The position numbers were made by a program, and so were the translations under genes. From the NCBI GenBank assembly GCA_002381615.1, contig DFWY01000053.1:1-40887 (forward strand): a DNA stretch of 40,887 nt. The letters are read 5' to 3'. The notes under the pieces were generated by a model. The model searched no databases, was not told the DNA's origin, and saw only the letters and a list, made by a program, of their open reading frames with translations. The stretch is from Polaromonas sp. UBA4122. GTDB taxonomy: Bacteria; Pseudomonadota; Gammaproteobacteria; Burkholderiales; Burkholderiaceae_C. Below, one piece after another: positions 1 to 40,887 of the stretch. How positions within the stretch are numbered: position 1 is the stretch's first letter; the number at the start of each line of letters is the position of its first letter.

Positions 1-200
1 CGCGCTTAACTGTCGAACCCGGGAGAGCAGACCGACATTCTCACGGCGCTGACGATCAAAAAACCGACCCTAGTAAAGCCGCTATCCATACGAAGCTCGA
101 CCAAAATCTCATCACTGCATGGCTTGATCTGGGAAATAAAGCGGTCCATGGAGTCCTCTTGAACGACGGCAAAGCAGCGAAACCGGCCAGTGAAATTAGT
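1..200 (-). mobile_element. Possible transposase remnant (IS1380/IS4-like), edge-truncated
   Basis: Read on the minus strand, codons just downstream of position 149 give a stretch ending ILVELRMDSGFTR. After a frame change near 60-70 it continues as FFDRQRRENVGLLSRVRQL. The 'R.DSGF' motif followed by 'RRENVG...R' resembles the DDE region around the second catalytic Asp in IS1380-type transposases. There is no intact frame, and the segment runs off the window edge. It is a decayed or interrupted fragment at best. The assignment rests on short motif resemblance only and could be wrong. Confidence 0.35.
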
Positions 201-383
201 GGCGCGATCTACGGGAATCGGCCATCAAGCTGATGTTTGAAAATCTCTTCCAAAGCAGCCACCCAACCACTGGTTGTTTGGCTCGATCGAGTCATCGGAC
301 CATACAGGCGTTTCTTTCAACCACCGGACGCCAAGATGCGTGGTCTATTCCGCTTTGACCTCGTTATTTAATTTGAAAAACAA
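200..383. other. Unassigned sequence between transposase debris and gnd
   Basis: No convincing gene is visible here. The short open frames on both strands lack recognisable motifs. Base composition turns AT-rich from roughly 355 onward, just past the gnd stop, so the compositional boundary lies about here. Confidence 0.4.
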
Positions 384-1832
384 TTATGCTGAATATACTG
401 TTGAGGTTGTTTCGCCGCCTCTGCCTGTCCAATTTGTATGGAAATATTCTCCACGCGGTTTGTCAACTCTCTCATACTGATGCGCGCCGAAAAAATCTCT
501 CTGTGCCTGCAAAAGATTTGCCGGGAGGTTTTCGCTTCTGTACCCATCATAATAAGCTAATGCAGAGGACAAAGCGGGCGTAGGGATTCCATTCTTTATT
601 GCTTCGGCAAGTACATTTCTTAATGATTGTTGCGAGCTGGAAATTTTTTCCCTGAAAAATGGATCAAGTAAGAGATTTACAAGATCAGGATTCTGATCAA
701 AGGCCTCTTTTATTTTTCCAAGAAAAACAGACCGAATGATACATCCGCCGCGCCACATTAACGCTATACCACCGTAGTTTAGATTCCAACCAAATTCTTT
801 TGCCGCAGCACGCATTAATTGATAACCTTGCGTATAGGAAATAATTTTTGCCGCATATAAGGCTCTTCCAAGTTCATTGATGAAAATTTTTCTATCATCG
901 GAAAAATATGGTTTTGGGCCAGTTAATATTTTTGAAGCTAAAACTCTCTCCTCTTTCATTGAGGAGAGCACACGGGCAAAGACCGATTCAGTTATAAGTG
1001 TGAGTGGAACAGCAACATCAAGTGACGTAATTACCGTCCACTTGCCTGTTCCCTTTTGCCCTGCTTTGTCTAATATTTTATCAAGCAACGGAAGACCGTC
1101 TTCATCTTTAACCGCAAGAATGTCTCTTGTGATTTCAATTAAATAACTTTTCAGTTCACCTTCGCTCCATTCCTTAAACACATCGTACATTTCAGCAGAA
1201 GTCATTCCTAATAAGTTTCTCATGACATCATACACTTCACAAATAAGCTGCATGTCGCTGTATTCAATTCCGTTATGAACCATTTTTACGAAATGCCCAG
1301 CTCCTTCTTCTCCAATCCAATCACAACATGGAACACCATCATCAACTTTTGCAGCAATTGCCTGGAAGATCGGTTTTACACTTTCCCATGCTGCTTTAGA
1401 ACCGCCAGGCATTATTGAAGGTCCAAGCAAAGCTCCTTCTTCACCACCGGAAACTCCGGTACCTACATACAACAAATTCTTGCTTTCAAGCATTTTTGTT
1501 CTGCGTGTTGTATCTGAGAAATGAGAATTCCCACCATCAATAATAATACCTCCATTCTCAAGAAAAGGAATCAATGTTTCAATAATTTCATCAACTGGTT
1601 TTCCCGCTGGGACCATCAGCATAATTTTTCTTGGCAACTCTAAGGAGTCAATCAGTTCTTGAATTGAATAACATCCTTGAATATTTTTTCCTTTCCCTCT
1701 TCCAGTAACAAATTTTTCAACTTTTTCTTTTGAGATATCAAAAACGGAAACGGAAAATCCTTTTTTTTCCATATTGAGGACAAGATTTTCTCCCATTACT
1801 CCAACGCCAATTAATCCTATTTGAGAATTCAT
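384..1832 (-). CDS. gnd: 6-phosphogluconate dehydrogenase, decarboxylating
   Basis: This full-length 482-residue enzyme of the oxidative pentose phosphate pathway converts 6-phosphogluconate and NADP+ to ribulose 5-phosphate, CO2 and NADPH. Visible signatures are the N-terminal dinucleotide-binding motif GLIGVGVMGENL, the substrate loop GGNSHFSDTTRR near residue 100, and the catalytic block GHFVKMVHNGIEY near 180-192 with its Lys, His and Asn. The C-terminal tail FHTNWTGRGG..STVYSA is typical of the long dimeric form. The gene is strikingly AT-rich: two 60-base lines I counted are 35% and 42% G+C, against GC-rich neighbours. It sits alone between transposase remnants. Function is secure. Its presence here is either horizontal transfer with an IS or an assembly join. 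Confidence 0.93.
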   Translation of the reverse strand: MNSQIGLIGVGVMGENLVLNMEKKGFSVSVFDISKEKVEKFVTGRGKGKNIQGCYSIQELIDSLELPRKIMLMVPAGKPVDEIIETLIPFLENGGIIIDGGNSHFSDTTRRTKMLESKNLLYVGTGVSGGEEGALLGPSIMPGGSKAAWESVKPIFQAIAAKVDDGVPCCDWIGEEGAGHFVKMVHNGIEYSDMQLICEVYDVMRNLLGMTSAEMYDVFKEWSEGELKSYLIEITRDILAVKDEDGLPLLDKILDKAGQKGTGKWTVITSLDVAVPLTLITESVFARVLSSMKEERVLASKILTGPKPYFSDDRKIFINELGRALYAAKIISYTQGYQLMRAAAKEFGWNLNYGGIALMWRGGCIIRSVFLGKIKEAFDQNPDLVNLLLDPFFREKISSSQQSLRNVLAEAIKNGIPTPALSSALAYYDGYRSENLPANLLQAQRDFFGAHQYERVDKPRGEYFHTNWTGRGGETTSTVYSA

Positions 1833-1865
1833 ACTTTATTTTCCTGATTATTTAATTCTTCGGTA

Positions 1866-2075
1866 TTGGGTAATCCGCCCTTTTTGCATGGGAGCCAGAA
1901 GTAGGGTTACGCAGCCATGGCCATTCACTGCTTTGGAGTAAACCCGCGATGCCATGTTGGAGCGGTCGTGATTGTAGGACCACATCCACTGCGTGGCGTA
2001 CTTCTGCACCTCTTCAATGCTGGCCAGTGATACTGGGATAACCGCGGAGCCAGTGCCGGGGTCAAGGCTCGTCAA
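1866..2075 (-). mobile_element. IS3-family transposase (OrfB) C-terminal remnant
   Basis: The minus strand encodes SIEEVQKYATQWMWSYNHDRSNMA, the characteristic C-terminal block of IS3-family OrfB integrases. A +1 frame change then gives GFTPKQ, followed by a premature TGA and MAMAA plus TAA, matching the usual '..GFTPKQ.LAMAA' end. The transposase tail is therefore present but carries a frameshift and an extra stop. The sequence at 1869-1896 just beyond the tail may be the element's terminal repeat, but I could not find its partner. Only about 60 residues of the integrase remain. The remnant lies directly upstream of the foreign-looking gnd gene. Confidence 0.72.
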
Positions 2076-2128
2076 CTAATTTATTTGTCAGCGTCGCGTA
2101 GGTCTCACGTAACGGATGCAACACCCCA

Positions 2129-2410
2129 TTACTGGCGGGCCTCTTCAATAGCTGTCGTCGTCTGCAGCGCATGATCGGCAATTTGCGCAGAAACCAAAGC
2201 CAACGATGCCAGCGCATAAGTGCCGCTGATCACACCTTTGTAGGCCACTTCGGCAGCCACCGCGTCATTGCCCAAACCCTCGGTGGCGGCCACGATGCAT
2301 TCTTCAATGCTGCTCAAGCCCGCGTCGCCGTAAAGCTCTTCGCCTTCGTAGCTGACACGGTATTCGTACTGATCTTGTTCAATGGGGTCAATGTGGAAAC
2401 GCACGATCAT
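2129..2410 (-). CDS. Conserved hypothetical protein, 93 aa
   Basis: This small, acidic, Ala/Glu-rich protein begins MIVRFHIDPIEQDQYEYRVSYEGEELYG. It looks like a compact alpha/beta protein (an N-terminal strand pair, then helices) with no signal peptide, no transmembrane segment and no catalytic motif that I recognise. Its GC-rich codon use matches the betaproteobacterial core, so native sequence resumes here after the IS3 remnant. It lies 93 bases upstream of the flavoprotein gene on the same strand, separated from it by a copy of the intergenic repeat at 2467-2520. No function is proposed. Confidence 0.7.
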   Translation of the reverse strand: MIVRFHIDPIEQDQYEYRVSYEGEELYGDAGLSSIEECIVAATEGLGNDAVAAEVAYKGVISGTYALASLALVSAQIADHALQTTTAIEEARQ

Positions 2411-2466
2411 GACAAGCCCTTTTTCGTAAATGCTGGCGTGAAGCTGGAATTGAAAATTAAACCGCT

Positions 2467-2520
2467 ACCAAATTAATAGCTGCTTGCGCCCATCTTTATT
2501 GGGCTATAGGCCAAAATGAC
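2467..2520 (+). repeat. Dispersed intergenic repeat family A, copy 1
   Basis: It contains the core ATAGCTGCTTGCGCCC, then 9 bases, then GGGCTATAGGCC. GCCC and GGGC can form a short hairpin. Related copies occur at 3976-4032, 32092-32152 and 32314-32384, with a looser one at 34741-34795. The 3' end overlaps the stop of the flavoprotein gene, which is the end of a minus-strand gene. Confidence 0.7.
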
Positions 2521-3907
2521 TTAGAACACCCTGTCCGGCGGCGCGTCCGCTGGCAAAACAGGCGGTGAGCAGGTAGCCGCCCGTGGGCGCTTCCCAGTCG
2601 AGCATTTCACCGGCGCAAAACACCGGCTGACCAGCGCCCTCCGGCATTTTGACTCGCAGTTGTGCATCCATCCCCTCAAACATCACGCCACCCGCGCTGC
2701 TGATGGCTTCGTCAATCGGCCTGGCGGCCAGCACGCGCACGGGCAATGCCTTGATGCCTGCGGCGAGTTGGACGGGGTCGGCAATGGCCTCTTTGTCCAG
2801 CAGTTCATACAGCATGGCGGCCTTGATGCCGTCGAGGTTCAAGCGGCTTTTGAGGTGGCTGGAGAGCGAACGCGAGCCACGCGGGTGACGCACCTCGACC
2901 AGTACCTGCTCGGGCGACTTGTCGGGCAGCAAGTCGAGCAGAAAGGTGGCGCTGCCGTGGGCCGCAATCTCGTCGCGCAGCAGGCTGGAGACGGCGTAGA
3001 TCAGGCTGCCTTCCACGCCGGTGGCAGTGGCGACGAACTCGCCTTTGCGGCTGAAGGTGCGGCCTTGGGAGTCGGTGAAGTGGATGGCGACCGACTTGAA
3101 GGGCTGACCGGCGAAGCGGCTGGCAAAGTGCTCTGTCCAGCCCGCTTGCGGTGGCTTGCCCTGGCCGATGAGCTCTTTTAAAAACTCGCGGCGCGTTTCT
3201 CCCTGCTCTGCGGCGTCCGCAGCTTGCCGGGCTTCGCTGGCAGGCCGCGGCGCCACGTCAAAACCGCAGTTGGAGGGCTGCAAAGGCGCGAAGGCAACGC
3301 CGCGCGCTGCCAGCAGCGGCACCCACGCGCCGTCGGACCCCAAGCGCGCCCAGCTGCCACCGCCCAGCGCCAGCACCACGGCGTCGGCCTGCGCCTGCAC
3401 TTCGCCAGCGGGGGTTGAAAATTTCAGCGCGCCATCATCGGCCCAGCCCAGCCAGCGATGGCGCATGGAAAACTGCACACCGGCGTTGCGCAGGCGATGC
3501 AGCCAGGCGCGCAGCAGCGGCGCGGCTTTCATGTCCTTTGGAAACACCCGGCCCGAGCTGCCGATAAAGGTCTCCACGCCCAAGGCTCCAGCCCAGGCAC
3601 GAAGCTCGCTGGGGCCGAACGCGGCGATCAGCGGCTGCATCTGCGCGCTGCGCTCGCCATAGCGGCTCATAAACGCATCCGGCGCCTCGGAATGGGTGAG
3701 GTTCAGTCCGCCCTTGCCCGCCAGCAAAAATTTGCGGCCTACCGAAGGCATTGCGTCGTAAACCTGCACAGAAAGAGCCGGGCCGGCACTGGCCAGCACT
3801 TCAGCCGCCATCAGGCCTGCGGGGCCGCCGCCGATGACGGCGACGCGCAGCGGATGAATCTGGTTGGCAAGAGGTGTTGAGTGGTTCAAGGAGAAATCCG
3901 TCTGCAC
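2504..3907 (-). CDS. NAD(P)/FAD-dependent oxidoreductase, HI0933/YhiN-like flavoprotein (PP_4765-type)
   Basis: This 467-residue flavoprotein opens with the Rossmann FAD-binding motif VAVIGGGPAGLMAAEVL at about residues 23-39. It goes on with the HI0933-family signature GRKFLLAGKGGLNLTHSE near 60 and closes with the FAD-contacting GGYLLTACFASGRAAGQG near the C-terminus. The layout matches the TIGR03862/PP_4765 subgroup of uncharacterised 'aminoacetone oxidase-like' flavoproteins. The substrate is unknown. It has no signal peptide and should be cytoplasmic. It stands alone between copies of the family A repeat. The chosen ATG is the first in frame and leaves about 20 residues before the Rossmann strand. 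Confidence 0.85.
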   Translation of the reverse strand: MQTDFSLNHSTPLANQIHPLRVAVIGGGPAGLMAAEVLASAGPALSVQVYDAMPSVGRKFLLAGKGGLNLTHSEAPDAFMSRYGERSAQMQPLIAAFGPSELRAWAGALGVETFIGSSGRVFPKDMKAAPLLRAWLHRLRNAGVQFSMRHRWLGWADDGALKFSTPAGEVQAQADAVVLALGGGSWARLGSDGAWVPLLAARGVAFAPLQPSNCGFDVAPRPASEARQAADAAEQGETRREFLKELIGQGKPPQAGWTEHFASRFAGQPFKSVAIHFTDSQGRTFSRKGEFVATATGVEGSLIYAVSSLLRDEIAAHGSATFLLDLLPDKSPEQVLVEVRHPRGSRSLSSHLKSRLNLDGIKAAMLYELLDKEAIADPVQLAAGIKALPVRVLAARPIDEAISSAGGVMFEGMDAQLRVKMPEGAGQPVFCAGEMLDWEAPTGGYLLTACFASGRAAGQGVLSHFGL

Positions 3908-3975
3908 AGGGTGGCAATTTGAGGTCGAAACTGGAGGTCAAGTGCTTGCCGGAACTTCTTCCCCGGCAAAGATTG

Positions 3976-4032
3976 CTCTTTATTTGATAGCTGCTTGAGC
4001 CCGTAAATAGGGGGCTGCAATCCAAAAAGGCT
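3976..4032 (+). repeat. Dispersed intergenic repeat family A, copy 2
   Basis: TTTGATAGCTGCTTGAGCCC is followed by 7 bases and GGGGGCTGCAATCC. It aligns with copy 1 over the ATAGCTGCTTG.GCCC core and the GGGCT right arm. It lies in the 226-base gap between the flavoprotein gene and the addA-like gene, which otherwise shows no gene. Confidence 0.65.
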
Positions 4033-4133
4033 TGGAATCTGTATATCAGGTAGACCCCAAGCCGGTTTGCGGGAGACCTTGATTATTGCAGTTGCATGGT
4101 TGGCGCCAACCCGCTGTTGACCACCGGGCGCGC

Positions 4134-7100
4134 TCAGGCAAGCTCCACCACCGTCCCCTGCCCAGTCAGAAAAGCGGCTTTCACCGTGGCGTCGGGGTAA
4201 ATCAACTGCACCGCCGCCCGGTAAGCTTGCAGCTGAGCGACCAGCGCAGGCTGCTGCTGCGGTGTGATCGCCGATTTGTAGTCAAGCACCCACCACTGGC
4301 TTTCGTAACATGCGTCTTTGCGCTGCACCAGGCGGTCCAGCCGCAGTGGCTGACCCTGGTAGACCAGATCCACCTCGTTGCCATGCCAGGCCACTGCATC
4401 CTGGCGCCAAGCCCAAGCGCCTTCCCCGGCGAAAATGCGCTGCGCGAGGGCGGCCGCCTCTGCGGCTTGCGCCGGGCTGAGGCGAAACTCGCGTGCCACG
4501 GCCGTCACCTGCTGAGGAGACACCGCGCCGCCCCACTCCAGCAGGCGGTGCATGGCCTTGCCGATGCGGGCGATGATGGAATCCTCGTCTTCACGCGCTT
4601 CGACTGACGGTTTGGCCGCCATCATTTCAGGCAGCCGGGGCAGTTCAGGCAGGTTGAAGACGCTGGTGTCCCGGGCGGCCGAACCCGCCAAGGCGGCCTC
4701 TTTTGCCACCGGCACCGCCAATTCATCCACCAGGCCCTGCAAGCGCTGCCACCAGCTGTCGGTGGTTACGCGGTGGGGTTCAATCGATGAGATCACCAGG
4801 GTATGGCGGGCCCGCGTCAAGGCCACATACAGCGCATTGAGCTCTTCGCGCTTGCGTGCGGCCTGCTCGCTGGCCAGCGCCTCTTCGGCACAGGCCGGGG
4901 GGCGGCCTTCGCTGACCAGGAACACAAATTTTTGGGGTTCAGTGGCCTCGCCGGGCCAGTCCACCAGCACGCTCATGCTGTCGGCATTGCGCTCTACCGT
5001 GTCGGTGTCCAGCAGCAGCACGGCCTCGGCCTCCAGTCCTTTGGCGCCGTGAATGGTCAGCAGGCGAACGGCGCCCGTGCTGACGCTAGCGGGCGCCAGT
5101 GTGCCACCCGCCTTGAGCGCGCGGACAAAGCCATAGGGCGTGGCGTAGCGCCCACCATCGAGCGCCAGCGACACACCCAGCAACGCGCGCAGGTTGGCCA
5201 GCACGGTGTTGCGCTGGGCTGCGGGCGCGGCGGCCACAAAGCGGGCCAGCACATCGCCGTCGTCATAAATGCCTTGCAAGGCGTCGTGCGGTGGCAAACG
5301 GTCCAGCCAGCCCTTCCATCGGGCAAAAATAGCGCCCAGCCCCTGCAAATCGGGCGCAAGCAGCTCTGTTTTTTGTAGCAGTACGTACCACGGCGCTCGC
5401 AACTCGCGTTGCAGCAGCGCGAGATGCACCAGGCTGGAATCGGCCAGGCCAAACAGCGGCGAGCGCAGCGCGCGCGCCAGTGACAAGTCGTGCTGCGGAG
5501 ACACCAGCACATCCAGCAGCGCCACCACGTCCAGCACTTCGCAGCAGTCGATCAGGTCGGTTTTTTCGCCAATCTGCGCCGGAATGTGCAGCGCCCGCAA
5601 CTCGTCCTGCAGGGGCAGCAAACCCGCCCGTTTGCGCGACAGCACCATCACCTCTTGCGGCTTGAGGCCGCCAGCGAGTTGATCAAAGATCCATGCGGCG
5701 GCCTGCCGCGCTTCAAGCGTGCGCAGGGTTTCTTCGGGCAGCTCGCGTGGCGTGGTGAGGCTGTCGCGCCAGCCGGCGCTGAGCGGAGAATCGTCAGCGT
5801 CTTTGGCGCGCGGTATGGGCGGTAAACGGCCGGTTTCGCCCACCCTTTTTGAGTCCGTGGTGTGCTCGCGAAAGCCGTCGTAGCCGTCAAGCTCGCGTGC
5901 CTTGCCCATGGCGGCGTTGACAGTGTCAATCACGGCCAGGGCGTTGCGACGGGTGTGGTCGCAACTGAGCAAGTCGCCACCCAGGCCTTGCACCACAAAG
6001 GCCTGCGCAGCGCGAAACACCTGCGGCTCGGCGCGCCGAAAGCGGTAAATGCTTTGCTTGGGGTCGCCCACCAGGAACACGCTGGGCGCCGAGCCAGCCC
6101 CGGAATAACCTGTCAGCCAGGATGAGAGCGCCTGCCACTGCAGCGGGTTGGTGTCCTGAAACTCGTCAATCATCAAATGCTTGATGCGCGCGTCCAGCCG
6201 CTCCTGCACCCAACCCGACAACACCGGGTCACTCAACATGACCAGGGCGGCCCGCTCGACGTCGTTCATGTCAACCCAGCCATGCTCGCGCTTGAGTTGC
6301 GTGAACTGCGCAATCAGCGCGCGCGTCAGGCGGGCCATGCGCTGCTGGTAACCCCAAGCTTCATGCTGCTGGCTGGCCGCCACCACGCGCAGCACCAGGT
6401 CCTGCGCTTGTCGCACGCGCTCAATGCCGACGATCTTTTCGCCGAATCTGCGCGGCGTGCCTTTTTCGGTCAGCAGCGCAATGAACACTGCGGGCATATC
6501 CTGCGCCGTCAGAGCCTGCTCCAGCTCCACGCCTTTGGCCGAGAACGTTGGCGCACTGGCGCGGCCCAGGGCTTTGGCGGCGTCCAGCAGCAGCTGGTGG
6601 TTGGCAGGGATGGCGGTGAGGCAATCCTCGGGCGCGTTCAGACCTGCAAACTCGGGGAACTGCACGCCAAAGGGCTGCACCGAAGCCTCGACCATGCCTT
6701 TTTCGTCAGCCAGCGTGAATTCGGTTCGCTTGTCCAGCGCGGTTTGCAGGGCCTTGTCGGTCTGGAAGCGCCCATGGATCCGCACCACGGCTTCAAAGTC
6801 GGCCTTCAGCAGCGCATCGGCCACCACCGCCGCGTAAAACCGCCGCCACACCAGCACCCGGGCCGGGGCATCGTCTTCCAGCAGCTCGTAATTGACCGGC
6901 AGGCCCAGCCTTTGCAACACGGCCACGGGCGCGCTGCGCAGCAAGGCGGCAAACCAGCTGTGAAAGGTGCGAATCTGCACCGAACGACCGCTGACCAGCA
7001 TGGATCGGTATAAATTTGATAGCTGCTCACGCACGTCCTGCCTGGCATTGGGGCCGATTTGGCTTGTAAGGCCGCGCAGTACCAGTTCGCGCTGCAGCGT

Positions 7101-7391
7101 CGCATCGTCGGCGTGGGCAAAGGCCTTGAGCCATTCATCAAGCCGCTCACGCATTTCACCAGCGGCTTTTTTGGTGAAGGTGATGGCCAGGATTTCGTGC
7201 GGGCGGACCTGGGCGTCTGAGTTGGCATCCGCGCCGTCAAGCAAGGCGCGCACGATGCGCGACACCAGCATCCAGGTTTTTCCCGCGCCAGCGCAGGCTT
7301 CAACCGCCACGCTGCGCCGCGGGTCACAGGCGATGGCATAAAACGCGTCGGCGGAAACCGGCTCGCCATTGCACTCGTAGGCGGCGTTCAT
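4134..7391 (-). CDS. addA: UvrD/RecB-type helicase-nuclease, AddA-like
   Basis: This 1085-residue superfamily 1A helicase has a C-terminal RecB-type nuclease. In order: Walker A ACAGAGKTW (about residue 37), FTKKAAGEMRERL (about 75), DEXX-box DEFQDTNPLQW (about 410), motif III GDPKQSIYRFRRAE (about 447), motif V LTIHGAKGLEAE (about 780), motif VI YVALTRARHTLVIS (about 857), then the nuclease signature RLDRLV..WVLDYKSA near 1025-1040. It should resect double-strand DNA ends with the AddB-like partner encoded just upstream (136-base gap) as the RecBCD alternative in recombinational repair. Length and domain order suit AddA. In Burkholderiales the pair is often annotated only generically, so the symbol is by architecture. 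Confidence 0.85.
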   Translation of the reverse strand: MNAAYECNGEPVSADAFYAIACDPRRSVAVEACAGAGKTWMLVSRIVRALLDGADANSDAQVRPHEILAITFTKKAAGEMRERLDEWLKAFAHADDATLQRELVLRGLTSQIGPNARQDVREQLSNLYRSMLVSGRSVQIRTFHSWFAALLRSAPVAVLQRLGLPVNYELLEDDAPARVLVWRRFYAAVVADALLKADFEAVVRIHGRFQTDKALQTALDKRTEFTLADEKGMVEASVQPFGVQFPEFAGLNAPEDCLTAIPANHQLLLDAAKALGRASAPTFSAKGVELEQALTAQDMPAVFIALLTEKGTPRRFGEKIVGIERVRQAQDLVLRVVAASQQHEAWGYQQRMARLTRALIAQFTQLKREHGWVDMNDVERAALVMLSDPVLSGWVQERLDARIKHLMIDEFQDTNPLQWQALSSWLTGYSGAGSAPSVFLVGDPKQSIYRFRRAEPQVFRAAQAFVVQGLGGDLLSCDHTRRNALAVIDTVNAAMGKARELDGYDGFREHTTDSKRVGETGRLPPIPRAKDADDSPLSAGWRDSLTTPRELPEETLRTLEARQAAAWIFDQLAGGLKPQEVMVLSRKRAGLLPLQDELRALHIPAQIGEKTDLIDCCEVLDVVALLDVLVSPQHDLSLARALRSPLFGLADSSLVHLALLQRELRAPWYVLLQKTELLAPDLQGLGAIFARWKGWLDRLPPHDALQGIYDDGDVLARFVAAAPAAQRNTVLANLRALLGVSLALDGGRYATPYGFVRALKAGGTLAPASVSTGAVRLLTIHGAKGLEAEAVLLLDTDTVERNADSMSVLVDWPGEATEPQKFVFLVSEGRPPACAEEALASEQAARKREELNALYVALTRARHTLVISSIEPHRVTTDSWWQRLQGLVDELAVPVAKEAALAGSAARDTSVFNLPELPRLPEMMAAKPSVEAREDEDSIIARIGKAMHRLLEWGGAVSPQQVTAVAREFRLSPAQAAEAAALAQRIFAGEGAWAWRQDAVAWHGNEVDLVYQGQPLRLDRLVQRKDACYESQWWVLDYKSAITPQQQPALVAQLQAYRAAVQLIYPDATVKAAFLTGQGTVVELA

Positions 7392-7457
7392 GTCAGGTCT
7401 CCGTCATCGTGGCGCTTGCTTGCAGTGTGAAGCGCGCGGGCCAAAGGCCGCAGCGCC

Positions 7458-7532
7458 GGGCCGCCCCAAGCAAGGCCAGCCCCCTCGGGGGGCAGAGAGT
7501 TACACGAAGTGAACGAACGTGGGGGCATCATG
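7458..7532 (+). repeat. Dispersed repeat family B, copy 1 (between addB and addA)
   Basis: This GC-rich segment runs GGCCGCCCCAAG, then CCCCCTCGGGGGGCAG, then CACGAAGTG and CGTGGGGGC. The central CCCCC..GGGGG is a strong hairpin. The same ordered blocks recur at 12190-12262 between rho and rpmE2. The right end overlaps the stop codon of the addB-like gene. Confidence 0.65.
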
Positions 7533-10077
7533 CTTTCCAAAAGTCTTTACGGCACAGGCCGCGTGCCGCGCAATAGTCGCAGGCCTTGCCTTCGCCCAGC
7601 GCGGGCAGCGCGGCGCCCTGCGCAATACGCGCCATGTCGCTGAGGATGCTGTCGATCAACTCATCGCGCAGCTCCACGATGTCGGGCTGCCCGTAAGTGC
7701 GGGTGGGCTCCTTTTCGCCCAGATTGACATAAGCCGCGGCCAGCGTGTCGTCGGCCATCAGGGCGGCGTAAAACGCCAGCTGGGTGTCTTCCTGCCCGCC
7801 CTTGATGCGCTCTGCCGTGGTGGCGCGCGGCTCGGTTTTGTAGTCGATCAGCAGCGTGTGACCATTGGCATCGCGATCAATACGGTCCAGCTTGCCCACC
7901 AGCGTCAGTTCGCCCAAGGGCATTTCGCGCCAGGTTTCTGATGCGTCAAAACGGGCGCCTGTGGCTTCGTGACCGGCTAGCCACGCCAGATAGCCGTCGC
8001 GCACAGCGGCCCAAGCGGCGGCGAACGGCAGAAACTCGCTGTCGCTGTCGCTCAAGCCAAGCTCTTTCGTGGCTTCCTCTGCCGCTATATTAATCATAGC
8101 TACCCGCGCAGACAGATCGGGCGCAGGAGCCTCTTTTAGTGCCTCATGAAAGTGGCTCAACAGGCTGTGCAGCCAATTGCCAAAATCGCGCTTGCCGAGT
8201 TCGCTCTCCAGCTCTTCGGGCTCTTGCAGCTTGAGCTGGCGCAGCGCAAAAAAGCGGTAGGGGCAGCGACGCAAATCTTCATAGGCACTGGCCGACAGCT
8301 TGGTTACCGGCAAAGCCTCGCCGGTGGGCAAGGGATGCGGCGTGGGCTGGACGGCCACGGCGCGCCAGCTGCGGGGGTCGGGTGCCAAGGGGAGATCATT
8401 TGCCAGCAGCAGCTCCTGCACAAAACCACTGGGCATCAGGTGCTCGCCGGCCTCGCTGGTGCGCCACAGCAGATCGACATGCGGCAGCTGCAGGGCATAG
8501 TGCCAAGCCTGGCGGGCTGCGCTGGCGAGCGTTTCGCGCGAAGGCAGGCCGAGCAGCTCGCGCTGGCTGGGCGTCCAGGGGGCCGCAGGCTCGGGCGACA
8601 CCGGCAGGCGGATTTCGTCGCAACCGGGCAGCACGACGGCCTGCATGGGCCGCCCCAGCAATTGCTGCAGCGGCAAAATTACCACCTGCTCTGCCGGGGG
8701 ATGCCCGGGTGAGAATTTGCCGCCCTCCAGGGTCTGGTTGACCCAGCTCGTGAAGTCGTTGAGCTTCATGATGGGAGAAGTCTCAAACTCCACCTCGGCG
8801 CCTTCGTGTAGGCGCAGCACGTCCAGCACCGCCTGGCCGGCCTCATCGAGAGCCAGCGCCTCCCACTGCCCGGCTGACTGCAAGGCAGCGCGTAGATGGC
8901 GCAGCCACTCGGTCAGGGAACGGGCGCGGCTGAGTGTCTCGCGCAGGGCGTTCACTGGCACCGCCAGTGGCTGGGCGGCCGCGAAGGCAGGCAGCGGCGT
9001 ACTGGGCAGTTCGCGCCATGCGCGCACACCGGCTTTGCGCAGTTCGGTTTCAGCCGCAGTCACTGCGCCAGCAACAAACGCGGGTGCGTTTTTCAGCCAA
9101 TCCAGCACGGCGTCGGTTGATGCGTCCCACGACATGGCGCGCAGCAAACTCATCAGGCTGGCCGCAGCGCGTGTGGTGGACAGCTTCCAGCCGGTTTCAT
9201 CGCGCATGGCAATGCCGCGCTCCGCCAGCATGGCGCCGACGCGGCGCGTGAGCAGCCGGTCTTGCGCAATCAGCGCGACGGGACTGCGCCCTTGCGCCAA
9301 ATGCGCCAGCACGCAGGCGGCGGCCTGCTCGGCCTCGTCTTCTGCGTCCAGCGCGGCGTGCAGCGAGGGAAACACCGGTAATGGCAACTCCGCTGGCGAC
9401 GACGTGTAAAGGGGAATGGAGATCGACCGCTCGCCAAAATGCAGCTTGAGCGCCTCGGTCAGCGGCTCGGCCTGAAAGCCTTCCAGCACGGCAAACAGCG
9501 GTGCTCGAGCCTGAAAAAGACGGTCAGAAGGATAGGCGGAGGCCGCTGCCCAGGCGAGCGCAATGCGCGCCACTGCGGCCTCCAGCGCAAGGACGGGCGA
9601 ATCCAGGCCCACGCCCAGCGAGACCGCCAGGTGCTCGCTCCAGGCCTGACGCGCGGCGGGCAACACCGCCGCAGCCACCCGGCCCAGGCTCCACGCCGCC
9701 TCGACCAGTCGCCCGGCCAGAGCGTCCTGCTGACTCGCCAGGCCCGCCCGCACCAGCAGCGAAGCGGCCGTCAGCATGTCCACAGCCACATCCATACGCA
9801 AATCGTCACCCGAAGGCGTAAACAGCCCCAGCGTACCGCCCAGGCTGCTGGCCCAGTTCATGGTGGTTTCAAAACGCGGAACAAAAAACGTGCCGCCTGC
9901 TTGTGCGGCCCAGGCATGGCGCGCCTGCTGGATCAGTTGGGCATAGGGCAGCAGCACCACGGCCTCGGCTGGGTGTATGCCCTGCGCCTTCAGGGCATTG
10001 GCCAATTTGCCCACGGCCTGCTGCCAGCAAGGGGTGGAAAGGGTTGCCGCAGTGTCAGCGGTGTCGGGAAGCGGCAT
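7528..10077 (-). CDS. addB: PD-(D/E)XK exonuclease, AddB-like
   Basis: This is the second subunit of an AddAB-type resection enzyme, 849 residues from the ATG at 10077. The C-terminal nuclease is clear: KLDRIDRDANGHTLLIDYKTE near 735-750 and the following QLAFY motif. Four cysteines are placed as in iron-sulphur-stapled AddB nucleases: one in RRCPYRFF near 604 and three in CDYCAARGLC near 834. The N-terminal half resembles an inactivated helicase, and I see no Walker A motif. An upstream in-frame GTG at 10119 would add 14 residues. The ATG is preferred, although neither start has an obvious Shine-Dalgarno. It is divergent from trxA. Confidence 0.82.
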   Translation of the reverse strand: MPLPDTADTAATLSTPCWQQAVGKLANALKAQGIHPAEAVVLLPYAQLIQQARHAWAAQAGGTFFVPRFETTMNWASSLGGTLGLFTPSGDDLRMDVAVDMLTAASLLVRAGLASQQDALAGRLVEAAWSLGRVAAAVLPAARQAWSEHLAVSLGVGLDSPVLALEAAVARIALAWAAASAYPSDRLFQARAPLFAVLEGFQAEPLTEALKLHFGERSISIPLYTSSPAELPLPVFPSLHAALDAEDEAEQAAACVLAHLAQGRSPVALIAQDRLLTRRVGAMLAERGIAMRDETGWKLSTTRAAASLMSLLRAMSWDASTDAVLDWLKNAPAFVAGAVTAAETELRKAGVRAWRELPSTPLPAFAAAQPLAVPVNALRETLSRARSLTEWLRHLRAALQSAGQWEALALDEAGQAVLDVLRLHEGAEVEFETSPIMKLNDFTSWVNQTLEGGKFSPGHPPAEQVVILPLQQLLGRPMQAVVLPGCDEIRLPVSPEPAAPWTPSQRELLGLPSRETLASAARQAWHYALQLPHVDLLWRTSEAGEHLMPSGFVQELLLANDLPLAPDPRSWRAVAVQPTPHPLPTGEALPVTKLSASAYEDLRRCPYRFFALRQLKLQEPEELESELGKRDFGNWLHSLLSHFHEALKEAPAPDLSARVAMINIAAEEATKELGLSDSDSEFLPFAAAWAAVRDGYLAWLAGHEATGARFDASETWREMPLGELTLVGKLDRIDRDANGHTLLIDYKTEPRATTAERIKGGQEDTQLAFYAALMADDTLAAAYVNLGEKEPTRTYGQPDIVELRDELIDSILSDMARIAQGAALPALGEGKACDYCAARGLCRKDFWKA

Positions 10078-10250
10078 GGAGGAGGTTCTGCAAAGGGTAA
10101 CAAAAGGGGGGTGGCACACGGACTCGGAGGCTAACTATCAGGACGATAGCCGCTGCTCAACCGACACCGTCACTTGCTTTCTGCCACAATGACAACGACT
10201 TTAGCCCTGTCCCGTAGCGTAACCATCGTAATTAGACCCAAGGAGCCGTC

Positions 10251-10583
10251 ATGGCGAGCGAACTGATCAAACATACCACCGATGCCACTTTTGAAGCCGA
10301 TGTGCTGAAATCATCACAACCTGTGCTGGTGGATTACTGGGCTGAGTGGTGCGGTCCCTGCAAAATGATCGCCCCCCTTCTCGAAGAAGTGGCTACCAGC
10401 TATGCGGGCAAGCTGCAAATTGCAAAAATGAATGTGGACGAAAACCGCGAGATTCCTGCCAAATTCGGCATTCGCGGTATTCCCACCCTGATGCTGTTCA
10501 AGGATGGCCAGATGGCTGCCACCAAAGTGGGCGCCATGAGCAAGGCGCAGTTGACCGCGTTTATCGACCAGCAACTGGCCTGA
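10251..10583 (+). CDS. trxA: Thioredoxin 1
   Basis: This 110-residue cytoplasmic thioredoxin carries the redox centre WCGPC at residues 33-37, preceded by VDYWAE, and the cis-proline loop [15 protein letters not shown] near 72-86. It reduces disulphides in ribonucleotide reductase, PAPS reductase and other targets and is recycled by thioredoxin reductase. AAGGAGCCGTC just before the ATG provides a good ribosome binding site. The trxA-rho order is common in Burkholderiales, and rho follows 271 bases downstream on the same strand. Confidence 0.96.
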
Positions 10584-10737
10584 ACGCTTTTGCACTGGAA
10601 AGCAAACAAGGCCCCTGCGGTTTCCTTTCCAGAGCAAGCCTCCGCTTCGTTGAGCCCGCGCCCCGGGCACCTGCCGGGCGCGCATCAAAATGCTCCCTGA
10701 TTTCTCCCCTGAATTTCCTGTCATAATGAGCCTTATT

Positions 10738-10764
10738 CGCCAGCTGACTGTTGTCGGCTGGTTC
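10738..10764 (+). promoter_or_regulatory. Hairpin in the rho leader
   Basis: CCAGCTGAC, TGTT, GTCGGCTGG can form a 9-pair stem (one G-T pair) with a 4-base loop. It lies about 95 bases before the rho start, with a CATAAT hexamer just upstream at about 10723-10728 as a possible -10. Rho is autoregulated through its leader in other bacteria. A role for this hairpin is inferred. Confidence 0.4.
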
Positions 10765-10854
10765 GAGTTCCCGGTTTGTAAGCCTTCCTTCTCTGCGGCT
10801 TCTTTTCAAACCTCCCCCCGTTTTTTTTAAATGAACTCCGCAAGGAGTAATTCC

Positions 10855-12117
10855 ATGCACTTAAACGAACTCAAGGCACTGCACGTGTCTGAAGTCCTCA
10901 AGCAGGCCGAAGCTCTTGAGATCGAAAACGTTGGCCGTATGCGCAAGCAGGAGCTGATGTTTGCCATTATCAAAAAGCGGGCAAAAACAGGCGAAACCAT
11001 TGTGGCCGACGGCGTGCTGGAAGTGCTGCCAGACGGTTTTGGTTTTCTGCGTGCGCCCGATTCCAGCTACACCGCCAGCACCGACGACATCTACATCAGC
11101 CCCAGCCAGATCCGCCGCTTCAATCTGCATACGGGTGACATGATTGAAGGTGAGGTACGCACCCCCAAAGATGGCGAGCGCTACTTTGCACTGAACAAGC
11201 TCGACAAAATCAACGACGGCCCCCCCGAAGACAACAAGCACAAGGTCATGTTCGAGAACTTGACGCCACTGTTTCCCAGGGAGCAGTTCAAGCTTGAGCG
11301 CGACATCAAGGGTGAAGAGAACCTCACCAGCCGCATCATCGACATCGTTGCGCCCATCGGCAAAGGCCAGCGCGCCCTGCTGGTGGCACCGCCCAAATCC
11401 GGCAAGACCGTGATGATGCAGAACATCGCCCACGCCATCACCGCCAACTACCCCGAAGTGGTCATGATGGTGCTGCTGGTGGACGAGCGCCCTGAAGAGG
11501 TCACCGAGATGCAGCGTAGCGTGCGCGGCGAGGTGATTTCATCGACGTTTGACGAGCCTGCCGCACGTCACGTGCATGTGGCCGAAATGGTGATTGAGCG
11601 CGCCAAGCGCCTGGTCGAACTCGGGAAGGATGTCGTCATTTTGCTGGACTCCATCACCCGCCTGGCGCGCGCCTACAACAACGTGCTGCCCTCCTCGGGC
11701 AAGGTGCTGACCGGTGGCGTGGATGCCAACGCGTTGCAGCGTCCCAAGCGCTTTTTCGGCGCAGCCCGCAACATCGAAGAAGGTGGCAGCCTGACCATCA
11801 TCGGCACCGCGCTGGTCGATACCGGCAGCCGCATGGACGAGGTGATCTTTGAGGAGTTCAAGGGTACCGGCAACTGCGAAATTCACCTGGACCGTCGTCT
11901 GTACGAAAAACGCGTGTTCCCGGCCATCCACCTCAACCGCAGTGGCACCCGCAAGGAAGAACTCCTTCTGGCTCCAGAAATCCTTCAAAAATCGCGTATC
12001 TTGCGTCAGTTCATGTACAACATGGACGAAATCGAGTCCATGGAACTCATGCTGAAAAACATGAAGGCGACCAAAAATAACCACGAATTTTTCGACATGA
12101 TGCGCCGGGGGGGTTAA
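10855..12117 (+). CDS. rho: Transcription termination factor Rho
   Basis: This 420-residue hexameric RNA helicase ends factor-dependent transcripts. It has the N-terminal Rho domain ([17 protein letters not shown]), the cold-shock RNA-binding fold with DGFGFLR, and Walker [10 protein letters not shown]. The Q-loop/R-loop region [14 protein letters not shown] is followed by Walker [16 protein letters not shown] and [23 protein letters not shown]. The start is set by AAGGAG at 10842-10847 with 7 bases to ATG at 10855. An earlier in-frame ATG at 10831 would add MNSARSNS and has no such site. The length equals the E. coli protein to within a residue. A long leader (about 270 bases) precedes it. 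Confidence 0.97.
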
Positions 12118-12189
12118 TCCAGCCCCCTTCTCCGAAGAAAAGCCCCTGGGTCATGGCGAGCATGACTAAAGCCGAAGGCGTTTTTCGCC

Positions 12190-12262
12190 AGGCCGCCCCA
12201 AGAAAAACATGGCTCCCCCTGGGGGGCAGCGCAGTACATGGAAGTGGCAAGCGTGGGGAGCC
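12190..12262 (+). repeat. Dispersed repeat family B, copy 2 (between rho and rpmE2)
   Basis: GGCCGCCCCAAG, then GGCTCCCCCTGGGGGGCAGC, then GGAAGTGGC and GCGTGGGGAGCC. Block order and spacing match copy 1 at 7458-7532. The CCCCC..GGGGG hairpin lies about 90 bases after the rho stop. It could help end the rho transcript, although no T-tract follows. Confidence 0.6.
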
Positions 12263-12346
12263 ACTTCCATGTGATAATTGAAAGCTTCACGGAAAGTGCC
12301 TGGAACTGGTCTGGGTGGCTACCGAAACGATGAAAAAGGAAAGATT

Positions 12347-12646
12347 ATGAAAGAAGGCATTCACCCCAACTACCGCGAAGTTTGCTTCGTTGACCTGTCC
12401 AACAACTTCAAGTTTGTGACCCGCTCCTGCGTGAACACCAAAGAAATGGTAAAAATGGACGATGGCCGCGAGCTACCCCTGTACAAGCTCGATACGTCCA
12501 GCGAATCGCACCCCTTCTACACCGGTACGCAAAAATCCGTGGACAACATGGGTGGCCGTGTCGAGAGATTCCGCAACCGCTTTGGCAAAACCGCCGCAAA
12601 AGAAGCAGCACCCGAATCAGCTCCCGAAGTCGAAGCTGCCAAGTAA
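12347..12646 (+). CDS. rpmE2: Ribosomal protein L31 type B
   Basis: This 99-residue large-subunit protein begins MKEGIHPNYREVCFVDLSNNFKF and has the block SHPFYTGTQKSVDNMGGRVERFRNRFG that marks L31. It lacks the zinc-binding CxxC pairs, which makes it the zinc-independent type B paralogue. The tail is extended and rich in Ala and Glu. The ATG at 12347 is preferred over an upstream in-frame start at 12278 because it matches the family N-terminus and follows GAAAGATT. It sits downstream of rho and ends in a strong terminator. Confidence 0.95.
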   Translation: MKEGIHPNYREVCFVDLSNNFKFVTRSCVNTKEMVKMDDGRELPLYKLDTSSESHPFYTGTQKSVDNMGGRVERFRNRFGKTAAKEAAPESAPEVEAAK

Positions 12647-12675
12647 GCTGCAAAAAACGCTTTTGCCAGCCTGCA

Positions 12676-12708
12676 AAAAGCAGCCTGAATTTCAGGCTGC
12701 TTTTTTTT
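12676..12708 (+). terminator. Intrinsic terminator after rpmE2
   Basis: GCAGCCTGAA and TTCAGGCTGC form a perfect 10-pair stem around one base, followed by eight T residues. A-rich sequence on the other side lets it work in both directions. It lies 30 bases past the rpmE2 stop. Confidence 0.92.
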
Positions 12709-12792
12709 CGACTAAAACTGCTACAGACTGAAGCAGGAGTCGCCATTCAGCTTCCCATCAGACGCAGCCTCTTTCCTGATCATCAAGCCATT

Positions 12793-14556
12793 TTGAACAA
12801 ACCTTCTCCCGCCATCATTGCCCAGTCTGCCGTCCGCCGCCTGCCGCGGTTTGCGCTGCTGCTATTTTGCCTAGCCTATATCTTGCCGGGCTTCCTGGGG
12901 CGTGGGCCCTGGAAAAACGAAGACATCGCGGCATTTGGCGTCATGCGCGAGCTGACCTCCTCCGCTGCCAATTGGCTACAGCCTCAGCTGCTGGGTCAGG
13001 CCAACGGATTTGAAGCACTCGTGCCCTATTGGCTGGGTGCCATCGCCATCAAATGCCTGCCTTTTTTGGACCCCGCCTTTGCCGTGCGCATTCCGTTTGT
13101 CCTGCTCCTGGCGCTGACACTGCTCACCACCTGGTACGCCGTTTATTACCTGGCCCGCAGCCCGCAAGCCCAGCCCGTGGCCTTTGCGTTTGGTGGAGAA
13201 GCCAGCCCGGTGGACTACGCCCGGGCGATTGCCGATGCCGGTTTGCTGGCGCTCATTGCCAGCCTGGGCCTGGCGCAGCTGTCTCATGAAACCACTCCTG
13301 CGCTGGCACAGTTGGGCTTTACGGCCCTGGTGTTCTACGCCATGGCGGCCAGCCCGTACCGCCGAGCGACCCAAATTGTAGGCCCTGCGCTGGGTTTGTT
13401 GGCCGGCCTCGCAGGGCTCGCCCTGAGTGGCGCGCCCACACTGGCTCTGTTGCTGGGCGTGGGCGGAGCGGTCGTGGAATGGACCCATATGCGTTGGGGA
13501 AACAACCGGGCCGATGCTGCCAGCAAACAGCAATCCTGGCAGTGGGTGTTGCTTATCGCTGGCGTCACGCTGCTGGTCTCATCGCTCGCCTATGGCCTGA
13601 ACTTGTGGCGCTGGCGAATTCAGTTGCCGGGTGCCGACGGTCAGTCGTCCTGGAACGAATGGCGTAGCCTGGGGCGCTTGCTGCTGTGGTTTACCTGGCC
13701 GGCGTGGCCCCTTGCCCTATGGACGCTCTGGCGCTGGCGCAGGCAACTGGCGAGCCGTCACGTGGCCCTGCCGCTCTGGTTTGTAGGAATAGCCGTTGGA
13801 GCCACGCTGACCACCACAGCGTCTGACCGCAGCCTGCTGCTGAGCCTGCCGCCACTGGCCGCGCTGGCCGCATTTGCCCTGCCAACGCTCAAGCGCAGCG
13901 TGGCCTCGCTGATTGACTGGTTCACCCTGCTCTTTTTCACCGGCTGCGCCATCATCATCTGGGTCGTCTGGATTGCCATGCAAACCGGTGTGCCCCGTCA
14001 ACCCGCAGCCAATGTCGCCAGGCTGGCGCCTGGCTTTGAACCCAGCTTTTCGTGGCTCACCTTTTTGGTGGCAGTGGCAGCCACCCTGGCGTGGACCTGG
14101 CTCGTTAAATGGCGGGCCGGCGCACAGCGCGCAGCCATCTGGAAATCGCTGGTTCTGCCCGCTGGCGGCGCCACGCTGTGCTGGTTGCTGCTGATGACGC
14201 TCTGGCTACCCTTGCTCGACTATGCGCGCAGCTTGGCGCCCTTGTCGCGCCAGATTGCGAGCCTGGTTGATAAAAATGCCTGTGTCGAAATCTACGGTGT
14301 GGATAGCGCCCAGGCTGCAGCCCTGCAATACCACGGCCAGCTCGAACTGCGCCAGGCCACCGTGCAGGCCAGTTGCCCTTACCTGATCGTTGATGTCAAT
14401 GCCCAGTCAAGCCTCAGCAGTACCGTAAATTTGCCGGATTGGGCTTTTCAGGCCACCGTGCGCAGGCCCACAGACAACAATGAAAATGTGCGGGTGTTCA
14501 AACGGGTGAGTATTGACAGCCAGGCCAAGACGGCGACCGCCCCGCGACGTCCATGA
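12793..14556 (+). CDS. Polytopic membrane protein, glycosyltransferase 39/83-like
   Basis: This 587-residue inner-membrane protein has roughly 10-12 hydrophobic segments and a C-terminal periplasmic-type domain (about 480-570). An Arg-rich N-terminus leads into a first membrane span, and the conserved-looking loop GRGPWKNEDIAAFGVMREL at about 36-55 resembles the first periplasmic loop with acidic residues in ArnT/PMT-type (GT39/GT83) lipid-linked sugar transferases. The start is TTG at 12793. No substrate can be named. The stop overlaps a vestigial ATG of the decayed MATE gene (ATGA at 14553-14556), indicating that the two were once translationally coupled. Confidence 0.7.
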   Translation: MNKPSPAIIAQSAVRRLPRFALLLFCLAYILPGFLGRGPWKNEDIAAFGVMRELTSSAANWLQPQLLGQANGFEALVPYWLGAIAIKCLPFLDPAFAVRIPFVLLLALTLLTTWYAVYYLARSPQAQPVAFAFGGEASPVDYARAIADAGLLALIASLGLAQLSHETTPALAQLGFTALVFYAMAASPYRRATQIVGPALGLLAGLAGLALSGAPTLALLLGVGGAVVEWTHMRWGNNRADAASKQQSWQWVLLIAGVTLLVSSLAYGLNLWRWRIQLPGADGQSSWNEWRSLGRLLLWFTWPAWPLALWTLWRWRRQLASRHVALPLWFVGIAVGATLTTTASDRSLLLSLPPLAALAAFALPTLKRSVASLIDWFTLLFFTGCAIIIWVVWIAMQTGVPRQPAANVARLAPGFEPSFSWLTFLVAVAATLAWTWLVKWRAGAQRAAIWKSLVLPAGGATLCWLLLMTLWLPLLDYARSLAPLSRQIASLVDKNACVEIYGVDSAQAAALQYHGQLELRQATVQASCPYLIVDVNAQSSLSSTVNLPDWAFQATVRRPTDNNENVRVFKRVSIDSQAKTATAPRRP

Positions 14557-15423
14557 CGTGAACTCAAAGTCATCAGCCACCATGCGGGCACCATTCTGGT
14601 GGGCCAGCTGGCCGTCAAGGCGTTCGGAGTCGCCGAAACCCTGATTGCAGGGCGTTATAGCAACGCTGCACTGGCAGCGCTGTCCGTGGGTTCAGCCCTT
14701 TACGTCAGCGTCTATGTCGGGCTGATGGGCATTGTGCAGGCCTTGCTCCCTATCTGGGCCGAGATGCTGGGCGGACGCTCGTTGCGGCAAAGCCTCTACC
14801 TGTGCGGCTTTATCACCGTAGCGGGCATGGCCGCCCTGCTATTTCCGGGTCGGCTGCTTCGCTGGGCGCAGGTGCCCGAGTTCATGCGAGATGAGGTACA
14901 TCGCTACCTGAGCATGCTGGCGTTTGCGTTTGCCCCTCCCTTGCTATTCCGGGTCTATAGCACGTTCAACCAGTCTTTGGGGAAACCGCGTCTGGTGACG
15001 TGGCTTCAGGTCGTTGCCCTGGCTGTAAAAATCCCGCTTTCAATCTAGCTGGTGGCCGGCGGCGACGGCGTCGACCCCATGGGTGCCGCCAGCTGTGCCG
15101 AGGCTACGTTGGTGGTTAACTATATATGCTGTGCTGATACTGGCCGTGGTGATGGTGCTGCTGCTGACACAAGATCTTTACGAACCCTTTTGCATCTGGC
15201 GGCCCATGAAGCGGCCCGACTGGTTACAGTTAGGCACTTTTGCCAGGCTGGGTATCCCGGTCGGGCTGGCTTATCTGCTACCAGTTGGCTTATGAGGGCG
15301 TTGCGGGCCGGGGCCGCCAGCACCATTGCTATCGGTCTGGTAGCGACATGCCTTTTGGGCTTGTTGTGGTACGCAGTCCAGCAAAGCGAACGGACGAGCG
15401 CCCGCAAGATTCAAGCAGCCTGA
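14553..15423 (+). pseudogene. Decayed MATE-family multidrug/Na+ exporter
   Basis: Fragments in several frames together read as a MATE exporter. They run from ELKVISHHAGTILVGQLAVKAFGVAETLIAGRYSNAALAALSVGSALYVSVY through VALAVKIPLSI. The lesions are: an apparent one-base insertion at 14557 (removing it gives ATGAGTGAACTC, M-S-E-L); an in-frame TAG at 15046-15048 where Trp is expected; a frameshift in a TA-run at about 15121-15127; a probable internal deletion near 15285; and loss of the C-terminal third. The last readable piece, ATSWLMRALRAGAASTIAIGLVATCLLGLLWYAV, ends against phoR. A functional product is not credible. Confidence 0.85.
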
Positions 15424-16763
15424 AGCCGACGAACGCGTGCTGCCGGAAAGATGATTGAAAAGCACGAGCCATGCCCCGGCTGGCTCTCAATGTGCAATTC
15501 GGCGCCGTGACGCTGGGCTACGTGCTTCACGATGGCAAGGCCTAGCCCCGTTCCGCCTGTCTCGCGTGAGCGGCTGCGGTCAACCCGGTAAAACCGCTCG
15601 GTCAGGCGCGGCAGGTGCTCAGGTGCAATGCCCGGACCCGTGTCCTTGACTTTGAATTCGCCGCGTCCATCCTCCAGCAGTGTCCAGCTGACGCGGACCA
15701 GGCCACCCTCAGGCGTGTAACGCACCGCGTTGGTTACAAGGTTGGACATGGCACTGTAAAGCTCGGTTTGTATACCTGAGATCTCACAAGGGGGACCGGG
15801 TTCAAACTCCAGTTGATGCCCTTGCGGCGCAATCAGCACAGACAAGGCCCTAGCCTCCTGCTCGCATTGGGCAAACAGCGCGCTGGTGGTCATCCAGTCA
15901 TTGGCGCCCGGGAACGGGCTGCCTTCCAGACGGGACAGGGTCAGCAAGTCGCTCACCAGTGTCTGCATGCGCTGGGACTGCTGCGCCATCAGGGCCAGAT
16001 AACGGCTCCGTTCAGCCTCCTTCAGAGGCAGGGTTTGCAGAGTTTCAATGAAGCCGGACACGACAGTCAGCGGCGTGCGGATTTCATGCGACACATTGGC
16101 CACAAAATCCCGGCGCATGGCTTCCGCAAGCTCGACGGCGGTGATGTCGCGCGACAGCAGCAGTTTGCGGTCTTTGCCATACCCATGCACATGCACCGAC
16201 AATTTGAGGGGTCGTGCCGGCGTGCTGAAGTTGCCGGGAATCACCACGTCGTGCGAAAAATCGCCCGAGGCCATATAAGCATTGAAGGCCGGCTCGCGGA
16301 CCAAATTGCCAATGTGCTGCATCACATCGCGCTGGGCATCAAACCCGAAATGCTGCGTCGCCATCTGGTTGCACCACTCAATGCGCCCCTGTGCATCAAG
16401 CAGAACCACCCCACTCGGAGAGGCCTGCATGGCTGCCAAAAACTCGTCGAGGCGTGCCTGGCTTTCCCGGTACTGCTGATCGCGGTTCTTCAGCAGCCTG
16501 CGGGTTCGGTCGACAACCTCGCCCCACACACCAGGTAAGCCGGGCGGGCTGGCATCCGTGCTGGCCAGGTCGGCCGGCGTTTCCTTGCTTTGTTCGGTGC
16601 GCAGCCACCTGAGGAGCCGCCCCACGTAGAGGCTGTCAAGCACCAGCCAGACGAAAGCCCCCAGTAGCAACCCAAGCCCGAGGCCGTCTTTCGCTGCTGC
16701 CCACCACCCCAAGCCGCCGCCGGCAAACAGGCAGGCAGCAAAAATGATCCACCGATTGATCAT
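15411..16763 (-). CDS. phoR: Phosphate regulon sensor histidine kinase PhoR
   Basis: This 450-residue membrane kinase senses phosphate status through the Pst/PhoU complex and phosphorylates PhoB. Two N-terminal membrane spans (about residues 5-50) are followed by a PAS domain (about 105-200, FLAAMQASPSGVVLLDAQGRIEWCN). Next is the dimerisation domain with the phosphoacceptor His in VSHEIRTPLTVVSGF (about 226), then the ATPase with NLVTNAVRYTPEGG, DTGPGIAPEHL and GGTGLGLAIVKH. It overlaps phoB by 4 bases and is the last gene of pstSCAB-phoU-phoB-phoR. Its 3' end abuts the convergent MATE pseudogene. Confidence 0.95.
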   Translation of the reverse strand: MINRWIIFAACLFAGGGLGWWAAAKDGLGLGLLLGAFVWLVLDSLYVGRLLRWLRTEQSKETPADLASTDASPPGLPGVWGEVVDRTRRLLKNRDQQYRESQARLDEFLAAMQASPSGVVLLDAQGRIEWCNQMATQHFGFDAQRDVMQHIGNLVREPAFNAYMASGDFSHDVVIPGNFSTPARPLKLSVHVHGYGKDRKLLLSRDITAVELAEAMRRDFVANVSHEIRTPLTVVSGFIETLQTLPLKEAERSRYLALMAQQSQRMQTLVSDLLTLSRLEGSPFPGANDWMTTSALFAQCEQEARALSVLIAPQGHQLEFEPGPPCEISGIQTELYSAMSNLVTNAVRYTPEGGLVRVSWTLLEDGRGEFKVKDTGPGIAPEHLPRLTERFYRVDRSRSRETGGTGLGLAIVKHVAQRHGAELHIESQPGHGSCFSIIFPAARVRRLQAA

Positions 16764-17485
16764 GTCCCGGATGGCGCCGCGGCAACCAGGGTATGGGCGG
16801 CGACGGACGTCAGCCGGTAGCCTGCACCGCGAACGGTTTCCACCATGGTGCCGGCGGTGCCCAAGGCCTCCCGCAGGCGCTTGATGTGAACGTCGACCGT
16901 GCGCTCTTCAATGAACACATGGTCACCCCATACCTTGTCCAGCAATGCGCTGCGGCTGTGTACGCGTTCGGCATGCTTCATCAGGTAGTGAAGCAGCTTG
17001 AACTCGGTCGGGCCCAGCTTGAGCTCCTGATTCTGAAATGAAATGCGGTGTGTTGCCGCATCCAGCACCAGCGCACCGACGGTGACACAGTCGTTCACCG
17101 ACTCGGGCGCGCGGCGGCGCAGCACCGCACGAATGCGCGCCAGCAACTCCTGGGTGGAAAAAGGCTTGGTAATGTAGTCGTCGGCGCCGGCATCCAGTCC
17201 GGCGACCTTGTCGGGCTCATCTCCCCGGGCCGTCAGCATCAGGATGGGCGTGCTCTTGGTACGCGCCTGTTTTCGCCAGTGGCGTGCCAGCGCAAGGCCG
17301 CTCTGTCCCGGCAGCATCCAGTCCAGCAAAATGACATCCGGCAGCACAGAGTCAAGCTCGCGCTGAGCCGTTACGCTGTCCTGCGCAACCACAGGATCAA
17401 AACCGCCATGCCTCAAGTTAACAGCAATCAGCTCGGCAATGGCCGGCTCATCTTCAACAATCAATACGCGAGGAAGATGTTTCAT
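16760..17485 (-). CDS. phoB: Phosphate regulon response regulator PhoB
   Basis: This 241-residue OmpR-family regulator binds Pho boxes when phosphorylated by PhoR. The receiver domain has the acidic pair (VEDEPA), the phosphorylation site in VILLDWMLPGQSG (Asp about 54) and the Lys in YITKPF. The winged-helix C-terminus contains LGPTEFKLLHYLMKHAERVHSR and VDVHIKRLREAL, the DNA-recognition region. It begins 7 bases after phoU and overlaps phoR by 4 bases. Its binding sites are visible elsewhere in the window, upstream of pstS in particular. Confidence 0.96.
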   Translation of the reverse strand: MKHLPRVLIVEDEPAIAELIAVNLRHGGFDPVVAQDSVTAQRELDSVLPDVILLDWMLPGQSGLALARHWRKQARTKSTPILMLTARGDEPDKVAGLDAGADDYITKPFSTQELLARIRAVLRRRAPESVNDCVTVGALVLDAATHRISFQNQELKLGPTEFKLLHYLMKHAERVHSRSALLDKVWGDHVFIEERTVDVHIKRLREALGTAGTMVETVRGAGYRLTSVAAHTLVAAAPSGT

Positions 17486-17492
17486 TCGACCA

Positions 17493-18194
17493 TTACTTTA
17501 CTGCAGACTCAACCTGCTCCATGGGTGTGTGCCTGACGTCTGCACCCTTGACGATGTAGATGATGAATTCCGCAATGTTCTTGGCATGGTCGCCCACGCG
17601 CTCAATAGCTTTGGCCACAAACAACAGATCCAGGCTTGCGGAAATCGTGCGCGGGTCCTCCATCATGTACGTAATGAGCTTGCGAACAAAGCCATCAAAT
17701 TCCTTGTCAATCTGGTCGTCCTCCTTGAGGATGGATACCGCTGCGGCAGTGTCCATCCGGGCGAAGGCATCCAACGCCTTGCGCAACAGGCCGGAAGCGA
17801 GCTCCGCAGCGATGCGAAGTTCGGAAGACGGCAAAGCACGGGCCGAGCCGCTTTCGATGATCGAATTGACCATGCGTGCGATTTTATCGGCTTCATCACC
17901 CGCTCGCTCAAGGTTGGCCGTGGTCTTTGAAATGGCGATCAACAGGCGCAGATCACGGGCCGTGGGCTGGCGCCGCGCAATGATGGAAGACAAATCGCGG
18001 TCAATGTCGATTTCCATGGCATTGACGCGCGCTTCGGTTTCGATCACCTGGTTGGCGCTCTCGGTGCTGAACTGCGACAGCGCATAGATGGCCAGGCGAA
18101 TCTGGGATTCAACCAGGCCGCCCATCTCCATCACACGCGAGGACAGGCCGTTGAGTTCGCTGTCGAACTGGGTAGATAAATGATTATCAGACAT
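17493..18194 (-). CDS. phoU: Phosphate transport system regulator PhoU
   Basis: This 233-residue all-helical cytoplasmic protein links the Pst transporter to PhoR and keeps the regulon off when phosphate is plentiful. Two PhoU repeats are evident: one around MGGLVESQIRLAIYALS..ETEARVNAMEIDID, and a second around ALDAFARMDTAAAVSILKEDDQIDKEFD, with the metal-binding E/DxxxD motif in each. The C-terminus has VAKAIERVGDHAKNIAEFIIYIVKG. It lies 19 bases after pstB and 7 before phoB in the same operon. Confidence 0.95.
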   Translation of the reverse strand: MSDNHLSTQFDSELNGLSSRVMEMGGLVESQIRLAIYALSQFSTESANQVIETEARVNAMEIDIDRDLSSIIARRQPTARDLRLLIAISKTTANLERAGDEADKIARMVNSIIESGSARALPSSELRIAAELASGLLRKALDAFARMDTAAAVSILKEDDQIDKEFDGFVRKLITYMMEDPRTISASLDLLFVAKAIERVGDHAKNIAEFIIYIVKGADVRHTPMEQVESAVK

Positions 18195-18213
18195 GTTTTT
18201 CTCTCAGTCCCTG

Positions 18214-18993
18214 TCAGCCAAAACGGCCAGTAATGTAGTCTTCAGTCTCTTCACGCTTGGGCTTGAAAAAGAGGTCTTTTGTGGCGCCGAATTCGACCAG
18301 ATCCCCAAGATACATATAGGCCGTGTAATCGCTGCAGCGGGCAGCCTGCTGCATATTGTGCGTCACGATGACCACCGTGTAGTCGCTTTTCAACTCGGCA
18401 ATCAGCTCCTCGATCTTGGCCGTGGAAATTGGATCCAGCGCCGAACAGGGCTCATCCAGCAGCAGCACTTCCGGCTTGATGGCGATGCCACGGGCAATGC
18501 ACAGCCGCTGCTGCTGGCCGCCCGACAGACTGGAACCGCTCTGGTTCAGCTTGTCCTTGACCTCGGACCAGAGCGCAGCCTTGCGCAGCGCCCATTCGAC
18601 CCGCTCGTCCATGTCTGCCGCATTGAGGTTGTCGAACAACTTGACACCAAAAGCAATGTTGTCGTAAATCGACATGGGAAACGGCGTCGGCTTCTGGAAA
18701 ACCATACCCACTTTGGAGCGAATCAACGCCACATCTTTTTTGGAAGTGAGCAGGTTCTCGCCGTCAAACATGACTTCACCTTCCGCACGCTGCTCCGGGT
18801 AGAGCTCGTACATGCGGTTAAAAATGCGCAGCAGGGTTGATTTGCCGCAGCCTGACGGACCAATAAATGCCGTGACTTTATTCTCAGGGATTTCCAGATT
18901 GATGCCCTTTAGAGCGCGAAATTTTCCGTAATAAAAGTCCAGGTTTTTGACCACTATTTTTGACTTTTCGGGTTGGGCAGCGATGGCGTCCAT
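18214..18993 (-). CDS. pstB: Phosphate ABC transporter ATP-binding protein PstB
   Basis: This 259-residue ATPase energises high-affinity phosphate import. It shows Walker [11 protein letters not shown], the Q-loop region [18 protein letters not shown], signature [16 protein letters not shown], Walker [17 protein letters not shown] and switch His in [23 protein letters not shown]. The ATG at 18993 ([23 protein letters not shown]) is chosen. A longer open frame to 19122 runs back into the pstA 3' end and adds non-homologous sequence. It lies 47 bases downstream of pstA. Confidence 0.96.
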
Positions 18994-19040
18994 CTTTAAC
19001 CTTGTCTTGTTGTGTGAATGGATGGCGATCAGCTTTTGTG

Positions 19041-19901
19041 TCAGGCTTTGTTGCGCGTCAGCACGCGCGCCAGAATGTTCAGACCGAGCACCGCCAGGGT
19101 GATCAGGAACACACCCGCCCATGCAAGTTGCTGCCAGTTCTCATAAGGGCTCATCGCAAACTTGAAGATGGTCACAGGCAAGCTGGCCATGGGCTGGCCC
19201 AAATCAGAGGTCCAGAACTGGTTGTTCAGGGCCGTGAACAGCAAAGGGGCAGTTTCACCAGCGATGCGCGCTACGGCCAGCAATATGCCGGTCACCACCC
19301 CAGAGCGAGCGGCCCTGAGCGTGATGCTGGTGATGACCTTCCACTTGGGCGCACCCAGCGCATAAGCCGCTTCGCGCAGACCCGGCGGAACCAGATGCAG
19401 CATGTTTTCAGTGGTGCGTATCACCACCGGAATTACAATCAATGCCAGCGCCAAGACCCCCGCCCATCCTGAAAAGGAATGAAAACGGGACACCACGACA
19501 GCGTAAACAAAAAGGCCAATCACGATTGACGGCGCTGACAGCAGAATATCGTTGACGAACCGTGTCACCGAGGCCAGCCAGCCCTTAATGTTGTACTCGG
19601 CTAGATAAATGCCGGCCATAATGCCAATCGGTGTACCCACAAAAGTGGCGAGCAGCACCATAAAAAAAGAGCCATAGAGCGCGTTTGCAAGGCCACCAAC
19701 TTCGTTGGGCGGGGGCGTCATTTCGGTAAAGGTCGCGAGCGCAATACCGCCAATACCCAGGCGTATGGTTTCCCACAGGATCCAGAACAGCCAGAACAGC
19801 CCGAACGACATGGCCGCCAGCGACAAAATGAGTGCCACCTGGTTGACCCTTTTACGGCGCGCGAACTTGGCCAGGCGAGCATCATGCGTCACCGCGTTCA
19901 T
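19041..19901 (-). CDS. pstA: Phosphate ABC transporter permease PstA
   Basis: This 286-residue inner-membrane permease has six predicted membrane spans. It carries the permease-type EAA loop [46 protein letters not shown], which contacts PstB and ends in the conserved R..GETAP motif. It begins within the pstC stop (4-base ATGA overlap), implying coupled translation of the two permease subunits. Confidence 0.95.
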
Positions 19902-20926
19902 GACTTGCTCCCTTCATTTTTTTTCAATTGGGCCAGCAGCAGCTTGGAAAGCGACAACACCACAAAGGTGATGAAGAACAGTACCAGCCCCAGGTAGATC
20001 AGCGCCGCCTGGTGAAGACCTTCGCCCGCCTCGGCAAACTCATTGGCGAGGGCTGACGTGATGCTGTTGGCTGCCTGAAACAGGCTTGGGGAGAACTGGT
20101 TGAAATTTCCAATGACGAAAGTCACCGCCATGGTTTCGCCCAACGCACGCCCCAGCCCCAGCATGATGCCGCCCACCACACCGGCTTTGGTATAGGGCAA
20201 CACTACCTTGTAAACGACCTCCCATGTGGTAGATCCGAGGCCGTAAGCCGACTCCTTCAGGAGCACCGGCGTGACCTCGAACACATCGCGAATCACGGAA
20301 GCTATAAACGGAATGATCATGATCGCGAGAATGATTCCCGCAGACAATATGCCGATGCCTACCGGCGGCCCCGCAAACAGGGCGCCGAGGTACGGCACAT
20401 TGCCAAAAAGACTCTGCATAGGCTGCTGTACATAGGTCGCGAGAACCGGGCCAAACACCAGCAGACCCCACATGCCGTAAACGATGGAAGGCACAGCGGC
20501 CAGCAGTTCGATGGCTATGCCCAGTGGCCTTTTGAGCCAGGCCGGAGACAATTCAGTTAAAAACAGCGCAATGCCAAAGCTGACTGGCACCGCGATCAGC
20601 AAAGCGATCAATGACGTGGCTAGCGTGCCATAAATCATGACCAGCCCACCGTACTCGTCCTTGACCGGATCCCATACGCTGTTGGTCAGAAAACCCAGAC
20701 CGTACTTGCTGATGGCAGGCCACGCCCCAATGAAGAGTGATGTCAAAATGCCTATCAACAAACCCAGCGTCAACAGCGCCGCCCCAAGTGCAGCCCAGCC
20801 AAAAAGCCGGTCTGCAAAAGGGCTTCTGCGTACAAAATTTACAGGAGGGGGATTCTTCATGTCGCGTCCGGTCACTTTCGTCGGGTCATCAAAAGCTGCC
20901 CGGCCAGCCGGAAGTGTAGTGGACAC
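19898..20926 (-). CDS. pstC: Phosphate ABC transporter permease PstC
   Basis: This permease partner of PstA has multiple membrane spans and the EAA loop [47 protein letters not shown] with the conserved Arg and Glu. It is 342 residues from a GTG start at 20926. An internal ATG at 20860 ([13 protein letters not shown]) would give 320 residues, closer to the usual length of about 320, and is a real alternative. It lies 42 bases after pstS and overlaps pstA by 4 bases. Confidence 0.93.
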
Positions 20927-20968
20927 ATGAGAAACCCCTATCCTACGTCGCTGCAGAAGAAAGACTGC

Positions 20969-22012
20969 TTATTTGTAAGCGACAGCTTTACCAGACGCGT
21001 CCTTAATCTCGCCCCAGGCTTTCTCGATCACAGTTTTCACGGAAGCAGGCATTGGCACATAGTCCAGTTCGTTGGCAATCTTGTCGCCGTTCTTGAAGCC
21101 CCACTCAAAGAATTTCAAGACTGATGCCGCATTGGCTGGCTTATCCTGAACCTTGTGCATCAGAACAAAGGTGGAACCAGTGATGGGCCACGAATCCTTG
21201 CCAGGCTGCTCGGTCAGAATCTGGAAGAAGCTCTTGGCCCAATCGGCGCTTGCTGAAGCGGCCTTGAATGCCACGTCGTTGGGGGTCACGAAGTTGCCAT
21301 CCAGATTCTTCATCAGGGCGTAGGTCATCTTGTTCTGTTTGACGTAGGCATACTCAAGGTAACCAATGGAATTGGGCAGACGGCCAACAAATGCGGCCAC
21401 GCCTTCGTTACCCTTGCCGCCAGCGCCCAAAGGCCAGTTGACGGCCGTACCCTCGCCCACCTTGGATTTCCACTCAGGGCTGACCTTGCTCAGGTAGTTG
21501 GTGAAAATAAACGTAGTGCCCGAACCATCGGCACGGCGAACCGGTGCAATGGCTGCATCGGGCAGGGCCAGTGTCGGATTCAGGGCCTTGATGGCGGGGT
21601 CGCTCCACTTGGTGATTTTGCCGAGATAAATATCACCCAGGACAGGGCCGGTCAGCTTGAGTTGGCCCGGTGCAATTCCCTTGATATTCACCACAGGAAT
21701 GACGCCACCGATCACAACCGGGAACTGCATGAGACCTTTCTTGGTAAGTTCCTCATCTGTCAGAGGCATGTCTGATGCACCAAAGTCCACCGTTTTGGCT
21801 TCGATCTGCTTGATGCCAGCGCCCGAACCCACCGACTGGTAGTTGATTTTTACACCTGTGGCCTTGTTGTAGTCCGACGCCCATTTTGAAACAATGGGAG
21901 CCACAAAAGACGAACCGGCACCTGTCACATCCTGGGCAGCCGACAACGTGGCAAACGACATGACGGCTACGCCCATCACAGCAGTCATCGAAGCTTTGAA
22001 ACTCAATTTCAT
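20969..22012 (-). CDS. pstS: Periplasmic phosphate-binding protein PstS
   Basis: This 347-residue periplasmic receptor delivers phosphate to PstCAB. The Sec signal MKLSFKASMTAVMGVAVMSFATLSAAQ precedes the mature start DVTGAGSSFVAPIVSKWASDYNKATG. Phosphate-contacting blocks follow: SVGSGAGIKQIEAKTVDFGASDMPL and VRRADGSGTTFIFTNYL. The start at 22012 follows AGAGGTGA. Longer in-frame starts would run through the promoter. It is first in the pst-pho operon and is preceded by a Pho box. Confidence 0.96.
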   Translation of the reverse strand: MKLSFKASMTAVMGVAVMSFATLSAAQDVTGAGSSFVAPIVSKWASDYNKATGVKINYQSVGSGAGIKQIEAKTVDFGASDMPLTDEELTKKGLMQFPVVIGGVIPVVNIKGIAPGQLKLTGPVLGDIYLGKITKWSDPAIKALNPTLALPDAAIAPVRRADGSGTTFIFTNYLSKVSPEWKSKVGEGTAVNWPLGAGGKGNEGVAAFVGRLPNSIGYLEYAYVKQNKMTYALMKNLDGNFVTPNDVAFKAASASADWAKSFFQILTEQPGKDSWPITGSTFVLMHKVQDKPANAASVLKFFEWGFKNGDKIANELDYVPMPASVKTVIEKAWGEIKDASGKAVAYK

Positions 22013-22048
22013 AAAATCACCTCTTGGGTTGGTAGGAAACAAGCACTC

Positions 22049-22082
22049 AATGTAATGTCCTTGTGTGACAAAAATATGACAG
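22049..22082 (-). promoter_or_regulatory. Pho box and -10 of the pstS promoter
   Basis: The minus strand reads CTGTCATATTTTTGTCAC (22082-22065), close to the E. coli consensus CTGTCATAAATCTGTCAC, with the two TGTCA half-sites 11 bases apart. Exactly 10 bases later comes TACATT (22054-22049), a plausible -10. The E. coli phoA promoter uses the same 18+10 spacing. The start codon is 37 bases further on. Confidence 0.82.
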
Positions 22083-22120
22083 ATCGCTCCGGGCCTGCTA
22101 ATGGCTTCCATTGGCGTTTT

Positions 22121-22176
22121 GTGTCATAAAAAGTTCATATTTCCGTCACTAAATTGACATTGACCTCTCCTATTCT
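22121..22176 (+). promoter_or_regulatory. Tandem Pho boxes and -10 of the fasciclin gene promoter
   Basis: Four half-sites lie on the plus strand at 11-base steps: TGTCAT (22122), GTTCAT (22133), CGTCAC (22144) and TGACAT (22155). Together they form two 18-base boxes 22 bases apart. Ten bases after the second box is TATTCT (22171-22176), a -10-like hexamer. A sequence equal to a perfect -35 (TTGACA, 22154) is embedded, but no -10 lies 16-18 bases from it, which favours PhoB-dependent activation. This is inferred from pattern only. Confidence 0.65.
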
Positions 22177-22207
22177 TCGCACTGTATTAATCAGGAGAAT
22201 CGACATC

Positions 22208-22690
22208 ATGTTCAACCGCCGTATTTTATTCGTCGTCGCAGCAGTTGCCGCCCTCGCCGGCTGCGCCACCCGCTCAAACCCAGTGTCGGTGGCAGACACC
22301 ATCGCCGCCACGCCGCAACTGAGTATGCTCAACAGTCTGCTCACCAAAGCAGGGCTCACCGACACGCTCAAAGGGACGGGGCCCTTTACTGTCTTTGCGC
22401 CTACCAACGAAGCCTTCGCAAAAGTTCCCGCAAAAACCATGGGCGAACTTGCCAAAGACCCGGCCAAACTCAAGGCTGTCCTGACTTACCACCTTATTCC
22501 AGGCAAAGTCATGGCTGTTGACGTCAAAAATGGCAACAGCAAAACCGTCAACGGCGCCAGTGTGGCTCTCTCCAAAGCAGGCGACTTCGTCATCATTGAG
22601 GAAGCCATGGTTCAAACGGCCGATATTTCCGCGACCAATGGCGTCGTGCATATCATAGACAGCGTTCCGATTCCTCCAGCGAAGCACTAG
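22208..22690 (+). CDS. Fasciclin (FAS1) domain lipoprotein
   Basis: This 160-residue exported protein has a lipoprotein signal, MFNRRILFVVAAVAALAGC, with lipobox LAGC and lipidated Cys19. The rest is one FAS1 domain: H1-like block GTGPFTVFAPTNEAFAKVP, central YHLIPGKVMAVDV, and H2-like block NGVVHIIDSVPIPP at the end. FAS1 domains mediate adhesion or matrix interactions; the bacterial role is usually unknown. The start at 22208 has AGGAGA 10 bases upstream. It is divergent from pstS, and tandem Pho-box-like repeats precede it, so it is probably induced by phosphate limitation (inference). Confidence 0.88.
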   Translation: MFNRRILFVVAAVAALAGCATRSNPVSVADTIAATPQLSMLNSLLTKAGLTDTLKGTGPFTVFAPTNEAFAKVPAKTMGELAKDPAKLKAVLTYHLIPGKVMAVDVKNGNSKTVNGASVALSKAGDFVIIEEAMVQTADISATNGVVHIIDSVPIPPAKH

Positions 22691-22820
22691 CAACGCCAAG
22701 CTCAAAGCCTCGCATCCCGTGTCTTTCAGGCCAACGCCCCGTCTTAGCGGACGCTGGTCGCTACTAATTCCACAGTACTTTACATCGAACGGCGGGCACG
22801 GCACCGCTTGGGAATCAGCC

Positions 22821-23969
22821 ATGCATTTACAAAAGCCAGTCTGCAGTCGTCGCCAGCTGCTGCAGCGTGTCAGCCTGCTGACGGCAGGCGCTGCCGCACC
22901 GGGCTGGGCGCAGCCTGGCAAATCGGCCGCATCGTCACGCAGCGTCGTCGTTGCGCAGGTTGTTGACTTCTCGCAGGCACAGCAGGACGTGTCCAAGGAT
23001 TTTCTGATCGGGTCACGCGCCGCCTGGCAGGACATCAACTCACGCGGAGGTATTCGCGGCAGGCAGGTGCAGCATCTTGCGGTTGAAACGGACGGCACGC
23101 CGGCCAGTCTGCGCACGGCGCTGGACTCGGTCAAGGACAACCCTTCGTGCATGGTCCTGTCCGGCAGTGTCGGCGACCAGATCGCCAGCCAGATCCTGGC
23201 CCTTTCGCTTCAGGGTGGTCTGAACATCGCTCACGCAGCACCCTGGCTGCAAAACGCCAGCCTCGAAATCGACGACAGGACATTTCCCATCTTCGCAGCA
23301 CGACAGGAGCAGATTGCTTTCGCATTGAAAACCCTGTCGGTCATGGGCTTGAAGGAGTTGGGTGCGATTTACGGAACAGCGCAGGACCACACCTCCTACC
23401 ATGTCGAGCTTGAACGCATTGCTGCTGGCATGCAGCTAAGACTGCAGTCATTCCAGGGAACGGGTGACTTGCGCCTGCTGAGCCAAAGGCTGACGCCAAC
23501 TACCCCCGCTGTGCTGCTGTTTGTGGGTGGCACGCCGGAGCTTGCCGCGTTCACGCAAGGCCTGGGAAAACAGGCGCGTCAGCGCTACATCGTGGCCCTC
23601 GCCGACGTCAACCTTCAGACCCTGCTGCAGATGGGCGCTTCGCGCAACATGCCGGTGATCGCGACCCAGCCGGTGCCGCTGGTCAACGCCAGCTTGCCGA
23701 TCGTCAGGGCCTACCGTGAAACGCTCTCACGCCTGTTTGACGAGCCTCCCACCCCGCTAAGCCTGGCCGGCTTCATTGCCGCCCGGTACACCTATGAAGT
23801 ACTCAATGACGTCGAAGGCCCGCTGACACGCCAGAGCGCCCTGGCAGCCTTTCAGCGGCGAGCCAGCCTGGATATTGGTGGTTTTCGTGTCAGTTTTAAC
23901 GCCCAGCGCAGAAGCAGCACCTATGTCACGCAAAGCATGATGTCGGTCGATGGCCGGCTGATTGGTTAG
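22821..23969 (+). CDS. Periplasmic binding protein, Leu/Ile/Val (ABC substrate-binding) family
   Basis: This 382-residue exported protein opens with MHLQKPVCSRRQLLQRVSLLTAGAAAPGWAQ, a signal with a twin-arginine-like SRRQLL motif and a cleavable AWAQ-type end. The mature part has the type I binding fold: GSRAAWQDINSRGGIRGRQVQHLAVETDGTPASLRTALDSV, then a ligand-loop-like GSVGDQIASQIL, and later FVGGTPELAAFTQGLGK. No ABC permease or ATPase lies nearby, so it is an orphan receptor and its ligand is unknown. The ATG at 22821 is preferred over a longer frame from 22719 because the signal peptide begins there. There is no visible Pho box. Confidence 0.8.
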   Translation: MHLQKPVCSRRQLLQRVSLLTAGAAAPGWAQPGKSAASSRSVVVAQVVDFSQAQQDVSKDFLIGSRAAWQDINSRGGIRGRQVQHLAVETDGTPASLRTALDSVKDNPSCMVLSGSVGDQIASQILALSLQGGLNIAHAAPWLQNASLEIDDRTFPIFAARQEQIAFALKTLSVMGLKELGAIYGTAQDHTSYHVELERIAAGMQLRLQSFQGTGDLRLLSQRLTPTTPAVLLFVGGTPELAAFTQGLGKQARQRYIVALADVNLQTLLQMGASRNMPVIATQPVPLVNASLPIVRAYRETLSRLFDEPPTPLSLAGFIAARYTYEVLNDVEGPLTRQSALAAFQRRASLDIGGFRVSFNAQRRSSTYVTQSMMSVDGRLIG

Positions 23970-24034
23970 GGTCTGGCATGCTGATGCGGGTTTCGCGTGA
24001 ATGCTATGCTGACCTTGTCAAACCAAAGCCAGCC

Positions 24035-25534
24035 ATGCAAAACGGAACCCGCCTCGCCGCTGTGGACCTCGGATCCAACAGCTTTCGCCTCGAAATAGGC
24101 CGCCTCGACCACGGACAGATCCACCGGACCGAATACCTCAAGGAAACGGTCCGCCAGGGTAACGGACTCGATGCCGACCGCAACCTGACTCTAGAGGCGA
24201 TGCAGCGCGGCTGGGACTGTCTGGCCCGCTTCGGCGAGCGGCTGGCGGGCTTTAAAAGAACGCAGGTCAGGGCGGTTGCCACCCAGACACTGCGCGAAGC
24301 CCGCAATCGCGAAGAATTTCTGGCGAACGCCCACAAAATCCTGGGATTTTCCATTGATGTCATTTCAGGCCAAGAAGAAGCCCGCCTGATTTACCAGGGC
24401 GTGGCCCACATGCTGCCGCAGTCGGAAGAACGGCGGCTGGTAGTGGATATCGGCGGTCGCTCCACCGAAATGATCGTAGGCAAAGGCCTTGAAGCGCGCA
24501 CCATGGAGTCCTACCGCGTCGGCAGTGTGGCCTGGTCGATGAAGTACTTCTCCGACGGACAGTTCAGCCCACGCGCGTTCGAGATGGCTGAAATTGCCGC
24601 CAAAGCAGTCCTTGATGAAGCCGTCAACGCCTACCATTCAGGCACCTGGGATATAGCCTATGGCTCTTCCGGCACCATCGGGGCCGTCAGCGATGTTCTG
24701 GCTGCCGCCGGCTGGTCACCCGGTGTTGTCACGCGTGAAGGCCTGGACTGGCTACTCGAGCGCCTGCTCAAAGCGCAAAGCGCCGACCGCCTGAAGCTCG
24801 ATGGCATCAAGGATGACCGGCGCGCAGTCATTGGCGGCGGTGTCAGTGTGCTCAGGGCCGTGTTTGATCTGCTGGGTATTGAGCAGATGGAAGCGGCGCA
24901 AGGCGCCCTGCGCCACGGCGTGCTCTACGACCTGCTGGACCGCGAGCAGGATTTGACCGATTTGCGCTCTACGTCTGTGCAGCGACTGGCCAGTAAATTC
25001 AATGCGGATGCCGTGCAGGCCCAGCGGGTCAGTAGAGTCTCGATGCACCTGTTCCAGATGGCTTGCACGGGCGTGCCCCGTGCTGAACCGGAGCGCTACC
25101 AGCGCAAACTGGAGTGGGCCGCGCAACTCCATGAGATTGGCAGCCAGATTTCACACAGCGACTACCACAAGCATGGCGCCTACATTCTGGACAATGCCGA
25201 CGCGCCCGGCTTCGCCCTGCCCGAATTGCACCGCCTGGGCCTGCTGGTACTGGGCCATCGCGGCAAATTGCGCAAGCTGGAGGCCGACTTCGAGGATCGG
25301 GTATTTGTCCAGCAGTTGCTCTGCCTGCGCTTGGCGGTCATTTTGTGTCATGCCCGGCGTGACCCTGACCTCAAGGACCTACGGCTTGAATCCGTTGCCG
25401 AGCCCGGGCGGCTCTTCGTGCTGAACTGCAGGCCCGGCTGGGCCGAGGCCTTTCCTCAATCGGCGTATTTGCTGCAGGAAGAAGTGCTGGCCTGGCAAAA
25501 AACACCGTGGACACTGATCGTTTCCGGGTTGTAA
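24035..25534 (+). CDS. ppx: Exopolyphosphatase (Ppx/GppA family)
   Basis: This 499-residue ASKHA-fold phosphatase releases phosphate from the ends of polyphosphate, and possibly from pppGpp. Signatures are the phosphate-1 loop LAAVDLGSNSFRLEIGRL near residue 8, VRAVATQTLREARNREEFL near 75-95, the phosphate-2 loop VVDIGGRSTEMIVGKG near 140 (Arg where many relatives have Gly), and AYGSSGTIGAVSDVL. A C-terminal HD-like helical domain contains LHEIGSQISHSDYHKHGAYIL. The ATG at 24035 fits the family N-terminus, whereas the earlier frame start at 23978 does not. It faces ppk across the histone-like gene and sixA, so polyphosphate synthesis and breakdown are encoded together. Confidence 0.93.
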   Translation: MQNGTRLAAVDLGSNSFRLEIGRLDHGQIHRTEYLKETVRQGNGLDADRNLTLEAMQRGWDCLARFGERLAGFKRTQVRAVATQTLREARNREEFLANAHKILGFSIDVISGQEEARLIYQGVAHMLPQSEERRLVVDIGGRSTEMIVGKGLEARTMESYRVGSVAWSMKYFSDGQFSPRAFEMAEIAAKAVLDEAVNAYHSGTWDIAYGSSGTIGAVSDVLAAAGWSPGVVTREGLDWLLERLLKAQSADRLKLDGIKDDRRAVIGGGVSVLRAVFDLLGIEQMEAAQGALRHGVLYDLLDREQDLTDLRSTSVQRLASKFNADAVQAQRVSRVSMHLFQMACTGVPRAEPERYQRKLEWAAQLHEIGSQISHSDYHKHGAYILDNADAPGFALPELHRLGLLVLGHRGKLRKLEADFEDRVFVQQLLCLRLAVILCHARRDPDLKDLRLESVAEPGRLFVLNCRPGWAEAFPQSAYLLQEEVLAWQKTPWTLIVSGL

Positions 25535-25557
25535 ATTCGCAGGGTTGCCCTTTTTTT

Positions 25558-25601
25558 TAAACGGTATAAACTATATAAACGGTTTATTCGTACCATTTAT
25601 T
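25558..25601 (+). promoter_or_regulatory. Repeated TAAAYGGTWY motifs before the histone-like gene
   Basis: TAAACGGTATAAA (25558) and TAAACGGTTTATT (25576) are direct repeats 18 bases apart. A third, inverted copy, TAAATGGTAC, is read on the minus strand at 25599-25590. They fill the short AT-rich gap directly before the ribosome binding site at about 25604-25609. The arrangement looks like an operator, perhaps autoregulatory. Confidence 0.5.
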
Positions 25602-25616
25602 TCAAAGGAAATCTTC

Positions 25617-26066
25617 ATGACAACCATAAAAATGGTACCTGTACCGGCTGCGCCCGAGACGCCGGCAAAACAAAAAGCAACCCCGTCAGCGCCGGCAAAA
25701 TTGCCCTTCAGCAAAGTTCCCAACGGCAAAGCTGCTGTCAAAAAATCCTCTGTAAAAAAAGCCGCTCCCAAAAAGGCCACCGCCAAGGCGCCTCTTTCCA
25801 AAGCCTTTGCCCCGGCAAAGCTTGAAAAAGCCGTCAAAGCCAAAAAGCCCAAACTGGTCCGTGACAGCTTTACCATTCCAAAAGCCGAATACGTGGCGCT
25901 CGACGAGCTCAAACAGCGCGCAGCCAAACTGACCCGCCCTGCCAAAAAAAGCGAGCTGCTGCGCGCCGGCATCAAAATCCTGGTCGCTCTGTCCGACGCG
26001 GCATTCCTGACGGCCCTGGAGCAGGTTCCCACCATCAAGACAGGCCGGCCTACTCTCAAAAAGTAA
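25617..26066 (+). CDS. Lys/Ala/Pro-rich histone H1-like protein with helical C-terminal domain
   Basis: This 149-residue basic protein starts MTTIKMVPVPAAPETPAKQ. Residues about 15-80 are a low-complexity Lys-Ala-Pro tail (AVKKSSVKKAAPKKATAKAP) like histone H1, AlgP or the PhaF tail. Residues about 90-140 form a compact domain, RDSFTIPKAEYVALDELKQRAAKLTRPAKKSELLRAGIKIL, suggestive of a ribbon-helix-helix-like DNA-binding fold. Such tails bind DNA, RNA or polyphosphate. AAAGGAA precedes the ATG at 25617. It lies between ppx and sixA-ppk, so a role at polyphosphate granules or the nucleoid is conceivable but not shown. Confidence 0.75.
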   Translation: MTTIKMVPVPAAPETPAKQKATPSAPAKLPFSKVPNGKAAVKKSSVKKAAPKKATAKAPLSKAFAPAKLEKAVKAKKPKLVRDSFTIPKAEYVALDELKQRAAKLTRPAKKSELLRAGIKILVALSDAAFLTALEQVPTIKTGRPTLKK

Positions 26067-26083
26067 GCGCCGCAGAGGTCTGC

Positions 26084-26557
26084 TCAAAGCATCTCAGGCG
26101 ACTGCACGGTCACCACGACGGTCTGGCTATGGCCGTCACGGTCACGGCTGCGAAGCCACCAGAGGGCGCCCTTTTTGACGGGGCAATCGCTTTCCTGCAA
26201 ACCGAGCAGTTGCGCAATGGTCTGCCCCAGCGTGGGTTGATGCCCCACCACCAGAATCGGCGATTTACTCAGGGGCCATTGCACCAGCTCCAGTAACTGC
26301 GCGGCCGTTGCACCGGGTGCAAGCTCAGTACGGATCTTGTACTTGCGCCCAAGCGCCAGAGCCGTCTGCTCGCAGCGCCGCGCCGGGCTCACCACAATGC
26401 GCGCACCTTCGGGCAACTGCCGGTCCAGCCAGCTGGCCATGCGGAAGGCCTGTTTTTCTCCGCGTGGCGTGAGTGCACGCTCTAGATCACGGCTTCCCAG
26501 CGGATCACCTTCGGGCCAGTCTTCTGCCTCTGCATGACGCCACAAGATCAGGTCCAT
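26084..26557 (-). CDS. sixA: Phosphohistidine phosphatase SixA
   Basis: This 157-residue histidine phosphatase-family enzyme removes phosphate from phosphohistidine, for instance on HPt domains or PTS proteins. The catalytic RHG-type motif is at the N-terminus (MDLILWRHAEAEDWPEGD), followed by LTPRGEKQAFRMASWL, VVSPARRCEQTA (second Arg) and VVGHQPTLGQ (second His). It starts 3 bases after the ppk stop, so it is cotranscribed with ppk. Its 3' end is 17 bases from the convergent histone-like gene. Confidence 0.92.
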   Translation of the reverse strand: MDLILWRHAEAEDWPEGDPLGSRDLERALTPRGEKQAFRMASWLDRQLPEGARIVVSPARRCEQTALALGRKYKIRTELAPGATAAQLLELVQWPLSKSPILVVGHQPTLGQTIAQLLGLQESDCPVKKGALWWLRSRDRDGHSQTVVVTVQSPEML

Positions 26558-26560
26558 GTG

Positions 26561-28669
26561 TTATTTTCCCCAGTGGTTGGGTGACGACGAGTAGCGCGCC
26601 ATCAGGGCCGCCTGTGCGCCGTGGCGCTGCGCCGGGTCTGGCGGATTCACGCGCGCATACGTGCCGTCCGGCTGCAAGTCCCAGGCATCGCAGTCATCGT
26701 GCAGGTAGGCGACCAGGCATTCATCAATGATGCGCTGGCGAATGACAGGATCGGTCACTGGCCAGGCCAGCTCCACCCGGCGCAGCATGTTGCGGTTCAT
26801 CCAGTCGGCGCTTGAGAGATACAGCGTTTCTTCCTCAGCGCAGCGGAAATAAAACACACGCGAATGCTCAAGAAAACGGCCAATCACCGAACGTACGCGG
26901 ATGTTGTCCGTCACGCCGGGCACTTGGGCCGGCAGCATGCAGGCGCCGCGCACAATCAAATCAATTTTCACACCGCGCTGCCCCGCCCTGACCAGGGCCA
27001 GCATCAGGTCTTGGTCGGTCAGCGCATTCATCTTGACCACAATGCGTGTGTCTTTGCCCTGCAGGGCAGCTTCACCCAGCGCATCTATTTTTTCCACCAG
27101 TTTGCGTTGCAGCTGAAACGGCGCCAGCAGCAGGTGATGCAACTTGGGCAAGCGGCTTTGACTGGCCAGATGCACAAATACATTGTCAATGTCCGAAGTC
27201 AACAGAGGATCGGCCGTCAGGTAGCTCACGTCGGTGTACAGGCGGGCCGTACCCTGGTTGTAATTGCCGGTAGACAGGTGGCCGTAGCGGATGAGGTTCC
27301 GCCCCTCGCGCCGGGTCACCAGCAGCATTTTGGCGTGGGTCTTCAGACCCACCACGCCGTAAACCACTTGTGCGCCAATCGACTCCAGCATTTCTGCCCA
27401 GTTGATATTGGCTTCCTCATCGAAACGCGCCTTGAGCTCCACCACCACGGTGACTTCCTTGCCCTGGCGAACAGCCTCCCGCAGCAACACCATCATTTCC
27501 GAATCCGCACCCGTACGGTATATGGTTTGCTTGATCGCCAGTACCTGGGGATCGTCGACCGCCTCGCGTAGAAAGTCCAGGACGCCGTCGAAGCTCTCAA
27601 ACGGCTGGTGAATGGACACATCGCCCTGCTTGAGCCGCTCAAAAAAAGATTGCCCGGGCTGCAGCTGCGTGGGGTAGCAGGCGTTGTAGCGGGGAAAAAG
27701 AAGCTTGGGATCATTGACCAAGTCCACCAGCTGGGTCAACCGCACGAGGTTGACTGGGCCTGGCACCCGGTACAGGGCGAGCGCCGGCAAGTTGAATTGT
27801 TTGAGCAAAAAGTCCGACAAGTATTGCGAGCAGCCGGCCGACACTTCCAGCCGAACGGCCTGGCCGTAGTTGCGCTGCTCCAGACCCTGGCGCAAAGCTG
27901 TTCGCAGATTTTTCACGTCGTCTTCATCCAACGCCAGATCGGAGTGCCGGGTGACGCGGAACTGGGAAAACTGCCCCACTTCCCGGCCTGCAAAAAGCTC
28001 CGCCAGATGGGCCCGAATGATGCTGGACAGCGAAACAAACAGCATGCCCTTTCTATCTCTGCTGCCCTTGCTGCGGCTCGGCATGTGAATCAGGCGCGGC
28101 ACTACCCGCGGGACCTTGACGATGGCAATTTCGTTCTGACGTCCGAAGGCATCATGCCCACCGAGCCGGACAATGAAATTCAGCGACTTGTTGGCCACCT
28201 GTGGAAACGGATGAGAGGGATCCAGGCCAACCGGAATCAGCAAGGGCCGCACCTCCCTTTCGAAATAGGCTTTGACCCAGCGCCGCTGAGCCACGTCGCG
28301 TTCCCCGTGCGAGACGATACGAATGCCGTGCTGTTCAAAGGCAGGTAGCAGACAGTCGTTGTAAAGCGAATACTGGTTTGCCACGATGTCGTGTGCGGCC
28401 GCCGAAAGCGCCTTGAAAGATTGGACCGTGTACAGGCCCTTTTGCTCGTTGCTTTGGGTGGCCGTCAGGTGGGGTGCCGTACGGACCTCAAAAAATTCGT
28501 CCAGATTGGACGACACGATACACAGAAATCTCAGGCGCTCCAGCAGCGGCACATCCGGGCGCTTTACCCAGTCCAGTACCCGCTCATTGAAGGAGAGAAT
28601 GCTGAGGTCGCGGTCCAATAACTGGACGGGTGGCGCAGCAGAGGCCACCGGGATGGGTGAAGTGGGCAT
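26561..28669 (-). CDS. ppk: Polyphosphate kinase 1
   Basis: This 702-residue enzyme polymerises the gamma-phosphate of ATP into polyphosphate, reversibly. It has the N-terminal block LLDRDLSILSFNERVLDWV..LERLRFLCIVSSNLDEFFEVR, the conserved YRTGADSEMMVLLREAVRQGKEVTVVVELKARFDEEANI, then the catalytic His in LKTHAKMLLVTRREG with YGHLSTGNYNQGTARLYTD. The second phospholipase D-like domain holds LYLSSADWMNRNMLRRVE. The start is the ATG at 28669; two TTG codons just before it are possible but less likely. No strong Shine-Dalgarno is visible. It follows agt by 41 bases, and a Pho-box-like site lies inside the agt 3' end. Confidence 0.95.
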   Translation of the reverse strand: MPTSPIPVASAAPPVQLLDRDLSILSFNERVLDWVKRPDVPLLERLRFLCIVSSNLDEFFEVRTAPHLTATQSNEQKGLYTVQSFKALSAAAHDIVANQYSLYNDCLLPAFEQHGIRIVSHGERDVAQRRWVKAYFEREVRPLLIPVGLDPSHPFPQVANKSLNFIVRLGGHDAFGRQNEIAIVKVPRVVPRLIHMPSRSKGSRDRKGMLFVSLSSIIRAHLAELFAGREVGQFSQFRVTRHSDLALDEDDVKNLRTALRQGLEQRNYGQAVRLEVSAGCSQYLSDFLLKQFNLPALALYRVPGPVNLVRLTQLVDLVNDPKLLFPRYNACYPTQLQPGQSFFERLKQGDVSIHQPFESFDGVLDFLREAVDDPQVLAIKQTIYRTGADSEMMVLLREAVRQGKEVTVVVELKARFDEEANINWAEMLESIGAQVVYGVVGLKTHAKMLLVTRREGRNLIRYGHLSTGNYNQGTARLYTDVSYLTADPLLTSDIDNVFVHLASQSRLPKLHHLLLAPFQLQRKLVEKIDALGEAALQGKDTRIVVKMNALTDQDLMLALVRAGQRGVKIDLIVRGACMLPAQVPGVTDNIRVRSVIGRFLEHSRVFYFRCAEEETLYLSSADWMNRNMLRRVELAWPVTDPVIRQRIIDECLVAYLHDDCDAWDLQPDGTYARVNPPDPAQRHGAQAALMARYSSSPNHWGK

Positions 28670-28710
28670 CAACAAGAAAATTTTTTGTCATCAAAGGTAA
28701 GCCTGAGTGT

Positions 28711-29814
28711 TTACTGATTTGATGACAAAGGTGTGACAGTACTTTTGACGGATGTTGCACCGGCATTGACGGGCTTGCAAGCGGTAATTTTCTGGGCAGC
28801 AACCAGGTTACTTTCAAACAGCTGCGCGGCCTGCGCCCAACTGAAGTCCAAGGCACGCGCACGCGGCTCATGACGCGGCACAGCCAGCGCGCTGTAACAA
28901 GCCTGCTGCAAATCGGCGTCCATGACACCCCCGTGACAACTTCCGTCAGGTTTTCCCAGCACTTCCAGTGGGCCATCCACCGGGAAGGCGGCCACCGGCG
29001 TGCCGGTGGCCATGGCTTCCAGCATCACCAAACCAAAGGTTTCCGACTTGCTCGGGAATACAAACACATCGGCCGCGGCGTACACCTTTGCCAGCTCTCC
29101 TCTAGCCAACACGCCCATCCAGCGTACCTGCGGATAGCGTTCCCTGAGCGACGGCTCCAGCGGCCCCACCCCGCAAACGACTTTGCTACCGGGAATGTCC
29201 AGCCGCAAAAAAGTCTCTATGTTTTTTTCGTACGACACCCGCCCCACAAACAGCGAGACCGGTCGCACCAGCGTACCCATGGGCGGGTACAGGAGAGGTT
29301 GGGGCTGGAAGGCAAACAGCTCCGTATCCACACCGTGCGTCCAGCTGCGCAGGTTGCGAAACCCCCGCTGCTCAAGCATGAACAGCACGCCGTTGGTTGG
29401 AACCATCACGCCGGAAGAAGGCTTGTGAAAGTAACGAAACAGCGCATAGCCCCACGACAAGGGAATTTTGAGGGCGGCATGGAGGATTTCAGGAAACTTG
29501 GTGTGAAAGGCCGTCGTGAAACTCAAACCGCGTTTAAGGCAGTAGCTGCGTGCAGCCCAGCCCAGCGGACCTTCTGTGGCGATATGGAGGGCTTCTGGCT
29601 GAAAAACGTCCAGTTTGACGGCCAGGCGGCGCTTGGGGCGGACTGCCAGGTCAATCCCGGCATAGCCCGGGCAAGGCCGGGTAGTGAACAGGCCGGGATG
29701 AATCACTTCAACCTGATGCCCCAGTTCCTCAAGCTCACGCACCAGTTCTACCAGGGTGGTGACAACGCCGTTAACCTGAGGCTGCCAGGCGTCGGTAATC
29801 AGCGCGATCTTCAT
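28711..29814 (-). CDS. agt: GT4 glycosyltransferase, Agt-like (glycolipid synthesis on diacylglycerol)
   Basis: This 367-residue GT-B glycosyltransferase opens MKIALITDAWQPQVNGVVTTLVELVRELEELGH, with acceptor-side motifs HIATEGPLGWAARSYC and FHTKFPE. The donor domain has LFVGRVSYEKNIE, WMGVLARGELAKVYAAADVFVFPSKSETFGLVMLEAMATGTPVAAF with the E-x7-E nucleotide-sugar motif. In alphaproteobacteria a gene of this type (agt) stands beside plcP and glycosylates the diacylglycerol PlcP makes, yielding phosphorus-free glycolipids. Here too it follows plcP with a 4-base overlap. Family is sure. The Agt assignment rests on context and overall resemblance, and the sugar cannot be told. Confidence 0.8.
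   Translation of the reverse strand: MKIALITDAWQPQVNGVVTTLVELVRELEELGHQVEVIHPGLFTTRPCPGYAGIDLAVRPKRRLAVKLDVFQPEALHIATEGPLGWAARSYCLKRGLSFTTAFHTKFPEILHAALKIPLSWGYALFRYFHKPSSGVMVPTNGVLFMLEQRGFRNLRSWTHGVDTELFAFQPQPLLYPPMGTLVRPVSLFVGRVSYEKNIETFLRLDIPGSKVVCGVGPLEPSLRERYPQVRWMGVLARGELAKVYAAADVFVFPSKSETFGLVMLEAMATGTPVAAFPVDGPLEVLGKPDGSCHGGVMDADLQQACYSALAVPRHEPRARALDFSWAQAAQLFESNLVAAQKITACKPVNAGATSVKSTVTPLSSNQ
28722..28739 (-). promoter_or_regulatory. Pho-box-like site inside the 3' end of agt, ahead of ppk
   Basis: The minus strand reads CTGTCACACCTTTGTCAT, matching 14 of 18 positions of CTGTCATAAATCTGTCAT with half-sites 11 bases apart. It spans the last codons of the glycosyltransferase (TVTPLSS) and ends 52 bases before the ppk start. 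The hexamer 10 bases downstream (AACACT) is a weak -10. Confidence 0.5.
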
Positions 29815-30680
29815 GCAGTCACCGCCACATCAGCCTGGCCACGACGCTGGGTTTCATGGGCTGGAGCCCAATGCAACAGCTCCAGCGTGCCGTCGAAGTT
29901 CTCGACCAGCGCGGTGCGGCTCTCAACCCAGTCGCCGTCATTGCAGTACAACACGCCGTTGATGTCGCGCATTTCGGCGCGGTGAATGTGGCCGCAAACC
30001 ACGCCCTGATGGCCACGACGGCGCGCTTCGTTGGCCACCGCCACTTCAAAGTCGGTGACATAGTTAAGCGCGCTCTTGACCTTTTGCTTCAGGTAAGCCG
30101 ACAGCGACCAGTAGGGCAAGCCCATGCGGGCGCGCAGGCGGTTGAGATGCCGGTTGAGTTTGAGTGTGAATTCATAGAGGTTGTCGCCCACATAGGCGAG
30201 CCATTTGGCGCATTGCACCACCGCATCGAAATAGTCGCCGTGAATGATCCACAACTGGCGGCCGTCAGCGGTGATGTGGACAGCTTCGTCAATCACTTCG
30301 ATGCCGCCAAACTGGTGGCCCATAAATTCACGCGCAAACTCATCATGGTTGCCAGGAACGAAAATGATGCGACAGCCTTTGCGAGCGCGCCGCAGCAGCT
30401 TTTGCACCACGTCATTATGGGACTGCGGCCAGTACCACCTGCGGCGCAGCTGCCAGCCATCAACGATGTCACCCACCAGGTACAGGTTGTCGCTGGGATG
30501 GGCTTTCAAGAAGTCCAGCAGGGCAAGCGCCTGGCAGCCGGGGGTACCCAGGTGCAGGTCGGAAATGAAAATTGTGCGGTAGCGCTTGCGCAGGAAGTCC
30601 GCGTCGTCGTCCTGGCCCGGTACGAACCCATCACCAACTGATGCGAGCGCTCCCAAAGCGTCAAAGATGTTTCTCATCAC
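29811..30680 (-). CDS. plcP: PlcP-type metallophosphoesterase (phospholipase C, phosphate-starvation lipid remodelling)
   Basis: This 289-residue calcineurin-type phosphoesterase has FISDLHLG (Asp41, His43), LVGDIVDGWQLRRRWYWPQSHNDVVQKLLRRARKG, VPGNHDEF, IIHGDYFDAVVQCAKWLAYVGD, CGHIHRAEMRDINGVLYCNDGDWVES. The GWQL.R.WYWPQ.HNDVVQK and YCNDGDWVESLTAL-type blocks are those of Sinorhizobium PlcP, which cleaves phosphatidylcholine/ethanolamine to diacylglycerol during phosphate limitation. Automatic pipelines often label such proteins UDP-2,3-diacylglucosamine diphosphatase (LpxH-like). It overlaps both olsB and agt by 4 bases, which supports the lipid-remodelling role. No signal peptide is visible. 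Confidence 0.82.
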   Translation of the reverse strand: MMRNIFDALGALASVGDGFVPGQDDDADFLRKRYRTIFISDLHLGTPGCQALALLDFLKAHPSDNLYLVGDIVDGWQLRRRWYWPQSHNDVVQKLLRRARKGCRIIFVPGNHDEFAREFMGHQFGGIEVIDEAVHITADGRQLWIIHGDYFDAVVQCAKWLAYVGDNLYEFTLKLNRHLNRLRARMGLPYWSLSAYLKQKVKSALNYVTDFEVAVANEARRRGHQGVVCGHIHRAEMRDINGVLYCNDGDWVESRTALVENFDGTLELLHWAPAHETQRRGQADVAVTA

Positions 30681-31528
30681 GCCTCCATTGGATTACCGGA
30701 AAAATGCTTCAAATAACGCGGTGGCAAATCAGCGATGCGCATCATCATGGGCAAGTCGGCCGAGTTGAAGTCCGGATCCCAGGCAGGCGCACCCAGCACC
30801 TTGGCGCCCAGCCGCAGGTACCCCTTGATCAACGTGGGCGGCTCCACATCCAGCGAATCGTCAAGCTGCTCAACCGGCAAGGCGAGGCGCGGCGTCACCT
30901 GGTACTCGATGGCGGCCAGATGCGTTTGCCTGACCTGGCGCCAGATGCTGGCTGCTGCATGCCCGCTGGACACGCCGTTGTGCTGCATCGGAATGCTGGC
31001 GCAACCAATCATGGTGTCGAGTTGGTTGCGCGACATGAACTCGGCCAGCGCGCCCCATAGCGCCAGAATCACGCCGCCATGCCGGTGGTCTGCGTGCACG
31101 CAACTGCGGCCCAGCTCCACCATGCGCTCACGCAGGCTGCGCAGCCGTGTCAGGTCGAACTCGATGTCACTGTAGGTGCTGCCCACGCGCTTGGCCTGCG
31201 TCGGCGTCAGTACCCGGTAAGTGCCGATCACCTCCCGACTCTCCGCGTCACGCACCAGCAGGTGTTCACAGTAGTCGTCAAACAGATCGACGTCATGGCC
31301 GGGCAAGGTTTTCGACAGCGTTGCGCCCATCTCCAGCGCAAACACCTGGTACCTCAGCCGCTGCGCCTGCCGGACCTCGTCCTGGTGCCGGGCCCAGCTG
31401 ACCGAGATTTTCCCCACTGCAGGCCTTTGAACAGGAGCTTGACTGACCGCATGACGGCTTTGATGAAGTGACCCCCGTGGCATTGCGACGGGCGACAATG
31501 CAAAAGTGGGATTGGGCAGTTCTTTCAT
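30677..31528 (-). CDS. olsB: Ornithine N-acyltransferase OlsB-like (GNAT family)
   Basis: This 283-residue acyl-ACP-dependent N-acyltransferase family protein is typified by OlsB, which makes lyso-ornithine lipid, the first step to phosphorus-free ornithine lipids. Diagnostic stretches are RQAQRLRYQVFALEMGA, DVDLFDDYCEHLLVRD, VIGTYRVLTPTQAKRVG, MVELGRSCVHADHRHGGVILALWGALAEFM and MIGCASIPM. A ribosome binding site AAGGAG 6 bases before the ATG at 31528 fixes the start; a longer frame to 31576 is unsupported. It is first in olsB-plcP-agt and overlaps plcP by 4 bases. OlsA, the second acyltransferase, is not in the window. Another substrate amino acid cannot be excluded. Confidence 0.82.
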   Translation of the reverse strand: MKELPNPTFALSPVAMPRGSLHQSRHAVSQAPVQRPAVGKISVSWARHQDEVRQAQRLRYQVFALEMGATLSKTLPGHDVDLFDDYCEHLLVRDAESREVIGTYRVLTPTQAKRVGSTYSDIEFDLTRLRSLRERMVELGRSCVHADHRHGGVILALWGALAEFMSRNQLDTMIGCASIPMQHNGVSSGHAAASIWRQVRQTHLAAIEYQVTPRLALPVEQLDDSLDVEPPTLIKGYLRLGAKVLGAPAWDPDFNSADLPMMMRIADLPPRYLKHFSGNPMEA

Positions 31529-31588
31529 GGCTAACTCCTTGTTTGCTGGGTGTCTGAAAACACTAAAACCACTCACACCGATGCGCTG

Positions 31589-31611
31589 AAAAAAGCCCCG
31601 TCGAAGGGGCT
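31589..31611 (-). terminator. Intrinsic terminator just upstream of olsB
   Basis: On the minus strand, AGCCCC and GGGGCT pair around TTCGAC and are followed by six T residues. It ends 61 bases before the olsB start, on the same strand. It would stop transcripts coming from the region of the Pho-box-like array at 31953-31981. Confidence 0.75.
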
Positions 31612-31628
31612 AAATGGAGCTTTGACGA

Positions 31629-31919
31629 TCAATCACCCGCGACCTGCGAAACCGCTTTCTCGCATCGGCCGGCTGCAGTGGCCGATGCCGGGCGACCACC
31701 CGACAGCCCATCCAGCCACGGTCGGGTGCCCGCCTTGAACCGCAAGCCACCCGGGCCACTGGCCATGGCCTGCGCCGTACAGCGCAGAATGCGCAGGCGC
31801 TGCTTGTCGAGGTCGTGAATGGCCGCGCTGGGGCCTTGGCTGACGCCTGTTCCCCGCTTACCCTGCTCACCGGCTTTGCTCAAATTCATTCCCATCGCGT
31901 GATCCATCGTGCAAGTCAT
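31629..31919 (-). CDS. Possible small protein upstream of olsB
   Basis: This open frame gives up to 96 residues; an internal ATG gives MGMNLSKAGEQGKRGTGVSQGPSAAIHDLDKQRLRILRCTAQAMA followed by a Gly/Ala/Arg-rich tail. I recognise no family. Points in favour are its position between a Pho-box-like array and an intrinsic terminator on the same strand, and the plausible helical segment AAIHDLDKQRLRILRCTAQAM. Points against are the absence of a clear Shine-Dalgarno and mixed codon use. It could instead be a noncoding transcript or nothing. Confidence 0.3.
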   Translation of the reverse strand: MTCTMDHAMGMNLSKAGEQGKRGTGVSQGPSAAIHDLDKQRLRILRCTAQAMASGPGGLRFKAGTRPWLDGLSGGRPASATAAGRCEKAVSQVAGD

Positions 31920-31952
31920 GCGGCGATTCTGAAAGCTGGGGGTGACGCGCTC

Positions 31953-31981
31953 ATGTCAGTTCAATGGCACTTGTGTGACAG
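31953..31981 (-). promoter_or_regulatory. Pho-box-like array far upstream of olsB
   Basis: The minus strand carries CTGTCA (31981), GTGCCA (31970) and CTGACA (31959), three half-sites at exact 11-base steps. The first box reads CTGTCACACAAGTGCCAT. No convincing -10 lies at the expected distance. It is 425-450 bases from olsB and just upstream of the small open frame at 31629-31919. Confidence 0.4.
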
Positions 31982-32091
31982 CGCGGGTCGGCTGTGGGTT
32001 GTGCCGAGCGTCTGGTCAAACTGCGCTGGAAGATAGCCAGGGGGACTGAGCCGGTGAGCAGCATTGCCACCAGCGACGCCAGCGACGCCAG

Positions 32092-32152
32092 CGCTATTAA
32101 ATCAGGAGCTGCTTGTGCCCGTAGATAGGGCGCTATGGCAATAAATGATTAA
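32092..32152 (+). repeat. Dispersed intergenic repeat family A, copy 3
   Basis: GGAGCTGCTTGTGCCC is followed by 7 bases and GGGCGCTATGGC. It matches copies 1 and 2 over the AGCTGCTTG.GCCC core and is followed by AT-rich sequence, as in the other copies. Confidence 0.6.
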
Positions 32153-32313
32153 AAAAATATACAGCCCGCTGGTTCAGCCGCATGGCCAGCGGCAAGCGGG
32201 CCACTTCTTCGCTGGCCAGGCGGCCTCGGGTGGTGCAAAAAGCGCCGGATCGATATTGGGAAGATTCACTGCAAGGCTTGCGAACTGGCACGGTCGCCGC
32301 ATGCGTTTTTTGC

Positions 32314-32384
32314 TGATAATTTAATGATAAAATCGGCCTATAGCCCTTACAGCATGGGCGTAAGCAGCTATTTATTTGATAGTA
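32314..32384 (-). repeat. Dispersed intergenic repeat family A, copy 4 (inverted)
   Basis: The reverse complement reads ATAGCTGCTTACGCCC, 9 bases, GGGCTATAGGCC, with AT-rich flanks (TATCAAATAA on one side, a TTAAAT-type run on the other). It is nearly identical to copy 1 in both core blocks and faces copy 3 in inverted orientation about 160 bases away. Confidence 0.7.
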
Positions 32385-32432
32385 AAAAGGATGGCGCGGC
32401 ATCCCCTCCGCCCCCCAGAGGCCGTCCAACCC

Positions 32433-32966
32433 TCAATCCAGCCATTTGTGAAAAAACTGCGCCACGCCCATGGCGGGGTCCAGCTGGTAGCCGGCAAAAC
32501 CCACGCGCTCATAGAGCTTGATCGCGCTGGCGTTGCCCTGCAACACCTCAAGCGTCAGCTTGCAGGCGCCGCGCTCGCGCGCAATCTCATCCACCAGCGC
32601 CAGCATCTGCTCGCCGACCCGCTGGCCGCGGTGGCTGGGCAGCACGGCCACGTCATGAACGTTGACCAGCGGTCGGCAGGCAAAGGTGGAAAAGCCTTCG
32701 ATGCAATTGACCAGGCCCACGGGCTGGGCGCCGTCAAACGCGAGTACGCTGAAAGCCTGCGGATGGGCGGCCAGCTCTTTGACGAGGTGACTTTTTGCAT
32801 AGTCACTGAGCGACTCGCCGCCGCCGGCCGGGTCCTGCGCATAAGCGTCCAGCAGCAGGACCAGCGCGCTGGCATGCATGGGATTGTAGTAGTCGGCCCT
32901 GCAAATGAGAAGCTGGGGAGTGCGGGGGTTGGCCGAAGCAAATTCAGTCACACGAGGTTCTCTCAA
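32433..32966 (-). CDS. GNAT-family N-acetyltransferase
   Basis: This 177-residue acetyl-CoA-dependent acetyltransferase has the acetyl-CoA motif VHDVAVLPSHRGQRVGEQMLALVDEIARERGACKLTLEVLQGNASAIKLYERVGFAGYQL, which covers GNAT motifs A and B, and ends in a short FFHKWLD strand. The substrate is unknown. Its ATG overlaps the stop of the truncated amidohydrolase by 4 bases, so it was probably the downstream member of that operon. It is cytoplasmic, with no signal. Confidence 0.85.
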   Translation of the reverse strand: MREPRVTEFASANPRTPQLLICRADYYNPMHASALVLLLDAYAQDPAGGGESLSDYAKSHLVKELAAHPQAFSVLAFDGAQPVGLVNCIEGFSTFACRPLVNVHDVAVLPSHRGQRVGEQMLALVDEIARERGACKLTLEVLQGNASAIKLYERVGFAGYQLDPAMGVAQFFHKWLD

Positions 32967-33341
32967 TGAAAAAATGATGGCGTGATTTTAAAGACGGCGG
33001 CGTCCTGGAGCCGATAGAGGCGTTTCGCGTTCTCACCCATGATGGCGGCCTGCTCTTGCGGGCTCAGGTGGGCCAGCAACTGCTGCGTTTCGCCCCACCA
33101 CTGCGCATAGCTGCCTGAGAGTTCCAGCACCGGCCAGTCACTGCCCCACACCACCCGTGCTGCCCCAAAGCACGCTAACACATGGTCACCCCATCGCCGC
33201 ACGACGCCGGGCCCGGGTGTGCGGCCGGCCTCGGTCACCAGGCCGGAGAGCTTGCACATCGCTCCGGTTTCTGAGGCCAGCTGCGCGATACCGTCGGCCC
33301 ATGGCTGCCACTCCCACGCGGCAATGTCGGGTTTGGCCGCA
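32963..33341 (-). pseudogene. Amidohydrolase (PF04909-type lactonase/hydrolase), 3' fragment
   Basis: About 125 C-terminal residues remain: KPDIAAWEWQPWADGIAQLASETGAMCKLSGLVTEAG, then VVWGSDWPVLELSGSYAQWWGETQQLLAHLSPQEQAAIMGENAKRLYRL. The GSDWPV motif with its metal-binding Asp and the final 'ENAKRLYRL' helix are typical of fuconolactonase-like amidohydrolases. The N-terminal two thirds, including the first metal-binding histidines, are missing. At about 33335-33345 the sequence changes abruptly into the 5' part of a dehydrogenase gene, on the same strand but in another frame. Confidence 0.75.
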
Positions 33342-33524
33342 TGGTCACGTCGCCTGCAGCCAGCTCGACCGGTGTGGCCCAAGCCACACCGCCGTCTTTG
33401 CAAACGCCTGGGCTATCTCGGGCCGCACGTCAAACGCGGGCACGTTGTAGACCGCACGGAGCAATGATCGAGCCATGCCGTTGCCCATGGCGCCCAGGCC
33501 GATCAATCCGACATTCGTGTTCAC
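33341..33524 (-). pseudogene. NAD-binding dehydrogenase (LtnD/3-hydroxyisobutyrate type), 5' fragment
   Basis: A GTG at 33524 starts VNTNVGLIGLGAMGNGMARSLLRAVYNVPAFDVRPEIAQAFAK, the Rossmann GLGAMG.GMA motif of beta-hydroxyacid dehydrogenases, especially the L-threonate dehydrogenase group. After a one-base frame change it continues KDGGVAWATPVELAAGDVTM, then ends at a join with amidohydrolase sequence. About 65 residues remain of an expected 300. It is the other half of the deletion scar. Confidence 0.72.
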
Positions 33525-33693
33525 GGTGTGCCCACGAAGCTTCCGTGCCTGACGTTAATACAACTGCTGATCATATGGTTTTGACGGCACATGCCCAGGC
33601 CCAATTCAGGCCCAGTCCAGCAACTTCGGCGACCAGAAAAAACTTGCTAAAGTGGCGACATTGAAGGTTTTACATTCATTTACTGGAGCCCCC

Positions 33694-34680
33694 ATGGTTC
33701 ACTCGCTTCCAAAACACGTTCGGCGCCTGCTGACCACCCTGGTTGCCCTTGGTGCCTTATCGCTGGCTGGGCTCGCTCAAGCGCAGAGCGGCACCGTCAA
33801 GCTGCTGGTAGGTTTTCCTCCCGGCGGCGGCACCGACGCGATTGCCCGCACGCTGGCAGACAAGCTCAAAGACCAGTTGGGCATGCCCGTCATTGTGGAA
33901 AACAAAGCTGGCGCTGGTGGCCAGATTGCGGCCCAGACGCTCAAGGCCGCACCAGCGGATGGCCTCACGCTGTTTTTGTCGCACGACCACACCATATCGA
34001 TTCTCCCGCTGGTGATGAAGAACCCGGGGTTTGATCCGGCGCGTGACTTTGTGGCCGTGGGCGGCTTTGCCACCTTCGTCAATGCGCTGGCCGTGTCGGG
34101 TGGGACACCCGCCAAGTCAATGAACGAATATGTAGCTTGGGTGCGCAACCAAGGCGCGGGCAAGGGCACAGTGGGCGTGCCTGCGCCGGCCTCGGTGCCC
34201 GAGTTCCTGGTCCAGGTGATCGGCCAGAAATTCAAGCTGGACTTGCAGTCGGCCCCGTACCGCGGCAGCGCGCCCATGATGGGCGACATGCTGGGTAACC
34301 AAATCAATGCCGGGGTGGGTTCCATTCCCGATTTCATCGAAAACCACAAAGCGGGCAAGATCCGCGTGCTTGCCGTGCTGGGCGGTGCGCGCCAAGCCAT
34401 CCTGCCCGAGGTGCCCACTTTTGCCGAGCTGGGACTGGCGGGATTTGAAGATGTGCCCTATTACGGTATTTTTGCACCGGCCGGCACACCGCAAGTCGCC
34501 ATTGACCGTTTCTCGGCCGCCCTGGCCAAGGTCGTAGCCATGCCCGATGTGCGCGACCGCCTCACCGCCATGGGCCTGACCGTGGGCTACATGACACCAA
34601 AGCAGCTCGCCAGCCGCGAGCAAGCCTACAGCCAGACGTGGGCACGCATCATCAAGGCCAGCGGCTTCCAGCCCCAGTAA
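33694..34680 (+). CDS. Tripartite tricarboxylate transporter (TTT) substrate-binding protein, Bug family
   Basis: This 328-residue periplasmic solute receptor has the signal MVHSLPKHVRRLLTTLVALGALSLAGLAQAQS, then the Bug hallmarks VKLLVGFPPGGGTDAIARTLADKLKDQLGMPVIVENKAGAGGQIAAQTLKAAPADGLTLFL and, later, SAPYRGSAPMMGDMLGNQINAGVGSIPDF. Bug proteins bind small carboxylates and work with TctAB-type membrane proteins, none of which are here. Large Bug families are typical of Burkholderiales. The ATG at 33694 with GGAG 7 bases upstream is chosen. It is divergent from the truncated dehydrogenase, which suggests a former carboxylate catabolic cluster. Confidence 0.9.
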   Translation: MVHSLPKHVRRLLTTLVALGALSLAGLAQAQSGTVKLLVGFPPGGGTDAIARTLADKLKDQLGMPVIVENKAGAGGQIAAQTLKAAPADGLTLFLSHDHTISILPLVMKNPGFDPARDFVAVGGFATFVNALAVSGGTPAKSMNEYVAWVRNQGAGKGTVGVPAPASVPEFLVQVIGQKFKLDLQSAPYRGSAPMMGDMLGNQINAGVGSIPDFIENHKAGKIRVLAVLGGARQAILPEVPTFAELGLAGFEDVPYYGIFAPAGTPQVAIDRFSAALAKVVAMPDVRDRLTAMGLTVGYMTPKQLASREQAYSQTWARIIKASGFQPQ

Positions 34681-34740
34681 ACTTGAGAACAGCAGCTATC
34701 CCGGCGTGACGAGCGCCGGAGACAGATTCCCGGTTTCAAG

Positions 34741-34795
34741 CAATAAATAGAGCTCTAGCGCAAGCAGTACGGGCCTGACAAGCTATCAAAAAACT
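34741..34795 (-). repeat. Dispersed repeat related to family A (variant)
   Basis: The reverse complement has TTTGATAGCTTGTCAGGCCCG, then CTGCTTGCGCTAGAGCTCTATTTATTG. It shares the TTTGATAGC end and the CTGCTTGCG word with family A, but the blocks are arranged differently. It may be a second related family rather than a true copy. Confidence 0.4.
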
Positions 34796-34873
34796 AGCAA
34801 TTTCCGTCATCTCCTGTCAGCCAAGGCGGCCATCGGCCCAGGTCTGACCAAGGCTAAAAAGGGCGGGGTCGGC

Positions 34874-34889
34874 TTTACCGCACATTTAC
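34874..34889 (-). promoter_or_regulatory. Possible OmpR/CpxR-type site upstream of the RND operon
   Basis: The minus strand reads GTAAA, 6 bases, GTAAA, an 11-base-phased direct repeat like CpxR-type sites. It lies about 170 bases before the adaptor gene start. A further GTAAA occurs on the plus strand near 34917. The motif is short and could be chance. Confidence 0.25.
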
Positions 34890-35057
34890 GCGCCTGTTCT
34901 GAGCAGCATATCTGAGGGTAAAGGGTTGCAGTGATAATTATTGCTAGCCGGCTAAAAGATGCGCACCGGCATCCTGCCAACCCTGCAGATGACAGAACCC
35001 ATCCAGTACAGAAAATGCCGCGACAAACCCCTTGGCGGCGATCAACAAGGACAGGTG

Positions 35058-36407
35058 ATGGATCCAGAATTCGAGGCGCTGCACAGCGGCGCTGACTCAA
35101 GCCCCCGTAAACGTTTTGGTCGCCGCGCATCGATCATTGGCAGCATTGTTGCGGTTCTTGCGCTGGTCGGCACCGGCTGGCTGGCGTGGCACCTGACCCA
35201 TCCTTTACCCGAAGCGGGCAGCACGGCCGCCGGGCCGGGCAGCCCTGGTGGCGCGGCCGGCAGGCGCAGTCCACCGCCCTCCACGGTAGGCGTCGCCATG
35301 GCGGAGCGGGCCAGCATTCCAATTATTCTGGAAGCCCTCGGTACCGTCACGCCGCAGGCCACCGTGAAGGTGCGCCCCCAAGTGTCCGGCGTGATGGAAA
35401 AAGTGCTGTTCAAGGAAGGTCAAATGGTGCGTTCCGGTGACCTGCTGGCCACCATTGACCCCCGCCAGTTTGAATTGGCGCAGATGCAGGCAACGGGGCA
35501 GCGCCAGCGCGATGAAGCGCAACTGGACAGCGCCAAAGTGACCTTGCAGCGCTACAAAACCCTGCTCGAGCAGGACTCGATTGCCCGTCAGGACGTCGAC
35601 TCTCAGGCGGCACTCGTCAAACAGCTGGAAGGCACGGTGGTGATTGATAAGGCAGCGGAAGGCACAGCCCGCCTGAATTTGGGCTACACACGCATCGTGG
35701 CACCTGTCAGCGGCCGCATCGGTTTGCGTACCGTGGACGTCGGCAATGTGGTGAGCAGTAGCGACGCCAACGGCGTAGCCCTGATCACGCAGGTCACGCC
35801 GATTGATGTGGTATTTGCCGTTCCGCAAGACCAGGCGGGCGAGTTGCAGCAGGTCGTCAGCACAGGCGCAACAATGAAGGTCACCGCGCTCGATAAAAAT
35901 CGCTCCAGCACGCTGGACACCGGCGTGTTTGCCTCGCTGGACAATCAGGTCGATACACAGACGGGCACGATCAAGGCCAAAGCGCGCTTTGCAAACAGCA
36001 AGCTGACGCTTTTTCCGAGCCAGTTTGTCAATGTGCAGCTGTTGGTCAAAACCATTGACAACGCCGTCATGGTACCGGTGACGGCCCTGCACCATGGACC
36101 CGCCGGTGACTATGTCTATGTGGTCAATAGCGCCGAGCGCACCGTCAGCCTGCGGCCTGTGCAGGGGGGCCAGGCGACGGTTGAAAAAATCGTGATCACC
36201 TCTGGCCTGCAGGCGGGCGAGCGCGTCATCACCGAAGGCGCGGACCGGCTCAAGGACGGCGCGCGGGTGGTGCTGCCGGGCGACGCGCCTAAAGGCGCAG
36301 GTGTAGGTGCTAAGCGCCAAGGCCAGAGCGCTGGAGCCGACGCGCCCGCAGCGCAAGCCTCCAGTCCACAGCGCCGTCGCCGTGCCTCACAAGCCGAGGG
36401 GTCATGA
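35058..36407 (+). CDS. mdtA: RND efflux periplasmic adaptor, MdtA-like
   Basis: This 449-residue membrane-fusion protein is anchored by the N-terminal span SIIGSIVAVLALVGTGWLAWHLT. It has the barrel-sandwich start LGTVTPQATVKVRPQVSGVMEKVLFKEGQMVRSGDLLATIDPRQFE, a coiled-coil hairpin (QRDEAQLDSAKVTLQRYKTLLEQDSIARQDVDSQAALVKQLEG), then ARLNLGYTRIVAPVSGRIGLRTVDVGNVV and the membrane-proximal domain ending GERVITEGADRLKDGARV. A Pro/Ala/Arg-rich tail follows. It bridges the RND pump to an outer-membrane channel. The start at 35058 follows AAGGACAGGTG. It overlaps the pump gene by 4 bases. Confidence 0.9.
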   Translation: MDPEFEALHSGADSSPRKRFGRRASIIGSIVAVLALVGTGWLAWHLTHPLPEAGSTAAGPGSPGGAAGRRSPPPSTVGVAMAERASIPIILEALGTVTPQATVKVRPQVSGVMEKVLFKEGQMVRSGDLLATIDPRQFELAQMQATGQRQRDEAQLDSAKVTLQRYKTLLEQDSIARQDVDSQAALVKQLEGTVVIDKAAEGTARLNLGYTRIVAPVSGRIGLRTVDVGNVVSSSDANGVALITQVTPIDVVFAVPQDQAGELQQVVSTGATMKVTALDKNRSSTLDTGVFASLDNQVDTQTGTIKAKARFANSKLTLFPSQFVNVQLLVKTIDNAVMVPVTALHHGPAGDYVYVVNSAERTVSLRPVQGGQATVEKIVITSGLQAGERVITEGADRLKDGARVVLPGDAPKGAGVGAKRQGQSAGADAPAAQASSPQRRRRASQAEGS

Positions 36408-39400
36408 GCCAGCCGCTTGAGTCAAACCCCTCTGAGCAGGGCCATGCCATGAGTCCCTCCCGTCCCTTCATCCTCCGGCCGGTGGCGACCTCTCTGCTGA
36501 TGGTGGCCATTGTGCTGGCAGGTCTGGTCGGTTTCAAGTTTTTGCCGCTGTCGGCCTTGCCGCAGGTGGACTACCCGACGATTCAGGTCCAGACCCTCTA
36601 CCCCGGTGCCAGCCCCGAGGTGATGGCGCAAACCGTGACGGCACCGCTGGAGCGCCAGTTCGGCCAAATGGCCGGGCTGCAGCGCATGAGTTCCACCAGC
36701 GCAGCCGGGGTATCCATCGTCACGCTGCAGTTTGGCCTGGGGCTCACGCTGGATGTTGCCGAGCAAGAGGTGCAGGCCGCCATCAACGCCGGAGGCTCGC
36801 TGCTGCCGGCCGACCTGCCTGCTCCGCCAGTGTATGCCAAGGTCAACCCGGCCGATGCACCCGTGCTGACGCTGGCCATCACCTCCGACACCCTGCCACT
36901 GACGGAGGTGCAGAACCTCGTCAACACACGGCTGGCCCTGAAAATCAGCCAGGTCAGCGGCGTCGGCCTGGTGTCGCTCAGCGGCGGCCAGCGCCCTGCC
37001 GTGCGCATCCAGGCGAACACCCGGGCGCTGGCCTCTTATGGGCTGGCGCTTGATTCGCTACGCACCGCGATTGCGGCCGCCAATGCCAATGGTGCCAAGG
37101 GCAACATTGACGGCCCGACCCGCGCCTACTCCATCAATTCCAACGACCAGTTGCTGGCGGCCGCCGACTACAAAAACCTGATCATTGCCTACCGCAACGG
37201 CGCAGCGGTGCGCGTCTCGGATGTTGCTAACGTAGTTGACAGCGCCGAAAACATCAAGCTGAGTGCCTGGTCTGGCTTGAAGCCCGCCATCATCCTCAAT
37301 GTGCAGCGCCAGCCCGGTGCCAATGTAATTGCTACGGTCGACGCCATCAAGGCGCGCCTGCCCGAGCTGCAGTCCGGCCTGCCCACTGCTCTCAAGGTGG
37401 AGGTACTGAGTGACCGCACCACCGGCATACGTGCCTCGGTGATGCACGTCGAGATGGAGCTGGTGCTGGCCGTGCTGCTGGTGGTATTGGTGATCTTTGC
37501 GTTTTTGCACAGCCTGCGCGCCACCGTGATTGCCAGCCTGGCCGTACCGATTTCCCTTATCGGAACCTGCGGCGCGATGTACCTGCTGGGTTACAGCCTG
37601 AACAACCTCAGCCTGATGGCGCTGACGATTGCCACCGGCTTCGTGGTCGACGACGCCATCGTGATGATCGAGAACATCTCGCGCTACATCGAGGAAGGCG
37701 AGGAGCCCATGCTAGCGGCGCTCAAGGGCGCCAAGCAGATCGGGTTCACCATCATTTCCCTGACCATCTCGCTGATTGCCGTGCTGATTCCGCTGCTCTT
37801 CATGGGCGATGTGGTGGGCCGCCTGTTCCGCGAATTTGCCATCACGCTGGCCATCACCATCCTGATCTCGGCAGTGGTGTCTCTCACGCTGGTTCCCATG
37901 ATGTCGGCGCGCTGGCTCAAGCATGAGCCCAAAGACCAAGGCGAGGGAAAGGCCGGCAGGATCGGAGCCCGGCTGCAACATTTTTTTGAGGGCGTGATCG
38001 CACGCTATGACCGCTGGCTGAGCTGGGTGCTCAAGCGCCAGGGCATCACACTGCTGGTGGCACTTGGCACGCTGCTGCTGACAGTTCTGCTGTATATGCT
38101 GATTCCCAAAGGGCTCTTTCCCACGCAGGACACGGGCCAGTTGCAGGCGCGCGTTGAAACCGCACGGTCGGTTTCTTACGCGCGCATGGCCGAGCTGCAG
38201 CAAGCGGCCGCCAAGGCCATTCTTGAAGACCCTGATGTGGAGACCCTGAGCTCCTTTATCGGTGTGGACGCAGCCAACAACACCATGCTGCATACCGGGC
38301 GCATGCTGATCAACCTCAAACGCGTGCGCACCGGCAGCCAGCAGGCCACCATGGACCGGCTGCGCGAGCGTGCGGGCAAGGTCGCGGGCGTCACGCTGTA
38401 CCTGCAGCCCACGCAGGACTTGACGATTGACGCCGAAACCGGTCCGACGCAGTTTCGCGTGTCGCTCGAAGGCTCTGACAACGCCACCGTGGTGCAATGG
38501 GCCACCACACTGGCCCAGCGCATGCAGCAGCTGGCAAGCCTGCGCAATGTGGCGTCCGATGCCGGCTCCAGCGGTGCGGGGGCCTACATCACGGTGGACC
38601 GCGACACTGCGTCGCGCCTGGCCATCACCACCTCGTCGATTGACGACGCCCTATACAGCGCCTTTGGACAGCGCATCGTCTCCACGATTTTTACCGAGAC
38701 CAACCAGTACCGCGTGATTCTGGAGGCCCGGCCCGACACGCTGACGACACCGGCGTCTTTGGGCAACCTGCCCCTTAAAACCGGTTCTGGCAGCACCACG
38801 CCGCTATCGGCGATCGCCACCATTACCGAGCGGCCTGCGCCCCTGCAAATCACCCATGTGGCCCAGTACCCGGCCACCACGCTGGGGTTTGACACGGCGC
38901 CCGGTGTGTCGCTGGGCAAGGCGGTGGATGAGATCAAGCAGGCAGCCCAAGACATCGCCCTGCCGGCCAGCGTGACCCTGACCTTCCTGGGCGCGGCGGG
39001 GGCTTACCAGTCGTCCCTGGCCAACCAGCTGTGGCTGATTCTGGCGGCCGTGGTCTGCGTCTACATCGTGCTGGGCGTGTTGTATGAAAGCTATATCCAC
39101 CCGCTGACGATTATCTCGACCCTGCCCTCCGCTGGTGTCGGCGCGTTGCTGGCCCTGATAATCAGCGGCTCGGATCTGGGGGTGATCGGCATCATCGGCA
39201 TCATCCTGCTGATCGGCATCGTCAAGAAGAACGCGATCATGATGATCGATTTTGCACTCGAGGCAGAGCGCAGTAAGAACAAAAAGCCGACGGAGGCGAT
39301 CGTCGAGGCCGCCAGCGTGCGTTTTCGTCCGATCATGATGACAACGTTCGCGGCGCTGATGGCGACACTCCCGATCGCGTTGGGCACGGGCTCGGGCGCT

Positions 39401-39589
39401 GATGCGCGCCGCCGGCTCGGTGTTGTGGTGGTCGGAGGACTGGCGTTCTCGCAGCTCGTGACTCTGTACGTGACGCCCGTATTTTATACGTACTTCGATG
39501 AGCTGCCGGAGAGAGTGCGCGGCCTGACGAAGAAGACGGTCGCGAGAATTCGCGGGCGCCGCCGCTCGCTCGCACCCAGCGAGCCTTAG
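36404..39589 (+). CDS. mdtB: RND efflux permease, MdtB/MdtC-like, with a probably chimeric C-terminus
   Basis: This proton-driven inner-membrane exporter (1061 residues) has the N-terminal span SLLMVAIVLAGLVGFKFLPLSALPQVDYPTIQV, the porter domain PGASPEVMAQTVTAPLERQFGQM, TM4 with the proton-relay Asp pair in FVVDDAIVMIENI, and LFREFAITLAITILISAVVSLTLVPMMSARWL. The second half repeats the fold, with GIIGIILLIGIVKKNAIMMIDFALEAER near 925-950. After that motif the codon style and residues (RFRPIMMTTFAALMATLPIALGTGSGADARRRLGVVVVGGLAFSQL) differ from the rest. An mdtC-like partner, expected next, is absent. Function is secure for residues 1 to about 925. Confidence 0.82.
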   Translation: MSQPLESNPSEQGHAMSPSRPFILRPVATSLLMVAIVLAGLVGFKFLPLSALPQVDYPTIQVQTLYPGASPEVMAQTVTAPLERQFGQMAGLQRMSSTSAAGVSIVTLQFGLGLTLDVAEQEVQAAINAGGSLLPADLPAPPVYAKVNPADAPVLTLAITSDTLPLTEVQNLVNTRLALKISQVSGVGLVSLSGGQRPAVRIQANTRALASYGLALDSLRTAIAAANANGAKGNIDGPTRAYSINSNDQLLAAADYKNLIIAYRNGAAVRVSDVANVVDSAENIKLSAWSGLKPAIILNVQRQPGANVIATVDAIKARLPELQSGLPTALKVEVLSDRTTGIRASVMHVEMELVLAVLLVVLVIFAFLHSLRATVIASLAVPISLIGTCGAMYLLGYSLNNLSLMALTIATGFVVDDAIVMIENISRYIEEGEEPMLAALKGAKQIGFTIISLTISLIAVLIPLLFMGDVVGRLFREFAITLAITILISAVVSLTLVPMMSARWLKHEPKDQGEGKAGRIGARLQHFFEGVIARYDRWLSWVLKRQGITLLVALGTLLLTVLLYMLIPKGLFPTQDTGQLQARVETARSVSYARMAELQQAAAKAILEDPDVETLSSFIGVDAANNTMLHTGRMLINLKRVRTGSQQATMDRLRERAGKVAGVTLYLQPTQDLTIDAETGPTQFRVSLEGSDNATVVQWATTLAQRMQQLASLRNVASDAGSSGAGAYITVDRDTASRLAITTSSIDDALYSAFGQRIVSTIFTETNQYRVILEARPDTLTTPASLGNLPLKTGSGSTTPLSAIATITERPAPLQITHVAQYPATTLGFDTAPGVSLGKAVDEIKQAAQDIALPASVTLTFLGAAGAYQSSLANQLWLILAAVVCVYIVLGVLYESYIHPLTIISTLPSAGVGALLALIISGSDLGVIGIIGIILLIGIVKKNAIMMIDFALEAERSKNKKPTEAIVEAASVRFRPIMMTTFAALMATLPIALGTGSGADARRRLGVVVVGGLAFSQLVTLYVTPVFYTYFDELPERVRGLTKKTVARIRGRRRSLAPSEP

Positions 39590-39594
39590 AGAAA

Positions 39595-39677
39595 TACCCG
39601 GGACGAGACTCGAACTCGTAAGGCCATAGGCCGCGGGATTTTGAGTCCCGTGCGTCTACCGATTCCGCCACCCGGGC
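39595..39677 (-). tRNA. tRNA-Leu (anticodon CAA)
   Basis: The minus strand folds as an 83-base class II tRNA. The acceptor 5' GCCCGGG pairs with 3' CCCGGGT, then discriminator A. The D-arm region is TGGCGGAATCGGTAGACGCA, and the anticodon stem CGGGA/TCCCG carries loop CTCAAAA (anticodon CAA). The long variable arm GCGGCCTATGGCCTTAC is followed by a T-arm with GTTCGAGTC. CCA is not encoded. It lies 5 bases after the RND stop, in the foreign-looking right end. Confidence 0.93.
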
Positions 39678-39708
39678 GTGATCCCAATTTAGCCGATCGA
39701 CTGCCGTG

Positions 39709-40368
39709 TCACGAGAGATCGGCGCGATTTTCGATCGTCGCGGGCGTGTCCGTCTCCGCGGCAAGCGCCAATTTCGATCTTCTTCGCTGAATGATATAGT
39801 AGACCAGGATTGCGACAGCGCCCAGCACCAATACTCCAAAACTTGTACGCGAGATGTATTTCTGGAGCAACGGCAGGTCGTGTCCGAAAAAGTAGCCAAG
39901 GGAGCCGAATACGACTGCCCAGGCAATGCTGCCAATGGTTGTGTAGATCACGAACTTCGTGAACGACATGCACGCCGCCCCGGCAACCACCGCTGCCCAC
40001 GTCCGCAGAATCGCGATGAACCGTCCGAACAGAATTGTCTTCGCGCCGTTCCGCTCGAAGAAAGCGTGGGTCCGTTCGATGTGGGATCTCCTCACGCCGA
40101 TATAACCGCCGTACCGCACGACGAGCGGCAGTCCGCCTTTGATCCCGATCCAATACCCCAGGATTCCGCCGACGATGGCGCTGAGCGCGGCGAGAATGAT
40201 CACGATGACAATCGAGATATGTCCGAGAGACGCATAAGCGGCCGCGGTAACCAGCGCGATTTCACCGGGGAGCGGGATGCCCACGCTCTCGAGTAGCACC
40301 AGCGCCACGAGTACGGGATACGTGTACGACTGAAGCAGTCGTGACAGATGGTGTGCGAAATCAGGCAT
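39709..40368 (-). CDS. DedA family membrane protein
   Basis: This polytopic inner-membrane protein of the DedA/VTT superfamily has members that flip polyprenyl phosphate or phospholipid. It shows LVALVLLESVGIPLPGEIALVTAAAYASLGHISI with the conserved acidic/Pro re-entrant motif, a Gly-rich span VGGILGYWIGIKGG, and FGRFIAILRTWAAVVAGAACMSFTKFVIYTTIGSIAWAV with the family's GRF..R motif. The start at 40368 (MPDFAHHLSRLLQSY, 219 residues) is chosen because a longer frame to 40425 would begin inside the terminator hairpin at 40385-40420. Its composition and neighbours suggest a different, possibly Gemmatimonadota-like, source. Confidence 0.85.
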   Translation of the reverse strand: MPDFAHHLSRLLQSYTYPVLVALVLLESVGIPLPGEIALVTAAAYASLGHISIVIVIILAALSAIVGGILGYWIGIKGGLPLVVRYGGYIGVRRSHIERTHAFFERNGAKTILFGRFIAILRTWAAVVAGAACMSFTKFVIYTTIGSIAWAVVFGSLGYFFGHDLPLLQKYISRTSFGVLVLGAVAILVYYIIQRRRSKLALAAETDTPATIENRADLS

Positions 40369-40384
40369 GAGAAGGTCGAAGGCA

Positions 40385-40420
40385 ATAAAAGAGCCCTCAA
40401 TCCATCGGATCAAGGGCTCT
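40385..40420 (-). terminator. Intrinsic terminator after the Spy-like gene
   Basis: On the minus strand AGAGCCCTTGATCC pairs with GGATTGAGGGCTCT around a 3-base loop, a stem of about 14 pairs with one G-T, followed by TTTATT. It separates the Spy-like gene from the DedA gene, and its position rules out the longer DedA start. Confidence 0.88.
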
Positions 40421-40454
40421 ATCACATCGGGTGGCGAAAAAATGCGCCAGGATG

Positions 40455-40855
40455 CTAGGGCCTTTTCTTCAAGCCGGGTCGACCGCGCTGCTGCAGGCCC
40501 ATGCCGGCCTTCGGCGATCCATTCTGTCCGGAGAGCTCCTGCGCGCGTCGCCGGAACTGCTGCTGGAGGGCGATGTACCGCGCTCGCTGCACCGGGGTCA
40601 TGAACCGCGCGAGCTCCTTCTGCTCGGCTTCGACGATCGAGATGCGCTGCTTCTGCAATCGCAACGATGCGTCGAGCAGCTCACTCACGTGCTGCTGGTT
40701 CGGTTGGCCTCCCGACGTCATCTCCTGACGGAGCTGGCGACGGGTTTCCCTCTCCTGCGCCGCGACCTGACTTAGCTGCGGGGCGAAGCGCGAGTTGGAC
40801 TGATCCAGCTGCGACATCTGCGCATCGGTTAGGCCGACACGTTCCTGGGTAAGCT
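40455..40855 (-). CDS. Spy/CpxP-like periplasmic protein, 5'-truncated by contig end
   Basis: The open frame runs to the native end of the sequence. It gives ELTQERVGLTDAQMSQLDQSNSRFAPQLSQVAAQERETRRQLRQEM, then LLDASLRLQKQRISIVEAEQKELARFMTPVQRARYIALQQQFRRRAQELSG. The L-T-x-x-Q-type repeats (VGLTDAQ, MTPVQRARY) and long amphipathic helices fit Spy/CpxP/LTXXQ chaperone-like proteins. The signal peptide and N-terminus are beyond the contig. The C-terminal tail is Gln/Arg/Pro-rich. Internal ATG at 40817 is not the real start. Confidence 0.7.
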
Positions 40856-40887
40856 CTGTCTCTTATACACATCTCCCAGCCCACCAG
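40856..40887. other. Illumina Nextera transposase adapter (artefact)
   Basis: CTGTCTCTTATACACATCT, the 19-base Tn5 mosaic end as it appears in read-through, is followed by CCCAGCCCACCAG. That matches the start of the Nextera read-2 adapter with C in place of G at two positions. This is not biological sequence. Confidence 0.97.

Follow-up and report, generated by a model that had tools for sequence, protein, structure and literature searches.

A Pho-box-associated olsB-plcP-agt cluster beside ppk-sixA in Polaromonas: a predicted phosphate-responsive membrane-remodelling module

The closest described counterpart of the locus considered here is the plcP-agt operon, which is known, in the accessible portions of the sources, from marine heterotrophs, from Pseudomonas aeruginosa as PA3219-PA3218 and from Methylosinus trichosporium OB3b (PMC4796936, PMC8528852, PMC9239053); in P. 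aeruginosa, PA3219 is PlcP and PA3218 is Agt1, according to the available part of PMC8528852. Further points of comparison are the OlsBA pathway of S. meliloti and Burkholderia sensu lato, in the latter of which Pho boxes precede olsB in 21 of 43 genomes (PMC7814305, available text), and the pst-pho and ppx-ppk gene sets. The plcP-agt operon, OlsB and the Pho boxes before each are already known.

As in the plcP-agt operons, so far as the accessible text of those papers describes them, plcP and agt are adjacent in the window (the whole stretch of DNA analysed, 40,887 nucleotides) with a Pho box upstream, and a 4-base plcP/agt overlap is shared with the P. aeruginosa record. However, the locus differs from those operons in that olsB precedes and overlaps plcP, in that ppk and sixA come after agt with a Pho box of their own, and in that the front is occupied by a small open reading frame in the window or by phoX in relatives. 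An OlsB-like enzyme and an OlsA candidate in the genome recall the OlsBA pathway as it appears in the available text of PMC7814305, but here olsB is grouped with glycolipid genes and the olsA candidate lies on another contig. The window holds pstSCAB, phoU, phoBR, ppx, ppk and sixA, as do the known pst-pho and ppx-ppk sets, from which it departs in the lipid-remodelling genes that adjoin them. Neither olsB-plcP-agt combined with a Pho-boxed ppk-sixA nor the small gene at the cluster head was found described in the open-licence literature searched.

Layout of the locus and its proposed working

Contig C103, which is the window, belongs to a genome of 4.17 Mb in 172 contigs (99.8% complete), and the nearest named OlsB loci are those of Polaromonas. 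The genes concerned are as follows.

30677-31528, minus strand: olsB-like N-acyltransferase gene (GNAT); the longest frame runs from a GTG at 31576
29811-30680, minus strand: plcP-like metallophosphoesterase gene
28711-29814, minus strand: agt-like GT4 glycosyltransferase gene
26561-28675, minus strand: ppk1, polyphosphate kinase (1062.9 bits, cut-off 691)
26084-26557, minus strand: sixA-like phosphohistidine phosphatase gene (64.2 bits, below the curated cut-off of 74.5)
23978-25534, plus strand: ppx (Pfam)
15411-22111, minus strand: pstSCAB-phoU-phoB-phoR (NCBIfam)

Both junctions, olsB/plcP and plcP/agt, are 4-base overlaps on the minus strand, and an ATG at 31528 in the GNAT frame coincides with the end coordinate of the first-pass annotation. 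The frames and profile matches agree with that annotation, which had described same-strand olsB, plcP and agt genes with 4-base overlaps followed by ppk and sixA. Its pst-pho neighbourhood is likewise borne out by Pst, PhoU, PhoB and PhoR profiles and by conserved Pho boxes; PstS, PstC, PstA, PstB, PhoU, PhoB and PhoR all score above one or more curated NCBIfam cut-offs.

The locus is probably a PhoBR-controlled membrane-remodelling module, beside which ppk-sixA form a unit that can be controlled separately. The order and overlaps of the genes, their placement in families, the matches to the Pho box and the conservation were observed directly, and the enzyme activities, lipid products and transcription are predicted. 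At low phosphate, PhoB would activate both the promoter at the cluster head and the ppk promoter. PlcP would strip the head groups from phospholipids to leave diacylglycerol, to which Agt would add a sugar (glucose and/or glucuronate), giving phosphorus-free glycolipids; OlsB would form lyso-ornithine lipid, to be completed to ornithine lipid by an OlsA encoded elsewhere; and Ppk would handle phosphate as polyphosphate, with ppk-sixA under the second Pho box. The lipid products envisaged are those of relatives, as given in the available parts of PMC4796936, PMC8528852, PMC9239053 and PMC7814305. Polaromonas and other Comamonadaceae would then have the two phosphorus-free lipid routes within one Pho neighbourhood, together with polyphosphate synthesis; lipid remodelling is predicted here for this group, for which no report of it was found in the open-licence literature.

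Gene order and Pho boxes among relatives

Of 150 order genomes, 70 have plcP (E<=1e-20), 100 an OlsB-like gene (1e-15) and 36 a close Agt (1e-80). By adjacency counts made by hand from the tables, the close agt adjoins plcP on the same strand in 31 of the 36 and divergently in one, and plcP and olsB lie no more than 10 kb apart in 13 of the 57 genomes having both, these 13 belonging to eight families and varying in gene order; chance alone would be expected to bring the pair so close in about 0.5% of genomes of 4 Mb. The three genes olsB, plcP and close agt occur together in five order genomes; olsB-plcP-agt is the order of the window and of genome G007, and plcP-agt-olsB that of G108 and likewise of G031 and G076, where a frame of about 133 codons stands ahead of olsB. 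Within the family (200 genomes) plcP was present in 147 and close agt (1e-60) in 73, and the same-family genome G049 has olsB, agt and ppk together with plcP some 1.66 Mb from olsB-agt.

A further survey took the best 80 of at least 576 confirmed named loci, the closest by OlsB; it leans to close kin and is not a fair sample, and some of its loci end at contig ends, which affects the tallies of gene order. Among these best 80, counted in steps of less than 500 nt, olsB is followed by plcP-agt-ppk-sixA in 42, plcP-agt-ppk in one, plcP-agt in two, plcP-ppk-sixA in six, plcP in one, ppk-sixA in 11, ppk in five and none of these in 12; olsB and ppk stand with neither plcP nor agt between them in 16. 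As the tallies vary in this way, and as G049 has plcP elsewhere, the site is one framed by olsB and ppk, inside which the presence of plcP and agt varies. Recurrence of the full order in 42 of the best 80 named relatives argues that the cluster is not due to chance and shows that other genomes share the order; the combination and its regulation were not found described in the open-licence literature searched.

Pho boxes were sought with the consensus CTGTCATNNNNCTGTCAT, taken from the accessible part of PMC8528852, at up to three mismatches. The whole window gives six matches against 2.4 expected, a number reached in four of 100 shuffles and thus only mildly unusual; three sites are of concern here.

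31953-31981, minus strand: Pho-box array CTGTCAC-ACAA-GTGCCAT-TGAA-CTGACAT with 11-base spacing; two overlapping matches, three mismatches each
28722-28739, minus strand: Pho box CTGTCACACCTTTGTCAT, two mismatches; in the last agt codons, 46 nt ahead of the ppk frame
22065-22082, minus strand: Pho box CTGTCATATTTTTGTCAC, lying within the longest pstS frame at its 5' end

Just downstream of the array lie a possible fourth repeat, GCGTCAC, and a -10-like CAGAAT; the Pho box on the olsB side of the window begins 453 nt before olsB. Among loci drawn from the best 80 of at least 576, with random stretches of the same loci as background, a ppk-side box is present at up to two mismatches in 42 of 66 (background 1.1%) and at up to three in 57 of 66 (2.7%). 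On the olsB side, within 600 nt, the corresponding figures are 17 of 79 (2.4%) and 37 of 79 (6.0%), the other 42 of these 79 (again from the best 80 of at least 576) having no box within 600 nt at three mismatches; where phoX lies between, the box sits further upstream in nine of the ten loci checked. Conservation in relatives is stronger for ppk than for olsB, and control by PhoB is predicted for both. Since ppk has its own, more conserved Pho box, it need not share the lipid transcript, and a single transcript including ppk, which the first-pass annotation had considered possible, is not supported as stated, given that separate box, conserved in 57 of the 66 loci. In the window, the small frame and a hairpin resembling a terminator part olsB from the upstream Pho box.

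It could instead be that Pho genes are co-located here without joint expression, olsB having its own promoter and a plcP-agt cassette happening to lie between olsB and ppk. The coming and going of plcP and agt between those two genes, the hairpin ahead of olsB and the separate Pho box of ppk all speak for such an arrangement; it is nevertheless somewhat unlikely, as the 4-base overlaps in the window imply translational coupling of olsB, plcP and agt, and plcP and olsB keep within 10 kb of each other in 13 of 57 genomes from eight families. A PhoBR-controlled lipid module, with ppk-sixA beside it, is the reading retained.

The small reading frame at the cluster head and phoX

Two features separate the Pho-box array from olsB.

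31629-31895, minus strand: conserved small open reading frame, 88 amino acids if it starts at the ATG at 31895; the ATGs at 31907 and 31919, in the same frame, are alternative candidate starts
31594-31611, minus strand: terminator-like hairpin with T run, between the small frame and olsB

The head of the cluster in the window consequently runs from Pho box to CAGAAT, small frame, hairpin with T run and olsB, and the layout is the same in most of an alignment of 20 selected loci, L163 and L206 excepted, where 758-778 nt separate the small frame from olsB. In nine loci (L199-L204, L207-L209) the frame stops 8-9 nt ahead of olsB. The hairpin with T run was found in 21 of the 28 loci with a gap of at least 40 nt, against 1.9% of random stretches.

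By tblastn (E<=1e-8), the small frame is present in 43 of the best 80 of at least 576 loci, each time open from an ATG or GTG. Polaromonas sp. JS666 (L161) is one of the loci that combine this frame with olsB-plcP-agt-ppk-sixA. The full consensus core, LRILRCTAxAMASSPGGLRFKAGTRPWL, is carried by 41 of these 43 named loci, L194 and L195 having an altered core without PWL (L189 and L195 come from the same genome). The coding test and leader comparisons used 43 sequences, namely 40 named loci, the window, L101 and L125. Over the 28-codon core these show variation of 0.132, 0.071 and 0.308 at codon positions 1, 2 and 3, and a median pN/pS of 0.245 in frame, the other two frames giving 1.42 and 1.66; because of this pattern of codon positions and the in-frame pN/pS of 0.245, the small frame looks to be under selection as a protein. 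Searches of Pfam at E up to 0.1 and of NCBIfam at E up to 1 gave no match for the small protein of the window. A spread of the frame across Burkholderiales was considered and rejected: it was found in four of 200 family genomes (one weakly, E 3e-4) and one of 150 order genomes, the own, in searches that for most genomes scored 26 or 34 out of some 100-250 candidates, so that misses are possible. A known RNA upstream of olsB was also rejected, the three Rfam matches being sub-threshold (BcKCsr2, 27.3 of 40, on the plus strand inside olsB; SpF51, 22.9 of 50, at the hairpin; HOTTIP_3, 15.7 of 50); at the gathering threshold, Rfam has no match other than the tRNA.

In 14 other loci of the best 80 of at least 576, a PhoX-type phosphatase gene ends 61-118 nt before olsB, with a Pho-box match (up to four mismatches) 66-92 nt ahead of the phoX start in 13 of the 14. 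PF05787 was run on L174 only (563 bits), the other phoX assignments being made by tblastn with the L174 PhoX. Small frame and phoX are never both immediately before olsB (0 of the same best 80 of at least 576); the other named loci have neither (18), phoX elsewhere in the locus (four) or are cut (one).

When aligned start to start with the PhoX leader, the first half of the window's small protein scores 78 against 21.6 +/- 4.2 for shuffles, a score attained by none of 500. Over the set of 43, the first half beats all 200 shuffles against the L174 PhoX leader in 25, and the last part does so in three against PhoX residues 601-650 and in none against residues 541-600; the best control protein also reached z 5 in four of the 43, and the likeness weakens as either the small frames or the PhoX proteins compared become more distant. 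With hhalign, the small frames give a probability of 80.8 against ten Polaromonas PhoX leaders, two of whose ten rows have extra upstream residues, 3.4 against a wider PhoX set and 0.5 against diverse PhoX alone. A search of the own genome for PhoX, run with no positive control, came back empty. From this mixed evidence we lean slightly towards the small frame being a reduced phoX; the reverse descent, from small frame to phoX, or a chance likeness may hold instead, and the frame may act as a protein or as a leader. It is tempting to extend the idea of a reduced phoX to one retained as an independent gene, in which the phoX Pho box and start would express a short protein free of the phosphatase domain, whose translation, together with the terminator, would set transcription into olsB-plcP-agt as in leader-type control, but this extension is unlikely to be correct. 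The cluster at least offers a small gene that can be tested.

Family placement of the three lipid enzymes

Two OlsB equivalogs are the top models for the window GNAT (151.2 and 146.4 bits; next family 41.6), which makes OlsB its best family by profile, ahead by more than 100 bits. The OlsB type claimed by the first-pass annotation is upheld to that extent; however, both scores lie under the curated cut-offs (350 and 320 respectively), and for this reason the protein is named OlsB-like, not OlsB. On the same two models S. meliloti OlsB fails the first (242.3 vs 350) and passes the second (511.5 vs 320). These sub-cut-off scores, together with an identity of 30% to S. meliloti OlsB, would allow an enzyme that acylates another amino acid or amine, the product being an aminolipid other than ornithine lipid. 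We consider this quite improbable given the lead of the OlsB models, the OlsB homologues in 100 of 150 order genomes and the ornithine lipids made by Burkholderia with an OlsB homologue (PMC7814305, available text). A route to ornithine lipid, which is preferred, would need the distant OlsA partner that the first-pass annotation had expected, and a candidate exists on another contig, C148; it shares 34% identity with a protein of S. meliloti that passes an OlsA model, and itself scores 137.8 against a cut-off of 300.

The GT4 shares 49.4% identity over 334 residues with the P. aeruginosa Agt1 frame and 44.8% with a GT4 of R. leguminosarum, and WaaG and WaaB fall outside in the tree (100/99), in keeping with its earlier description as Agt-like. 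The base of this tree is not resolved, its bootstrap did not settle and another GT4 type, at 30-36% identity, lies inside, so that the tree shuts out WaaG and WaaB but does not delimit Agt. The protein is, judged from its sequence, Agt-like, with transfer of sugar to diacylglycerol as its predicted activity.

The phosphoesterase shares 52.7% identity with an S. meliloti frame that neighbours genes for an acyl-homoserine-lactone synthase and a LuxR-type protein (sinI/sinR-type), and 56.7% with a P. aeruginosa frame flanked by azoR3 and cyaB. From these neighbourhoods we take the two frames to be SMc00171 and PA3219, the tags being absent from the records. The metallophosphoesterase motifs (D41/H43, G70-D71, G110-N111-x-D113, H147, G230-H231-x-H233) are invariant in all five rows compared. 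In a tree of 41 rows, several on long branches, the window protein groups with the reference PlcPs, and the LpxHs of E. coli and of the own genome split off at 100/100; the PlcPs read GNHD where both LpxHs read GNRD. The genome's true LpxH is a separate gene on contig C41 (241.6 bits), and the window protein misses the curated LpxH cut-offs (52.5 vs 134, 44.9 vs 190.35). An LpxH identity is rejected in view of the separate full LpxH, the tree and the GNHD motif. The PlcP type proposed at first holds, the grouping with LpxH that would have spoken against it being absent from the tree, and hydrolysis of phospholipids is predicted. That these are LPS synthesis genes, with an LpxH-type phosphoesterase and the GT4 an LPS core glycosyltransferase, is extremely unlikely on the same grounds, its support being a weak LpxH-model match (52.5 bits, cut-off 134), which reference PlcPs show likewise (55.1 and 38.1 bits), and the name UDP-2,3-diacylglucosamine diphosphatase given to the nearest homologues in public records, a label that is misleading on such genes.

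The frame ahead of olsB and its counterpart in relatives

Between the Pho box and olsB lies a small frame which is kept in 43 of the 80 named loci (the best 80 of 576 by OlsB) and which found no match in Pfam or NCBIfam. In locus L174 and the 13 further loci that resemble it, the place of this frame is occupied by a phoX-type gene, and it is possible that the small frame is a reduced phoX.

Window 31629-31919, minus strand: conserved small frame, downstream of the Pho box and ahead of olsB
L174 5934-7886, plus strand: phoX-type gene, between Pho box and olsB

Other frames in the window

Window 32963-33403, minus strand: amidohydrolase-like frame, partial model match
Window 25545-26066, plus strand: 173-aa frame, between ppx and sixA

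The former is perhaps a remnant, as its match to the amidohydrolase model, which has 289 positions, is confined to positions 177-289. The 173-aa frame gave no match in NCBIfam and only a sub-threshold one in Pfam; a homologue was found again between sixA and ppx in relatives.

Possible additional lipid-remodelling proteins and an S. meliloti record

The window's own genome encodes a second PlcP-like protein (L071, G000:C136:15530-16249; 38% identical), which sits basally in the PlcP tree, on a long branch. Genomes G020 (L064), G060 (L061), G012 and G104, from two other families, carry at most 6 kb from plcP and olsB a second GT4 type that is longer, shows about 35-40% identity and is possibly another glycolipid synthase.

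Record CP090106.1 (3.7 Mb), titled S. meliloti plasmid pSymB, looks like the chromosome instead, since it contains rpoN, trpS, metK and mutS.
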